From positions 1-52,663 of IMG/VR virus record IMGVR_UViG_3300033153_003470: 52,663 nt of DNA; one strand, written 5' to 3'. Shown here piece by piece: positions 1-52,663 of this stretch. The translations under genes were made by a program, and so were the position numbers. Position 1 is the stretch's first letter, and each line of letters opens with the position of its first letter. The stretch comes from a virus. A model generated the notes under the pieces. The model searched no databases and was not told where the DNA came from. It saw only the letters and a program-made list of their open reading frames with translations.

Positions 1-2
1 GC

Positions 3-557
3 TTAACAGCTCAACGTACAGCAACTCGTTTCTTGAATGCTCAACGTGGTCGCAAGATTACAAGCAAGATGAGCTCAAGCGTTCAATACGGTTCTGAAGC
101 AGTAGACGCGGCTTACTTAGCGTTTGGTCATACTGATTTAGATTCAGATGTTCGTGACATTCCAGGCTTCGTGCCAGTAGAAAAGTATGGTTCTATGAAG
201 CCATTACCTTTCGAGTGCGGCAAAGTTGAAAACGTGCGTTATGTATTGACGCCGCTTTTAGAACCATTCGCTGACGCTGGTGATACTGCTTCTGGTACTG
301 GCATGGTTACTTCTGGCACTAAGGTTGATGTTTATCCAATCGTTATGATTGCGAAAGAAGCATACGGCTTAGTTCCTTTACGTGGCGCTGGTGCAATTCA
401 CCCGACTGTTCTTAATCCTGGCACTCCAAGCAAGTCTGACGTTTTAGGTCAGAAAGGCTTCGTAGGCTGGAAAACTTGGTTCGTAGCAGTAGTGCTTAAC
501 CAAGCTTGGATGGTTCGCTTAGAAGTAGGCGCAAGTGAATTAAACGGCGTATCTTAA
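3..557 (+). CDS. Major capsid protein, N4-gp56 type (3' part only)
   Basis: The frame is open from the left edge, so the gene begins outside the window and only the last 184 residues are visible. The stretches VRYVLTPLLEPF and GWKTWFVAVVLNQAWMVRL, with a conserved capsid-like GFVPVEKYG, match the C-terminal half of N4-gp56-family major capsid proteins, which form the HK97-fold shell of many podoviruses. A strong intrinsic terminator follows at once, as expected for a very highly expressed gene. It lies at the head of the virion block; portal and scaffold should lie upstream. The family call is from recognised motifs, not from an alignment. Confidence 0.85.
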   Translation, partial: LTAQRTATRFLNAQRGRKITSKMSSSVQYGSEAVDAAYLAFGHTDLDSDVRDIPGFVPVEKYGSMKPLPFECGKVENVRYVLTPLLEPFADAGDTASGTGMVTSGTKVDVYPIVMIAKEAYGLVPLRGAGAIHPTVLNPGTPSKSDVLGQKGFVGWKTWFVAVVLNQAWMVRLEVGASELNGVS

Positions 558-587
558 TCGTTTACATCGTGTAGTATAAGTAACTCA

Positions 588-613
588 TAGCCGGCCTTCG
601 GGCCGGTTAATTT
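588..613 (+). terminator. Intrinsic terminator after the capsid gene
   Basis: A CCGGCC / GGCCGG stem closed by a TTCG tetraloop (591-606) is extended by a G-T and an A-T pair and followed by TTAATTT. It begins about 30 bp past the capsid stop codon and separates capsid transcription from the next gene. Confidence 0.85.
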
Positions 614-664
614 AAAATAACCTTATTGATGATTAGCTCCGCGCTGTTATCAGGAGAATATAAA

Positions 665-1243
665 ATGTCTAACGAATTAAGTGGTATCACAAACAAAAGT
701 ATCCGTGACACAGTGGGTACTCGTGCTTTATCAGCCGGCCTTTTGGCGATTCACGGATCAACCGTTGAAAACGTATTAACAACAGTAGCGGTTGATCACA
801 TCATAAATGGTGTTTTCCAAACTCCGTTTGATGTTGAAACTTCAATCGACTTAAGTGGTCTGGCTGTAATTAGCGCTAAAGATGGTTCGGTACTATCGGC
901 AGCTGGTGCAGCTTCAGCAACCAAGGCTCACCCTGCATTAGCAGCTGGTGATGATACGCAGACACTTGTGTATATCTTGGCTTGCATAGGCGACACTTCG
1001 TACATCATTGAGCCGACTTTGCCGGTGGCAGCATCTCAGGATGACGCTAACTATGATCTATCTTGTCCTTCAGGCTACTGTCCTTTTGGTTTAATCAAGG
1101 TGGTTCAAGCTCCGACTGACGCGCTTGGTGTTGCGGCATTCCAATTAGGTGTTGATGACCTAACAGGAATTGATCGTCGTACTTCATCATTCTTCGATAT
1201 TGCTGTTTGCCCAGCAACAGTAGCTGATATCGTAGAAGTGTAA
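665..1243 (+). CDS. Putative virion protein (192 aa), head decoration or fibre candidate
   Basis: I do not recognise the family. The ATG at 665 is preferred over an upstream in-frame ATG at 626 because it follows AGGAGAATATAAA at good spacing. The protein is rich in Ala, Thr, Ser and Asp, lacks membrane segments and looks all-beta, with a conserved-looking N-terminus (IRDTVGTRALSAGLLAIHGS). It sits alone between two intrinsic terminators directly behind the capsid gene. That layout is typical of an abundant head accessory protein such as a decoration protein, but this role is inferred from position only. Confidence 0.5.
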   Translation: MSNELSGITNKSIRDTVGTRALSAGLLAIHGSTVENVLTTVAVDHIINGVFQTPFDVETSIDLSGLAVISAKDGSVLSAAGAASATKAHPALAAGDDTQTLVYILACIGDTSYIIEPTLPVAASQDDANYDLSCPSGYCPFGLIKVVQAPTDALGVAAFQLGVDDLTGIDRRTSSFFDIAVCPATVADIVEV

Positions 1244-1250
1244 GAAATTA

Positions 1251-1284
1251 AATGAGGCTGACGACGCTGTTAGCCTCATTTTCT
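1251..1284 (+). terminator. Intrinsic terminator
   Basis: The arms AATGAGGCT (1251-1259) and AGCCTCATT (1272-1280) form a perfect 9 bp stem with a 12 nt loop, followed by TTCTAATT. It ends the single-gene unit of the 192 aa virion protein. Confidence 0.8.
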
Positions 1285-1353
1285 AATTGCTGAGAAAGCA
1301 ACAAGATCCCATTAACCGCCAATACCGGCCGTTTACAGAAGGAAACCCTTATT

Positions 1354-1800
1354 ATGACTGACCAACAAGAAGACTTTAATTTAGCAATTGCAGATAAGCA
1401 TCAGCTAAAATTCTACGCCAAAAACACACTTGGATTAGCTCTTTCCCTATCGATGACTGAAGGCACAATGCGAGAACGCATTCAGGAACACTGTGCTAAA
1501 AATGATATCGATCAACCTGTTGCAAAAGTACAGGGCACACGGGGCAAGAAGCACGATAAATACATTACGATTAATGTTGCCAAGTCAGACAAGAAAAATG
1601 GCTCAGAGCCTGCTTTTGTTGGCGTACAAGGTGTTGGTTACACTATACCTCGCGGTATCAACGTGGCAGTACCTGCCTCAGTGGTCGAAGTATTGAAGAA
1701 CGCGATGCAAGAAATTGTGACGCAAGATCCGGATGACGGACAAATCTACAAAGAAGAAGTTATGACATATCCTTTCCAAGTCGTGTCAGGCGGAAACTAA
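1354..1800 (+). CDS. Hypothetical virion-block protein (148 aa)
   Basis: Family not recognised. The start is supported by AGAAGGAAACCC upstream of the ATG. The first 50 residues are charged and helical (FYAKNTLGLALSLSMTEGTMRERIQEHC) and resemble a small helix-extended-loop-helix module. The rest looks like a compact beta/alpha domain with YTIPRGINVAVPASVVEVLKNA. It ends 3 bp before the adaptor gene, so the two are probably co-translated. Its position between head and connector genes suggests a head-completion or assembly role, which remains a guess. Confidence 0.5.
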   Translation: MTDQQEDFNLAIADKHQLKFYAKNTLGLALSLSMTEGTMRERIQEHCAKNDIDQPVAKVQGTRGKKHDKYITINVAKSDKKNGSEPAFVGVQGVGYTIPRGINVAVPASVVEVLKNAMQEIVTQDPDDGQIYKEEVMTYPFQVVSGGN

Positions 1801-1803
1801 ACC

Positions 1804-2490
1804 ATGAATTACCTAGAACTATGTGTGCGAGTGCGCGAAGAAGCAGGCATTACTGGTTCTGGGCCATCATCGGTTACAGATCAAGCTGGGCAATTGCTCA
1901 GAGTTGTTAATTGGGTGCAGCAAGCGTGGGTAGAAATCCAGCTCATGCGCCCTAACTGGAATTTCATGCGGGGTGAGTTTACATTCGACACCACCATAGA
2001 TAAGCGTGATTACCTGGCTGCAGATGAAAGCATTACTGATCTGAAGCTTTGGGACCAAGAATCATTTATGTACTATGAAACGGCGCTCGGTGAAATTGAC
2101 CAGAAGCCGCTCATCTATCTACCGTATGCCACTTGGCGCAGCAACTTTCGAGTAGGCATGAATGTCCGGCCAGCAGATTCGCCTCTTTACATTACGGTTT
2201 TACCGGACACTAATGAGATACGCTTTGAGCCTAAGCCGGATGACATCTATACGATTGAAGGCGACTACAAGAAATCTACTCAAGCGCTTACTGCGGCTGA
2301 CGACGAACTAACAAATTTCCCCGACGACTTTCACATGCTAGTTGTGTGGCAAGCCCTCAAAAGTTATGGTTTTTATGAGAACGCACCCGAAGTTCTTGAA
2401 GAAGCTGAGATAAATTTTGATAACTTGCTCTACAGGCTAGAAATAGAACAGCTACCTGCGATGAGCGAGGATAGAGAGCCCCTTGCATAA
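1804..2490 (+). CDS. Head-tail adaptor protein, SU10-adaptor-like
   Basis: This 228 aa protein has the features of SU10/gp6-type adaptors, which form the ring joining portal to tail: an N-terminal helix (MNYLELCVRVREEAGITG), the segment LLRVVNWVQQAWVEIQ, the phrase RPNWNFMRGEFTFDT, and a C-terminal helical region with FPDDFHMLVVWQALKSYGFYE. Length and position just before the large nozzle gene fit the family. The stop codon overlaps the next ATG by one base (TAATG), indicating coupled translation. I recognised it from motifs, without a structural search. Confidence 0.7.
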   Translation: MNYLELCVRVREEAGITGSGPSSVTDQAGQLLRVVNWVQQAWVEIQLMRPNWNFMRGEFTFDTTIDKRDYLAADESITDLKLWDQESFMYYETALGEIDQKPLIYLPYATWRSNFRVGMNVRPADSPLYITVLPDTNEIRFEPKPDDIYTIEGDYKKSTQALTAADDELTNFPDDFHMLVVWQALKSYGFYENAPEVLEEAEINFDNLLYRLEIEQLPAMSEDREPLA

Positions 2491-4601
2491 TGAGAAATTC
2501 AAACTTAGCACGCAAGCCTCGCGGTAACGTCGAAACAGAATCATTCGCTTTAAAAGGCGGGCTCAATCTTGTTGACGCTCCGCTTACTATTCCTGACGGC
2601 ATGTGCCTTGCCGCAATTAATTACGAACTACTTACTAATGACGGATATCGCCGTGTCGATGGCTTTGAGCGCTTTGACGGTCAAGGATCACCATCAGAGG
2701 CGAGCTATTGGATCCTCAACTACGATGGCGGAACAGTCGCTGTTAGTGAAGGGGATACCGTAACCGGATTAGATTCTGGCGAAACTGGTGTCGCATTAAC
2801 TGATTACTATGGCACGGTCGAAGAAGGTTATTTGGTTCTAACCGCTGTTACCGGATCATTTGATAATAATGAAGAGCTTCAGGTATCCGCCGCAACCGTG
2901 GCCTATGCAGATGGCGCTACCTTAGAACGTGGTGCAGACAATGACGCAGACGATGCAACTCATGCTCAAGATGCAATTGAAACCCAGCGTGCACTGATTG
3001 GAAAAGTCGGCGTAAGCGATGGGTCCGGTACTGTACGTGGTGTTCATGTTTATAATCACGACGTTTATGCCTTCCGAGATAACGCTGCATTAACCAAGTG
3101 TTTGATGTGGAAAGCCACTGATGCGGGATGGGTAGAACAAGATCTCGGCAATCGATTACATTTTACCGATGGTGGTGCCGGTGCTGAGTATGTTGAAGAC
3201 GAAGTAATTACCGGCACAAGCTCTTCCGCTGTAGCCACTATTAAGCGAGTTGTATTGCAATCCGGCGCTTGGGGCTCGACTGCAGTGGGCTATTTTATCA
3301 TTGGAGATGTAACCAACGGTCCATTTGAGGCCGAAGCCACAACAGGCAGCATATCTGGGGCGATACCGATTGACGGCGCTGAAGAGGCTAACGAGCTGGC
3401 TAATGGCGGCAAATACGAGTTTGAGAACTACAACTTTTACGGATCAACGAAAACAAAACGCATGTATGGCGTTAATGGTGTTAGCGAAGCCTTTGAGTGG
3501 GATGGCTCTGTTTTTGTACCAATTTTCACCGGAAACACGGTTGATGCTCCATTACACCTTGCGATCAACGAGTATCACTTACAGTTAGCTTTTCCTAATG
3601 GTTCGCTGCAAAACTCAGACACAGGAACGCCTTATATCTGGGCTGGTGGTGGCGCAGCTGAAATTGGTTGTGGTGATGATATTGTGGGCCTCAAGAAAGA
3701 GGTGGGCGGTGCGCTTGCGGTTATTTGTCGCAACAGAACATTCGCCTTACATGGCAAAAATACAGAAGCTTTACCCTGGGACCTGAAAACCGTATCTGAC
3801 GAATCGGGTGGCATTGAGTGGACAGTGCAGCGACTTGGATCAACCAAGTATTTAGACGATCGTGGGTTCACTGACTTTATTGCTGTACAAGAATTTGGTG
3901 ATTTCAAGGATTCTGTTTACAGTCATATTATTGAGCCGATTGTAACCTCGCACAAAGAGAGCGCTTTATCTTCTATTATTGTGAAGAAGAAAAGCCAGAT
4001 ACGCACCTTTTTCTCAGATGGGTCCGTGATTGTTGCTACATTCAAGAATAAAAAGCTAAGTGGTTTTACGACGTTTCAATATGTTGGTTCCGACAATAAT
4101 TCCGTTGTTGTTAATTGCACTGCTAATGGTGAAGACGCAAACGGCTCTGAGATCTTATTCTTTGGTGATACCACCGGATATGTTCATCAAATGGATAAAG
4201 GCACATCGTTTGATGGCGGTCCTGTTACGGCAACCTTTATTCTTGCGTACAGCCATCTTGGTTCGCCTTCTTATGATAAGCAATTTAAGAAAGTGGTTAT
4301 TGAAGCAGATGGCGCCACCGGAACACTAATAGAATACAATGTGCTTCTTGATTACTCTTCTGGCAGAGCGCCGGCAGGCATAACGCTAGAAAAATTATTA
4401 ACTTCAGGCGGTTCAAACTGGAACAACGCAAACTGGGACAAGTTCAATTGGTCATCAGAAGACGTAACACGAATAGAAGGTGATATTGACGGCGTAGGTA
4501 GAAATATTGGTTTACAGGTAACGTCCTCAAGCACATATACAGAGCCGCATACTTTATACGGCATTACTTACAACTACATCATTAGAAAATTGGTGAGATA
4601 A
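2490..4601 (+). CDS. Tail nozzle / tail tube protein (703 aa)
   Basis: A large all-beta protein directly downstream of the adaptor. Its N-terminus (KGGLNLVDAPLTIPDGMCLAA) is the signature of podovirus nozzle or tail-tubular-B-like proteins, which form the distal tail tube through which DNA leaves. Several internal segments look like repeated beta-strand modules (GDTVTGLDSGETGVAL; DEVITGTSSSAVATIK; KLHLAINEYH-like blade strands), as in the platform and nozzle beta-propeller of related proteins. There is no catalytic motif. Translation is coupled to the adaptor. The specific name nozzle is inferred from synteny plus the N-terminal motif. Confidence 0.6.
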   Translation: MRNSNLARKPRGNVETESFALKGGLNLVDAPLTIPDGMCLAAINYELLTNDGYRRVDGFERFDGQGSPSEASYWILNYDGGTVAVSEGDTVTGLDSGETGVALTDYYGTVEEGYLVLTAVTGSFDNNEELQVSAATVAYADGATLERGADNDADDATHAQDAIETQRALIGKVGVSDGSGTVRGVHVYNHDVYAFRDNAALTKCLMWKATDAGWVEQDLGNRLHFTDGGAGAEYVEDEVITGTSSSAVATIKRVVLQSGAWGSTAVGYFIIGDVTNGPFEAEATTGSISGAIPIDGAEEANELANGGKYEFENYNFYGSTKTKRMYGVNGVSEAFEWDGSVFVPIFTGNTVDAPLHLAINEYHLQLAFPNGSLQNSDTGTPYIWAGGGAAEIGCGDDIVGLKKEVGGALAVICRNRTFALHGKNTEALPWDLKTVSDESGGIEWTVQRLGSTKYLDDRGFTDFIAVQEFGDFKDSVYSHIIEPIVTSHKESALSSIIVKKKSQIRTFFSDGSVIVATFKNKKLSGFTTFQYVGSDNNSVVVNCTANGEDANGSEILFFGDTTGYVHQMDKGTSFDGGPVTATFILAYSHLGSPSYDKQFKKVVIEADGATGTLIEYNVLLDYSSGRAPAGITLEKLLTSGGSNWNNANWDKFNWSSEDVTRIEGDIDGVGRNIGLQVTSSSTYTEPHTLYGITYNYIIRKLVR

Positions 4602-4602
4602 A

Positions 4603-5988
4603 ATGTCTGCTTTCTGGAATTTTGTAAATAGATTTACTCCTGGCACCTTGGCGAAAGCCGAAGATGTAAACGGCAATTTCGACGGCGTGGACAATGCTTT
4701 CACCTTGGTCGAGGCTGAAACCGAAAGCGCCATAAGAGTGATAACAGAGGCTGGCGTAACTACGATAGCGGCGAATGCTGCCGCACGCGCAAACAAGTAT
4801 CTTCAGTTTGATGCGGTTGGTGATATCGGTGTATCAGTTACAATTCTTGGCGACTGGAGAGGCGATCATGCCGCAGCTGGTGGCACAGATTACGTTCTGA
4901 ATGATGTTGTTAAAGATGCTACCGGAGCGCTTGGTCAAGATAATATTTATGTATGCACGAATGCACACACGTCAACGGGAACGCTCGCAGACGATGTGGC
5001 CGAATGGGATTTATTGGTAGATGCTGCAGCCTCGAAAACATGGGCTATAAAAGTCGATGGCGTTGTTGCTGACAGCGAGTATTCATCAAAGGCATACGCC
5101 ATTGGTGGAACCGGAATAACTGACACGGTTGATAAGGGCGCCGCTAAAGAGTGGGCAACCAAAGCAGAAGACAGCCTTGTAGATACAGTCGAATACTCAG
5201 CAAAACATTACGCAGCGAAAGCAGCTGCATCTTATGATAGTTTTGATGACCGGTACTTAGGTCCTAAATCTTCTCCGCCAACACTTGATAATGATGGCCA
5301 AGCTTTAGTCGAAGGCGCAACGTATTTCGATACCGGAATACCGTCGATGCGCGTTTGGGATGGCTCGGATTGGAGCACTATTTCTGGGTTAAGCACGGCG
5401 ACAGTCTTTGAATATATTGCCACTGCTTCGCAAACTGTGTTCACCGGATTGGATGAAAACGGTGCTCCATTAGATTACGTGCCAGGGTTCTTATTGGTTA
5501 GCGTGAATGGTTCATGGTTGAGCCCAACAGAATACACTGCCACAAATGGAACAAGTGCGACGCTACCCGCTCAACCGGTAGGCGCTCAAGTACAGATGCT
5601 TGCATTCGGTGTCTTTGATATTGCCGATGCCTATACCAAAACAGAAGCTGCCGCCAAGTTCGCATTAAAAGCGGCTGTTACCACATCGCAAGCTTCAGCT
5701 TATGAAGTCGATGTAAGCGTGTATGCTTTAGCTGATATTACTATGACGGGTAACGTAGCGATTACGTTTGCCAATGAGCCGATAGCAGGAATTGTCGCAG
5801 AGCTTACTTTGGTATTAACTCACTCCGGATCAGCAAGGACACCCTCATTCCCAGCTTCAGTGATATGGGATGGCGGTAGCGCACCAACATGGACAACAAC
5901 CGTGGGCAATGAAGACGTGGTTAAGTTAGTCAGTTACGATAACGGAACAACATGGCGCGGAAGATTGTTAGGCCAAGATTACGCTTAA
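4603..5988 (+). CDS. Tail fibre protein (461 aa)
   Basis: The N-terminus (FWNFVNRFTPGTLAKAEDVN) is the attachment module seen in many podovirus fibres. A middle stretch of short repeats follows (SKAYAIGGTGI, KEWATKAEDS, SAKHYAAKAA), typical of a triple-stranded shaft. Next come the fibre cassette FDDRYLGPKSSPPTLDNDG with FDTGIPSMRVWDGSDW, and a beta-rich C-terminus. These cassettes are widely shared among phage tail fibres. It starts one base after the nozzle gene, so it is probably the first fibre bound to the tail. The receptor cannot be told from sequence. Confidence 0.75.
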   Translation: MSAFWNFVNRFTPGTLAKAEDVNGNFDGVDNAFTLVEAETESAIRVITEAGVTTIAANAAARANKYLQFDAVGDIGVSVTILGDWRGDHAAAGGTDYVLNDVVKDATGALGQDNIYVCTNAHTSTGTLADDVAEWDLLVDAAASKTWAIKVDGVVADSEYSSKAYAIGGTGITDTVDKGAAKEWATKAEDSLVDTVEYSAKHYAAKAAASYDSFDDRYLGPKSSPPTLDNDGQALVEGATYFDTGIPSMRVWDGSDWSTISGLSTATVFEYIATASQTVFTGLDENGAPLDYVPGFLLVSVNGSWLSPTEYTATNGTSATLPAQPVGAQVQMLAFGVFDIADAYTKTEAAAKFALKAAVTTSQASAYEVDVSVYALADITMTGNVAITFANEPIAGIVAELTLVLTHSGSARTPSFPASVIWDGGSAPTWTTTVGNEDVVKLVSYDNGTTWRGRLLGQDYA

Positions 5989-5999
5989 GGTAAAAAATA

Positions 6000-6965
6000 A
6001 TGCCACAGTCAGATAACCTTTCAAAAATAGCAGAAGCAATCACAGCGGATCTTGCTGGGAACGCGAGTACCACTACGCAATCCCCTGGCGATGACTCGAC
6101 TAAGATCGCAACCACTGCTTATGCTGATGCAGCTGGCGTTAAACCAACCTATTCTTGGCTGGAGCAAATAGGCAGCAGCCTCAATCTCTCTAGCGCTTCT
6201 GTACATTCTATTTCAGCGATGAACAAAAACGAAATAGCATTGCTAGAATCAAACTCTAGCCAACTGCGCTATATGGAGTGGGATGGTAATGTTTTTGCGC
6301 AAGTGGGGTCAGCCGTAACTGTCAGCGAGGGCGTGGTAGGCAGACTAACTAGCACCGATGTAGTTGCTTATAACTCTGGTACCGAAGAGCTGATAACTTT
6401 TAGATGGGGCGGAGCATCTTGGTCGCAAGTAGGTAATAGACTAGATGTAGGTTACATGGAAGATGACAGAATGTGCGCTATGGGCAGCAATGCGTGCGCC
6501 ATATCAAACACTTGGACTAACAGACTAGAGCATTATTCGTTCGATGGAACGGACTGGACTTCAGACGGCTACCTGACAATAACTCTATACAACGCAGCGT
6601 TGATTGCATTAAATGCGACTGATATCGCGGTCGTGGGCGGCTCATCCGATTGGATTCGCACTTACAGATGGACTGGATCTGCTTGGGAGCAGATAGGAAA
6701 TACTTTTTCTATAAATATCAGTGGCACAGATGTTACTGCATTAAACTCCACCGATATAGTGACGGTCAGCAATCAAACAATTAACACTTTTAGATTTGAT
6801 GGGACTGACTGGACGAAAATAGGCGTCGATAATTATCTTACAGGCACGGGGTCAAAAGTGACTGCTTTGAATGGGATCGATATCGCTTTTATAGATTCGA
6901 CATCAGATGATTTGTCGGTGTACAGGTTTGATTTTTCCGTTGGCAGCGGCCCCAGCACAGAATAA
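6000..6965 (+). CDS. Fibre-tip propeller protein 1 (321 aa), putative receptor binding
   Basis: First of three tandem paralogues. Residues 1-45 are the tail-fibre motif ending in TKIATTAYADAAGV. The rest consists of repeats of about 45 residues with the pattern (I/V)A-x-hydrophobic, E-L-x-x-Y-R-W-D-G-x-x-W-x-x-I-G. I count six such units. The last unit ends before its final strand, while the N-terminal SWLEQIGSSLNL supplies the missing strand, as in a circularly closed beta-propeller. It is the most divergent copy. A role in receptor or glycan binding is inferred from position behind the fibre gene and from the fold. Confidence 0.65.
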   Translation: MPQSDNLSKIAEAITADLAGNASTTTQSPGDDSTKIATTAYADAAGVKPTYSWLEQIGSSLNLSSASVHSISAMNKNEIALLESNSSQLRYMEWDGNVFAQVGSAVTVSEGVVGRLTSTDVVAYNSGTEELITFRWGGASWSQVGNRLDVGYMEDDRMCAMGSNACAISNTWTNRLEHYSFDGTDWTSDGYLTITLYNAALIALNATDIAVVGGSSDWIRTYRWTGSAWEQIGNTFSINISGTDVTALNSTDIVTVSNQTINTFRFDGTDWTKIGVDNYLTGTGSKVTALNGIDIAFIDSTSDDLSVYRFDFSVGSGPSTE

Positions 6966-6978
6966 AGAGTAAAATTAG

Positions 6979-7974
6979 ATGGCTCAATCAGACAACTTAT
7001 CAAAGATAGCGGAAGCGATAACCGCAGATCTTGCAGGAAATGCGAGCGTTGAAACGCAGGCGCCTGCCGATAACTCAAACAAAATAGCGACCACTGAATA
7101 TGTGGATGCTGGTGGCGTCACGATTAACTGGACCTCTATTGAGCAGATGGGTTCTAGTTTTAGTGTTCCTGGCACCTCAGATCCTGCGATAGCCGTTTTA
7201 GATTCAAAAACTATCGCTTTTTCAGATTGGTTTAATGATGAGCTAAGAACGTATGAATGGAATGGTGCAACTTGGGTTTTAAAAGGAACTCCGTTAAGCA
7301 TTACGCCTATGGGCACTCCTGGCATGGCTGCTTTAAATTCAACTGATATAGCCTTTATTGCGTATGATGATGCTGAATTAAAAACTTATCGATGGAACGG
7401 TTCCATTTGGACTTTAATTGGTACTCCGCTACCAATTACAGGTGTTAGCGCATGCACATTAGACTCATTAAATTCTACCGATGTTGTTTATACAGACCCA
7501 GGAAATGACGAACTAAGATTATATAGATGGAACGGTTCAACTTGGTCTTTAATTGGCTCAGGCCTAGACCTTTCGCCTATGAATACCGCAGCGGTAGCGG
7601 GCATGACTTCAACTACTGCAGCCTTTATCGATCAGCAAAATAAAGAATTAAGAATGTATAGCTGGAGTGGATCGGCTTGGTCGGAAATTGGAACGGGGCT
7701 AGTTATACCAGATGTGGGTATTAACGCATTAGCTAGATTGACCGACACCGATGTCGTGCATATAGATTCTGTAAATGAAATATTAAGTATTTATAGATGG
7801 GGAGGATCTTCATGGACGCAAGTAGGCAACCCATTAACTTTAGCAACCGATGTGGGCGCTCCTGCAATGAAGCTAATGGACGGGACTAATCTTGCGTACA
7901 TAGATTCTACCCATGAGGAATTAAGAACATACCGCCTAAGATTTTATTTAGGTGATGGCCCGCATCGTCCGTAA
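6979..7974 (+). CDS. Fibre-tip propeller protein 2 (331 aa), putative receptor binding
   Basis: Second paralogue, with the clearest repeats: units such as DAELKTYRWNGSIWTLIG, NDELRLYRWNGSTWSLIG and NKELRMYSWSGSAWSEIG recur every 45 or so residues, six in all. It shares the N-terminal NLSKIAEAITADLAGNAS motif with copy 1 and the C-terminal FYLGDGP tail with copy 3. The gap to copy 1 is 13 bp, so all three are probably on one transcript. No enzyme motif is visible. The blade count comes from reading the repeats by eye and has not been modelled. Confidence 0.65.
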   Translation: MAQSDNLSKIAEAITADLAGNASVETQAPADNSNKIATTEYVDAGGVTINWTSIEQMGSSFSVPGTSDPAIAVLDSKTIAFSDWFNDELRTYEWNGATWVLKGTPLSITPMGTPGMAALNSTDIAFIAYDDAELKTYRWNGSIWTLIGTPLPITGVSACTLDSLNSTDVVYTDPGNDELRLYRWNGSTWSLIGSGLDLSPMNTAAVAGMTSTTAAFIDQQNKELRMYSWSGSAWSEIGTGLVIPDVGINALARLTDTDVVHIDSVNEILSIYRWGGSSWTQVGNPLTLATDVGAPAMKLMDGTNLAYIDSTHEELRTYRLRFYLGDGPHRP

Positions 7975-7995
7975 CAGGGCAAACAGGAAAATAAG

Positions 7996-9006
7996 ATGGG
8001 ACAATCAAAAGAACTAGCAGCAATAGCCGAGGCGATACAAGCTGATATTGATGGGAACGTCAGTACCGTAACGCAATCGTCCGGAGATAACTCAGATAAA
8101 ATAGCAACTACTGAGTATGCAGATGCTGCTGGTGTCACTATTAATTGGGTCGCTCCAAAAGAAATACACACAGCCTTTACAATTGCAGGCACTCCTAATG
8201 CAGCATCGTTATGCGCATTAACAGAAACACAAATTGCATACATTAATGATTCTGCCGACTCACTAGAGTTTTATCAGCTGGATGGCGATGTTTGGTCGCT
8301 GCAAGGCTCTGGGTTCTCAGTCGGATCTCATTCTGGGCAAGCTGGTATATGCCGAATGACTGACACAGCTGTTGCTTTGATGCACGAAGGCGATGATAAG
8401 CTGACGTATTACACATGGGGAGGCTCAGCTTGGACGATTACCGGCAACCAGCTTAATATTAATGCTGCTTCATCAGTTTCAATTGCTGCATTAACCAGCA
8501 CCACCATCGCGTATATCGATAGCTCATTTAATGATATGAGGGTGTACAGCTGGAGTGGTACAGACTGGACTCAAGCCGGCAATGATTTTGTGTTTGGAAC
8601 ACTATCTGATATACATTTAACAGCGTTGAATAGCACTGATATTGCAATCGTTGAAACTTACAACTGGAGCCAATTAAGAACATACAGATGGGATGGCGAC
8701 GACTGGTCATTGGTTGGTAACGGTTTGGATATAGACGATCCTGGCGCCACTTCGATTTGGCTAACCGCTTTAGATTCAACAACTGTTTCTTTCATTGATT
8801 CTACAGATGAAGTGCTTAAATTATACACTTGGGATGGCACAGACTGGACGCATGAAACACAATGCGACTACGCTATTCCATCTATATCATATCCGGCAAT
8901 AAGCGCTTTGAATGGTACTGACATAGCGTTCGCTGAATCGATCGGCGATGAGTTACGTGTATACAGTTATGGTTTTTATTTAGGCGACGGCCCTTATCGG
9001 GCTTAA
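7996..9006 (+). CDS. Fibre-tip propeller protein 3 (336 aa), putative receptor binding
   Basis: Third paralogue with six propeller-like units (for example WSQLRTYRWDGDDWSLVG and DEVLKLYTWDGTDWTHE) behind a fibre-type N-terminus ending SDKIATTEYADAAGVTINW. It ends in YSYGFYLGDGPYRA, like copy 2. The blade faces differ strongly among the three copies while the structural W, G and Y positions are kept. This is the pattern expected if each copy recognises a different ligand or if they form a hetero-oligomer. The RBS is AACAGGAAAATAAG. Confidence 0.65.
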   Translation: MGQSKELAAIAEAIQADIDGNVSTVTQSSGDNSDKIATTEYADAAGVTINWVAPKEIHTAFTIAGTPNAASLCALTETQIAYINDSADSLEFYQLDGDVWSLQGSGFSVGSHSGQAGICRMTDTAVALMHEGDDKLTYYTWGGSAWTITGNQLNINAASSVSIAALTSTTIAYIDSSFNDMRVYSWSGTDWTQAGNDFVFGTLSDIHLTALNSTDIAIVETYNWSQLRTYRWDGDDWSLVGNGLDIDDPGATSIWLTALDSTTVSFIDSTDEVLKLYTWDGTDWTHETQCDYAIPSISYPAISALNGTDIAFAESIGDELRVYSYGFYLGDGPYRA

Positions 9007-9026
9007 CAAATTAAAGGGTTAATAAA

Positions 9027-9971
9027 ATGGCAACTAACACACTAAATCCAATTACACCGGAAGAGACACTTAATCCTCCAAAGATTGATCAGCCGCCAGT
9101 TCAAGATGGAGCCAACGCTGTTGTCGCTTCTCAAATTCCTGCGCCAGCTGTTCCGGCCGACACGTACAGAGCGCCAGATACATCGCCAGTATCATCGCAA
9201 GTAGCTGCGGAAGGTGAAACCGTCGAATCAAGAATAAATGCGATGACGGCTGAAGGAAGCAGATACACCGATCTCGCTAAAAGTGACACTATTCGCCAAG
9301 CCAATAGTCGTGGGCTAATTAATAGCACGATGGCTGGAGCAGCCGGTACTGAGGCCGCAATTAGAGCGGCACTGCCTATTGCTCAGCAAGATGCTAAGAC
9401 GATGACCGATACTCGCATGCTCAACCAGAATACCGAGAATGAGTTTTTAAAGAACCGTCAAAGCGCTGACTTGAATATGGAAACAGCTGCGCATACCAGT
9501 CGGCTTGCGCAAATTGAAACGGTATTAGATTACGATCAAAAAGCAAGACTCGAAATACTATTGCAGAGCGAAAAATTCTCTGACGAAGCAAAGATGAATA
9601 TCGTCACAACGATGAGCAACATTGTTCGTGATACTCAAACGCAGATCACTGAGATCGGCTTATCAGATAGAAGTGCGGCACAACAAGCATCTGCAATCGA
9701 GATGGTTTACGAGAACCGCGATGCAGAGCTGGCTGTTTATGAAGCCTTGCTTGACAGCTTTAGCGACTGGGACTGGGGTACAAACTTCACGCCTGGCCAA
9801 GTAGAAGCCGAAACATCACTGGAGCCTAAGCCAACCGCACCACCACCAGAACCAACAGGTGAATTTGGCTCGATACTTCAGACTGTTGCAGCGCAGACAA
9901 GTCCAGATGGTGATTGGGTATGGGATTCACAAAGAGGCGAATGGGTTCTTAACCCAACGACGCCAAACTAA
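9027..9971 (+). CDS. Virion structural or internal protein (314 aa)
   Basis: A Pro/Ala-rich N-terminal 65 residues is followed by a long helical region with the motif TIRQANSRGLINSTMAGAAG and AALPIAQQDAKTMTDTR, which I know from structural proteins of other podoviruses and siphoviruses of unknown exact role. Residues 120-240 look like a continuous coiled coil. The C-terminus ends in a short GDWVWDSQRGEWV strand pair after a Pro-rich linker. Its stop overlaps the next ATG by one base. Placement before the Ala-rich and KQKDR-repeat proteins suggests part of the ejected core. Confidence 0.5.
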   Translation: MATNTLNPITPEETLNPPKIDQPPVQDGANAVVASQIPAPAVPADTYRAPDTSPVSSQVAAEGETVESRINAMTAEGSRYTDLAKSDTIRQANSRGLINSTMAGAAGTEAAIRAALPIAQQDAKTMTDTRMLNQNTENEFLKNRQSADLNMETAAHTSRLAQIETVLDYDQKARLEILLQSEKFSDEAKMNIVTTMSNIVRDTQTQITEIGLSDRSAAQQASAIEMVYENRDAELAVYEALLDSFSDWDWGTNFTPGQVEAETSLEPKPTAPPPEPTGEFGSILQTVAAQTSPDGDWVWDSQRGEWVLNPTTPN

Positions 9972-10435
9972 TGAGCGGGATCAGAATAGCTGATATACCT
10001 GACATAGAAGAGATTTGTACGCTTGGGCGTGAACTATTAGCCCAGAGCGTATATGCTGACATTAAGCCAGATGAGTCTAAATTCAGGCTTTTTGTTGCCG
10101 GCTTAATGGGTAACAAAGCAGGAACCGTGTTGGTTGTTGTCGATGATAATGACAAGCCGCAGGGTTTTATGATCGGCATGATTGATGAGCTGTTTTTCAG
10201 CCGTCAACGAATGGCGACCGACTTGGCTGTTTATGTTCGAGAAGGGTACAGGCATTTAGCGCCGAGAATGTTTAGAGAATTTATTAAGTGGGCAGAAAGC
10301 AAAGCCCGTGTTGCACAGATTACATTAGGCATATCCAGTGGTATCGGCGATGCTGAAAGGGTCGGAAGAATGTACGAGAATTTAGGATTATCGCAAGTAG
10401 GCGGTATTTTTGTTAAAAGAGTTAAGAGGGTTTAA
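9971..10435 (+). CDS. GNAT-family acetyltransferase-like protein (154 aa)
   Basis: The layout is that of GCN5-related N-acetyltransferases: an N-terminal IRIADIPDIEEICTL (the usual R-x-A-x-x-x-D start), the strand VLVVVDDNDKPQGFMIG, the strand TDLAVYVREGYRHLAPRMF at the acetyl-CoA binding site, and a C-terminal RMYENLGLSQVGGIFVKR. The pyrophosphate loop (REGYRHLAP) is degenerate relative to the Q/R-x-x-G-x-A consensus. Genes of this type recur inside podovirus virion blocks; the substrate is unknown and a structural, non-catalytic role is possible. Confidence 0.6.
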   Translation: MSGIRIADIPDIEEICTLGRELLAQSVYADIKPDESKFRLFVAGLMGNKAGTVLVVVDDNDKPQGFMIGMIDELFFSRQRMATDLAVYVREGYRHLAPRMFREFIKWAESKARVAQITLGISSGIGDAERVGRMYENLGLSQVGGIFVKRVKRV

Positions 10436-10437
10436 TT

Positions 10438-11199
10438 ATGTCTGGTATCCCGATAATTGGTAAAGTTTTTGATGCGATTGTAGATGTCCTTGATGACATA
10501 CCAATCCTTAAAGTAATCGTTGTTGCGGCAATAATTTATTTTACCGCAGGCGCTGTAATGTCGTATTTCTCAAGTGCTGGTGCAACAACCGCTGCGGCAG
10601 GAGGATCGGCAGCTGCCACCACCGCCGCAAATGCTAGTGCCGCTACTGCAGCGGGCGCTGGCACAGCAGGAGCAGGAACAGCAGCAGCAGGAACAACGGC
10701 AGCAGCAGGAGCAGGAACTGCGGCAGCGGGAACAAGCACAGCAGCTGTTGCAGGAACGCAGGCGGCTGCGTACAACGTGGCGCTTCCGGCAGCAACTCAG
10801 TCCATAGCCTCCTTGGAGGCAGCAGCATTAGCCGCAGAAGCGGGAACAGTAGCGGCTACAAGTTGGTTCGCAGCAAACCCAGTGGCCACAATGATGTTGG
10901 GGCAAGGTGTTATTGGCGCAGTATCAAGCGCAGAAGCTGATGAACGAGCAAAAGAAGCTGAAGCCGAAGCAGCCCAAGTTCGCAAAGAAGAAAGAGAGAA
11001 TCGCGGGTTATTTGGTTTTGATTTTGAAGGCAAGTCAGCGGGCGTTGTTGATTCAGCAATGGGCGCAGGCACCTCCGATCAGCTTGCCCAAGAAACCCCA
11101 GCGCCCGTTGTGGATACGCAGCAGGTTGCTCCAACAGGTATGTATGCACAGCAAATACCAGTGCAAAAGAAAGACCTACCTAAACTTAATATAGGGTAA
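10438..11199 (+). CDS. Ala/Gly/Thr-rich membrane-active virion protein (253 aa)
   Basis: Residues 20-42 (IPILKVIVVAAIIYFTAGAV) form a clear transmembrane helix. It is followed by about 65 residues of Ala/Gly/Thr low complexity, a second hydrophobic stretch (PVATMMLGQGVIGAV), and a charged helix ADERAKEAEAEAAQVRKEER. The DNA of the low-complexity part is a run of GCA/GGA/ACA codons. A hydrophobic, Ala-rich protein between virion genes suggests an ejected protein that contacts the inner membrane. A holin is less likely because a better holin lies at 32009. Confidence 0.45.
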   Translation: MSGIPIIGKVFDAIVDVLDDIPILKVIVVAAIIYFTAGAVMSYFSSAGATTAAAGGSAAATTAANASAATAAGAGTAGAGTAAAGTTAAAGAGTAAAGTSTAAVAGTQAAAYNVALPAATQSIASLEAAALAAEAGTVAATSWFAANPVATMMLGQGVIGAVSSAEADERAKEAEAEAAQVRKEERENRGLFGFDFEGKSAGVVDSAMGAGTSDQLAQETPAPVVDTQQVAPTGMYAQQIPVQKKDLPKLNIG

Positions 11200-11204
11200 T
11201 TGTT

Positions 11205-11840
11205 ATGGACGGTATGACAGAAGACACAACAGGAAATCCACGCGGTTTTGGCGAAAGCGAAGGCGTAGAGATGGATGATGAGCTGAAAGCAACGCCAGAA
11301 GAACAGCAGGACTATGAGATTCTTATTATACGATCTCGTAAAATGATGTTCGGCAAAGGCAAGGAAGAAATTCTTAAATTGCTTGGCTCCAGTGAGTCGC
11401 CGTCCAAAGGCATTGGTAAAGCTGGCTCGATGCTGATCAAAGCGCTTATGCAGTCAGGTGAGCAGCAAGGCAGAAAGATGAGCCCAGACGCAGCAATTAA
11501 TGCTGGGGCCGTTGTTGCTAATGACTTAAATGAGCTCGCAAAAGCAAACAATATATTCCAGTATGATTCTCCGGAAGAAGAAGAGAAGCAGCTTAAGGAA
11601 GGCGTGTTGTGGGGTGTTAAGCTGTACGGCGATGGAATGCTGGAGCAAAACGAGATCTCACCAGAGATGCAGAGTTTAGCCAAAAAACAAATGGTTAAAG
11701 CAATCGAAGATGAGACTGGCGATAAAATGCCAAACACTCAAATGAAACCGGTTAATGCAGCAGTGAACCAAGCAGTAAATCAGCCGCAACCGATGCAAGG
11801 TTTGGTTGGTGGTGCAATGCAGCAAGAGGAGCAAATGTAA
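11205..11840 (+). CDS. Acidic helical virion-block protein (211 aa)
   Basis: No known family is recognised. The first 45 residues are very acidic (VEMDDELKATPEEQQDYE), followed by mostly helical sequence with SPSKGIGKAGSMLIKALMQ and SPDAAINAGAVVANDLNELAKA. The C-terminus is Gln/Asn/Met rich (QAVNQPQPMQGLVGGAMQ). Proteins of this shape are common near internal virion proteins in podoviruses. Its stop codon overlaps the next ATG, so it is co-translated with the KQKDR-repeat protein. Confidence 0.45.
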   Translation: MDGMTEDTTGNPRGFGESEGVEMDDELKATPEEQQDYEILIIRSRKMMFGKGKEEILKLLGSSESPSKGIGKAGSMLIKALMQSGEQQGRKMSPDAAINAGAVVANDLNELAKANNIFQYDSPEEEEKQLKEGVLWGVKLYGDGMLEQNEISPEMQSLAKKQMVKAIEDETGDKMPNTQMKPVNAAVNQAVNQPQPMQGLVGGAMQQEEQM

Positions 11841-12586
11841 TGGGCTTAATAAGTGGTTTCATTGGTGGTGCCGGCAAAGGCATGGCTGATGCTGGAAAAA
11901 TGATGTTCGGCAAACAGCTTCAAGATGAGCGCGACGAAGCAAATTACCTGCGCGATAGAGAGCTGAATAAAACAAAGCAAACCTTCACGGCTGGAGAAAA
12001 ACAAAAGGATCGTGAAGCCACAACGGCTGAGAAGCAAAAAGATCGCACATCTACAGAGTCCGAGAAACAAAAGGACCGCGATGCTTCAATGGAGAGAACC
12101 AAGTACAAAGCTGATAATAAAAAAGCAGCTAAGCCACAGCTAATCAAATACACTGACAGCAAAGGTATGGAGCAAGAAGGAATATTGCACACTAATGCTG
12201 ACGGCACATACACGATCGTAAAGCCTGGCACCCAAGAAATTATTGAAGAAAAAATATCAAAAGAAGAGCTAAAGAACAAAGCTGCTCAAATGAATGTAGC
12301 TGAAGGCAAAGGCGAAGACTGGATCCCGTTCAACAAGTACAAACCAAAACATGACGCAGTAAGAGCTGGCGTCATTAAGGACCGCGAAGCTAAAAAGAGT
12401 GGTGGTATCATTGGTGGTGAAATGAATAAAACTCAGAACCAAGAAGTAAATAAAACCCAAAACCAAGAAATGAAGATGGTCGGTAAAAAGCAAATGACCA
12501 AAGCCGATTTTATTGCCGCTATGGTAGAGAAGTATGGCGACGGCAAAATGAAAGAAATAGAAGACACTTGGGCAAATATTAAATAG
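11840..12586 (+). CDS. KQKDR-repeat internal virion protein (248 aa)
   Basis: A lysine/glutamate-rich, soluble, helical protein. Between residues 45 and 90 the unit EKQKDR recurs three times at nearly constant spacing (GEKQKDREA, AEKQKDRTS, SEKQKDRDA), predicting a charged rod. Near residues 195-210 NKTQNQE occurs twice in succession. The N-terminus is Gly-rich and hydrophobic (GLISGFIGGAGKGMADAGKMMFG). It lies just upstream of the first giant protein, the usual place for small ejection-core proteins. Function unknown. Confidence 0.45.
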   Translation: MGLISGFIGGAGKGMADAGKMMFGKQLQDERDEANYLRDRELNKTKQTFTAGEKQKDREATTAEKQKDRTSTESEKQKDRDASMERTKYKADNKKAAKPQLIKYTDSKGMEQEGILHTNADGTYTIVKPGTQEIIEEKISKEELKNKAAQMNVAEGKGEDWIPFNKYKPKHDAVRAGVIKDREAKKSGGIIGGEMNKTQNQEVNKTQNQEMKMVGKKQMTKADFIAAMVEKYGDGKMKEIEDTWANIK

Positions 12587-12597
12587 GAAATGAAAGC

Positions 12598-15500
12598 ATG
12601 TCACTCGATTATTCGTTTCTTTCCGAAGAAGAAACCCAAGAAGAAGGGCTTGATTATTCGTTCTTAGGTCAAGAAGAAGAGCCTATAGAAGAACCTGCAG
12701 AAGAGGCGACAGTTCTCGCTGAGCCTGAGTTAATGCCAGAGCAGTCGGAACCGAAGCAAATACCAACCGCTTCTGGAGATTTCACGTCTGAAGAACACGG
12801 CGAACCCTTAAATCAGGATTCCGGTTTAGTTGGGCGCGCAGCAAAGAACCGCCAGCTTGCAGATCAGGAAAGCCCAGCATTACAGAATATGCTCGCTGAA
12901 GGCGTTGTAGGCATGTTCGGCCCAGCAATGAATAAGATTGCCGGTGTCGATAGCGACGATCCTGATTCAGCACAAAACCTAGCCGCAGAAGTATTCAATC
13001 CGGAAAACCTACGCCGACCACATTTACGTCCAACCGGCGAAACTGACGATAAAGACTGGCTTGATGCGATGGGTGAAACCGGATATCAACCGGAGCGCTT
13101 AATCCCTTTTCTTGGCCAAGGCTCAGAAATGGTCGATATCAAAGGACTATATGATGCAGCAAAGCGAATTGAAAGCGACGAAGGAAATGACCGAGATCAA
13201 GAATTAATCGAAGGCTGGATGGCCAGAGCGAAAGAAGATGCTGAGCGTGGGACTACTTTTGGTTACAAAGTTGTTGACCTATTAAGTCATTTACCTGGCT
13301 TCGTAGGCGAGTTTGCATTAACTGGCGGGACCTATACAGCCGGTAAAAATGTCGCATCAAAAGGCATTCTCAAACTATTAAAGCAAAGCATTAAATCGTC
13401 AACCAAAAAAGGCTTGTTGCGCCAAGGTGCCGAAGCTTCATTGGGTGCAGCTTTCCAAACATTACCGGCAATGGGAATGCGGATTGCTGGCAATACAATG
13501 AGCCGGATGCTGGATCAATATAACTTCAGTGCGGATGACGAAGGCAAACTGCAAGCCATAATGGAAGAAGGCGGCGATTCCTTTGGAATGGCAATGACCA
13601 AGGCGCTTGGCGATTCTTATATCGAAATGCTATCAGAGCGAAGCGGTGGTTCTATTCCTTTAATCTGGAAGAAGCTGCCAGGAACCAAAAAAATAATTGC
13701 ACTAAAAGCAGCTGTTATTGGCAAGTGGCTTAAAAGAAACCCAAACAAAAAACTGGATGCTCTATTAGCTACTATCCGCGAGAAAGGTGGATGGCATGGT
13801 GTGTTCGGTGAAATATCAGAGGAATTTATTGGTGATGCAGCGCGCTATGCCACTGGCGTCGAGGATACGTCTGCGTTTTACGAGCAGTACAAAAAAGGCG
13901 AGTTAGGCGAAAATGTTCTATCAATGGCTGTTGCCTTCTCTGTTCCTGGCGGCAGTGCAGCGCTTGCTCGATATAGCTTCCGAGAAAAAGAAACCACGGT
14001 AGATCAATCAGATCAGCCACCAGAACTATTCAATCCAACACATAAAGCGAACGGTGGCCAAGATGCTCAGATTGTCACAAAGAACGGAAAAGTTGTTCCG
14101 GACACCTATATGGATGCTCAAGGCAACGTATTTCGGGATAGTAATGCTGTTCCTAATAACCCTGATTCTGGCGATGTTTCTATGGACGTTAGCGCAAGAG
14201 CTGCTGAAATAAAGAACGAAATATTTGGTAAAACTGAAACAGAAACACCTCAACAAATTATTGAGCGTCTTGGCAATCAAAGCCGCGATGGTCAGTTAGC
14301 GTGGGCAGAACAAAACCCATTAGATCCACAGGCACCAAATCAGGACTCATTCTTAAGTGATGCTGAAAAGCAGGAAATGCACACAGCAAAACAAGCCTTA
14401 CCGTCTGCTGGGCAAGAGCAAGCCGATGCTAAGCAGCGGCTAAGTAAGAAGCTTGAAGCAAGATCAAAGCAAGAAACCGATGTTCCACATGGAACCTTAG
14501 TTAAGCCAACAGGTAAGGAAACCAAGGTAACTACCTCAACCGGAACGGATATTAATACTCAATTTGCTGTAGTAGAAGCTGATAGCTTGATTGCGTCGAA
14601 TGATGAGGCCGGCAATAAAAACCCAAATTACCCTACAGAATTACAGCCGCGTGACAGATCTCGCGGAGCATCACAGCTGCAGATTAAAAAAATTGCCAAT
14701 AATCTTAATCCGGTATTGCTGGAGGATTCTGTTAAGGCGTCCGATGGCGCACCAATTATTGGATCTGATGGGGTTGTAGAGTCTGGAAATGCCCGCACGT
14801 TAGGCATACGTGGCGCCTATGCAGCAAACAAGGCCGAAGCTTACAGACAACATCTAATTGATAACGCGGAGGCTTACGGGCTTTCTAAGGCGGAGATAAG
14901 CAATTTAAAGACACCGGTATTGGTTCGCGTTCGCCAAGGTGATATGGATCACGCTGGCCGTGCTGAATTTGCACGCCAGTCGAACCAGCCAGATATTGCA
15001 CCAATGTCAGCTGCAGAGCAGGCAGTATCAGACTCGGACCGGATCACGGACGAGGATATGCAGCTGTATATTCCTTCTGAGCAAGGCAATATCCTGGCAG
15101 CAACTAATCAGCCGTTCTTACAGCAGTTTGCTAAAAAGCTGGGTGATCTGGAAGTAGGCGGGTTATCCACAGCTGACGGTCGCTGGACAAAACAAATGGG
15201 CGATCGCGTCCAAGCTGCAGTATTCAATAAAGCGTATGGCAGTGAACGATTATTAAATCTTGTTGCCGAAGAAGCAGATCCAGATATTAAGAATGTCCTG
15301 AATGCGTTAAACCGTGCGGCACCAGCTTTTGCGCGTGCGCGTGCAGTTACAAAGGATATGGGTGATCTCGATATTATCAGCGACATTGTTGATGCCATCG
15401 ATGTTCTACGGAAAGCGAAAGCAGATAAAACCAGTGTTGAGCAAGCAGTCAGCCAGACCGGTTTATTTGGCAATATCGATCCAGTGGTAAGTCAGATCGC

Positions 15501-18500
15501 AAGATTCATTGAAGCAAACACACGAAGCCCTAAGCGATTAGGTATTGGCCTTGCAGAAATGGCGAAATTTCTGGAAGTTGAGCTGGCAAGTTCCGAGCAA
15601 GACGCACTATTCAGCAAGGAGCCAGTAGGTAAAGCGGATATTATCAAGGCCGCAGACACACAAATTAAAAAGGTATATGGCGATGAAAAGACAACAAAAG
15701 ATCTCTTCACGGAAACAAGAGCTGGTGAACAAGATGCTGGAGCAGGCCGTGATAGCGGGGAACAAGCTGAAGGTGCTGGAACCGGTACTGAAACTGCCGA
15801 AAGCTTAGCCGGAAAAGAAAAGTCTAAAAAGAAAACAGCTAAGAAGCGACTGCAGAAAAAGAAGAAAAAGGATTTACGTGCGGTGCCTTTCGACACTACT
15901 GGCATGAAACCAATGCCAGAGGAGTATCTTGGCCGCATGTATCGTCCTGGCGACTCGGCAGCAATTGAAAGCCTGACTGATAACGAGGCAATTAAACAAG
16001 CTTACGAATACAAAGGCAGTCGTGACTTTTTCCAAGAATTACTGGATGAGCAAAAGCCACTATGGATGGAAGCCCATGATGGCCGCGAACCAACAGCGGC
16101 TGAGTGGAAAACAGAAATGGGTATACTCGCCAAAATGACGCTTCAAGGCGATATGGATGAGATGGGCTTTATTGATGGCGAATATACGGAAATTGAAGAG
16201 CAAGACTGGAATGTTGGCGTCGGCATGTTCGAGGACCAAGGAAAGACTGACAGCTTTATCAGTAAGTTAGGCGACAACTATATCCCTAAGAAAGAAGCCA
16301 ATACCGCACTGAAAGAGTGGAAAGCCGAAGTTGAGCGCATTGGTCTGGAAGAAGATCACAGCAAAGAAATCGTTATCAGCTTGTTTGATGCGTCCGGTGA
16401 AATTACTAAACCCTGGCGTGAAGCAGGTTATGTGGTAGAGCAGTACGATATTCAGCTGGGCGACGATTTGATGTTTAAGCAATCGCCGCTGAATGCTGAA
16501 ATGATGGGCTACGATAAAAGCTATAAAGTGGTGGGTATTATTGCTCAGCCGCCTTGCACTTGTTTTAGCTCTTCTGGTGCGCGCTGGTGGCAGACACGCC
16601 ACGATAAGCATGATCGAGATATGGTTGATAAGATGTTCGGACCAGAGGCGAGCGTGTGGTTTAGCAAGCCTAAAGAGTACACGAAGGCACTTGTATCAAT
16701 GGTCGATGTTTGGATTGATCTGAATAAGTCAGATAATCCCGATCTGTTCTACGCGCTGGAAAATCCAGTAGGCCGTATTGCAAAAGAAACTGGATTACCT
16801 GCTCCAACAATGCGTTTTCACCCGCACAACTTCGGTGATCCGTACACAAAAAATACTGCGATATGGGGTAAGTTTAATAAAGATCTCCCTACCGCTAATG
16901 TTGAGCCTACGCTTGGTTCGCTCATGCACAAAATGTGGAGCACTGCAGAAACCAAAGACGGTGCCCGCTCATTAACTCCAGAAGGATTCGCTTATTCGTT
17001 CTTTATGGCGAACAACACGTCTGATGGTGCGCAGGCCGAAGCAAAGCCAGTGACGCTAAAAGAAGGCGATCAGTTCAATACAACGACTGGCAGAATTACA
17101 GCGCCTTTCCCGCGTTCAAACTACAAAGTTGAAAGCAAAAACCAGAAAGCTATCAATCAATGGCTCAAAAACGAGTATACCGCTGAAGCTGAGAGCCGTG
17201 GCGACGATTACAATGTCACTTTGGCTAAGAGCCTCGATGTAAATAATTGGTCGCAGGCAGACGGTGATGGCGTAAACCTGTACTTATTTGATGATGCTGA
17301 GGGACGTATAGGCAGTCGAAAAGTAGAAACTAAGCCAGCATTACCGGAAGCCACAGTTAAGCAGGTAGCGGCACTGAATAAGTTAGCCGATGCTATGCAG
17401 AAGGATATCGACAGCAAGCTTGATCCTGGTGTTGCTCATCAAAATCTAACCGCGCGACGCGCAGCACAGATCGACAGTATGAGAGGCGATGCAGAAAGAT
17501 TGCAGCATGCTCAAGCAATTATGCGCGGTATCGCAGAAGGACTGGAGAATGGGACCGTAGATTCAGCGCTGGCCAATGTGAAAAACAAGAAGACTGCGCT
17601 TGAACTGGTTCGATTATCTAAAGATAACGAATGGCTTAAAGACTTTGATCGCAACTCCGATGAAACAAAAGCATTATTGCAGCGAGCAAAAATCACTAAG
17701 AAGAATTACGCCAAGGCGCGCAAGGCTGCAAAAAACCTGATTAAGCCACCATCAAAAGAGCAGATACAAAAAGCCGATCTCCAAAAATTAGAGCGTGAGC
17801 TTATCGGTACAAAAATACCTGGCTTCTTTTCTACGCCACCAGCGGTAGCGCAAAAGGTTGTGGATAACGCAGATATCCAAGCAGGCATGACCGTGCTGGA
17901 ACCATCAGCCGGTACAGGCGGAATTGCTGACTTCATTCGAGATCAACAGCCAAAAGCAAAACTTACGGTTAATGAGCTCAATTACAAACTCAATCAAGTT
18001 CTTGAGGCAAAAGGATACAAACCAACACAGGGCGACTTTCTGAAGTTAAAAGGGAAGTACGATCGTATTGTGATGAACCCGCCTTTTGAAAAAGGTCAAG
18101 ATATTGAGCATGTGATGCACGCCTATTCATTATTGAATGATGGTGGTCGCATTGTTTCGATTATGAGCGAGAGCCCATTCCACCGGTCCGAGAAAAAATA
18201 CCAAGCATTCAGAGAGTGGATTGATGAGCTGGGTGCTGAAGTTGAAGAACTGCAGTCCGGAGATCTATCAGATCCAGCCGCGCCACAGCGAAGCAACGTA
18301 AAAGGCCGCATTCTCACATTGGTAAAAGAGGCTGGGAATGTTTTACCGGTTCCTGATTTAGCGTCAAGAGCAGAACACAGCGGGCAAGCAAAGGCCGGTG
18401 GTGAGTGGGGTGTAAATGGTGAATGGTACAGAGGTGGGCAATTTATGCCTGCAAGTGCGCGAACCGTAAAAGGCGAGTACAAAGCTTCATACACAGCTGG

Positions 18501-18915
18501 GACCGGAAGACAGCTCATAGCGCCAGGGGAGTTTGCTGTACCGCCAGCTGGTGGACTATCTATATTTAGCGGTATCAGATCGCTGGTCAAATATGGCGAT
18601 GATGGTGTTTTATCTCCAATAAACAATAAGCTGGCAATCAAGTCTTATGGTGGCATGAAGCAGCTGAAGAGAAAGATTGATTTATACAATAAAGGCATTC
18701 GCTTTGTTGATGAAAGCAATAATCCGATATCTCCAGCTGGTGCAGTAGCGGAGGGCCAGAGCCAATATAAGGCAATGGAAGGCAAAGAGGTCAGCTACGA
18801 AGTTGAGGTTGAAGATACTGGGGAAACCTATACAGTAACGGTTGATGCTGGCGTGGTAATGAAAGATCTCGACGCCAGAACTGAAGCGCTACGAAAACTC
18901 AAAGAGTGCATTTAG
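12598..18915 (+). CDS. Giant polyvalent internal protein (2105 aa) with ParB-like and two methyltransferase-like domains
   Basis: One uninterrupted frame. Two LDYSFL repeats open the acidic N-terminus, and residues about 215-460 are helical and hydrophobic (LLSHLPGFVGEFALTGG; FGEISEEFIGDAARYATG). Residues about 645-1000 match the DdrB/ParB-like domain of polyvalent proteins (NPNYPTELQPRDRSR; GSDGVVESGNARTLGIRGAY). A Lys-rich linker follows near 1075-1098. Residues about 1257-1400 resemble cytosine-C5 methyltransferases: VISLFDASGE, QPPCTCFSSSG, ALENPVGR. Residues about 1750-1900 are an adenine-type methyltransferase, with LEPSAGTGG near 1768 and NPPF near 1827. Polyvalent proteins of this sort are thought to enter the cell with phage DNA and protect it; that role is inferred. 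Confidence 0.75.
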   Translation: MSLDYSFLSEEETQEEGLDYSFLGQEEEPIEEPAEEATVLAEPELMPEQSEPKQIPTASGDFTSEEHGEPLNQDSGLVGRAAKNRQLADQESPALQNMLAEGVVGMFGPAMNKIAGVDSDDPDSAQNLAAEVFNPENLRRPHLRPTGETDDKDWLDAMGETGYQPERLIPFLGQGSEMVDIKGLYDAAKRIESDEGNDRDQELIEGWMARAKEDAERGTTFGYKVVDLLSHLPGFVGEFALTGGTYTAGKNVASKGILKLLKQSIKSSTKKGLLRQGAEASLGAAFQTLPAMGMRIAGNTMSRMLDQYNFSADDEGKLQAIMEEGGDSFGMAMTKALGDSYIEMLSERSGGSIPLIWKKLPGTKKIIALKAAVIGKWLKRNPNKKLDALLATIREKGGWHGVFGEISEEFIGDAARYATGVEDTSAFYEQYKKGELGENVLSMAVAFSVPGGSAALARYSFREKETTVDQSDQPPELFNPTHKANGGQDAQIVTKNGKVVPDTYMDAQGNVFRDSNAVPNNPDSGDVSMDVSARAAEIKNEIFGKTETETPQQIIERLGNQSRDGQLAWAEQNPLDPQAPNQDSFLSDAEKQEMHTAKQALPSAGQEQADAKQRLSKKLEARSKQETDVPHGTLVKPTGKETKVTTSTGTDINTQFAVVEADSLIASNDEAGNKNPNYPTELQPRDRSRGASQLQIKKIANNLNPVLLEDSVKASDGAPIIGSDGVVESGNARTLGIRGAYAANKAEAYRQHLIDNAEAYGLSKAEISNLKTPVLVRVRQGDMDHAGRAEFARQSNQPDIAPMSAAEQAVSDSDRITDEDMQLYIPSEQGNILAATNQPFLQQFAKKLGDLEVGGLSTADGRWTKQMGDRVQAAVFNKAYGSERLLNLVAEEADPDIKNVLNALNRAAPAFARARAVTKDMGDLDIISDIVDAIDVLRKAKADKTSVEQAVSQTGLFGNIDPVVSQIARFIEANTRSPKRLGIGLAEMAKFLEVELASSEQDALFSKEPVGKADIIKAADTQIKKVYGDEKTTKDLFTETRAGEQDAGAGRDSGEQAEGAGTGTETAESLAGKEKSKKKTAKKRLQKKKKKDLRAVPFDTTGMKPMPEEYLGRMYRPGDSAAIESLTDNEAIKQAYEYKGSRDFFQELLDEQKPLWMEAHDGREPTAAEWKTEMGILAKMTLQGDMDEMGFIDGEYTEIEEQDWNVGVGMFEDQGKTDSFISKLGDNYIPKKEANTALKEWKAEVERIGLEEDHSKEIVISLFDASGEITKPWREAGYVVEQYDIQLGDDLMFKQSPLNAEMMGYDKSYKVVGIIAQPPCTCFSSSGARWWQTRHDKHDRDMVDKMFGPEASVWFSKPKEYTKALVSMVDVWIDLNKSDNPDLFYALENPVGRIAKETGLPAPTMRFHPHNFGDPYTKNTAIWGKFNKDLPTANVEPTLGSLMHKMWSTAETKDGARSLTPEGFAYSFFMANNTSDGAQAEAKPVTLKEGDQFNTTTGRITAPFPRSNYKVESKNQKAINQWLKNEYTAEAESRGDDYNVTLAKSLDVNNWSQADGDGVNLYLFDDAEGRIGSRKVETKPALPEATVKQVAALNKLADAMQKDIDSKLDPGVAHQNLTARRAAQIDSMRGDAERLQHAQAIMRGIAEGLENGTVDSALANVKNKKTALELVRLSKDNEWLKDFDRNSDETKALLQRAKITKKNYAKARKAAKNLIKPPSKEQIQKADLQKLERELIGTKIPGFFSTPPAVAQKVVDNADIQAGMTVLEPSAGTGGIADFIRDQQPKAKLTVNELNYKLNQVLEAKGYKPTQGDFLKLKGKYDRIVMNPPFEKGQDIEHVMHAYSLLNDGGRIVSIMSESPFHRSEKKYQAFREWIDELGAEVEELQSGDLSDPAAPQRSNVKGRILTLVKEAGNVLPVPDLASRAEHSGQAKAGGEWGVNGEWYRGGQFMPASARTVKGEYKASYTAGTGRQLIAPGEFAVPPAGGLSIFSGIRSLVKYGDDGVLSPINNKLAIKSYGGMKQLKRKIDLYNKGIRFVDESNNPISPAGAVAEGQSQYKAMEGKEVSYEVEVEDTGETYTVTVDAGVVMKDLDARTEALRKLKECI

Positions 18916-18918
18916 AAA

Positions 18919-19413
18919 ATGATTACTCAAAAAGAACTAAAATCCTTGTTAGGCTATAACTATGAAACCGGAGTTTTTACTTGGATGATATCGCCGTCAA
19001 GAGGTGTAAAAACCGGAGATATTGCTGGATGCCTACGTGAATCGGATGGGTATATCATAATTAGGATTAGCGGGAAGTCATACTATGCTCACAGATTAGC
19101 TTGGGTGTATATGACGGGTGAGTGGCCAGAATACCAAATCGATCACGATGATCATATTAGGCACAATAATAAATGGGACAATTTAAACGCAGCTACCAGC
19201 CAGGAAAATGGTAAAAATAAATCAAAAAACCGAAGGAATAAATCAGGGGTAACTGGCGTAAACTGGTTTAAGGGAAGTGAGAAATGGATAGCTCAAATAC
19301 AAACAGACAGCAAAAAAGAGTATCTCGGCCTATTTGAAGATAAATTTGAAGCTATTTGTAAACGCAAGTCAGCCGAGCTTGATCATGGCTTTCACCGGAA
19401 TCACGGGGCTTAA
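18919..19413 (+). CDS. HNH homing endonuclease with AP2 domain, copy 1
   Basis: The N-terminal half has the HNH layout (YYAHRLAWVYMTGEWPEYQIDHDDHIRHNN) with an NLNAATSQENGKNKSKNRRN linker. The C-terminal half is an AP2-type DNA-binding repeat (SGVTGVNWFKGSEKWIAQI). This matches free-standing phage homing endonucleases that copy themselves into gene junctions. It sits 3 bp after the giant gene's stop and 1 bp before the next ATG, interrupting neither. Related copies lie on the other strand at 33838 and 38560, and an AP2-only remnant at 32730. Confidence 0.85.
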   Translation: MITQKELKSLLGYNYETGVFTWMISPSRGVKTGDIAGCLRESDGYIIIRISGKSYYAHRLAWVYMTGEWPEYQIDHDDHIRHNNKWDNLNAATSQENGKNKSKNRRNKSGVTGVNWFKGSEKWIAQIQTDSKKEYLGLFEDKFEAICKRKSAELDHGFHRNHGA

Positions 19414-19414
19414 A

Positions 19415-19837
19415 ATGAAAAAGAAAATAACATCAAAAGAAAACCTGAAGGATATGGCCTTAAATTCTGGCGCCACCATTACGGACAGCAAAGGAAAGAC
19501 GTTTAATTCAACCAAAAAACAGGCAATTAAACGTCCTAAACCAGCAGAACCGGAAACCCCAAAGAAATTAGAAAAGGCGGAACCGGCACCAAAACCTGAG
19601 CCACCACTTAATCCGGAAACAGCAGACGAAGGATCAAAGATGGTAGCGGAAAGCCTGAACACGATGAGCAAGGCTAATGTAATGATGTTGGCAGAACTAA
19701 AAAGCCAGATTGCCGCTATCCAGTTCAATGCCGCTCAACCAGTAACAGACTGGGAGTTTGACTTTATCCGTGACGATAAAGGGTATCTTGTTAAGCTCAT
19801 AGCTAGTGCCCAAACAGACAAACGAACCATTAACTAA
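19415..19837 (+). CDS. Lys/Pro-rich small virion-block protein (140 aa)
   Basis: The start at 19415 is chosen because it follows the HNH stop by one base; the frame is open further upstream (to 19334) but only inside the HNH gene. A basic N-terminus (MKKKITSKENLK) leads into a Lys/Pro/Glu linker (KPAEPETPKKLEKAEPAPKP) and a helical region. The C-terminus TDWEFDFIRDDKGYLVKL recurs in small proteins next to tail genes of other phages. Function unknown. Confidence 0.5.
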   Translation: MKKKITSKENLKDMALNSGATITDSKGKTFNSTKKQAIKRPKPAEPETPKKLEKAEPAPKPEPPLNPETADEGSKMVAESLNTMSKANVMMLAELKSQIAAIQFNAAQPVTDWEFDFIRDDKGYLVKLIASAQTDKRTIN

Positions 19838-19848
19838 GGTTAGAAATA

Positions 19849-21483
19849 ATGGCGCTTACAGTAACTGAAAACCTAACCCTTGTATCGGCTTGTGATTCTA
19901 TAACAGGCTGGTCTGGCGGTACCCGTCTTGAATTAGATACCGATGTAAAAATTCAGAACACAGGCTGTCTTGCGCAATGGATTGACGCCATGCTATCACC
20001 CTTGTGTTCGTATGCTATTTCAAGCACCGATATGTCCAATGGTGAACACGTCTATGTTTGGATGTACTGCTCTGGTGTTGTTGAAACGCAAGCGAATGGT
20101 GGTTATAGAATTTATGCTTCTGACGGAACCAATGATTCGACGTGGTATGTTGGCGGCAACGATACGCATGGCTCTGGCTGGCAGTTAATGGTTGTTTCAT
20201 TAGATGCAACTCCCGATATCGCTAACGGAACTTTGAATACTGCTGCAATAACTTCTGTAGGGGTTTACTTCAACACGATAACGGATGCTGTTCAGAAAGG
20301 TCAGACTTTTATAATGAACTGCTTCTTTGATGTTGTTCGTTATGGCACAGGGCTAACGATTACATCTGGTGTATCTGATGCAATAACTATGGAAGATATT
20401 TACGATGTAGATAATGCTTCCGCTAATAAGTTTGGTGTTATTCAAAAGAGTGCCGGTGCTTATGTTCTTAATGGCGGCTTGGTTTTTGGCAACACAGGCT
20501 CAGATAGCGTGGATGCTGTTATTGATGGTGAAGTATTACTTTACCCCGATAACCCTTATGTCGGCACTTCGTTTAATACGATACAAGCACTCGGTAATTC
20601 TACAGGCGAAACCAACTTGGATATAAGTGGTTCGTTTATTAAAGCAAATAATGTACCCCTGATATTCGAGGTTGATAACACTGATGTTGATGTAGTAAGT
20701 GTTGTTGGCAGTACGATTATTAATGCAAGCGCAGTATCTTTTGCTGATGGCCAAACGTGTGAAGCGAATGTATTTACAGATATAGATTTAACCGATATTG
20801 ATAACTCACCTTTGAATTGTACTTGGAATGCGTCTGGGCTAATAGCGCTCACAGTTAATGGCGTAATGGATGCAGGTAATATTTTTAATTCAACAGGCGC
20901 GGTTAGCGTATCAGGTGATAATTTATCCGATGTAGATGGAAGCACTTTTTTATCAGACGGCTCTAATCACGCATTTGAGTTAAATACTTATGTTGCATCT
21001 ATGACATGGGATGCGCTTACTACGGGCTATGAAACTGGCGCTACAGGTTCGCCAGTTACACCAACATCAACAGGCAATGAAGACATTTATATTAATTGCA
21101 CCTCATCTTCCGATATAACTATTAATGTGGCATCTGGTGCAACCATTCCTTCCATAAGGAAAGGTGCAAGTTTTACAGGTGATGTGAACGTAGTTGCCGG
21201 ACAAGTCCCAGTAACCGTTATTGTAGAAGACATAAATGGCGATCCCATAGAGGATGCCAGGGTAAGATTGTTTGATACTGCAACTAAAGCAGTCATATAC
21301 ATTAGTGATGAAGTTGATGTGGATGGGGAAGTAACCACAAACGTAACATACTCAACAGACGTTCCCGTAAGTGGGTGGGTCAGGCAAATGGATACCATAG
21401 GCACTGAATATGTACCTAAAGATATAAGCGGTACAATAGGAAGCGCGGGTTTATTATTAACAGTAGTTTTAGAAGAACTTTAA
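19849..21483 (+). CDS. Tail fibre or baseplate-like protein, beta-rich with C-terminal Ig-like domain (544 aa)
   Basis: The first 170 residues look like a jelly-roll carbohydrate-binding module (CDSITGWSGGTRLELDTDVK; GSGWQLMVVSLDATPD). Residues 170-440 are short-strand beta repeats of the beta-helix kind. Residues about 450-544 form an Ig/CNA-B-like domain (PVTVIVEDINGDPIEDARVRL), whose ending resembles that of the next protein (VSGWVRQM...GTIGSAG here; VRGWVRHG...GNIGSGG there). No catalytic residues are obvious. The shared C-terminal ending suggests that the two neighbours bind the same partner. Confidence 0.5.
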   Translation: MALTVTENLTLVSACDSITGWSGGTRLELDTDVKIQNTGCLAQWIDAMLSPLCSYAISSTDMSNGEHVYVWMYCSGVVETQANGGYRIYASDGTNDSTWYVGGNDTHGSGWQLMVVSLDATPDIANGTLNTAAITSVGVYFNTITDAVQKGQTFIMNCFFDVVRYGTGLTITSGVSDAITMEDIYDVDNASANKFGVIQKSAGAYVLNGGLVFGNTGSDSVDAVIDGEVLLYPDNPYVGTSFNTIQALGNSTGETNLDISGSFIKANNVPLIFEVDNTDVDVVSVVGSTIINASAVSFADGQTCEANVFTDIDLTDIDNSPLNCTWNASGLIALTVNGVMDAGNIFNSTGAVSVSGDNLSDVDGSTFLSDGSNHAFELNTYVASMTWDALTTGYETGATGSPVTPTSTGNEDIYINCTSSSDITINVASGATIPSIRKGASFTGDVNVVAGQVPVTVIVEDINGDPIEDARVRLFDTATKAVIYISDEVDVDGEVTTNVTYSTDVPVSGWVRQMDTIGTEYVPKDISGTIGSAGLLLTVVLEEL

Positions 21484-21501
21484 TTTAAGGGGCAATACAA
21501 A

Positions 21502-23238
21502 ATGGCAATTTATGATACTGATGCTGACAGTTCAACAGCGATAACCGCATGGTTAGCACAATATAAAGTTGCTGCTAGTGGTGCAATTACTCACGCAACA
21601 GGAACGCATACCTTCCATGTTAAATGGATTAATCGCGCACTCCAAAAGTTAGCGTGGGATTTTATTATTTCAGGCGATGATGAGATTAATTTATCATTTC
21701 CTAACCCATCAAAAGAAGAAGCACTTGGTAAGATTGTTACCTTGTTCGACCACACTGCTGATTACAGTGTTAATTACACTGTTACTGATACGGTAATGGA
21801 GCAGCATTTTGGTGGCTCAGTATCACAGAATAATGGTGAGGATATTTATTACGGCGTTATCGTTTATGGTAGTAACTCAACACCTATCCCGTTAAAGATT
21901 ATTCAGAACGAAGTTGAATTAACTTCGCACTGGAGCACAGGTAAAAACCAAACAGCTTCTAATATTTTGTTGCGCGTCATGGTTAAAGGTCGTGATGCAG
22001 ATGCGGATATTGATAACTTACTTATCAATGTTAAAGCAAGTACATGGTTAGAGACTTACGCAATTTGGGAAACTGGTTTAGCGTTAGGTGAGTCTGTTGC
22101 ATCTATCATCACAGAAGATGATCCACAAAACACCAGCGACCAAGGTACTGTAGAAGCGTATGGTATTTCCAAGTCAGAAGGTTATAACTTGCTTGACCTT
22201 GATGGTAACGGTAACAAGCCGTTCTTAGGTGAATGGTCTTACTCACCACAGGCAACTAAAAAACACCTATATGAATTTGTTAAAGCAATCTTAGTCGATG
22301 GAACAACTAACACGCTCTATGGCGTTGATGGTGATTTATGGACCGGTCGTTTATATGATTGTTCTATTACTTCTGGTGCAGGTACTCATGCACAAAACGA
22401 AACATGCTCATGGGGTACAGGCGCAACAGCTGGCAACGGTAATTTAGTAGGCGTAGATAATACAGCGGGTGGTTCTACTACACGTTATATCTTACATCTT
22501 GGCGCGGGTGTTGCTCCGGTTGATGGCTTAACCATTACAGGTCTTGGTGGCGGAACGGCAGTTCTTGATGCGGATAGCGTTAAGTTATCTACAAGCCCTA
22601 ACCATTTAGCCCAGTTTACCGGCGCGTGGATTGGTGCTCTTGGTATCGGTTTCGATTCTAACGAAATTGGCTCAGTGGATTCATTTAAGGACTTGGATGG
22701 TAACTCTGTTACACCACCAAACAATGTGCCTGTATCTGGAACGATTGAAGCCTTGGATAGCGGCGATGATTTGCACGTATTCCTTGCACCTTCAACAGCC
22801 GGCGTAATTGATAAAGCGGTTTATACCTGCGTAGGTGAAAGTGTTTCTTCTGCTGAAATTCGAGTCAATGAAGATATTGCAGCGGATACACCTCAAACTG
22901 GTTGGTTCGGCGTTCTTAAAGATGGTACGACCACTTATAAATTCTATGAGTATGATTCATGGGATGGTGGTACCGATACATTCAGCTTGGTTGGTACGAT
23001 TGCTGATGACCCTATTGTAGCAAGTGATCCTGGCTTCCATGCTATTTTTTATGACTCAATGACAGGCGGCGGTACTACCAAGACGGCTTCTAACTCACTG
23101 GTATATAGCGTTGGAATTGAAGTGCGCGGCTGGGTACGTCATGGCGATGCTTCGGGCGTTGATAAGATTATTCCTATCGCCGGTAACATTGGTTCAGGTG
23201 GCTTTAGCTTCTCAGGTAACATGGAAGCAGAAGTATAA
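21502..23238 (+). CDS. Large beta-rich virion protein (578 aa)
   Basis: Preceded by AAGGGGCAATACAAA. Family not recognised. The N-terminal 200 residues contain FHVKWINRALQKLAWDF and LLINVKASTWLETYAIWE. A Gly/Thr/Asp-rich middle (TTRYILHLGAGVAPVDGLT) and a beta-rich end follow. The last 60 residues (VRGWVRHGDASG, IPIAGNIGSGGFSFSG) parallel the end of the upstream 544 aa protein. Codon use is more regular and T-ending than in its neighbours, as in the capsid gene, which suggests high expression. It is therefore likely a major structural component of the tail or fibre system. Confidence 0.45.
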   Translation: MAIYDTDADSSTAITAWLAQYKVAASGAITHATGTHTFHVKWINRALQKLAWDFIISGDDEINLSFPNPSKEEALGKIVTLFDHTADYSVNYTVTDTVMEQHFGGSVSQNNGEDIYYGVIVYGSNSTPIPLKIIQNEVELTSHWSTGKNQTASNILLRVMVKGRDADADIDNLLINVKASTWLETYAIWETGLALGESVASIITEDDPQNTSDQGTVEAYGISKSEGYNLLDLDGNGNKPFLGEWSYSPQATKKHLYEFVKAILVDGTTNTLYGVDGDLWTGRLYDCSITSGAGTHAQNETCSWGTGATAGNGNLVGVDNTAGGSTTRYILHLGAGVAPVDGLTITGLGGGTAVLDADSVKLSTSPNHLAQFTGAWIGALGIGFDSNEIGSVDSFKDLDGNSVTPPNNVPVSGTIEALDSGDDLHVFLAPSTAGVIDKAVYTCVGESVSSAEIRVNEDIAADTPQTGWFGVLKDGTTTYKFYEYDSWDGGTDTFSLVGTIADDPIVASDPGFHAIFYDSMTGGGTTKTASNSLVYSVGIEVRGWVRHGDASGVDKIIPIAGNIGSGGFSFSGNMEAEV

Positions 23239-23242
23239 GTGA

Positions 23243-24544
23243 ATGGCTTATTCCGTTGACTGGATAACAAAGATAGTAACGATACCGGTTTCAGATTTAG
23301 AATTAGTTTCTGGGACTCGGTATCGACTACCTATGGCTGACTTTCTTGATGAGTGCCGCAGATTAGAGTGGGCGTTTATCGAAGGACTGTGGGCTCCGCC
23401 TATACTTGATCATACTAATGCTAAGCTTGATTTTGCTGGCGCTGATTACGCGGGCTTCGATAAAATCATAAACGGCTACACTATTACTTTCTCAGCTCCG
23501 GCAACACGGGTAGATCTGCTTGGTTCAAATAACAATATTATCGATGTACTTAATGACGCCGGTATTTCTGTTGTTCCAAGCAACTCTGCAGGTCTGCAGT
23601 TAATTTCAACCGGATCAGGCTTGAGCTCTGAACAAGATCACAAGCTTTCTGAGATACATGGCCACACAGAGCAGCGTGTTTATATCAATACTGAGCTGGT
23701 CCCTGTTGGTGACGGTTATCAGCAAACACCATTCAATAACTTCAATGACGCAGTAGATCACGCTGAAAGCGACGGAATTAGACGATTAACAATATCCGCT
23801 GACGCTGATGTTCCAGTAGGGCGCTCATTAAAGAACTTTGATGTTGAGGGTGTTGGCGCACCAAAAATTGATCTGAATGGTCAAGCAATGGATGGAACCA
23901 GATTCTACGGGTGCACATTAACGGGATCTTACACAGGATTCTTAATTGGCGAGATGGGTCATCTATCTGATCTTTCCGGTATCAATGGTGCCTTCAAATG
24001 CGTTAAAGCAGAAGGGGTTCTAACTATCGGCACGCATGCGAAAGTATGGAGTATCGCCTCTGGTATAACTAATGTTCCTTACACCATTGATATGAATGGC
24101 GCCACTGAAGCCAAGGCAACATTGTCAGACGCTTATGACGGCATAATAATCCAGAATGCAGGCCATGCTGATGACGTACTGCATATTCATGGCGGTAATG
24201 GCGAGATAACAATAAACAGCTCTTGCACCTTGGGTAACATTCATATTTCAGGCGACTGGAAAATAACCAATAACGCGAACGGCACAACCGTAGTTTATAA
24301 CGGCGTACAAATTGATCCAGATCAAGTTTGGGACCATGTTGACGCACAATTCTTAATCGGCATTGTTAAGAACTTAAAAGAAGTTAAGAAAATATCAGCA
24401 AGCTGGTATCTGATTATCTACGCTGTTGGCGAAGGATCGGGCGGAACAGAAATACTTCGCAAGAAGCTAACCGATTCAGCTGGTGCAGATATCACTGATT
24501 TAGCGGCTGGAACACTGGCCAAAGAGTTAGAGAACAGTGTTTAA
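23243..24544 (+). CDS. Beta-helix-like virion protein (433 aa)
   Basis: The N-terminus (VDWITKIVTIPVSDLELVSG; RRLEWAFIEGLWAPPILDHT) precedes a hinge segment GLSSEQDHKLSEIHGHTEQR, the type of helix-breaking element seen before phage trimerisation or baseplate domains. Residues about 175-360 have the short repeated strands of a right-handed beta-helix (KNFDVEGVGAPKIDLNGQAM). The C-terminal GTEILRKKLTDSAGADIT is a small tip-like module. It starts 4 bp after the previous stop. Virion role inferred from fold and context. Confidence 0.5.
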   Translation: MAYSVDWITKIVTIPVSDLELVSGTRYRLPMADFLDECRRLEWAFIEGLWAPPILDHTNAKLDFAGADYAGFDKIINGYTITFSAPATRVDLLGSNNNIIDVLNDAGISVVPSNSAGLQLISTGSGLSSEQDHKLSEIHGHTEQRVYINTELVPVGDGYQQTPFNNFNDAVDHAESDGIRRLTISADADVPVGRSLKNFDVEGVGAPKIDLNGQAMDGTRFYGCTLTGSYTGFLIGEMGHLSDLSGINGAFKCVKAEGVLTIGTHAKVWSIASGITNVPYTIDMNGATEAKATLSDAYDGIIIQNAGHADDVLHIHGGNGEITINSSCTLGNIHISGDWKITNNANGTTVVYNGVQIDPDQVWDHVDAQFLIGIVKNLKEVKKISASWYLIIYAVGEGSGGTEILRKKLTDSAGADITDLAAGTLAKELENSV

Positions 24545-24812
24545 CCTGCAGCCAGGGCAAGGCTTGGGCCTTACAGGCAGTAAAGAGATCGCGCTTGGCC
24601 TTGGTTATGTTGCTGGCGACTACGTGCCTCCAGTCGAACCACCAATACCTAAGCCTGAAATACCTAGTTCTGGCGGGGGTGGTCGATACGATCCTGGCTA
24701 TACTCGTCAGCGCGAGGATGCTTTAAAAGAAACTCGAAGAAGGCGTATACTTCAGGAAGACGACGATATTACGGCAGTCATAATGGCTATGGTTACTAAG
24801 GATTTATTATAA
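24537..24812 (+). CDS. Small Pro/Gly-rich virion protein (91 aa), GTG start
   Basis: The start is GTG, inside the last codons of the upstream gene (8 bp overlap), and the stop overlaps the ATG of the second giant gene, so the three are translationally coupled. The N-terminus FNLQPGQGLGLTGSKEIALG is a motif found in small phage proteins in the same position. It is followed by a Pro-rich linker, an Arg-rich helix (RQREDALKETRRRR) and a short hydrophobic end. Function unknown. Confidence 0.5.
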   Translation: MFNLQPGQGLGLTGSKEIALGLGYVAGDYVPPVEPPIPKPEIPSSGGGGRYDPGYTRQREDALKETRRRRILQEDDDITAVIMAMVTKDLL

Positions 24813-27800
24813 TGTCACTCAAGAAATGTATCAAAGCAACCACCAACCTGAATGATGCTGATGTCGAAAGTGTTACCGATTCCTTTGACACATACAGCGA
24901 GCGTATGGACCAAGATGTAGCGGCAAAGCTTGCTATCGATGACACTATTGCATCGCTCGAACAAGAGCGGGCAGAATATCTTGAGTTGTTCGATGAAACC
25001 TACCCAGAAGCCAGAAAGCCAGTAGAGAAACCAAAAAGCAGAGTGCAGTCTTTTGACTCGGACACTGAAACCGGTGAAGCCGTGCGCACCATGAAGGGCA
25101 AGCAATCTGGCTGGGGCCTCAAAGAGCACTATAAAAACGCGCACGATAATCAGGTCTTATTAAACGAAGTAGCTGAAAGCATCACCACAGTAACCAGCGC
25201 TAATTACATTCACGCACCAAAAGAATTTGCACAATCTGAAGCTGGCGAAAAAACCAAGAAATCAGCCAGAAGAAAAATTAACGAGAAGTACCGCGGCGAC
25301 GGATCAAATATGACCGATATCGTTCGCGGCACCTTTACCGTTAAATCCCCAAAAGATGTGGCGGTTATTACTGCGAGACTTGGCGAACAATTTGATGGTG
25401 TGGACGAAGGCTGGGCAATGACTTCAACCGGATACTTTGATCGCAAGATATTGATCCAGTTCGACGGTGGACAGATAGGTGAGATCCAGCTGGTAGCGCC
25501 CAACACGCTTAATGCAAAAGAAAATCTAGGGATGCACGACGTATATGACGATTGGCGCAAAACGCTCACGCCAAGCAAGAAGACTGGGAGCTTGGTAATT
25601 AAGCCAGGTATGGAATTTTTATCAAGTCTCGAAAAAAATACTATGTCACGGTTCTACGCCGAAGCAATTGGTGCAGAGGCTGACACAGCATGGCGCGATG
25701 TTTATGCAGATGTAGCGCGCTCTAGTTTGTCTACCCAAGATTCAAGCGAGCTCATTGAGATGAGTTTAGCGTCATCGATAACCACATCTACATCTTCAGA
25801 GGCCCAAGCTCCATCACGGAAAACAGCTGCGGCCACTTCTTTTTCTGGTGTTTCAAAAAGCACGGTAGGCTCGTATTCATACGAAAGCGAGCGAACTATT
25901 CTGCCTAGTGGAAAATCCATTATTGACTCCTATATTAAAAGCTTACCTAAAACCGCGATAAGAGGCGGCGTGAGGTTAGATCTACGCAGCGGAAAAGACG
26001 ATATCCAGACTGGCGATTTCATACAGCATACACCACCAGCAGAGCAGTCGCCAAAAAAATCACTTACTGTTGAAAGCTTAACTGGCATAACGAAGAGCTT
26101 ACAGCGCGACTTCCACGGAACCAGAGAGCTGCATTTCCATATATTTGAGACACAGGCTGAAGCGTTTGGTTCAAATTCTGTGAAAGAAAACGGCGTATTG
26201 AAGGGCGGGTTCTATGCCGGCACCAATGAAGTTGTCATGATCGCCGAGAACATCAAAGACGTGAACGAAGCAATAACCGTGATGCGGCATGAGGTTGTGG
26301 GCCACTTCGGTTTGCGCAAGCTGTTAAACGGTAAAGGCGAATATGATGCCTTACTGGTGCGCGTTTATGATTCGCGTACTGGCGAGCTAAAGGATCTGTA
26401 TGATTGGGTTGCGAAAATATACCCAGATCTTATTGTTAAAAATGATATTCGTGCAATTGCTGACGAGATGTTGGCGCGAGCAGCTGAAACAAAAACAAAA
26501 TCTAACCTGCTCACTAAAATTTATGATGAGATTATTAAGCTGCTGAATAAAATCGGCTTAGTAATGGACACGATTAGCCATAGTGAAGTTGATTCACTTG
26601 TTCGCTCAAGTGAAATGCTATTAAGAAAAAACATTATCAGTCAGTCTTACGGCAATCTTGTGTGGTCAGATAAAGCAGATGGCGTGAGAGAGCAGGCGCA
26701 ATTCGATCTGTTTACACCAGAAGGCTTGCCAGCAGAAGTTGCGCGCAGCCAGGTAACGGATAATTTTAATATCAAGTACAAGCAGGTTGAAGTAGGAAAA
26801 TTAAAAGTCGGATTGACTACGGTTACTAGCCCAGAAGAAGCGGCGCACGTACTGGCGCCAATTCGTAAGCATGGCCAAGAAACAATGATGGCCGTCGTAT
26901 TAGATAAGAATAAAAAAATACTACACGTTATTCGCCACACGAAAGGTGTGAAGGATGGAGCAAGCGTAAGCCCAGTAGAATTAGCTGCGGCAATTGGCGC
27001 AACAGAAAAAGCTGCGAGCGTATGGATTGGCCATAATCACCCTTCGGGCCAAGCGATACCGTCGAGTGCAGATAGAACAATAACCGGTAGAGTAAAAGAT
27101 GCGCTTGACGGTTCTGGCATTGAGTTGAAGGGACATATAGTTCTTGGCAAGGGCGCCGCTGCATACAGCATGGACGGTAACGGCGATCTAATGGGCGAAA
27201 TTAAAGCAAAGCCTCTTGTCAGAAAATCTGCAGCGCCTGTTACTGAGCGCATGATCCGTAAAAACAAAATGGAAGACGCCCCCACGATTACCAACACTAA
27301 AACCGCAAAAGAATTTATTAGAAATGAAGCCACAAAGAACGGCGTTATTTTAATGAATACCCAGCATTATGTGATCGGCGTTTTATCTATGTCACCACAT
27401 GAAATGAAAAACCTGCGTGACGGTAAGCAGATCCCGAGAATACTAAAAGCAATAGATGAAACAAATACCAGTGCGGTTATTGTTGTTACCGAAGATAAGA
27501 ACGCGGCACACAATCTTAATACTTATTTTATGCGGCTTGGCGACTTAAACAGATTGGATACGTTTGTTCGTGACGGCGCCAGCATTATAAGTTTGGAAGA
27601 AAGAGGTGAGGCGTCGGGTTCGTATGGCGCAGTGTTTCATCGCAAAGAAGATCAGGTTGACGGGGGCCGTAGAGTCTTCGACTCTAATGATCCTAATATT
27701 TTATTCAATCGTGCAGCCGACACTATTAATGATGCGCCCACTGACGGCAACTTAGGTATGCCAGATGAAACCGTGAAAGATCGTTGGTTGCGCGGGCTGC

Positions 27801-30460
27801 ATGACGCCTTTAATCGCGTGAAAAAACTACAGGAAACCATTGAAGAAAGGGGCGGTAAAATTGAAACGGAAACCGATGTATACCGCACAGAAGAACGCTC
27901 AAGCAGCAAGATATCTTTCCGGTTAAGAGAGCTTGAGAAGCAGCGCCAGAAACCCATGCGCGAATTGATGAAGAAGAATGGCATCGATCTCGATACGCTT
28001 GATTTATTCGTAATGGCGAAGCATGCCCAAGAACGCAACGAATATATTGCCAGCATTAACGATGAAATGCCTGACGGCGGATCTGGTATCACGAACCAAG
28101 AAGCGCGAGATATTCTTGAGGAACTTTCTGATAGCCGTGAAGTATTAGAAGAAATCGCGGAATTTGTTTACACCGTTAATAATGAGGCGCTGACCAATCT
28201 AGTTGAAGGTGGCCACTTAAAACAAGAAACCGCAGATGAGTGGCGAGCTCGATGGAAATACTACGTGCCGCTAAAAGGAAAGGATGGAATAGAATTACAC
28301 GCTGGCACCGGAACCGGTTTTGCTATATCTGGCGCAGGCATTAAAAAAGCAATGGGCCGAGGTGAGGGTAACAGAGCAGAAAGCCCAGTAGCTCATAGTT
28401 TTGCGCAAGCAGAATCAATCATTGTTCGCACCGAGAAAACAAAGGTCGGTAGAGCGTTAGTTGAGCTGGTTCGCGCTAACCCTGATCCTGGCTTCTGGAC
28501 TATCAGCAAGCGCGTATATAAAAAGTTTGAGACATTATTTGGCGAGCCTTTTGAGGGTTACGAAGAAGCGCCAGAAGGTTTGATTGAAGACGTAGATTAC
28601 CATCGTGTATCTGCAATCAGCCAAGAAGAGCGGGCGCGGGCAAAGAAAGAAGGCCGCAAACCGGTTGGTAAGATCGTGTATCGATTAGATCAAAACTATA
28701 AGCGCCGCGATGATGTGTTTACAGTTATGGTTGAAGGTGAAGAGCTGCTAATCAACATTAAAGATAAAGTGTTAATGGAGCAGCTGAAAAAAATGAACAC
28801 GACACAGCTCAATGCGGTTGTTCGTGGGTTCGGCAGACTTAATCGATATCTTGCGATGATCAATACCGCGCTAAACCCAGAATTTGTTATCACTAACTTT
28901 GAGCGTGATTTCCAAACCGCCATGATTAATCTGGGTGGTGAGCATTCCGCGGCAATTGCTGCAAAAGTAATGAAGGGGATCCCTGGCGCAATGCGTGGTA
29001 TCTGGCAGTCAACATTCGACACCAAAGGTACTTCTGAATGGCGCGCCTTATTCGATGAGATGCAGGAAGCTGGCGGCACCATCGGTTTCTTTGGCTTAGA
29101 AGATATCGAAACGAAAGTAAAAAACATTCAGCGTAAGCTTACTGATCAACCTGGCGTGCTGGGCCAAACCAAAAAAGGTCTTTTGACAGTTCGAGATATC
29201 GTGTTGGACGCCAACCTATCAGTAGAAAATGCGTCACGTTTAGCTGCATACAAAGTGATAAAAGAAGAGTCGCTTAAGAACGGCATGAGCATGAAAGATG
29301 CAAAAGCCAAAGCCGCATCGGTTGCTAAAAATCTAACGGTAAACTTCAATCGTAAAGGTGAATTGGCTCCAGTATTCAACAGCGCCTATCTATTTTTTAA
29401 TGCAACAGTACAAGGCTCAATGCGTATTATTACAGCGCTGAAGCACAAGCGCGTTCGCAAGATTGTCACTGGCGTTGCTATAGCGGCGTACTTCCAAGCA
29501 ATGTATAACCAGGGCGCGGGTGGCGACGATGAGGATGGCGTTCCGAATTGGGATAAAATTAGCGACTACTTAAAGCAGACTAATATAATTTTCATGCACC
29601 CAGATGGATCTGGTAACTACAGTAAAATTAAGTTGCCTTATGGGTACAATGTATTCTATTACGCCGGCACAGCTATGTATGACTTGCAATACGGCAAGGA
29701 TTCATCAGCAACAAAAACAACGATGAACATGCTATCTGCGATATTGAATGCTTATAACCCAATACAAGGTGCCGATTTGCTTGACTCTATAACTCCTACA
29801 TTCTTAAAGCCGTATGAGCAGGACGTAAGAAATACAAACTTCATGGGTGCCAAGCTTAAGCCTGAGTATCCGTTCGACACTTACGATCGCCCAGAATCAC
29901 AGAAGCATTTTAAGTCTACGAACCCACAGCTTGTGGAAATGATGAAGTATCTTAATGAGGCGACCGGTGGCGATGAAACCCACTCTGGGCTAATTGATAT
30001 GTCTCCTGAAATAGTAGAGCACTACATTGGCTGGGTAACAGGTGGTGCCGGTAAGTTCGCAACACGAACAATCGATACCGCATCAAAATTAGTAACCGGC
30101 GACGAGATAGATCAAAGAGATGTGCCTTTCCTCCGGACATTAGGTGGAAAGCGTGGATCGCACTACGACACAAACCGATACTATGAATCAATGAAAGCGG
30201 TGGCTGCGGTCGAGGCTCAGCTGAAGCTGTACAAGGGAACCGATAACTGGGCCGACTACAGAGACAAAAACTCTGAGGTCCATAAGCTTGCGATAAACGT
30301 GAGAAGATATAAGAACGCCATTAAAAATCTGCGCACACAGCGAGACAAGGCATACATCGATGACGATCGGGACCTGGCTGCAGAAAAAACTGAAATGATC
30401 CGCCAGAGAATGATGGAGTTTTCCATGAAATATGATGAAGCGCTTGAGGAACAGAAATAA
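24812..30460 (+). CDS. Giant polyvalent internal protein (1882 aa): RelA/SpoT-like, zincin, RadC/JAB and LPD38-like domains
   Basis: Domains in order: residues about 145-250 follow RelA/SpoT-type nucleotidyltransferases (MTDIVRGTF, GYFD, GEIQLVAP, then a H-D-V-Y helix). Residues 493-498 are HEVVGH, a zinc-peptidase motif. Residues about 650-800 are a RadC/JAB domain, H741-N-H743-P-S-G with D754. A second, degenerate alpha/beta domain follows (about 825-945), then FDSNDPNILFNRA. From about 985 to the C-terminus the sequence is like LPD38, with YYVPLKG near 1150 and NFERDFQTAMIN near 1363. Such proteins are packaged and ejected in other phages. The order of toxin-like and processing domains suggests a multi-effector delivered at infection, which is inference. 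Confidence 0.75.
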   Translation: MSLKKCIKATTNLNDADVESVTDSFDTYSERMDQDVAAKLAIDDTIASLEQERAEYLELFDETYPEARKPVEKPKSRVQSFDSDTETGEAVRTMKGKQSGWGLKEHYKNAHDNQVLLNEVAESITTVTSANYIHAPKEFAQSEAGEKTKKSARRKINEKYRGDGSNMTDIVRGTFTVKSPKDVAVITARLGEQFDGVDEGWAMTSTGYFDRKILIQFDGGQIGEIQLVAPNTLNAKENLGMHDVYDDWRKTLTPSKKTGSLVIKPGMEFLSSLEKNTMSRFYAEAIGAEADTAWRDVYADVARSSLSTQDSSELIEMSLASSITTSTSSEAQAPSRKTAAATSFSGVSKSTVGSYSYESERTILPSGKSIIDSYIKSLPKTAIRGGVRLDLRSGKDDIQTGDFIQHTPPAEQSPKKSLTVESLTGITKSLQRDFHGTRELHFHIFETQAEAFGSNSVKENGVLKGGFYAGTNEVVMIAENIKDVNEAITVMRHEVVGHFGLRKLLNGKGEYDALLVRVYDSRTGELKDLYDWVAKIYPDLIVKNDIRAIADEMLARAAETKTKSNLLTKIYDEIIKLLNKIGLVMDTISHSEVDSLVRSSEMLLRKNIISQSYGNLVWSDKADGVREQAQFDLFTPEGLPAEVARSQVTDNFNIKYKQVEVGKLKVGLTTVTSPEEAAHVLAPIRKHGQETMMAVVLDKNKKILHVIRHTKGVKDGASVSPVELAAAIGATEKAASVWIGHNHPSGQAIPSSADRTITGRVKDALDGSGIELKGHIVLGKGAAAYSMDGNGDLMGEIKAKPLVRKSAAPVTERMIRKNKMEDAPTITNTKTAKEFIRNEATKNGVILMNTQHYVIGVLSMSPHEMKNLRDGKQIPRILKAIDETNTSAVIVVTEDKNAAHNLNTYFMRLGDLNRLDTFVRDGASIISLEERGEASGSYGAVFHRKEDQVDGGRRVFDSNDPNILFNRAADTINDAPTDGNLGMPDETVKDRWLRGLHDAFNRVKKLQETIEERGGKIETETDVYRTEERSSSKISFRLRELEKQRQKPMRELMKKNGIDLDTLDLFVMAKHAQERNEYIASINDEMPDGGSGITNQEARDILEELSDSREVLEEIAEFVYTVNNEALTNLVEGGHLKQETADEWRARWKYYVPLKGKDGIELHAGTGTGFAISGAGIKKAMGRGEGNRAESPVAHSFAQAESIIVRTEKTKVGRALVELVRANPDPGFWTISKRVYKKFETLFGEPFEGYEEAPEGLIEDVDYHRVSAISQEERARAKKEGRKPVGKIVYRLDQNYKRRDDVFTVMVEGEELLINIKDKVLMEQLKKMNTTQLNAVVRGFGRLNRYLAMINTALNPEFVITNFERDFQTAMINLGGEHSAAIAAKVMKGIPGAMRGIWQSTFDTKGTSEWRALFDEMQEAGGTIGFFGLEDIETKVKNIQRKLTDQPGVLGQTKKGLLTVRDIVLDANLSVENASRLAAYKVIKEESLKNGMSMKDAKAKAASVAKNLTVNFNRKGELAPVFNSAYLFFNATVQGSMRIITALKHKRVRKIVTGVAIAAYFQAMYNQGAGGDDEDGVPNWDKISDYLKQTNIIFMHPDGSGNYSKIKLPYGYNVFYYAGTAMYDLQYGKDSSATKTTMNMLSAILNAYNPIQGADLLDSITPTFLKPYEQDVRNTNFMGAKLKPEYPFDTYDRPESQKHFKSTNPQLVEMMKYLNEATGGDETHSGLIDMSPEIVEHYIGWVTGGAGKFATRTIDTASKLVTGDEIDQRDVPFLRTLGGKRGSHYDTNRYYESMKAVAAVEAQLKLYKGTDNWADYRDKNSEVHKLAINVRRYKNAIKNLRTQRDKAYIDDDRDLAAEKTEMIRQRMMEFSMKYDEALEEQK

Positions 30461-30679
30461 ATGGCAGCTATAATTGAAAATAAAATGAGCTCAGAATGGC
30501 TGGCTATTAAAGGGTATTGCGAGAATAGCCTTGCAGATCTGAGGGCTGAAAACGATAATGAGCTCAGTGAAAAAGAAACATCGATATTGCGAGGCAAGAT
30601 TGCCTTTGCAAAAGAGATTCTGGATCTGGGTAAAAACGAGCAAGATGTAGAGATATCTGATACAAAGTACATTGACTAA
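30461..30679 (+). CDS. Small helical protein (72 aa) after the giant gene
   Basis: It starts immediately after the giant gene's stop codon. The sequence is acidic and helical (WLAIKGYCENSLADLRAEND; KIAFAKEILDLG), with no membrane segment. Tiny proteins of this make-up regularly follow internal virion genes in podoviruses, but I cannot assign a function. Start and stop fit the spacing of the operon. Confidence 0.5.
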   Translation: MAAIIENKMSSEWLAIKGYCENSLADLRAENDNELSEKETSILRGKIAFAKEILDLGKNEQDVEISDTKYID

Positions 30680-30712
30680 TATCACCGTCGAGATGACAGC
30701 GAGGAATTTATT

Positions 30713-30997
30713 ATGAACGGTTTTGGAGTATTTGAAAAACGCACACCAATGGGGTTTGAGCAGGTAACTGGGCTCAGTTCAGCCAAAGGCTTAACCGTTC
30801 CTCCTGGCGCACGCATGGCGGTACTAAGCTGCGTCACACAAGCAGTAACTTGGCGAGATGATGGAACAGCGCCAACGTCTACTGTTGGTGTACATCTACC
30901 GGTGAACACACCTTTCTCATATACAGGCAACTTAAACGCGCTTCAGTTTATCGAAGTAACTACGTCAGCAGAAATTAGCGTCAGCTATTACAGCTAA
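30713..30997 (+). CDS. Small beta-sandwich virion protein (94 aa)
   Basis: The pattern GLSSAKGLTVPPGARMAVLSCVT, followed by VTWRDDGTAPTSTVGVHLP and FSYTGNLNALQFIEV, is one I know from short phage proteins encoded near tail and lysis genes. They look like a single jelly-roll domain, possibly a capsid- or fibre-decorating module. The RBS is GAGGAATTTATT. Its stop codon overlaps the lysozyme ATG by one base. The exact role is unproven. Confidence 0.55.
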   Translation: MNGFGVFEKRTPMGFEQVTGLSSAKGLTVPPGARMAVLSCVTQAVTWRDDGTAPTSTVGVHLPVNTPFSYTGNLNALQFIEVTTSAEISVSYYS

Positions 30998-31428
30998 TGG
31001 CTTCTATGACAGAAAAGCTTAGGGACCTCCTTATTCAACATGAGGGAGAGGTAAATCATGCTTACGAGGACTCGGAAGGCTACCTAACTATTGGGGTAGG
31101 CCGGCTAATCGATGAGCGTAAAGGTGGCGGTATCAGCCACGAAGAAGCCATGCACTTACTGGATAACGATATCAAGACAACTCTTGGTGAGTGCGATCGC
31201 ATGTTTGACTGGTTCGATGATCTGGATGAAGTCAGAAAAGTAGTTGTTCTCAATATGGTTTTTAATATGGGCCTGAGTAACTTTATGGGCTTCAGAAAAA
31301 CAATCTATTTTATTTCTGCCAGCGCTTACGAATCAGCGGCAAAAGAAATGCTTGATTCTAAATGGGCTACGCAAGTAGGAAGAAGAGCCACGCACCTGTC
31401 CGGAATGATGGAGTCGGGCGAATATTAA
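30997..31428 (+). CDS. Endolysin, GH24 phage lysozyme (143 aa)
   Basis: A T4-type lysozyme (muramidase) that cuts the beta-1,4 bond between N-acetylmuramic acid and N-acetylglucosamine. The catalytic triad spacing E-x8-D-x5-T is exact: E16, D25 and T31 in HEGEVNHAYEDSEGYLTIG. NMVFNMG and the C-terminal GRRATHLSGMM segment also match. Length is usual for the family. There is no signal peptide or SAR helix at the N-terminus, so release should depend on the holin at 32009. It opens the lysis cassette. Confidence 0.92.
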   Translation: MASMTEKLRDLLIQHEGEVNHAYEDSEGYLTIGVGRLIDERKGGGISHEEAMHLLDNDIKTTLGECDRMFDWFDDLDEVRKVVVLNMVFNMGLSNFMGFRKTIYFISASAYESAAKEMLDSKWATQVGRRATHLSGMMESGEY

Positions 31429-31443
31429 TTTAGGGGTGGCGGC

Positions 31444-31710
31444 ATGGCAGACTCGGACAGTCATACAAAATGGATAGGCATTATTGTCGGTCTAATCATT
31501 TTGTTCCTTACTTGGGTTAGTAACTCGGTAATAAACCTGCATGAACAGGTTGATGAGAAAGCGGATAAGACTGACATCTCTGATAGATGGACCGGCAAGC
31601 AGCAAATCGAATATAGAATGAATGTGCAGAATCAAATGGATTCGCTGCACGAAGAAGTGGACAGGCTGCGCGATAACACACACATCAAAAAGCATTTGCT
31701 GGAAGACTAA
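31444..31710 (+). CDS. Single-TM coiled-coil protein (88 aa), lysis cassette
   Basis: One transmembrane helix at residues 10-30 (WIGIIVGLIILFLTWVSNSV) is followed by a coiled coil (NLHEQVDEKADKTDI; MDSLHEEVDRLRD). The RBS is GGGGTGGCGGC. Lying between endolysin and holin, it could be an i-spanin (Rz-like, N-terminal anchor with a periplasmic coiled coil) or a pinholin regulator. No partner lipoprotein with a clear lipobox is seen nearby. Confidence 0.5.
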   Translation: MADSDSHTKWIGIIVGLIILFLTWVSNSVINLHEQVDEKADKTDISDRWTGKQQIEYRMNVQNQMDSLHEEVDRLRDNTHIKKHLLED

Positions 31711-31712
31711 CG

Positions 31713-32006
31713 ATGAACGTAGAAACATTATCAAAGCTCATGAATAATGCAAAAGCAATTTATGCTGTTATGTTTTTAGTTGCTGCAGGAATGTATAACG
31801 GCATTATATGGGCTGCTGACCAGCGATACTTGCAAACCGCGAACTATGAAAAGCGTGAAGTAGTTAAGGAAATACGGCAATTGAATTATGAAATAGCTAA
31901 GTATGAAACTCAGCTGCTGTACGAAAAAGATGCAGATAAAAAAGCAATGATTAATGCTTTGATTATCAACGTCAAGAAAGAAATTAAAAACTTAAAGGGC
32001 GAATAA
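31713..32006 (+). CDS. Single-TM coiled-coil protein (97 aa), i-spanin candidate
   Basis: An N-terminal membrane segment at about residues 14-35 (AIYAVMFLVAAGMYNGIIWAA) precedes a long charged coiled coil (REVVKEIRQLNYEIAKYETQ) that would lie in the periplasm. This is the form of an Rz-type inner-membrane spanin. It follows the previous gene by 2 bp and precedes the holin by 2 bp. Which of the two TM proteins is the spanin cannot be decided by sequence. Confidence 0.5.
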   Translation: MNVETLSKLMNNAKAIYAVMFLVAAGMYNGIIWAADQRYLQTANYEKREVVKEIRQLNYEIAKYETQLLYEKDADKKAMINALIINVKKEIKNLKGE

Positions 32007-32008
32007 TT

Positions 32009-32506
32009 ATGAACTGGAAAGACATTGTTAAGTCTGTTGCACCTGTGCTGGGTGGAGCATTAGGCGGCCCATTTGGTTCGATGGCTAGTAAATGGTTAGC
32101 CGGTACATTACTGGGTGATGAGAACGCTGGCGAAGGCGCACTTGAAGAAGCAATTAATGCAGCGAACCCAGATACATTTTTAAAGTTAAGAGAGCTTGAC
32201 GCTGACTTTAAAGTTGAGATGAAGCGTATCGGTCTGGAAGAAAAGCAATTGGTTGTTGAAGACAGAAAGGATGCGCGTAAATTGTTTAGCGTGGACAAGC
32301 GACCACAGATCATATTGTCAGGTGTCTTTATTGGCGGTTACTTTATCCTGGTGTACTCATTAATTACTGGCGGATTTGAAATCGATCCATCTCAAACCGC
32401 ATTGGTCGCTACGCTTATTGGCGTATTAACCGCGGGTGTATCAAATATCATGCAATTTTGGTTCGGATCTTCTTCAGGCAGCAAAGATAAAACCAAGGTG
32501 GGTTAA
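32009..32506 (+). CDS. Holin, three-TM family (165 aa)
   Basis: The N-terminal hydrophobic Gly-rich segment (VAPVLGGALGGPFGSMASKW), a charged linker (KLRELDADFKVEMKRIGLEE) and two strong membrane helices (IILSGVFIGGYFILVYSLI; ALVATLIGVLTAGVSNIM) match the holins of three TMs known from phages and gene-transfer agents. It would form the inner-membrane holes that let the lysozyme out. It is the last + strand gene of the block, and its stop overlaps the stop of the convergent gene by 4 bp. Confidence 0.8.
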   Translation: MNWKDIVKSVAPVLGGALGGPFGSMASKWLAGTLLGDENAGEGALEEAINAANPDTFLKLRELDADFKVEMKRIGLEEKQLVVEDRKDARKLFSVDKRPQIILSGVFIGGYFILVYSLITGGFEIDPSQTALVATLIGVLTAGVSNIMQFWFGSSSGSKDKTKVG

Positions 32507-32733
32507 TACTTACGTTTACCGCCTTTTTTGGTTTTACCCATCTTAGACCAAAATGGTTGTTCAGGTTTATGTGTCACTTCAATTGCGCTGGCGTGTGACC
32601 GTAACTCATCAACCACCAAGAATGTCTCGCCGCCAACAACCGTAACCCACGTACCGCTATCTATTGACTGGGTACCCATATCAGTAACTTCATAAGCTGT
32701 ACCACGAATCACCACAACATTATTTACTATCAT
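32503..32733 (-). CDS. Hypothetical protein (76 aa)
   Basis: First gene of the left-facing block as read on the map, and the last to be transcribed. The sequence is mostly beta (VVVIRGTAYEVTDMGTQSI; WVTVVGGETFLVVDEL) with a basic tail (GKTKKGGKRKY). Its ATG overlaps the stop of the AP2 remnant, and it lacks a visible RBS of its own there. Its stop overlaps the holin stop. Family not recognised. Confidence 0.5.
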   Translation of the reverse strand: MIVNNVVVIRGTAYEVTDMGTQSIDSGTWVTVVGGETFLVVDELRSHASAIEVTHKPEQPFWSKMGKTKKGGKRKY

Positions 32734-32942
32734 CTAATAAAGCCGAAGTAATAGTCAGCATCTTCTCGACGTTGTTCCGCTTCAGTTTTATTAATAAACT
32801 GGCCAAGCCATATTTGTTTATTTCCAACCTTTATCTGTACGGCCCATCGCTTACGGTCTATTCGCCACCACACGCCATTAACGCCTGATGTGTTGTCTGT
32901 TCTAACTTTACGATTATCCAGTTTGGCTTTATTCATCGCCAC
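32730..32942 (-). CDS. AP2-domain remnant of an HNH homing endonuclease (70 aa)
   Basis: The protein holds only the DNA-binding part of the HNH-AP2 family seen at 18919, 33838 and 38560: NTSGVNGVWWRIDRKRWAVQI and IWLGQFINKTEAE. It ends YYFGFIR, like the F-G-F ending of the full copies. The HNH nuclease half is missing. It overlaps the upstream gene by 10 bp and the downstream gene by 4 bp. It could be a decayed homing gene, or a retained small DNA-binding protein of unknown use. Confidence 0.65.
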   Translation of the reverse strand: MAMNKAKLDNRKVRTDNTSGVNGVWWRIDRKRWAVQIKVGNKQIWLGQFINKTEAEQRREDADYYFGFIR

Positions 32943-33202
32943 GTTTTCTTGACATAGATCATATCGAGACTTGAATCGGTTGAGTCGAGGATCCCAGACA
33001 CATGCTGGTACTGCACGCTATACCCGTCTTTAAGCTGGTAGCCAAGCTCAACAATGCCCAGCGGGGACTCAAGTGAGCGTGAGCGTACCGTGATTGCAGA
33101 ACACTGCTCACAGGTGATGTCATGGCCTGATGTTGCACCAGATCCATTAACGCTGACGCCCATTCCGAGCGCAAAGTACCAACCTAGAATTAAAGATTCC
33201 AT
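32933..33202 (-). CDS. Small beta-barrel-like exported protein candidate (89 aa)
   Basis: A hydrophobic N-terminus (MESLILGWYFALGMGVSVNG) is followed by a CEQC pair and alternating strands (GIVELGYQLKDGYSVQYQHV; SLDMIYVKKTW). The end resembles the closing strands of small outer-membrane proteins. The RBS is AAGGCGG before the ATG. It could be an outer-membrane protein acting in lysis or superinfection exclusion, or a soluble beta protein. No lipobox is present. Confidence 0.4.
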   Translation of the reverse strand: MESLILGWYFALGMGVSVNGSGATSGHDITCEQCSAITVRSRSLESPLGIVELGYQLKDGYSVQYQHVSGILDSTDSSLDMIYVKKTWR

Positions 33203-33231
33203 TATATTCTACCGCCTTTTTTAGTAAAAAT

Positions 33232-33420
33232 TTAAACAGGGTTTCTGAGTTTGCGTATGAGAAAGTTGTGACCTTCGATCTGGTTTTTAGTCATAACCTT
33301 GCTGCGAACCGGATCACAATGATTGGTGCGAACAAAATCCATATCAGCTAAAAGGCGAGCATAATCAAGATCCCCTTTCTGAATGGCCATTGCTACTTCT
33401 TGCGTAAGTGCTTGTTTCAT
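33232..33420 (-). CDS. Hypothetical small helical protein (62 aa)
   Basis: No family recognised. Charged and helical (VAMAIQKGDLDYARLLADMD), with C-terminal HNFLIRKLRNP. A promoter-like sequence lies directly in front (33427-33454), so close that transcription from it would start at the ATG itself. Either the mRNA is leaderless or translation begins at the inner ATG at 33390. Confidence 0.45.
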   Translation of the reverse strand: MKQALTQEVAMAIQKGDLDYARLLADMDFVRTNHCDPVRSKVMTKNQIEGHNFLIRKLRNPV

Positions 33421-33426
33421 AATCGG

Positions 33427-33454
33427 AATATAGCCTAGCTACGCAGGAAATCAA
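33427..33454 (-). promoter_or_regulatory. Sigma70-like promoter P7 (weak member of the repeated set)
   Basis: On the minus strand TTGATT (33454-33449) is 16 bp from TATATT (33432-33427). The spacer ends in TAGCTAGGC, so TAGC...GCTA forms inverted arms, a shortened version of the 13-mer found in the other promoters of this strand. It drives the 62 aa gene. Confidence 0.45.
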
Positions 33455-33494
33455 GGAATATGGGTGAAAATATACCCACAAAGAGATATATAGC

Positions 33495-33851
33495 CTAAAT
33501 TTTAGCGTATTTCTTGATTGCCTGTATGGCCTCATCGGCACCATAACAAACCACGCATTTATAACCCTGCTTCTTCATATCTCTGTGAAAGAACGCCTGA
33601 TTAGCTGATACCTTGCTGGGACCGTCAACTTTTCGCCTCTTAAGCTCAATGTAAAGCCCAGGGTACTCTTTAGTCACAATAGGGAGGCACATATCAGCAA
33701 CGCCGGCCTTTACCCCTCCACGCTTTAATCTAGCCGCTTCCCGCGCATCTCGCTTACCGCCATTAGGAACCGAAAAAAGCCAGCGAAGCACTGGATAATA
33801 TGCAGCCCACTGAAATACAAGCTCCTGCTCATAATCCTCATGATGCTTCAT
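33495..33851 (-). CDS. VRR-NUC family endonuclease (118 aa)
   Basis: Motifs of the PD-(D/E)XK-related VRR-NUC domain are visible: FSVPNGGKRD near the N-terminus, GVKAGVADMCLPI with the catalytic Asp, LYIELKRRK with the E-x-K pair, and a following Q-x-x-F-x-R-x-M-K-x-Q-G-Y helix. Phage members are stand-alone nucleases, probably Holliday-junction or flap processing. The ATG at 33851 (MKHHEDYEQEL) is chosen because the longer frame runs into the HNH gene; the two overlap by 14 bp. Confidence 0.8.
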   Translation of the reverse strand: MKHHEDYEQELVFQWAAYYPVLRWLFSVPNGGKRDAREAARLKRGGVKAGVADMCLPIVTKEYPGLYIELKRRKVDGPSKVSANQAFFHRDMKKQGYKCVVCYGADEAIQAIKKYAKI

Positions 33852-34341
33852 TGGGTTGCCCGTGATTATGATGAAAACCAAATTTATTATCTGCCGACTT
33901 GCGGGAGCAAGCAGCCTCAAACCAGTCATCAAAATATCCTAGATGAACATCTTTATAGTCAATCGTTATTCGTGAGCGCCATTTATTTTCCCTCGATGCC
34001 CAACCAACACCGATTAAGCCGCTATTATTATTTTTACCTATGCTTCGGTTTCTTTGGTTTTCTTGTTTCGTCACTTCGCGTAGATTAATAATGCGATTAT
34101 CGTCTGTTATGTGGTTAATGTGATCTATATCGAGTTTTGGCCACTCCCCGTAAATATATAGCCACGCAAGCCTGTGGGCGAAATATTTCTTACCCTGAAA
34201 ACCTATGAGGATATATCCGTGCCTGTTCTTGCCGGCAACATCGCCAGCTCTCACGGTACTGGTTGGGCTAACAAGCCACTTAAACACGCCTGTTTCTCGG
34301 TCGTAGTCCAGTATCTTTTTAAGTTTGGCTCGTGTAATCAT
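33838..34341 (-). CDS. HNH homing endonuclease with AP2 domain, copy 2
   Basis: Same architecture as the copy at 18919: MITRAKLKKILDYDRETG start, HNH core (FAHRLAWLYIYGEWPKLDIDH then N-L-R-E-V-T-K-Q-E-N), AP2 half (SGLIGVGWASRENKWRS) and FGFHHNHG near the end. It overlaps the upstream DUF1364 stop (ATGA junction) and the downstream VRR-NUC start, so it is wedged in without breaking either gene. Likely a mobile homing gene with a DNA-nicking or cutting activity. Confidence 0.85.
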   Translation of the reverse strand: MITRAKLKKILDYDRETGVFKWLVSPTSTVRAGDVAGKNRHGYILIGFQGKKYFAHRLAWLYIYGEWPKLDIDHINHITDDNRIINLREVTKQENQRNRSIGKNNNSGLIGVGWASRENKWRSRITIDYKDVHLGYFDDWFEAACSRKSADNKFGFHHNHGQPNEAS

Positions 34342-34637
34342 AAAACCAATACCCCATCTTCAATCATTATGATTTGTGTGCGTATAACCGCCTCTAAGTG
34401 AAGTCGATCCCTAAAATCTCTCATATCTGTTTTTGCGTATCCGCCATCCAGCCAAGAATGACAGTGGGAGCACGCATAGGCGCCGTGGATATTGTAATGC
34501 TTTGCTGCCATGCCTCCGCCGTTGATATGGGCGAGCACGGTTGTTTCGTTTTCTGGTGCCGGTCGGCAAACGCCAGGGACCCGTACTTGGCACGGCTTAC
34601 CTTTTGCGCTTCTGGTGTACTTGTCCCGCTTACTCAT
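34338..34637 (-). CDS. DUF1364-type HNH-like zinc protein (99 aa)
   Basis: The pattern K-x-x-x-R-S-A-K-G-K-P-C-Q-V-R-V-P-G-V-C with TVLAHINGGGMAAKHYN and ACSHCHSWLDGG matches DUF1364 proteins, found in lambdoid and other phages next to nin-type recombination genes. The C-x-x-C-H and His residues suggest a zinc-bound HNH fold. Function is not established; recombination or nuclease activity is often supposed. It overlaps the alarmone hydrolase gene by 4 bp. Confidence 0.65.
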   Translation of the reverse strand: MSKRDKYTRSAKGKPCQVRVPGVCRPAPENETTVLAHINGGGMAAKHYNIHGAYACSHCHSWLDGGYAKTDMRDFRDRLHLEAVIRTQIIMIEDGVLVL

Positions 34638-35068
34638 AACAACTCAACCAAATATCTGTAAGCCTTGACGTACCTGTTTAACCGAACCACGTCCCGCTCT
34701 TTAATTTCTGGCAACCGCCTAATGTTCATGTTGTCCACTAAATCGGCAATCTTAACCACTCTAGCAATCTTGTTGTCACCAGCACGGATAACGAAGTCTT
34801 TATACTCTTCACCATGCCTACGTGTTAAAGCATTAACAGCCTCAACAACCTCTTCTGGAATACCTTTCGCAATCAAGTCTTCAAAACTAACCTCAGTATC
34901 TTCAACAACATCATGCAAAACAGCAGCAACCTTCTCAAGATCACCAACCACATTGCTCATTACTCTAAATGGGTGAGTGACATAAGGTAAGCCGGCTTTA
35001 TCAACCTGCCCTTCGTGGGCTTCGACGGCAATCATAATCGCTCTGCTAATTAACTCGTTGTATCTCAT
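34634..35068 (-). CDS. Small (p)ppGpp hydrolase, HD domain (144 aa)
   Basis: A stand-alone HD phosphohydrolase of the SpoT/MESH1 kind, which removes the 3' pyrophosphate of the alarmone ppGpp. The signature residues are all present: H32 in YVTHPFRV, H52-D53 with E56-D57 in AAVLHDVVEDT, and D109 with N113 in KIADLVDN. The length fits small alarmone hydrolases. It has its own promoter and an AGGAGGAACTA ribosome site. A phage copy would lower the stringent response and keep growth-type transcription going during infection. Substrate specificity is inferred from the motifs. Confidence 0.8.
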   Translation of the reverse strand: MRYNELISRAIMIAVEAHEGQVDKAGLPYVTHPFRVMSNVVGDLEKVAAVLHDVVEDTEVSFEDLIAKGIPEEVVEAVNALTRRHGEEYKDFVIRAGDNKIARVVKIADLVDNMNIRRLPEIKERDVVRLNRYVKAYRYLVELL

Positions 35069-35090
35069 TAGTTCCTCCTACATATATATA

Positions 35091-35118
35091 TTATACCTAT
35101 AAGCTATATTAATCAACG
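35091..35118 (-). promoter_or_regulatory. Promoter P6 of the alarmone hydrolase gene
   Basis: A perfect TATAAT -10 (minus strand 35096-35091) lies 15-16 bp from TTGATT or GTTGAT at 35118-35112. The near-palindrome TACCTATAAGCTA (plus strand 35095-35107) matches 11 of 13 positions of the repeated spacer motif TAACTATTAGCTA. The leader then reads TATGTAGGAGGAACTAATG, so the conserved GTAGGA element itself serves as ribosome site. Confidence 0.6.
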
Positions 35119-35316
35119 CTTATCCGACCCAAGATTCTTCAAGTAGGCGGCAATAGCCTTTTCTGGTTCGTCTTCATCATCGAGATTTAAGTGGTTCTTG
35201 GTTCGCAACATAAAACCTTGATCAGAGCGCATGCCGTGATCATCATCAATATGCACAGCTAGGTACGTGTTGTACCCGCATTTAAGTTTTCTAACTTTTG
35301 TCATAGCTTTACCCAT
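35113..35316 (-). CDS. Hypothetical protein (67 aa)
   Basis: The ATG at 35316 (MGKAMTKVRKLKCGYNTYLA) is preferred over a longer frame because GAGGAAA precedes it and the start overlaps the end of the upstream regulator gene by 8 bp. The protein has a short beta region (LAVHIDDDHGM) and an acidic helix (DDEDEPEKAIAAYLKNLG). No family recognised. Confidence 0.5.
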   Translation of the reverse strand: MGKAMTKVRKLKCGYNTYLAVHIDDDHGMRSDQGFMLRTKNHLNLDDEDEPEKAIAAYLKNLGSDKR

Positions 35317-35878
35317 TTTCCTCAACAAATTTATCCAAGATATCTTTTGCATATTCTGGCAAATATTTATTATGCTCATAAGAAGACACGTAACCAGCCT
35401 GAATATCTAACGACTTGGCAAGCTTGGTTTGTGACAACTCCATATCGGTACGAATAACCTGTAGCGATTCTCTGTTAGAAACAAAATCCTTATGCTTAGT
35501 TTTCATGTGGTTCTGCAGATTTTTAAATGTGCGATTGCAGCAAGGGCATACGCCATGCTTGATACGGTTTTTCATTCGCAACTTAGATTTACGCTGAACT
35601 TCTTCCTTGATTCGCATTTTATCAGCCTCGGCTCTCGCTTCATTGGCTCTACGCAAGGCGTCTTCTTTTCGCCTTCTCTCTTTAGCGAGCTCGTCCCTTA
35701 GCTTTTGCTCCGATGATTTATTTTTGTCAAAATATAAAGAGTGGCCGTTATAGCAAAAAAATTCACTGCCATCTTTTCGCTTTCTGCTCATAACATCGTT
35801 AGGCAAAACAACAACCGCGCCACACTTACAGCAAGTTGTTTCATCAAAATAAACTTGTAAGCTATATATTGCTGACAT
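35309..35878 (-). CDS. Zinc-finger plus HTH regulator (189 aa)
   Basis: Residues 15-40 contain a C-x-x-C zinc knuckle (TCCKCGAVVVLP). Residues 50-105 form a long charged coiled coil (LRDELAKERRRKEDALRRAN). CPCCNRTFKNLQNHMKTKH is a C2H2-like finger. The C-terminal 50 residues are an XRE-type helix-turn-helix (LSQTKLAKSLDIQAGYVSSY). This combination is known in phage genes beside ninB and is probably a DNA-binding regulator. It follows ninB by 2 bp with GGAGAGG as ribosome site. Confidence 0.7.
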   Translation of the reverse strand: MSAIYSLQVYFDETTCCKCGAVVVLPNDVMSRKRKDGSEFFCYNGHSLYFDKNKSSEQKLRDELAKERRRKEDALRRANEARAEADKMRIKEEVQRKSKLRMKNRIKHGVCPCCNRTFKNLQNHMKTKHKDFVSNRESLQVIRTDMELSQTKLAKSLDIQAGYVSSYEHNKYLPEYAKDILDKFVEENG

Positions 35879-35880
35879 AA

Positions 35881-36375
35881 TTACCTCTCCATTGTTCCTG
35901 CTGCTTTCATCAACGCTTCCCAGTAAAGATCTTCTGGCTGCGGTAAAATAATTCCGTTATTAGCGCTGTTCATATCGATCAGATCCAAGTAATGCGCGAA
36001 CTGCTTAGTTGACATTAGACTGGTAACTGGCACGAACTCCATTGCTATCAGCTGAAGCTCATGGCTTAGCGGCATTAACGCAGTCGCATAGAACTCATTA
36101 AAATCAGCGTCATCTAGCAGAATAGGAACGCCATAAACCAGCTTACAGTTTCTACGCTCATAATCTTCGCCGTGACCAGTCGCATCGCCTAACACCCGAT
36201 ACCACATAAAGCTCAGCCGGTTCTGTTTGTTGCTTCTGCTTTCATCGTCAATAGAAACTTTCACTGTGTACGGCTTCTCTTTAGTGGGTACGAGTTTAGA
36301 GATGGCCGCTGCAACTTTGTTTGCGTGAGCCACATTTTTCAGGTGGAATGTTTTTGTGTGATCAGACGTTTCCAT
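35881..36375 (-). CDS. ninB: NinB/Orf-type recombination mediator (164 aa)
   Basis: The sequence [22 protein letters not shown], followed by [14 protein letters not shown] and the C-terminal [17 protein letters not shown], matches lambda NinB (Orf), which loads recombinase onto SSB-coated single strands in place of RecFOR. The length is slightly longer than lambda's 146 aa. It starts inside the last codons of csrA (14 bp overlap). Together with ERF and YqaJ it makes a full phage recombination set. Confidence 0.75.
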
Positions 36376-36544
36376 TTACAGGGCCAGCATCTTTTTTCGT
36401 GCGAATTTCTTCACGATCGACGGCTACATCTTTCGGCGCATCAACTCCAAGCCGAATATGCCCACCATCTATATTAAGAACCGTCACGGTGATGTCATCA
36501 CCGATCATAATTGATTCACCGATTCGTCTGGTAAGTATGAGCAT
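36362..36544 (-). CDS. csrA: CsrA-type RNA-binding regulator (60 aa)
   Basis: Close to gammaproteobacterial CsrA along its whole length: [16 protein letters not shown] at the start and VAVDREEI near residue 44. The RNA-contact residues L4, R6, R7, V42 and R44 are all kept, so it should bind GGA motifs in mRNA leaders. The ATG at 36544 is chosen over an upstream in-frame ATG because it follows AAGGAGAATAAA and gives the standard protein start. It would act on host or phage translation. It overlaps ninB by 14 bp. Confidence 0.9.
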
Positions 36545-36545
36545 T

Positions 36546-37625
36546 TTATTCTCCTTGGGTTCCGTCAAAAATCATTTTAGAAATATCATCAAGCTTCTTT
36601 AGCGCTACAGATAACAGCGTCATCATAGCTTCGCTTTCCACTTCTGGTATATCGACCGACCGTAGACCTGCCACATATACTCGCATCTTTTCGTCTTCTG
36701 GTAGGCGCTTCAGTAGCTCAGCTTCCTGCTTTTCTTTGGCTTTAGATTCGGCAATCTCTTTGTTTTTCCGTTCTTCTTCCGCAGCCTCTGCTGCCGCTTC
36801 AGCATCTTTGCGATCTTTCTCGGCCTTTACTTGTTGCGCCGCTTCATCTTTCAAACGCTGGGCCTCAACCTCATTAGCAAGCCTAGTTTTTTCCAGCTCA
36901 GCGGCCTTCTCAGTAATTTCTTTTTGAGCTGCAGCAATAGCTTCCTGATTAACTTTAAGTTGTGCCTGTTGTTCTTCAAATGTTTCGCGCTCCGCAATTG
37001 CAGAATCGATCACCTTAACTGCATTATCCTTATGGTATTGAGCTGCTTCAACAAACTCGCCGTAAGAATCGTCGATAACAACGTCGCTGATAATCCTTAA
37101 ACGCTCTTTAAGCCGGCTAACAGGTAGGCCCAGCAAACCTTCAGCCGCTGATTTAAGCTGCTCAACCTTGGCCTCAATAACTTGAATGCGTAATATTTCT
37201 TTTTCGCGCTCAGCTTCTGCTTCTTTGGCTTCTTTTTCGTCAAGGGCAACCTTCAACTCTCTCCAAGGCCCCTCAATTTCTTCAACGATCGCTGTTAGTT
37301 CTTTTGCTTTTCCATCAACCAGCTTTCCCCATGCTAAAGCATCGGACTTAAGATCTTTACGTCTGGCTTCAATAGCGGTTCGCACCTTAGTAATGGCCAT
37401 CGTTTTTTCGTGAACAACCAAGTAACCTTCGTCGCCTTTCTTTTCCGTGTCCGGAATTAAAGCCGGATCATATTCTTTTCTGAGCTTCGCAATAGCAGCT
37501 TCAGTCATGTTGTATTGGACCGGCAAAAAGTTTGGATCTGATTGGTCCAGCTTTTGAACCTCGTCTTTCTTCGCGGTTTTTTTCTTAGCTGTTTTCTTCT
37601 TAGTAGTTTTCTTTTTTGTCGCCAT
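36546..37625 (-). CDS. Coiled-coil protein with Lys-rich N-terminus (359 aa)
   Basis: The start [20 protein letters not shown] follows AAGGAGGCCATC. Residues 70-330 are almost continuous coiled coil, first like DUF1351-type phage proteins ([35 protein letters not shown]), then Ala/Glu/Lys repeats ([20 protein letters not shown]). It lies among recombination genes, as such proteins often do next to YqaJ or ERF genes, suggesting a partner in DNA metabolism. The exact role is unknown. Confidence 0.6.
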
Positions 37626-37635
37626 GATGGCCTCC

Positions 37636-37941
37636 TTAATTTTGAATGAGTATTTCTGCAAGCTCGGCCATAACGTGACCAGTAGGATAAGTTTCGCCTG
37701 TGCGCTTAACTATCCCCGCTTTTTCTAATGCTTCCGGTATTCCTTTGTTTTCTGACCAGCCTTTGAGCCAAACAAAACCTTCCTCGGCAACCGGACCAGT
37801 AGGAGCTAAACAAACCGTTGCTACAGCCTCCTTACCTTTATCGCTATAAATAACTAATGCTGTGCTGCCGTCCATATAGCATTTTGAATGAACCTCGCCG
37901 CCCATTGTGTTTTTTGCCGGCCCCATTATTCCAATCTTCAT
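37636..37941 (-). CDS. Hypothetical protein (101 aa)
   Basis: Well-supported gene (AAGGAGGATCAA before the ATG), but family not recognised. It looks like a compact beta/alpha domain: GGEVHSKCYMDGSTALVIYS and EAVATVCLAPTGPVAEEGFV, followed by a helical end. It lies between the exonuclease and the coiled-coil gene, with 14 and 10 bp gaps, so it belongs to the recombination operon. Confidence 0.5.
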   Translation of the reverse strand: MKIGIMGPAKNTMGGEVHSKCYMDGSTALVIYSDKGKEAVATVCLAPTGPVAEEGFVWLKGWSENKGIPEALEKAGIVKRTGETYPTGHVMAELAEILIQN

Positions 37942-37955
37942 TTGATCCTCCTTGG

Positions 37956-38558
37956 TTATAATCTAGCTAATTTAAGTAGGTTGTTTCGTTCTGCTATACA
38001 CGCCATTAATTGTTTCTTTAATGTTTCGTGATAGCTTGGTATCGGATAATGACGATGAATAATTGGCTCGAATTGTGGATGATAGAAAACAATATCTACC
38101 CACTTTCTACCGGTCACAAATAGTTCGCCTTGCAGCTGCGGTATGTAACTTGGTGGCGTAACATTATGCTTTTTGCAAGCTAAATATAACTTCCAAAATG
38201 TTTTGGCAATTAGGTTTTTAAATTCAACAATGCCATCTTCACCAACCAGGCCATCGGTGCTTGAGCCCCAACGCATAAGATCGTCAGTGATAAAACCCAC
38301 TGGCTGTATCTTTACTTGCCTTGTCATCTCATAGTCAGAGTTTGACAGTGGTTCGAGCTCGGTGCCTCGGTCAGTGTACTTGTTGCCTTTGAACCCATCG
38401 TCAACTGGCACACCCAAAAAAGTCTCTAAGGCGAGCGCTGCGGCGTACTCGGGCATGCTTTTTGATGGTTTGCCGGTGCCAGTGATTAAGCTTCCAAACA
38501 TACTGCTGGACGGCTTACCTCGTTTAATATTGAACCACGAATCAGATCCTTGTGGCAT
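37956..38558 (-). CDS. YqaJ-type viral exonuclease (200 aa)
   Basis: Lambda-exonuclease fold protein. Visible motifs in order: GSDSWFNIKRGKPSSSMFG, DRGTELEPLSNSDYE, GSSTDGLVGEDGIVEFKNL with the catalytic D and E-x-K, and YIPQLQGELFVTGRKWVDI. It resects double-stranded ends to give the single strands used by the ERF annealing protein. ATG 38558 lies one base after the HNH stop; an in-frame GTG at 38573 is the alternative and would overlap the HNH gene. Confidence 0.85.
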   Translation of the reverse strand: MPQGSDSWFNIKRGKPSSSMFGSLITGTGKPSKSMPEYAAALALETFLGVPVDDGFKGNKYTDRGTELEPLSNSDYEMTRQVKIQPVGFITDDLMRWGSSTDGLVGEDGIVEFKNLIAKTFWKLYLACKKHNVTPPSYIPQLQGELFVTGRKWVDIVFYHPQFEPIIHRHYPIPSYHETLKKQLMACIAERNNLLKLARL

Positions 38559-38559
38559 G

Positions 38560-38572
38560 TCATGGATTATCA
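38560..38572. repeat. 13 bp direct repeat, downstream border of HNH copy 3
   Basis: Plus-strand TCATGGATTATCA, matching 12 of 13 bases with the copy at 39032-39044. It covers the last codons and stop of the HNH gene, directly in front of the exonuclease start. Confidence 0.6.
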
Positions 38573-39045
38573 CGGTTAAACTCCCCGAAAAGTTCTTTTC
38601 TTTTTTCCAGATAAACGCTTTCCGCTTCTTCTGGCGTTTCATATACCCCAAGATAATGCGTTTTTTCATCGCATATTAATCGAGCCTGATACTTGTCTCT
38701 CATAAATCTAACGCCACAAGGTAGCCCAGACTTATTTATAGTTTTCCCGTGGTTCATATTGTTTTGCTGGACCGTGCACTCTCTTAAATTATCCCACCAA
38801 TTATGCAGCCCAATGCCGTCTTTATGATCAACAACATCTGGCAGATAGCCTTTCACATACAAATAGGCAAGTCGGTGAGCGCGATACTTTACTCCGTCGA
38901 TTTTTATTAATAAATACCCCTCATTTTCGCACCCAGCAATAGTGCCGTTTTTTTCCGAGTGGTACTTACTTACATTGATCCATGTAAATATTCCGGAGCC
39001 TTTGTCATAACTCAAAACCTCTTTAAGTCTTTCATGGATAATCAT
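38560..39045 (-). CDS. HNH homing endonuclease with AP2 domain, copy 3
   Basis: Start MIIHERLKEVLSYDKGSG, HNH core (YRAHRLAYLYVKGYLPDVVDH, D-N-L-R-E-C-T-V-Q-Q-N-N) and AP2 half (SGLPCGVRFMRDKYQARLI; YLGVYETPEEAE). It overlaps the upstream 74 aa gene by 14 bp and ends one base before the exonuclease ATG. It is framed by a 13 bp direct repeat that coincides with its start and stop. The third full copy of one family in this genome. Confidence 0.85.
   Translation of the reverse strand: MIIHERLKEVLSYDKGSGIFTWINVSKYHSEKNGTIAGCENEGYLLIKIDGVKYRAHRLAYLYVKGYLPDVVDHKDGIGLHNWWDNLRECTVQQNNMNHGKTINKSGLPCGVRFMRDKYQARLICDEKTHYLGVYETPEEAESVYLEKRKELFGEFNRDNP
39032..39044. repeat. 13 bp direct repeat, upstream border of HNH copy 3
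   Basis: Plus-strand TCATGGATAATCA. It contains the first HNH codons and the stop of the upstream 74 aa gene; one mismatch to the copy at 38560-38572. Confidence 0.6.
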
Positions 39046-39256
39046 ATTTACCTTTCTTCCTTTTGCGGCCCGTTTCCGTTGGCGTTCTTTCTAGCAGGTC
39101 CTGCTTTATAATGTAGCGAGCTATATCATCAACAGTAATTCCACCAGTAAAAACCCACTCACCATTCCTATGAACAAAGACTTTGTTGCTTCGTCCAATC
39201 TTGCAATACTGCCCATTAAAAAAACAATGGGCCCCTTTTGGCGCGTCGTTATCCAT
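39032..39256 (-). CDS. Hypothetical protein (74 aa)
   Basis: It begins directly after the ERF stop codon. A short beta region (GAHCFFNGQYCKIGRSNKV; VHRNGEWVFTGGITVDDIA) precedes a basic tail (TGRKRKKGKYDYP). No family recognised. Its position between the annealing protein and the exonuclease suggests a minor recombination role, with no direct evidence. Confidence 0.45.
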   Translation of the reverse strand: MDNDAPKGAHCFFNGQYCKIGRSNKVFVHRNGEWVFTGGITVDDIARYIIKQDLLERTPTETGRKRKKGKYDYP

Positions 39257-40081
39257 TTACTTATCGGCTTTTATTTTAATGCTTTCTTCAATCTTCTTAA
39301 TTACGCGATCAAAGAATGTGTTGGGGATATCCTCAACGTGCGCAACCTTCACAGCTTTATTAATCCAGCCTACGAAGATCTCTTTATCAAGCTCGTTCTC
39401 ATCAAGCATTGCGTAAATCTTGTTTGCTTGCGCTTCAGTGATAGGTGGGACCGGTGGTGGCGCCGTACTATTGCCATCGTCGTCCACATTTCCAGCGACA
39501 CTTGCGATACCTGTTACAGCTTCATAAGTTTCGAGCTTCAAATAAGTTCTTCCAGACTTGCGGCCTTGCATTTTATTTTTCTTGCCTTCGGTATCAATCG
39601 GGCCTTCTAATGTAACGCTAACCTCATGCCCTAATTCATGCGATAAAATACAGGTAACTTTGAGCATATCTGCAGAGCTTGGTTCTGGGTATTCCCATCG
39701 CGCATTTAAGCCAAACGGGCCCATCGCTTCATTGACAGTGCTAACCGTATTACCAATAGATGAATAGCTTGAATTGTATTGATTGTTGATTAAGTCTTTA
39801 ATTACTTTTGGTGGGTTCCGTTTAAATTCAGCCATCGCTTTATCAAATGCTTTCTTAGCAATACGCTTGTCGTCGCGGTCCTGCAGGTCCATCATTTCTT
39901 TGATTTCTTCCATTGAGAACCCAGCTTGCTTAGCTTGGATCATCATAGCCATTGGGCTTTGAGCTTCCGCCACCAGCGCAGGCGGTTTAACGTCTTGCTT
40001 CTGGATCATCTTTTCTGTTGAAACAACGTCTTCAGCTGCGCCAAAAGTTGTTGGGGTTTTAGCTTCGGTTTTATCGTTCAT
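39257..40081 (-). CDS. erf: ERF-family single-strand annealing protein (274 aa)
   Basis: The ERF core lies at residues about 45-200: FDKAMAEFKRNPPKVIKD, YNSSYSSIGNTVSTVNEAMG, FGLNARWEYPEPSSADMLKV and LSHELGHEVSVTLEGPID, then YLKLETYEAVTGIASVAGN. A Pro-rich linker leads to a C-terminal helical domain. ERF proteins anneal homologous single strands, for genome circularisation or recombination, working with an exonuclease such as the YqaJ protein downstream. The RBS is AGGAGAGAAAA. Confidence 0.85.
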   Translation of the reverse strand: MNDKTEAKTPTTFGAAEDVVSTEKMIQKQDVKPPALVAEAQSPMAMMIQAKQAGFSMEEIKEMMDLQDRDDKRIAKKAFDKAMAEFKRNPPKVIKDLINNQYNSSYSSIGNTVSTVNEAMGPFGLNARWEYPEPSSADMLKVTCILSHELGHEVSVTLEGPIDTEGKKNKMQGRKSGRTYLKLETYEAVTGIASVAGNVDDDGNSTAPPPVPPITEAQANKIYAMLDENELDKEIFVGWINKAVKVAHVEDIPNTFFDRVIKKIEESIKIKADK

Positions 40082-40108
40082 TTTTCTCTCCTAATGAAAG
40101 CCGCTCAA

Positions 40109-40270
40109 TTAGAACGGCTGTTTAAATTTTGGCTCTTCTTCCTTAGCTGCTTCTATTTCGTCAGCGCAAGCTTCACAGCAATACGCCAGCGGATTAGTTG
40201 GATGCTCAACGCATGGGAAATAATCACCGTCAATCATCTGTTCGCATTCTTCGCACCTGTAGATAGCCAT
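40109..40270 (-). CDS. Zinc-ribbon mini-protein (53 aa)
   Basis: The start MAIYRCEECEQMIDGDYFPC is chosen because its ATG overlaps the TAA of the small membrane gene upstream. Four Cys in C-E-E-C and C-C-E-A-C, plus two more Cys and a His, form a likely zinc-binding module; the tail is acidic. Tiny zinc proteins of this kind are common in phage early regions. Function unknown. Confidence 0.55.
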   Translation of the reverse strand: MAIYRCEECEQMIDGDYFPCVEHPTNPLAYCCEACADEIEAAKEEEPKFKQPF

Positions 40271-40386
40271 TACGCTTGCACCTCCGCGATTAACTGAACA
40301 ATTAATAAGACAATAGCCGCAGCAAGAAGGCCGACGACCACAGTAATAAAGCATTCAAGGATCGCGTCTATGAATTTATCCCACAT
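40270..40386 (-). CDS. Small membrane protein (38 aa)
   Basis: Preceded by AAGGAGATTGTT at ideal spacing. The product starts MWDKFIDAILECF and then has one strong transmembrane helix (ITVVVGLLAAAIVLLIVQLI). Its stop overlaps the start of the zinc-ribbon gene. Such one-TM miniproteins may alter the host membrane or be toxins; nothing further can be said. Confidence 0.6.
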   Translation of the reverse strand: MWDKFIDAILECFITVVVGLLAAAIVLLIVQLIAEVQA

Positions 40387-40396
40387 AACAATCTCC

Positions 40397-40738
40397 TTAC
40401 GCAGCAATACTGCCAAGCATTCTGGCTTCTTCTGCATACTCGCTTAATGGTTTATCTGCTTTGAATCCTCGGTCACGCTCAATGGGTAATCCGAAGGGTT
40501 TGAACCGGATGGCTTTCAGCTCATCGTATGAAGCATAACCCATCTCTGGCGAACCAAAACCAAGATCACATAACCCGTACATGATGCCGTTTCTATCCAT
40601 CTCGGAAATAAGCCAAGTAGCTGCGGAACCACCAAAGAGCTTCACGACCGGAAAAAGATCGAGTCCTTCTGGCGCTTCAGCTGAAGCCTTAGCGTTTGCG
40701 ATTAGTTTGGCCTCATCAGCCTTTAAAAGTAATTTCAT
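40397..40738 (-). CDS. DUF2958 protein (113 aa)
   Basis: The family pattern is clear: MKLLLKADEAKLIAN, FPVVKLFGGSAATWLISEMD, YGLCDLGFGSPEMGYASYDE and LPIERDRGFKADKPLSEYAE. DUF2958 is found on plasmids and phages and its function is not known. ATG 40738 follows AGGAGG at 8 nt spacing. It has its own promoter (P5) with the repeated spacer motif and the AACCAGGAGGTG leader, so it is an independent unit. Confidence 0.8.
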   Translation of the reverse strand: MKLLLKADEAKLIANAKASAEAPEGLDLFPVVKLFGGSAATWLISEMDRNGIMYGLCDLGFGSPEMGYASYDELKAIRFKPFGLPIERDRGFKADKPLSEYAEEARMLGSIAA

Positions 40739-40774
40739 CTTGAACACCTCCTGGTTAGTTGTCTCTCTATCTAA

Positions 40775-40804
40775 ATTATATAACTATATGTTATTAAGAA
40801 GCAA
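40775..40804 (-). promoter_or_regulatory. Promoter P5 with spacer operator motif
   Basis: TTGCTT (minus 40804-40799), 18 bp spacer, perfect TATAAT (40780-40775). The plus-strand 13-mer TAACTATATGTTA fills the half of the spacer next to the -10; its outer arms TAAC/GTTA are a perfect inverted repeat. It drives the DUF2958 gene. Confidence 0.7.
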
Positions 40805-40810
40805 GAGTTA

Positions 40811-40951
40811 TTATCGCCGCTTTTTTTCCTTTGAGTCAGAACGAATAATTTGCGACCATGTTTTAAAGTTAATCTTAGATAATGTAGTAACCCCGTTTAG
40901 TTTTCGAGGCTCTTGAGGTATTTCTGTGGCGCTAACCTGTACCTTTATCAT
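40811..40951 (-). CDS. Hypothetical small protein (46 aa)
   Basis: A short frame with a fair ribosome site (AAAGGTGAAAGC). It begins MIKVQVSATEIPQEPRKLNG and ends in a basic cluster (SKEKKRR). Its stop lies just upstream of the -35 of P5. Family not recognised; it could be part of the operon with the zinc-ribbon gene upstream (5 bp gap). Confidence 0.45.
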   Translation of the reverse strand: MIKVQVSATEIPQEPRKLNGVTTLSKINFKTWSQIIRSDSKEKKRR

Positions 40952-40955
40952 GCTT

Positions 40956-41171
40956 TCACCTTTTTTTATTCAATTCTTGCTCATGCAGAAAGCGTGCTTT
41001 ATCAGCTTTCTGATCTTCAGTTAATGGCTTGTCTTCCTCGAACCACTCATAACCGCAAGCTAGGCAAACCTTGTCATATCCGTTCTTCGTTCTGGTGCCG
41101 CCAGTTCTTAAGTGTTTGCACGGCTCCGTTATCGCATCAATCATTTTTATAGCATCAAGTAATCTGTTCAT
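40956..41171 (-). CDS. Zinc-ribbon protein (71 aa)
   Basis: ATG 41171 overlaps the TAA of the gene upstream, so the longer frame is rejected. The sequence has C-K-H-L and, 17 residues on, C-L-A-C (ITEPCKHLRTGG; YDKVCLACGYEWFEED), a treble-clef-like zinc site, and a charged helical tail (EDQKADKARFLHEQELNKK). Function unknown; translation is coupled to the 195 aa gene. Confidence 0.5.
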   Translation of the reverse strand: MNRLLDAIKMIDAITEPCKHLRTGGTRTKNGYDKVCLACGYEWFEEDKPLTEDQKADKARFLHEQELNKKR

Positions 41172-41758
41172 TAGTGACCATACCCCCAAGCAGTTTTATA
41201 TTTAGGCTCTCCGTCCCAAGGGTAAGCATTCGCAACACTATTCACCCTAACAATGTTTCCTTCCTGTACACGCTTTAAACTCGGTTCCTCGTCTTTATCG
41301 AAGCTACCTGGCACCGCCACAACATAATCAGCACTAGGACCGGACCCTTCAACCTCAACATAAGCGGAGCCAATTGGAGCAATCATCACTGATTTTTTAC
41401 CGACCAATTTAACCACTTCATAATAATCAATGTTAGTTTGGTCGTAACCCCAGCTAGAATACAGAATGCTTCCGACCTCTAAACTGTGCTTAAAATTTCT
41501 TTTTAATGCAGCACGCTCAGCTTTTTCCTTAAGTCGATCACCTAAGCGATCAAAATAATCATCAATATATTCTTTCCGTTTTTCTTCATCTCTAAACCGG
41601 AATTGAAAGTCTGGTTTAGAACGCTTACCACCAAAACCGTAAGCAACCGGACCACGCGAACCATCAACCAAGTAAACCTCGGCTTCGATTCCTTCTCTTG
41701 TGATTTTGTCGGTAAACTCGCGGGGAAGATAAAACTCTCTGGACATTCTTGCTCTCAT
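41171..41758 (-). CDS. Hypothetical early protein (195 aa)
   Basis: ATG 41758 is chosen among three clustered in-frame starts because GTGAGGTG sits 6 nt upstream. The N-terminal half is charged and helical (RDEEKRKEYIDDYFDRLGDR). The C-terminal half has LEVGSILYSSWGYDQTNIDYY, a phrase I know from plasmid and phage proteins of unknown function, then SH3-like strands (YEVVKLVGKKSVMIAPIG). It has its own promoter (P4). No enzyme motif. Confidence 0.55.
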   Translation of the reverse strand: MRARMSREFYLPREFTDKITREGIEAEVYLVDGSRGPVAYGFGGKRSKPDFQFRFRDEEKRKEYIDDYFDRLGDRLKEKAERAALKRNFKHSLEVGSILYSSWGYDQTNIDYYEVVKLVGKKSVMIAPIGSAYVEVEGSGPSADYVVAVPGSFDKDEEPSLKRVQEGNIVRVNSVANAYPWDGEPKYKTAWGYGH

Positions 41759-41799
41759 TTTCATCACCTCACTGGTTAAAAAACAATTCCTTCATTCAC

Positions 41800-41828
41800 A
41801 ATATATAACTATTAGCTATATATTGCAA
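41800..41828 (-). promoter_or_regulatory. Promoter P4 with spacer operator motif
   Basis: TTGCAA (minus 41828-41823), exactly 17 bp, TATATT (41805-41800). The plus-strand 13-mer TAACTATTAGCTA (41806-41818) abuts the -10 and is identical to that in P3. It drives the 195 aa and zinc-ribbon genes. Confidence 0.75.
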
Positions 41829-41838
41829 TTGTTATTTA

Positions 41839-42210
41839 CTAATCGAATAACGGAGTATTATCCCAATACGCCTTCCACTGTTTTTCAGTAGTCAACACAT
41901 CGCTGATCTTCCAGCCCTCAACATTACCACCAGCAGTGATTTTAAATTTCTCCCAAGCCTCTTCTTCAGAAGTTGCGAACTCTTGGTTGAACCCACCAAA
42001 ACAAGTGAATAAGTACAGAGCTTTTTTATTGCTGGCTTTAGTAAGCGCTGGCTTCAAGACATTAAAGAACTCTTCAATTGCCTCAATGCTTTCCGCGTTA
42101 ATATTTAAGTGCTTAGTAGCAATCTTGCTGCCTGTTATTTTTAGCTGCATTGAATCAGGCTCGTTATTCACTAGTAATTGCTGAAGCTGATCTTTGTAAT
42201 AGTCTTTCAT
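41839..42210 (-). CDS. Hypothetical early protein (123 aa)
   Basis: ATG 42210 follows the leader AACCAGCGAGGTGTCTACT. The sequence MKDYYKDQLQQLLVNNEP is helical; the middle has NAESIEAIEEFFNVLKPALT, and the end has YLFTCFGGFNQEFATSEEEAW and VEGWKISDVLT. No family recognised. It is a separate transcription unit with promoter P3 or read-through from it, typical of host-directed early genes. Confidence 0.5.
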   Translation of the reverse strand: MKDYYKDQLQQLLVNNEPDSMQLKITGSKIATKHLNINAESIEAIEEFFNVLKPALTKASNKKALYLFTCFGGFNQEFATSEEEAWEKFKITAGGNVEGWKISDVLTTEKQWKAYWDNTPLFD

Positions 42211-42250
42211 AGTAGACACCTCGCTGGTTAAAAATACTTCCTACATATAG

Positions 42251-42279
42251 ATGATATAACTATTAGCTACTCAATACAA
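42251..42279 (-). promoter_or_regulatory. Promoter P3 with spacer operator motif
   Basis: TTGTAT (minus 42279-42274), exactly 17 bp, TATCAT (42256-42251). Plus-strand TAACTATTAGCTA (42257-42269) abuts the -10. The leader reads CTATATGTAGGAAGT then TTAACCAGCGAGGTG before the ATG of the 123 aa gene. Confidence 0.75.
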
Positions 42280-42280
42280 G

Positions 42281-42436
42281 CTACTTACCTTTTAGCCCTT
42301 TAGCTAAATTATCAACCGCTTCTTCAACATGAAACAACAAGCCTTCTATCTTTTGGATTTCCTCTTTGTCGTTTCTCTTGATTGCTTCGTCCCATATCAG
42401 CTTTAATTCACGCTCTATAATTTCAATATGTTCCAT
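42281..42436 (-). CDS. Small helical protein (51 aa)
   Basis: The start MEHIEIIERELKLIWDEAIK is chosen because AGGGGTAATTAAA precedes it and the upstream gene ends 11 bp before. It is almost entirely amphipathic helix (KEEIQKIEGLLFHVEEAVD) with a Lys-rich end, suggesting a helix hairpin or a partner-binding peptide. Function unknown. Confidence 0.5.
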   Translation of the reverse strand: MEHIEIIERELKLIWDEAIKRNDKEEIQKIEGLLFHVEEAVDNLAKGLKGK

Positions 42437-42447
42437 TTTAATTACCC

Positions 42448-42705
42448 CTATACTTCGTAGACGTTTAACACACCGGCATTTTCCCACTCAGGGTATAGGC
42501 CGTTTTTATTCAGCACATCAACAATCTTCATGCTGACACCAAATTCACCAAGGTCCGGCTCCCAGTAATCTGCCCAACCTTCACCTGACTCTCCTGATAT
42601 TTTAAAAGAACCACGCTCAACTGGAGAACCGCCGTCATATTCTTTAAAAACAGGCGCGCCTATTTTCTTTAGCTCGTTATAAGCTTTAATAAATACTCGT
42701 TTCAT
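42448..42705 (-). CDS. Hypothetical early protein (85 aa)
   Basis: Leader AACCAGTGAGGTGATCAA. It starts MKRVFIKAYNELKKIGAPVF and ends with a short alpha/beta domain (EFGVSMKIVDVLNKNGLYPE). No family recognised. It heads a two-gene unit with the 51 aa protein, driven by promoter P2. Confidence 0.5.
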   Translation of the reverse strand: MKRVFIKAYNELKKIGAPVFKEYDGGSPVERGSFKISGESGEGWADYWEPDLGEFGVSMKIVDVLNKNGLYPEWENAGVLNVYEV

Positions 42706-42744
42706 TTGATCACCTCACTGGTTAATTACACTTCCTACACACAC

Positions 42745-42773
42745 ATGATATAGCTATTAGTTATGCAAAGCAA
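42745..42773 (-). promoter_or_regulatory. Promoter P2 with spacer operator motif
   Basis: TTGCTT (minus 42773-42768), exactly 17 bp, TATCAT (42750-42745). Plus-strand TAGCTATTAGTTA (42751-42763) abuts the -10; it is the reverse complement form of the P3/P4 motif. The -35 lies inside the last codons of the PAPS-reductase-like gene. Confidence 0.75.
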
Positions 42774-43579
42774 GCGCTCTGTACTGAACCCAAAACTTCA
42801 TTAATTAAAATGTTTGCTGTTTTATAATTCCTGTACAAAGTGCGTGGTTCCGGAACATGGACGCCTTTGATTTTGTTCTTACCAACGGTTCCGTAAGTTT
42901 TCTCAATGTGGTTTGGGTAATCAAAAATACTCGGATCTTCAGCTAAGATCCTCTTCAACTTCTTCTCACACTTTTTGAAACACCAAGCACAGTTCCCTTG
43001 GTAATCTTCAATCTCTAAATCAAATTCCTGGCTCTTCCAGAAATCCCAAACGTCTTGCTGAGTTACATTGATGATGTCAGCCAATGGGTAGATCTTGTTC
43101 TGCCAGTGCGCGTTTCTCTTTAAGCGTTTCGGTTCGTCACCTCGGATACCGATAGCAGTTTGATAAGTACCTTTCTTCCAACCAACAACATTCTGAACAT
43201 AGTGGTGGATGGGATTCTCTTTCAATTCTCTAGTACAGTGCATGTAAGCTTTGTTAGGGATGCCGTACTTTTTAACTACCTCAGTGTAGGGTGAGTTTTC
43301 AAACTCAGTTCTACGTGTTGCTGTTTCGTGATTAACAACCTTATGAGTCGATGCGATACGAACGCCGTGATGAACTTCAGCCTCTACCCAGACAACGCCC
43401 AAGTCGAAAGCCTTATCAACCGCTTCAACAAAATCCAAAGTTTCATCGTTTTCTTGTCCAGTGTTAGCGAACACATAAACAATATTATATTCGTCGCTAT
43501 AGTATTTTTTCATGTGATAAGCCATCAGGCCGGAACTGCGACCGCCACTGAATGTGACTAATAGATTTGGCTTACTCAT
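42761..43579 (-). CDS. PAPS-reductase / adenine-nucleotide alpha-hydrolase-like protein (272 aa)
   Basis: The PP-loop SGGRSSG (residues 11-17) in VTFSGGRSSGLMAYHMKKYY and the following YVFANTGQENDETLDFV define the family, which activates substrates by adenylation. MHCTRELKENPIHHYV and a C-terminal NCAWCFKKCEKKLKR cluster suggest a metal or Fe-S site. Phage members may take part in thiolation of nucleic acids or in sulfur metabolism; the true substrate is unknown. It is the first left-facing gene from the divergent control region, so it is expressed early. Confidence 0.75.
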   Translation of the reverse strand: MSKPNLLVTFSGGRSSGLMAYHMKKYYSDEYNIVYVFANTGQENDETLDFVEAVDKAFDLGVVWVEAEVHHGVRIASTHKVVNHETATRRTEFENSPYTEVVKKYGIPNKAYMHCTRELKENPIHHYVQNVVGWKKGTYQTAIGIRGDEPKRLKRNAHWQNKIYPLADIINVTQQDVWDFWKSQEFDLEIEDYQGNCAWCFKKCEKKLKRILAEDPSIFDYPNHIEKTYGTVGKNKIKGVHVPEPRTLYRNYKTANILINEVLGSVQSACFA

Positions 43580-43616
43580 TGGAACCTCCTGGTTAATGAC
43601 TGCTTCCTACATATAG

Positions 43617-43645
43617 ATAGTATAACTATTGGTTCCCTTTTGCAA
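43617..43645 (-). promoter_or_regulatory. Leftward early promoter P1
   Basis: TTGCAA (minus 43645-43640), exactly 17 bp, TACTAT (43622-43617). Plus-strand TAACTATTGGTTC (43623-43635) abuts the -10, a weaker version of the shared 13-mer. The leader carries CTATATGTAGGAAG and TTAACCAGGAGGTTCCA before the PAPS-reductase-like ATG. It is placed opposite the Cro-like gene as a switch region. Confidence 0.7.
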
Positions 43646-43688
43646 ATTATTCATATACTATCCAGCTATATTTAATGGGAGATCCAAA

Positions 43689-43937
43689 ATGAGTGTTAGA
43701 GCAGGTTTAGATAAAGCGTTTAAAATTATGAGTAAATCAGCGCTGGCTGACGAACTGGGTATCAGTTACCAGTCAATGAACCGTTGGTATGACTACAATG
43801 AAATGCCGTGTACCGAGTACAATGGTAAAACAATGTACTCAAAACAGATTGAAAAGCTTACTGATGGCAAAGTGACAATTAAAGAACTGTGTGGGTTCGT
43901 GCCATTTCCGCAGACAGATAAGTGGAATAAAAAGTAG
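43689..43937 (+). CDS. Cro-like repressor (82 aa)
   Basis: A small helix-turn-helix protein of the Cro/YdaS kind: GLDKAFKIMSKSALADELGI then SYQSMNRWYDYNEMP is the HTH, and YSKQIEKLTDGKVTIKELCG is the usual closing helix pair of this family. ATG 43689 follows GGGAGATCCAAA. It diverges from the leftward promoter P1 and precedes the replication genes, the place of Cro in lambdoid phages. It is the best candidate to bind the repeated 13-mers; that is inference. No second (CI-like) repressor is in the window. Confidence 0.8.
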   Translation: MSVRAGLDKAFKIMSKSALADELGISYQSMNRWYDYNEMPCTEYNGKTMYSKQIEKLTDGKVTIKELCGFVPFPQTDKWNKK

Positions 43938-43939
43938 AC

Positions 43940-43981
43940 AAAAAAATACCCGCTTTGACATTTGGTGTCTCTGGCGGGTAT
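43940..43981 (-). terminator. Leftward intrinsic terminator
   Basis: Arms ATACCCGC (43946-43953) and GCGGGTAT (43974-43981) enclose an inner GACA/TGTC pair. On the minus strand the stem is followed by seven T (43946-43940). The plus strand has no T-run after the stem, so it works leftwards. It ends the RNA described at 43940-44017. Confidence 0.75.
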
Positions 43982-44017
43982 CCTGCTTATTCGGTTTAGC
44001 GGCCAACAAGCAACGTG
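43940..44017 (-). ncRNA. Candidate OOP-like small RNA (about 78 nt)
   Basis: A leftward promoter (44024-44052) and a leftward intrinsic terminator (43940-43981) define a transcript of roughly 78 nt with no reading frame of note. A 5' stem (GCTTGTT pairing with AATAAGC) precedes the terminator hairpin, with a single AGGA between them. It is antisense to the leader of the replication gene and ends 2-3 bases beyond the Cro-like stop codon. Lambda OOP RNA has the same place (between the cro/cII side and O), direction and size. Expression is not shown by sequence. Confidence 0.55.
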
Positions 44018-44023
44018 GGATTG

Positions 44024-44052
44024 ATTATCTATCTTTCTGTCAAATAAGACAA
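44024..44052 (-). promoter_or_regulatory. Leftward promoter of the small RNA
   Basis: TTGTCT (minus 44052-44047), exactly 17 bp, GATAAT (44029-44024). It lacks the 13-mer of promoters P1-P5, so it would be controlled differently from them. Start point expected near 44017. Confidence 0.55.
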
Positions 44053-44090
44053 GCCCACGATGTTGAGATTAACTTTTATGGGGTTTGTTA

Positions 44091-44840
44091 ATGCACTACT
44101 ACCAATTTAATGTTGCGGATTACCGCAAAGACACCGGCCACTTATCCACAGAAGAACATTATGCTTATCGCTGGCTGATGGACAATTACTACCTTACAGA
44201 GAAACCAATACCCAAAGAAACCCAACTGGTTATCCGTCGGTTAGGGTTGGGTTCGGATGGGTTAGAGTCGGTTACTAACGTGCTCAATGATTTCTTCGTT
44301 TTGCTTGATGATGGGTGGCATCATAAGCGTATTGACGCAGAAATTGAGCATTACCACTCAAATTCAAAGAAAAACAGAATAAACGGAAAAAAGGGTGGGC
44401 GCCCTAAAAAACAACAACTTAGCGACGATAAAAAACCCAAAAAAACCCAGTCGGTTACGGATGGCAACCCAAACAAAAGCGAAACTAACCCTAACCAAGA
44501 ACCAATAACCAATAACCATAAAGATCAAAACACTACGTCGGTGGCTACACCACCAACCTGTAAACATAATGAGATCATTCAGATTTATCGGGAAACATTA
44601 CCTGAGTTACCTAATGTTGTGCTGGGTAGATATAAGGGCTCAACAAAAGAAAAGGATCTCAGGGCAAGATGGAAGGAAGATAAAGTGCACCAAGATATAA
44701 ATTTCTGGAGAGATTTTTTTAAGGTGGTTAGAACGAACCCGCATTGGATGGGGGAAAACGATCGAAGCTGGACCGCAAGCTTTGGATGGCTAATAAAACG
44801 AAGTAATTTTGATAAAGTAATTGAATGGGGGCTGAAATGA
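44091..44840 (+). CDS. DUF1376 replication protein, helicase-loader-like (249 aa)
   Basis: Residues 1-95 are a DUF1376 domain (MHYYQFNVADYRKDTGHLS; HYAYRWLMDNYYLTEKPIP; FFVLLDDGWHHKRIDAEIE), typical of YdaU-like phage replication initiators. A basic, Asn/Lys-rich linker and a C-terminal domain (DLRARWKEDKVHQDINFW; WTASFGWLIKRSNFDKVIE) resemble the end of lambda O/DnaT-like proteins that recruit helicase. ATG 44091 is preferred (ATGGGGTTTGTTA upstream) over a TTG at 44085. It overlaps the helicase gene by 4 bp. Confidence 0.75.
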   Translation: MHYYQFNVADYRKDTGHLSTEEHYAYRWLMDNYYLTEKPIPKETQLVIRRLGLGSDGLESVTNVLNDFFVLLDDGWHHKRIDAEIEHYHSNSKKNRINGKKGGRPKKQQLSDDKKPKKTQSVTDGNPNKSETNPNQEPITNNHKDQNTTSVATPPTCKHNEIIQIYRETLPELPNVVLGRYKGSTKEKDLRARWKEDKVHQDINFWRDFFKVVRTNPHWMGENDRSWTASFGWLIKRSNFDKVIEWGLK

Positions 44841-46186
44841 GTGAGCTGATTGAAGTGCCGCACTCAATCGAAGCAGAGAGAAGCGTTCTTGGTTCGGTAT
44901 TGATTGACAACGCAGTTTTTGATTCGGTGAGCTTTCTGACCTCTGATGATTTTTACTCAGCTGCGCACAGATCTATTTTTGCTAAAATCTCAGATCACCT
45001 AAACAACGGGAGAGCAGTGGATCCGGTTATTCTGCATGAGAGCTGGGCAGAGATAAATGAGAACGGGGGATTAAGTTATCTGGGCTCCTTGGTTAAAGGC
45101 ACACCAACCACCGCGAACGTAAAAGCCTACGCAGGCATTGTTAAGAAGAAGGCGCGGTTAAGAGGATTGGCAAAAGTGAGCAGCGAGATTTATGCGTTAA
45201 TGGGCAGCGAAGACGTTGATGCCGCGATTGATCAAGCCCAGGCTTTAGTGATGAGTCTCGGAGAAAATCACAAAAAACAAAAAACAATGAAGGAAGCGTT
45301 AGCGAACGTCATAGATAATTTAGAAGAAAGATACAACAACAAAGGCAAGCTGGTAGGACTATCAACTGGGTTTTGCGATATAGATAAACGACTTAACGGG
45401 CTAAATAAATCAAACCTGATTATTTTAGCCGCACGCCCAGCAATGGGTAAAACCACTCTTATGATGAATATCGCTGAGAATGTTGGCATAGATCAGCATT
45501 TACCGGTTGCTATATTTTCTATGGAGATGGCTTTTGAAGAGCTGCTGGATAAATCCGTGTGCTCTATTTCTGGTATAGATTATGGCGAATACAGATCCAA
45601 TGTTGATGAGGAAATTTTACAGAAATCTGTACATGGCTGCAGCAAGCTAATGTCCTCAAATATTATAATCGATGACAGGCCCGCGCTAACCGTCAATCAA
45701 ATACGATCTAAATGCAGAGAAATAAAAAGAACTCAAGGACTTTCTTTAGTTTGTGTTGACTACCTGCAGCTGATGACCGGCAAAGGAGAGAACCGCGTAC
45801 AGGTTATATCTGACATATCGAGAGGGTTAAAAAGCCTTGCCAAAGAGCTTGAGGTGCCCGTTATCGCGCTATCTCAACTTAATCGCTCAGTAGAGCAAAG
45901 ACCAAACAAAAGACCGCAGATGTCCGATTTGCGTGATTCAGGGGCAATTGAACAGGATGCCGATGCTATTTTATTTCTATACCGCGATATCGTTTATGAC
46001 GCAGACTCAAGATGGGAAGGAATTACAGAGATTGAAACGGCCAAGCAGCGCAGTGGCACAGTAGGTAGAAACTACCTATCGGACCAACTTCAATACAGCA
46101 GATTTAAGAATTTTTGTGGCGAACTACCTGACGACGACCGCCAGAACGTATCGAGCATGAAAAATTATTATGGCGGTAAAAAATAA
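44837..46186 (+). CDS. dnaB: Replicative DNA helicase, DnaB type (449 aa)
   Basis: The N-terminal domain (VPHSIEAERSVLGSVLIDN) and RecA-like ATPase are both present: Walker A ARPAMGKTTLMMNIA near residues 198-212, IFSMEMAFEELLDKSV, Walker B SLVCVDYLQLM, VIALSQLNRSVEQRPNKRP, SDLRDSGAIEQDADAILFLY, and AKQRSGTVG near the end. The length is near the family norm. The hexamer unwinds DNA at the phage fork. Start 44837 overlaps the upstream stop (ATGA). Confidence 0.92.
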   Translation: MSELIEVPHSIEAERSVLGSVLIDNAVFDSVSFLTSDDFYSAAHRSIFAKISDHLNNGRAVDPVILHESWAEINENGGLSYLGSLVKGTPTTANVKAYAGIVKKKARLRGLAKVSSEIYALMGSEDVDAAIDQAQALVMSLGENHKKQKTMKEALANVIDNLEERYNNKGKLVGLSTGFCDIDKRLNGLNKSNLIILAARPAMGKTTLMMNIAENVGIDQHLPVAIFSMEMAFEELLDKSVCSISGIDYGEYRSNVDEEILQKSVHGCSKLMSSNIIIDDRPALTVNQIRSKCREIKRTQGLSLVCVDYLQLMTGKGENRVQVISDISRGLKSLAKELEVPVIALSQLNRSVEQRPNKRPQMSDLRDSGAIEQDADAILFLYRDIVYDADSRWEGITEIETAKQRSGTVGRNYLSDQLQYSRFKNFCGELPDDDRQNVSSMKNYYGGKK

Positions 46187-46344
46187 TGAGCATGAAATCA
46201 GTAGCAGGGCTATTACCTGAGTTTGTTCGGAAGCTGGACGAGAAAGTGGACGGAGGAATACCGGAGCCACATAGAACAGAAATTTTTGGTATTGTTGGGT
46301 TAGACCCAAGTAAAAAAGTAGATAGTAAAGTCGATAAGAGGTAA
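46186..46344 (+). CDS. Hypothetical small protein (52 aa)
   Basis: The ATG overlaps the helicase stop by one base (TAATG), so it is translationally coupled. It begins MSMKSVAGLLPEFVRKLDEK and ends with a basic tail (DPSKKVDSKVDKR). Nothing more can be assigned; coupling to dnaB suggests a replication accessory peptide. Confidence 0.5.
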   Translation: MSMKSVAGLLPEFVRKLDEKVDGGIPEPHRTEIFGIVGLDPSKKVDSKVDKR

Positions 46345-46353
46345 CATAACGCT

Positions 46354-46614
46354 ATGTCAAATTTACTGCCAAAAGGCACACAAATTCTCTGCCCAAGGAA
46401 GCGCCACAAGATCGGCGTATTGAGTAGAGCCATGAAAGCCGGCGAACCGTTAATGGTTAGTCGTATCGATTTTGAAGATGGCCAGGGTACAATCGCTGGA
46501 GAACCCACAGCATGTAAGCTATGCTCAAGCCTGTATTATGTTGGCGGCAAGCTATACACTGCTGATGGATGGCGTCCTAATGCGCCGCAACTCGAACCCG
46601 TAACCAGAAGGTAA
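46354..46614 (+). CDS. Small Cys-containing protein (86 aa)
   Basis: TQILCPRKRHKIGVLSRAMK near the start and ACKLCSSLYYVGGK later look like the halves of a zinc-binding fold, with the C-P-R-K pair incomplete compared with related phage proteins. The end (YTADGWRPNAPQLEPVTRR) is basic. It lies 9 bp after the previous gene. Function unknown. Confidence 0.5.
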   Translation: MSNLLPKGTQILCPRKRHKIGVLSRAMKAGEPLMVSRIDFEDGQGTIAGEPTACKLCSSLYYVGGKLYTADGWRPNAPQLEPVTRR

Positions 46615-46620
46615 ATTATT

Positions 46621-46839
46621 ATGACAATCTCAATCAAGCAACACTTTAAGCATGCGCCTACTCAAGAATCAATTGAGATGAAGCGCGTAATGTCTGCGGT
46701 ACTAGCCGACTCAACAGCACTACGAGAGGCGTTTGTTGCGCTAACAGCAAAGATGGATTTAGATTTCGCTGACGTATCAAATGCCAGCGTTGATTATGCG
46801 TCGTCTGTTGATCCAGCTGCATTAACTTTGGTTGAATAA
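46621..46839 (+). CDS. Hypothetical protein (72 aa)
   Basis: AAGGTAAATTATT precedes the ATG. A helical N-terminal half (IKQHFKHAPTQESIEMKRVM; LREAFVALTAKMDLDFADV) leads to a short Ala/Ser-rich end. The stop overlaps the next ATG by one base. No family recognised; part of the replication operon. Confidence 0.45.
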   Translation: MTISIKQHFKHAPTQESIEMKRVMSAVLADSTALREAFVALTAKMDLDFADVSNASVDYASSVDPAALTLVE

Positions 46840-47318
46840 TGAACGAGGCCGACCAACAGAACCACTGTAGCGATGATGAAGAGCTTGCGGTTATGCTGCA
46901 TAAGCTCTTCGTTGTCGAAGGCCATGAGGAAGTTGTAATTCAACACCCTGAAGATGGCGAGCGCGTTGTCACGAAAAAAGAATATCTTGAGCTTCAGGAC
47001 AATCTGAACAAAGCAAGAAACATGAGCCCAGCTGAGCGGATTGTTGAAAGCAAGCGAATAAGAAATATAAAGCAAAAGCAATTCAGAGATGCGATGCTTA
47101 TCGCTGAATGCTATGTGATTGACCTCGATGATGAGGACTCATTTGGATTAGATATCAACGGAACCAAAATTGATATCGAAGGGATGGATTTTGTACCAGT
47201 TAAGGATTACATCTCAGGAATTGAAAAGAAAGAAAATGAAATAGGATGCTACGCAAGTGAAAGCCTGCATAAGCCTCCAGTAAGATTGCTTACGGAAGAC
47301 AGTAAAAAAATACACTAA
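46839..47318 (+). CDS. Hypothetical acidic protein (159 aa)
   Basis: Mostly helical N-terminal region (DDEELAVMLHKLFVVEGHEE; RERVVTKKEYLELQDN-like segment), then a short beta domain (YVIDLDDEDSFGLDINGTKI). Family not recognised. Coupled to the upstream gene by a TAATG overlap. Confidence 0.45.
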   Translation: MNEADQQNHCSDDEELAVMLHKLFVVEGHEEVVIQHPEDGERVVTKKEYLELQDNLNKARNMSPAERIVESKRIRNIKQKQFRDAMLIAECYVIDLDDEDSFGLDINGTKIDIEGMDFVPVKDYISGIEKKENEIGCYASESLHKPPVRLLTEDSKKIH

Positions 47319-47336
47319 CCCAGGAGAGGCTGCGTT

Positions 47337-47621
47337 ATGATCGATCCAAAAGACCAAGCATTTTTCATCGCAAGCGTGATGGCTAACCGAAAAGAAGCGG
47401 CGCTAAGAGTAGCAATTGATTATTGGTTCGCAGGTAAGCCTTGGGATGAAAACACACTAGAACAAATAGCTGGCGTGCGTATCGATGCAGACGGCACCGA
47501 AACTTTCTACATTGGCGACGATGATCTTATCGAGTTCTCGCCACTCCAAACAAAAATTGATATCGAAGGTGAGCGCGTCATGTGCTTATACAGCCAGCCG
47601 TTCAAAGGATTATTTGAATGA
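47337..47621 (+). CDS. Hypothetical protein (94 aa)
   Basis: AGGAGAGGCTGCGTT is the ribosome site. The protein reads as a helix (ASVMANRKEAALRVAIDYWF) followed by four or five strands (ETFYIGDDDLIEF; KIDIEGERVMCLYSQP). The segment TKIDIEG also occurs in the upstream 159 aa protein, perhaps a shared strand. Function unknown. Confidence 0.45.
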   Translation: MIDPKDQAFFIASVMANRKEAALRVAIDYWFAGKPWDENTLEQIAGVRIDADGTETFYIGDDDLIEFSPLQTKIDIEGERVMCLYSQPFKGLFE

Positions 47622-47824
47622 GCACAACTATCGACAAAACAAAAGAAATCGCAGAAGAAGTAAGAAAGCTATCAGCATCTATTCGCAGATTCCGTGACGG
47701 GCCGTTAAACAACAGATGTATTTTGCTGCTTCTGCGCGATGTCACTGGTTTAGGTATGAATGAGATTGATGCTGTACTTAAGGGCGCCGCAGATCTTGAT
47801 AAGAAATTCTTGAAGGATTCATAA
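47618..47824 (+). CDS. Hypothetical helical protein (68 aa)
   Basis: ATGA overlap with the gene upstream and one-base overlap with def downstream. Helical throughout (EIAEEVRKLSASIRRFRDG; CILLLLRDVTGLGMNEIDA), in the style of a small HTH, but no confident match. Function unknown. Confidence 0.45.
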   Translation: MSTTIDKTKEIAEEVRKLSASIRRFRDGPLNNRCILLLLRDVTGLGMNEIDAVLKGAADLDKKFLKDS

Positions 47825-48258
47825 TGATCAAACGAATAGTGACAAACAAGGAACAGCTTGCGATCCCCAGCAAAGAAATACATGACCAAGATCTAATCGC
47901 TGAAATTGTACGGGACCTAAAAGATACCGCGCAATACTACGCAGGCACGAAAGCCGGTTGCGTGGGTTTAGCTGCGAACCAGCTGGGCTACTTACACCGC
48001 ATTATCCTTATTCAGCATTCCGGAATATGGATCGCAATGATAAACCCCGCTATCGAAAGAGTAGCTGGCTGTAAAAGCAAGCTTGAGGGTGAAGGCTGTT
48101 TATCGCGCCCTGGCGTTCATAGAAAAATACGCAGAGATAAGAAGATCATTATCCGGTACTGGGATGAAGATGAAGATCTAATTCAAGAAGAAGTTAAGAA
48201 CTTTACAGCAAGAGTTATTGCCCACGAGTGCGACCATCTTGACGGTAAGTTTATATGA
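47824..48258 (+). CDS. def: Peptide deformylase (144 aa)
   Basis: All three motifs of the metalloenzyme are present: GLAANQ (residues 48-53), EGCLS (90-94, metal-ligand Cys92) and HECDH (134-138, two His ligands and catalytic Glu135). It removes the formyl group from nascent N-formyl-methionine. At 144 aa it is shorter than the usual 165-170 aa host enzyme because it lacks the C-terminal helix, as in phage-encoded forms. It is placed between small unknown genes and an HNH gene. Confidence 0.92.
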   Translation: MIKRIVTNKEQLAIPSKEIHDQDLIAEIVRDLKDTAQYYAGTKAGCVGLAANQLGYLHRIILIQHSGIWIAMINPAIERVAGCKSKLEGEGCLSRPGVHRKIRRDKKIIIRYWDEDEDLIQEEVKNFTARVIAHECDHLDGKFI

Positions 48259-48668
48259 GAGCGGTAAAGCCGATAGCCAGCAGACTCGAAGAAAATATTG
48301 AGCGTATCACTGAGTCTGGCTGTTGGTTATGGTTGGGCGCTCCAGATGTAGGTGGTTACGGTAGGTTTTGGGTTAATGGAAGAAGCGAGCAAGCCCACAG
48401 AGTTTCATATAGGTTATTTTTTGGAGAGATACCAAAAGGCTTGCAGCTCGATCATTTATGCAGAGTTAGAGGGTGCGTTAATCCAAGCCATTTAGAACCA
48501 GTAACGCTTGGCGAAAATATTCGTAGAGGCGTAAGCCATAACGGAAACAAAACTCATTGCCCTAGCGGTCATGAGTACACCGAAGAAAATACATACATTT
48601 TCCCTGCCGGCGGCAGAGGGTGCAGAGAATGCAACAGAAAAAACCAAAGAAAAAGGAAAAATAAATAA
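48255..48668 (+). CDS. HNH endonuclease (137 aa)
   Basis: An HNH zinc nuclease of the homing kind: ESGCWLWLGAPDVGGYGRFW, AHRVSYRLFFGEIPKGLQLDH, C-R-V-R-G-C-V-N-P-S-H-L-E and a C-terminal zinc ribbon (HCPSGHEYTEENTY; CRECNRK). It differs from the HNH-AP2 family. It starts in an ATGA overlap with def and its stop overlaps the SSB start by one base, so it is wedged in between them. Confidence 0.8.
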   Translation: MRAVKPIASRLEENIERITESGCWLWLGAPDVGGYGRFWVNGRSEQAHRVSYRLFFGEIPKGLQLDHLCRVRGCVNPSHLEPVTLGENIRRGVSHNGNKTHCPSGHEYTEENTYIFPAGGRGCRECNRKNQRKRKNK

Positions 48669-49126
48669 TGGCAAAATCATTAAACAGATGCGAATTTATT
48701 GGCAACTTAACTAAAGACGTTGAAACTAAGTTTATGCCTAACGGGACCGCTGTTACGCAATTTACAATGGCTTGCAATGATGGCTATAAAGACAAGAATA
48801 GTGGGCAGCAAGTGGATCAGGTTGAATACCCAACCATAGTGGCGTTTGGAAAGCTCGCTGAAATTATGGATAAATATTTAAAGAAAGGATCAAAAGTTTA
48901 TATCGCTGGAAAGTTCAAGAACGAAAAGTGGACCGACAAACAAGGTGAAACAAAATACTTCACAAAGTTTGTCGCCAGTGAAATGTTAATGCTGGACGGT
49001 CGTGCTAGTGGCAGTGGACAGCAATCAGGTCCAACCCCCGCTGCTAGTTCGGGGGACCCGTCTGGCGCCAAACAAGCAGCACCAGCACCTAATGCAGATT
49101 TCGATGACGATATCCCTTTTAATTAA
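48668..49126 (+). CDS. ssb: Single-stranded DNA-binding protein (152 aa)
   Basis: OB-fold SSB: LNRCEFIGNLTKDVETKFMP, VEYPTIVAFGKLAEIMDKYL, KGSKVYIAGKFKNEKW and the strand TKYFTKFVASEMLMLD. A Gly/Pro/Ala-rich tail ends in DFDDDIPFN, the acidic tip that contacts partner proteins in bacterial SSB. It protects single strands in replication and recombination, and is a partner for NinB and ERF. Confidence 0.9.
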   Translation: MAKSLNRCEFIGNLTKDVETKFMPNGTAVTQFTMACNDGYKDKNSGQQVDQVEYPTIVAFGKLAEIMDKYLKKGSKVYIAGKFKNEKWTDKQGETKYFTKFVASEMLMLDGRASGSGQQSGPTPAASSGDPSGAKQAAPAPNADFDDDIPFN

Positions 49127-49188
49127 GTCCCTTGTAAGTATTTAATATGCTTGCTACGCTCTTCGGGACGAAAGAATTGGAGAGCAAA

Positions 49189-49605
49189 ATGAAAGAATGC
49201 ATTAAGTGTGGGGATGAAAAAGAATTAGATGAGTTTTACAAGCATAAAGGCATGGTTGATGGTCGGTTAAATAAATGCAAGCCATGCTGCAAAGAAGACT
49301 CAACAAAAAATAGAAACGACAACATAGAGCGTATTCGTGAATATGACCGAAAACGAGGAAACAGACAGACGCCTGAGTATGTGAAGGAATGGAGAGAAAA
49401 ATATCCAAACAAGTACAAGGCCCACAATATGGTTAATAACGCGATAAGAGATGGGAAGTTATTTAGTGAGCCATGCAAGTGCGGGAAAGAAAGTGAGCAC
49501 GCTCACCACGATGATTATTTAAAGCCTCTTAACGTGAGATGGTTATGCGCAGCTTGTCACTCGAAATGGCACGCAGAAAACGGAGAAGCATTAAACGCAT
49601 GTTAG
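49189..49605 (+). CDS. Zinc-ribbon HNH-type endonuclease (138 aa)
   Basis: The start [20 protein letters not shown] follows GGAGAGCAAA and is preferred to an upstream frame start at 49147. The protein has a C-x-x-C...C-x-x-C ribbon, a charged linker, then [20 protein letters not shown] with an HNH-like fold of Cys and His. This is a widespread phage nuclease of the homing kind. It overlaps the J-domain gene start by 7 bp. Confidence 0.65.
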
Positions 49606-50240
49606 CAACAACTAAACAGCCAGAGCACAACTTTAATTCTGATGATTATTATGAAGTGCTTGGCGCGGATAGAGATAGTTCGCAAGAATATATTCGAGCT
49701 GCTTACCGGAAACTGGCTAATAAGTTTCACCCTGATAAAGAAGAAGGCGACGATGAGCGCTTTAAATTAATTCAAGAAGCATTTGAAATGCTCAGCGATC
49801 CAATTAAGCGCAAGCAATATGATGAGTTTGGCCGGTTCACCGCAGAGCAGGTTAATGAAGTTAAGTCTTATGTTGCGTCGATTGTTGACCAGATCATTAA
49901 TAATGAGCAGGTTGACTTGGCTTACGTTGATGTTGTGGAAACACTGAGAAAGACAACACTGCAGAACGTGCAAACAGCAAAGACTCAGCTGAAGTCTCAA
50001 GAGAGAAAGAAAAAACGCATTGAGAAGAATGAGCACCGGACAAAGAACGATGCCATCTCAGGTGTTTTCAGTAAGCACAAAGGACTGGCAATAAAGAAAA
50101 TTGAGGAACTGAAGAACAACATTAAGATGTTTGAGATATCGCTATCGATGATAGAGAACTATGAGTACATCTTTGATGAGCGCCCACAAGTAACGATAAG
50201 AAGAGATTCCGCTGGGTACATCACCAGCGTAGCCGATTAA
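49599..50240 (+). CDS. J-domain (DnaJ-like) co-chaperone (213 aa)
   Basis: Residues 16-75 form a J domain: [23 protein letters not shown] at 44-46, [20 protein letters not shown]. The rest is a long helical coiled coil ([20 protein letters not shown]) without the zinc fingers or the peptide-binding domains of cellular DnaJ. It would bring host DnaK to a phage target, perhaps the replication complex, as lambda P is acted on by DnaJ/DnaK. The ATG lies inside the end of the HNH gene. Confidence 0.8.
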
Positions 50241-50254
50241 CTGGGGATAGTAAG

Positions 50255-50818
50255 ATGGACACAAAATCACAGCACGTAACAATATCAACAATGAACAGGG
50301 GAACGAACATGCAGCGATATATTGGCACCAAACTAATTAATGCAATACCGATGACTCGGCTTGAATACAATAATTTCCGTGGATGGCTGTTACCTGAAGA
50401 TGAAGAAGCAACCGATGACGGTTATCTGGTTGAGTATCTTGATGGTGGAAAACCCAATACTGACGAATATGATGGTTATGTAAGCTGGTCCCCAAAAGAA
50501 CAATTCGACAACGCATACCGTAGAGTGACCGAGTGTAGTTTCGGGCTTGCTGTTGAAGCAATGAAGAACGGCATGAAAGCAGCGCGAACCGGCTGGAACG
50601 GTAAAGGCATGTTCTGCATTTATGTGCCTGGCACAAAAGAAGCTAAGCTAAGAGAGGGCACACCTTATGCGCTGGCATTACCGAACATGGAGACAATTGA
50701 TATTTTGCCTCATTTTGATATGTACACGGTAAACGCTCAAGGCCGGCGTGCAATGTTACCTGGCTGGTTAGCATTACAGTCAGATATCGATGCAGACGAT
50801 TGGATTATTTATAAGTAA
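50255..50818 (+). CDS. Tad2-like (DUF2829) anti-Thoeris protein with N-terminal fusion (187 aa)
   Basis: Residues 95-187 match DUF2829/Tad2: FGLAVEAMKNGMKAARTGWN, GKGMFCIYVPG and LPGWLALQSDIDADDWIIY. Tad2 proteins bind and sequester the cyclic ADP-ribose signal of the Thoeris defence. Residues 20-92 are a separate module with KLINAIPMTRLEYNNFRGW and YVSWSPKEQFDNAY, which I know from other phage proteins of unknown function. The start at 50255 has GGGGATAGTAAG; ATG 50309 with AGGGGAACGAAC is an equally good start at the edge of the conserved part. Confidence 0.7.
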   Translation: MDTKSQHVTISTMNRGTNMQRYIGTKLINAIPMTRLEYNNFRGWLLPEDEEATDDGYLVEYLDGGKPNTDEYDGYVSWSPKEQFDNAYRRVTECSFGLAVEAMKNGMKAARTGWNGKGMFCIYVPGTKEAKLREGTPYALALPNMETIDILPHFDMYTVNAQGRRAMLPGWLALQSDIDADDWIIYK

Positions 50819-50822
50819 ATCA

Positions 50823-50831
50823 CCCCCCCCC
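50823..50831. repeat. Nine-C homopolymer in a leader
   Basis: A run of nine C lies in the 56 bp between two genes, 44 bp before the next ATG. It is the only long mononucleotide run noticed between genes. Confidence 0.7.
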
Positions 50832-50874
50832 AGCCAAGGATGGCATCATTTAGGAACCAGTGAGGTAACGAGAG

Positions 50875-51231
50875 ATGACAGGAAATCCACCAAGATATGA
50901 TCCGCCGCCACCAGTGGGGCTTTTCACAATAAAGCACCGCAAGCCAGTACCTTGTGATGATTTGCTTAAGTGGGGTATGTGGATGGAGAAAGCCAACATA
51001 AAGGCAAAAAGAAAAGTAAGAAGAACACACCTTAAAGGGTGTTATGTATCAACCGTATTTTTAGGCATAGATCATAATCACACAATGAATGGACCGCCTG
51101 TATTGTTTGAAACAATGGTCTTCTCTGGTGAAGGCTGGCTGGATATACAGGAACGCTGCTCAACATGGCGACAAGCGCTGAAGCAGCACTGGAACGTAGT
51201 GAGCACTGTTAAAGCGGGGAGCTTACAATGA
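50875..51231 (+). CDS. Hypothetical phage protein (118 aa)
   Basis: The leader AACCAGTGAGGTAACGAGAG resembles those of the left-facing early genes. The sequence GCYVSTVFLGIDHNHTMNGP and VLFETMVFSGEGWLDIQERC, ending with a helix RQALKQHWNVV, is a common small phage protein of unknown function. The N-terminus is Pro-rich. It overlaps the next gene by 4 bp. Confidence 0.6.
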   Translation: MTGNPPRYDPPPPVGLFTIKHRKPVPCDDLLKWGMWMEKANIKAKRKVRRTHLKGCYVSTVFLGIDHNHTMNGPPVLFETMVFSGEGWLDIQERCSTWRQALKQHWNVVSTVKAGSLQ

Positions 51232-51611
51232 ATGCGAAAAAACTGAATAAGCTTATAGAAGAAGAAAACGTAAAGTGGCCAGAGAAACTAAAGCAGGTAC
51301 CGGAAGAAAGCTGGCCAACATCAAAACCAAAAAGCTTAATCGAAGTGTGGCGCTCCCGTGGATTCTTGGTCCAGATATATCAAGAGGTTAATGTTAAACG
51401 AATGTCAGTATGCCGGACTGCAGTAAAAACAGACGGTAAGTGGGCAGAGGAAATTACTTGGGTAGAACTGCAGGAACTTAAAAGCCAGTGCGGATACGGT
51501 AAAAAAACAGCAACCGAGGTATACCCACCGGACAGCGATGTAGTAAACGTGGCAAATATGCGCCACTTATGGATATTGGATGAACCACCTCACTATATGT
51601 GGAAAGGCTAA
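51228..51611 (+). CDS. Hypothetical phage protein, DUF7694-like (127 aa)
   Basis: The core SRGFLVQIYQEVNVKRMSVC, ITWVELQELKSQCGYGKKTA, EVYPPDSDVVNVANMRHLWI recurs in many phage early regions and is grouped as DUF7694 to my knowledge. Function unknown. It is usually found together with proteins like the 118 aa one upstream, as here. Confidence 0.6.
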   Translation: MNAKKLNKLIEEENVKWPEKLKQVPEESWPTSKPKSLIEVWRSRGFLVQIYQEVNVKRMSVCRTAVKTDGKWAEEITWVELQELKSQCGYGKKTATEVYPPDSDVVNVANMRHLWILDEPPHYMWKG

Positions 51612-51973
51612 TGAAAAGACGAGCGTTCTTAAAAACAATTGGTGGGTTAGCAGCTGCGACAGCATTACCAGTATTGGCATGCCCAAAGCTGCCCAAGACA
51701 AAAGATACTTTTATTGCTTGGCCAGAGGATATGAAGGTAGGCAATATCCTAACAACAGATTCAATCGAGCTAACGTCAAACCCGTATGGATATGAAGTAG
51801 GGGATTTCATTGTTCTTAATCGTGATGAGGACACCTACAAAATTACTCATATCGATCCGCTGGACGTATATATCGACTTAGCAAAGCCAGGTGAAGACAA
51901 AACCGTGGTGAGAACAATCTTTAATAAGGATTGGCAGAAATACATTAAATACAGTACACGACGCAGAACGTAA
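51611..51973 (+). CDS. Protein with twin-arginine signal peptide (120 aa)
   Basis: The start MKRRAFLKTIGGLAAATALP is a Tat signal: K-R-R-A-F-L-K at residues 2-8, a hydrophobic stretch, and an Ala-x-Ala-like end at VLA23 followed by Cys24, so it may also be lipidated. The mature part is a small beta domain (YGYEVGDFIVLNRDEDTYKI; VYIDLAKPGEDKTVVR). ATG 51611 overlaps the previous stop. A phage protein exported in a folded state is unusual; function unknown. Confidence 0.65.
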   Translation: MKRRAFLKTIGGLAAATALPVLACPKLPKTKDTFIAWPEDMKVGNILTTDSIELTSNPYGYEVGDFIVLNRDEDTYKITHIDPLDVYIDLAKPGEDKTVVRTIFNKDWQKYIKYSTRRRT

Positions 51974-52008
51974 ATAACGCCGCTCAATGAGCCGCAAGGA
52001 GAACAAAG

Positions 52009-52476
52009 ATGGATAACAAAACAAAACAAGCAGAACAAGAACTAGGTGAAGGTGATGCAGTAATTCAGGAAAGCACTCAGGCTGAAGGGCAAGAAGCTAG
52101 CCCTGAAAAAGAACGCAAGCTTGATGAAGAAACAGAGCATTCATTCTCGAATGCGCCAGCTGACTTCGATAAAGAAGAGATATGTGTTGATGGCGGCAAG
52201 ATAGATAAAATTCTTGAGCAGCTATACGAAGCCTGTAAAGAAGAAAACATACCGTGCCTTGCATTTGTTAATTACGGATTAAAAGAAAAATCAGACTCAC
52301 AGGAAATTGCAGTACGTGGGCTTCAAGTATCGATTGACGGTTGGATGCCTCCAATATTCAAAGCGGTTATGGCAGTAACAGAAAACCAAGAGCTAATGGA
52401 TTTAATCTCGCGTATCACTCGGGACCCAATGATATTAATGTTTATGAAGATGATGTCAGCAGAGAGAGCGAAATGA
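52009..52476 (+). CDS. Hypothetical acidic protein (155 aa)
   Basis: AAGGAGAACAAAG precedes the ATG. The first 55 residues are disordered and acidic (EQELGEGDAVIQESTQAEGQ). The rest is an alpha/beta domain (KIDKILEQLYEACKEENIPC; LAFVNYGLKEKSDSQEIAVR) ending in Met-rich helices (MILMFMKMMSAERAK). No family recognised. ATGA overlap with the next gene. Confidence 0.5.
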   Translation: MDNKTKQAEQELGEGDAVIQESTQAEGQEASPEKERKLDEETEHSFSNAPADFDKEEICVDGGKIDKILEQLYEACKEENIPCLAFVNYGLKEKSDSQEIAVRGLQVSIDGWMPPIFKAVMAVTENQELMDLISRITRDPMILMFMKMMSAERAK

Positions 52477-52652
52477 GAAATACAATATTAGTGGAATTAT
52501 CAAACCGATGGACCGCTGACGCAAACGATCCTGGCGAACCGCATGAGGCTTTTAATTCTGAAGTAGAAGCAGCAAAAGCAAAAGCTATACGAGAAACAAA
52601 GCGTGAGTGCGCAGATACCCTGTTATCACTAATGCAAGTATTGCCAGATTAA
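52473..52652 (+). CDS. Hypothetical small protein (59 aa)
   Basis: The start MRNTILVELSNRWTADANDP is chosen because it overlaps the upstream stop; an upstream in-frame start would lie inside another gene. A helix VEAAKAKAIRETKRECADTL makes up most of it. It is the last complete gene of the window. No family recognised. Confidence 0.5.
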   Translation: MRNTILVELSNRWTADANDPGEPHEAFNSEVEAAKAKAIRETKRECADTLLSLMQVLPD

Positions 52653-52663
52653 TAACGCCGCCT

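Follow-up and report, generated by a model that had tools for sequence, protein, structure and literature searches.

The question raised by this locus is what is encoded in the short gap between an early regulator gene and the replication genes of a virus, and whether it controls replication. The sequence analysed is the virus record IMGVR_UViG_3300033153_003470, positions 1 to 52,663, and this whole stretch of 52,663 bases is called the window here. A reading made from the sequence only had proposed a leftward promoter–terminator unit whose RNA, comparable to the OOP RNA of phage lambda, would be antisense to the DUF1376 initiator leader and possibly control replication. Our analyses agree with the arrangement and, as far as sequence can tell, make replication control its likely role, while the relation to OOP had to be reconsidered.

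Promoter, hairpins, and terminator in the leader of the initiator gene

The HTH, DUF1376, and DnaB-like genes are all transcribed rightward, and the leader in front of the initiator gene contains three inverted repeats, namely the terminator, a middle hairpin at 43984-44012, and the repeat CGTGGG/CCCACG around the promoter (Table 1). The hexamers, their spacing, all coordinates, the length of about 78 nt, the GC-rich hairpin, and the seven T were found exactly as the sequence-only reading had given them. It had not described the middle hairpin, which is the most conserved part of the element, nor the promoter-enclosing repeat. With its arms spelled out, the middle hairpin reads UGCUUGUU-GG-CCGCUAAA-CC-G-AAUAAGCA. 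The predicted RNA ends at 43940, 3 nt past the stop codon of the HTH gene at 43937.

The promoter alone is unconvincing, because such matches occur at chance level over 8 kb (18 consensus promoters observed versus 16.9 expected from shuffles); its score was equalled by 9 of 731 minus-strand tiles (about 1%) and by 21 of 1000 local shuffles. More weight can be given to the terminator than to the promoter: with −16.3 kcal/mol and seven T, it is the most stable of six T-followed hairpin candidates in a scan of 38-50 kb, and a fixed-rule scan missed it because of its large loop. The predicted RNA folds better than its shuffles (z −2.8), and this increases to z −4.2 when the promoter stretch is included. 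Both strands of the interval fold well, and a T-run was looked for behind the hairpin on the sense strand (CCTGCTTATTCGG) and not found, as had been claimed before; a sense-leader attenuator was rejected for this lack of a U-run. The accompanying claim that the minus strand has no reading frame here has to be corrected, as a mechanically called ORF of 56 aa with a TTG start (43839-44009) does cross the RNA interval, although it is unlikely to be a gene, since it passes the terminator and runs on into the antisense of the HTH gene. An Rfam covariance-model search of the interval gave no match at the gathering score and chance-level matches alone, and a tRNA scan found nothing.

Table 1. Features of the HTH–initiator region of the window.
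Feature	Coordinates	Strand	Remarks
Small HTH regulator	43689..43937	+	phrog_35 transcriptional repressor; YdaS-like match below cut-off
Sense leader (proposed target), HTH stop codon to initiator start	43938..44090	+	hairpin loop UUUAGCGG, YUNR inside
Predicted antisense RNA, ~78 nt	43940..44017	-	distance from -10 to end of T-run; fold z −2.8
Putative intrinsic terminator	43940..43981	-	stem 43974-43981/43946-43953; inner GACA/TGTC hairpin 43957-43969; seven U 43946-43940
Putative 5' recognition hairpin UGCUUGUUGG-CCGCUAAA-CC-G-AAUAAGCA	43984..44012	-	loop 43995-44002, bulged G 43992
Inverted repeat CGTGGG/CCCACG enclosing promoter	44014-44019/44054-44059	.	start site ~44017 within left arm
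-10 hexamer GATAAT, spacer 17	44024..44029	-	
-35 hexamer TTGTCT, antisense promoter	44047..44052	-	
Possible 16-aa leader peptide frame (ATG TTG AGA ... TAA), overlapping initiator start	44060..44110	+	read from sequence; weak ribosome site
DUF1376 primosomal/replication-initiation protein; proposed target	44091..44840	+	phrog_21472/9327-type
DnaB-like replicative helicase, in operon with DUF1376 gene	44837..46186	+	

Several further features of the window were recorded. Within the DUF1376 gene, GGTTAGGG/ACCCAA-type repeats occupy 44203-44530, a region that shows in part DNA-level similarity to Thalassomonas phage BA3 and a Chlorobiaceae phage; the repeats are a candidate origin with iterons, or merely low-complexity coding sequence. 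Host-type metabolic genes lie by the replication region (PAPS-reductase-like, 42761-43579; peptide-deformylase, 47824-48258), and a protein with a Tad2-like domain (Thoeris anti-defence 2-like; Pfam E 1.7e-18) is encoded at 50255-50818. Two giant genes (12598-18915 and 24812-30460; 2105 and 1882 aa) have methyltransferase and DNA-repair-like parts and resemble large phage proteins without known function.

Elements of the same kind in other phages

Three relatives, L017, L018, and L019, were retrieved solely by a similarity search with the HTH protein of the window (82%, 70%, and 75%, respectively). The antisense strand of the L018 leader carries TTGATA-16-TATAAT at the same place as the window promoter, the hairpin UAUUGG-GAG-CCGCUAAA-CUU-A-CCAAUA, and then a terminator with seven U; this element precedes a GIY-YIG nuclease-like gene, which is followed by a DnaD-like initiator. 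In L017, the hairpin CAGGU-GC-UCGCCAAA-GU-A-ACCUG, together with a six-U terminator, lies ahead of a replication-initiation gene, and no promoter was recognisable there (781 of 1000 shuffles scored equally well). Both phages have an extra small ORF between the HTH gene and the antisense RNA. The HTH–initiator gap of L019 contains no such element. The hairpins of the window, L018, and L017 share a loop of 8 nt, which is CCGCUAAA in the first two and UCGCCAAA in the third, and a one-nucleotide bulge that lies 2-3 bp beneath the loop on the 3' side; their stems have no common sequence yet are paired. From the comparison of these three hairpins, we therefore derived the loop consensus YCGCYAAA, with the bulge always on the 3' side. 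Hairpins of this kind with a common loop turned up in none of 20,000 dinucleotide-shuffled leader pairs, and in 35 when up to two mismatches were allowed.

Two other arrangements were noticed in these relatives. Another RNA-like motif, TAACCCAA-N4-CTGAGATAyGCnAATTA, whose flanking arms can pair (13 bp in L030), is present in L018 (3440-3500, minus strand), L017 (3840-3905, minus strand), L030 (7440-7505, plus strand), and L033 (1105-1133, minus strand). It stands directly before the terminator in L018, in L017, and in the otherwise different phage L030 (= L033), and it was not found in the window or in the prokaryote genome collection. In L017 (3250-3560), copies of TTGTTATATTTTTA and a palindrome, TAACGGCC...GCGTTAATGC, flank the small ORF that separates the HTH gene from the antisense element, an arrangement resembling an integron attC cassette.

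A scan with the loop pattern ATAATCA-N8-22-GCCGCTAAAC returned 41 virus contigs, including L018's own (L032) and without the record of the window. Just two of these, L018's contig and L073, have a stable bulged stem and a terminator in a non-coding place. L073 has the hairpin UCGGAU-UAG-CCGCUAAA-CUA-UC-AUCCGA with a bulge of 2 nt, a convincing terminator outside a gene, and the near-consensus promoter TTGACA-17-GATAAT. Its element lies antisense in a leader, downstream of a phrog_35 HTH gene and upstream of replication-initiation genes, and its divergent genes read like ERF and YqaJ recombination genes, a layout as in the window, where ERF and YqaJ genes are located in the leftward arm. Because the scan that found L073 searched for the loop, its identical loop carries no independent weight, in contrast to its stem, its promoter, its terminator, and its place.

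Every stem column common to all four examples shows two to three base-pair types, and no pair is broken in the drawn structure; shuffled flanks gave bulged stems of this kind at 19-559 per 100,000. Across the 650 kb of DNA that was fetched, the bulged hairpin with a YCGCYAAA loop was confined to the four examples and L055. On the antisense side, the T/U-run has seven residues in the window, seven in L018, and six in L017, and it is broken but U-rich in L073, compared with at most three on the sense side, and the promoter is at the same place in three of the four. The comparison among related phages that the sequence-only reading had called for thus revealed that the loop is conserved, that the stem covaries, and that the terminator keeps its orientation. 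Going by their family assignments, the four initiators belong to different families: phrog_21472/9327-type in the window, phrog_428/1163 in L017, phrog_2514 in L018, and phrog_270/9327 in L073.

Other candidates were set aside. L055, which lacks a terminator, and L060 were rejected as members for a protein-coding context or the missing terminator. In a TATAAT loop scan, nearly all of the matches listed were chance or coding. L100 was left out, as its similar hairpin, promoter, and terminator have the sense direction; they lie between small genes of a 155-kb contig (6563-6660, plus strand) and comprise TTGACA-17-TATTAT, an interrupted hairpin of 15 bp with the same CCGCTAAA loop, and a terminator.

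The sequence-only reading had expected related phages that keep the genes to keep the promoter and hairpin as well, and this expectation held in part: the element is present in L018, L017, and L073, but L019 and the isolate phages BA3, X14, and PGA have the genes without it. In the three isolates, which have the same gene order, the HTH gene abuts the DUF1376 gene and leaves no room for an element. No such element precedes the gene in DUF1376 relatives from IMG/VR and isolate phages, and HTH and motif scans gave no matches in the prokaryote genome collection. As relatives with similar genes lack it, the element, of which our sample comprises four examples, is an optional module of some replication operons.

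A proposed antisense RNA against the initiator leader

The sequence signals and folds, the conserved loop on a compensated stem, and the orientation and position of the elements are direct observations, and they lead us to consider it probable that the interval encodes a cis-acting antisense (countertranscript) RNA whose kissing loop mediates repression of initiator synthesis. We infer its transcription, the kissing, the repression, and the effect on replication from these features. RNA polymerase would start near 44017 on the minus strand, and the terminator would release it by 43940, just before the HTH gene is reached. The transcript would fold into the recognition hairpin, with its 8-nt loop CCGCUAAA and 3'-side bulge, and then the terminator hairpin, and the rightward operon mRNA, comprising HTH, DUF1376 initiator, and DnaB, would bear the complementary leader hairpin with the loop UUUAGCGG, in which UUUA/UUAG would fit a YUNR U-turn. 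Loop–loop kissing would extend into a duplex, and the leader mRNA would then be cleaved in an RNase III type of reaction or be kept poorly translated, so that initiator synthesis would drop as template number rises.

Other explanations have to be weighed against this countertranscript. The size, the direction, and the place in the gap between early regulator and initiator would also suit a true OOP-type RNA, in which leftward transcription destabilises the upstream regulator mRNA, the promoter activates the origin, and the initiator is affected secondarily. OOP is thought to work via RNase III cleavage of the cII mRNA (PMC5869508). We regard such a function as unlikely here, as the HTH coding region is not overlapped, cII is absent, an extra small ORF separates the HTH gene from the RNA in L018 and L017, and the conserved loop hairpin has the design of a kissing element. 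Slightly less probable still is a role in trans, with the conserved CCGCUAAA loop binding other mRNAs or a protein and the overlap with the leader being incidental. We keep it as a rival mainly because the loop stays while the stems vary, the reverse of the plasmid element REx-C (PMC5304414), and the loop is identical in the distant phage L073; yet no other ribosome site within the window offers a full complement of the loop, and all four elements are antisense in leaders of initiator operons.

The fact that both strands fold well, that promoter consensus matches are common, and that the promoter is surrounded by an inverted repeat could alternatively mean that the repeats act as DNA or as sense-strand RNA, be it as origin or single-strand initiation signals, as an operator, or as leader structure, and that the promoter match is due to chance. 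This seems improbable to us, since the U-run is on the antisense side in all four examples, the promoter keeps its place in three of them, and conservation is confined to the loop while the stems are compensated. That promoter-like and terminator-like matches have simply coincided without function fits the promoter counts, which do not exceed those of shuffles, but it is very hard to reconcile with the loop-sharing shuffles, the 650-kb scan, and the stem pair types.

A broader reading, which we offer tentatively and consider rather less likely than the countertranscript function itself, is that a mobile, plasmid-style antisense control module is common to unrelated phages and is placed before non-homologous initiators, its YCGCYAAA kissing loop being fixed and its stems free to change. 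It might serve as a brake on replication timing or copy number and, as the loop is common to these phages, possibly cause cross-phage incompatibility; because of the shared loop, interference between co-infecting phages would be predicted. If four phages have a defined RNA that keeps its kissing loop, antisense control of phage replication could be tested cleanly with two components.

Relation to lambda OOP and to plasmid copy control

The OOP RNA of lambda has a length of 77 nt. Like OOP in its pO-oop-tO arrangement, the window RNA would be a short leftward RNA of similar size in a regulator–initiator gap, with a promoter and a hairpin terminator, and to this extent the earlier comparison stands. 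OOP shares 52 bases with the 3' end of cII, whose mRNA is its target (PMC5869508), whereas the window RNA does not overlap the upstream gene, there is no cII gene in between, and a conserved loop hairpin is found instead. Because of the missing overlap and the absence of cII, the window RNA is not an OOP homologue, and membership in that family is unsupported. The parABS mycobacteriophages use a noncoding RNA in replication, with RNA-based origins (PMC7157519), but their RNA is needed for initiation without RepA, whereas the RNA of the window would oppose initiator synthesis.

Judged by analogy, the countertranscript modules that control plasmid copy number fit better than OOP. As in that class, the RNA would be complementary to an initiator leader downstream of a repressor gene, and its recognition hairpin has an upper stem with a bulge of 1-2 nt and YUNR in the sense loop (UUUA/UUAG or UUGG). 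Kissing recognition loops have a YUNR U-turn in one partner (PMC4485353), and the sense loops UUUAGCGG and UUUGGCGA contain YUNR, although a random 8-nt loop fits such a short motif quite often. In copB-copA-repA of R1 and copG-RNAII-repB of pMV158, the antisense RNA likewise lies in the gap between a repressor gene and the initiator (PMC5717011), and window, pMV158, and R1 share the order repressor, antisense RNA, initiator in a single operon. R1 additionally has the tap leader peptide and a second promoter, neither of which is shown in the window, and no sequence relation to pMV158 or R1 was shown. The position of the 16-aa frame at 44060-44110 is analogous to that of tap/repI, but its translation found no support, including from comparison.

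The RNAI of the I-complex (ColIb-P9/IncB/IncK) shares a loop motif with the phage elements: the sense loop UUUGGCGA of L017 contains UUGGCG exactly and the others UUAGCG, so that an IncI-like motif UURGCG runs across the examples. The ColIb-P9 leader hairpin contains TTGGCG, a motif that a structural study cited in PMC10724649 names in its title. The I-complex RNAI differs in its longer stem and its pseudoknot switch, and no homology to the phage elements was shown. A pseudoknot partner between leader loop and initiator start was absent from the window (433 of 500 shuffles were as good), L017, and L073. In L018, 10 bp can form between the sense loop GUUUAGCGGC and GCCGCUGAAC immediately in front of the ribosome site of the next gene (3515-3576, plus strand; −17 kcal/mol; 0 of 500 shuffles), which is possibly a pseudoknot or an alternative leader fold. 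With a partner in L018 only, the pseudoknot was rejected as a general mechanism.

The REx-C element of Pseudomonas plasmids (RepA-PFP, RepJ, pRA2) has three stem-loops, of which stem-loop 1 is the antisense terminator and stem-loop 3 contains the antisense promoter, and this one module is found ahead of non-homologous rep genes (PMC5304414). The window resembles it in the three stem-loops, with the terminator in the first and the promoter in the third, and the phage elements do so in standing before non-homologous initiators. In the REx-C plasmids, the stems are constant and the recognition loop of stem-loop 2 is variable (PMC5304414), and a loop swap relieves incompatibility, whereas the phage elements keep the loop and vary the stems, which may mean either that the loop has a second partner or that these phages are under no pressure to become compatible. 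REx-C was compared by its published description; searches for plasmid DNA similar to the window or L018 leader gave no useful match, and we therefore claim analogy and not descent. In anatomy, plasmid countertranscript modules such as those of pMV158, R1, and REx-C appear to be the nearest known systems, and an RNA of this kind in phages would connect copy control in phage and plasmid.
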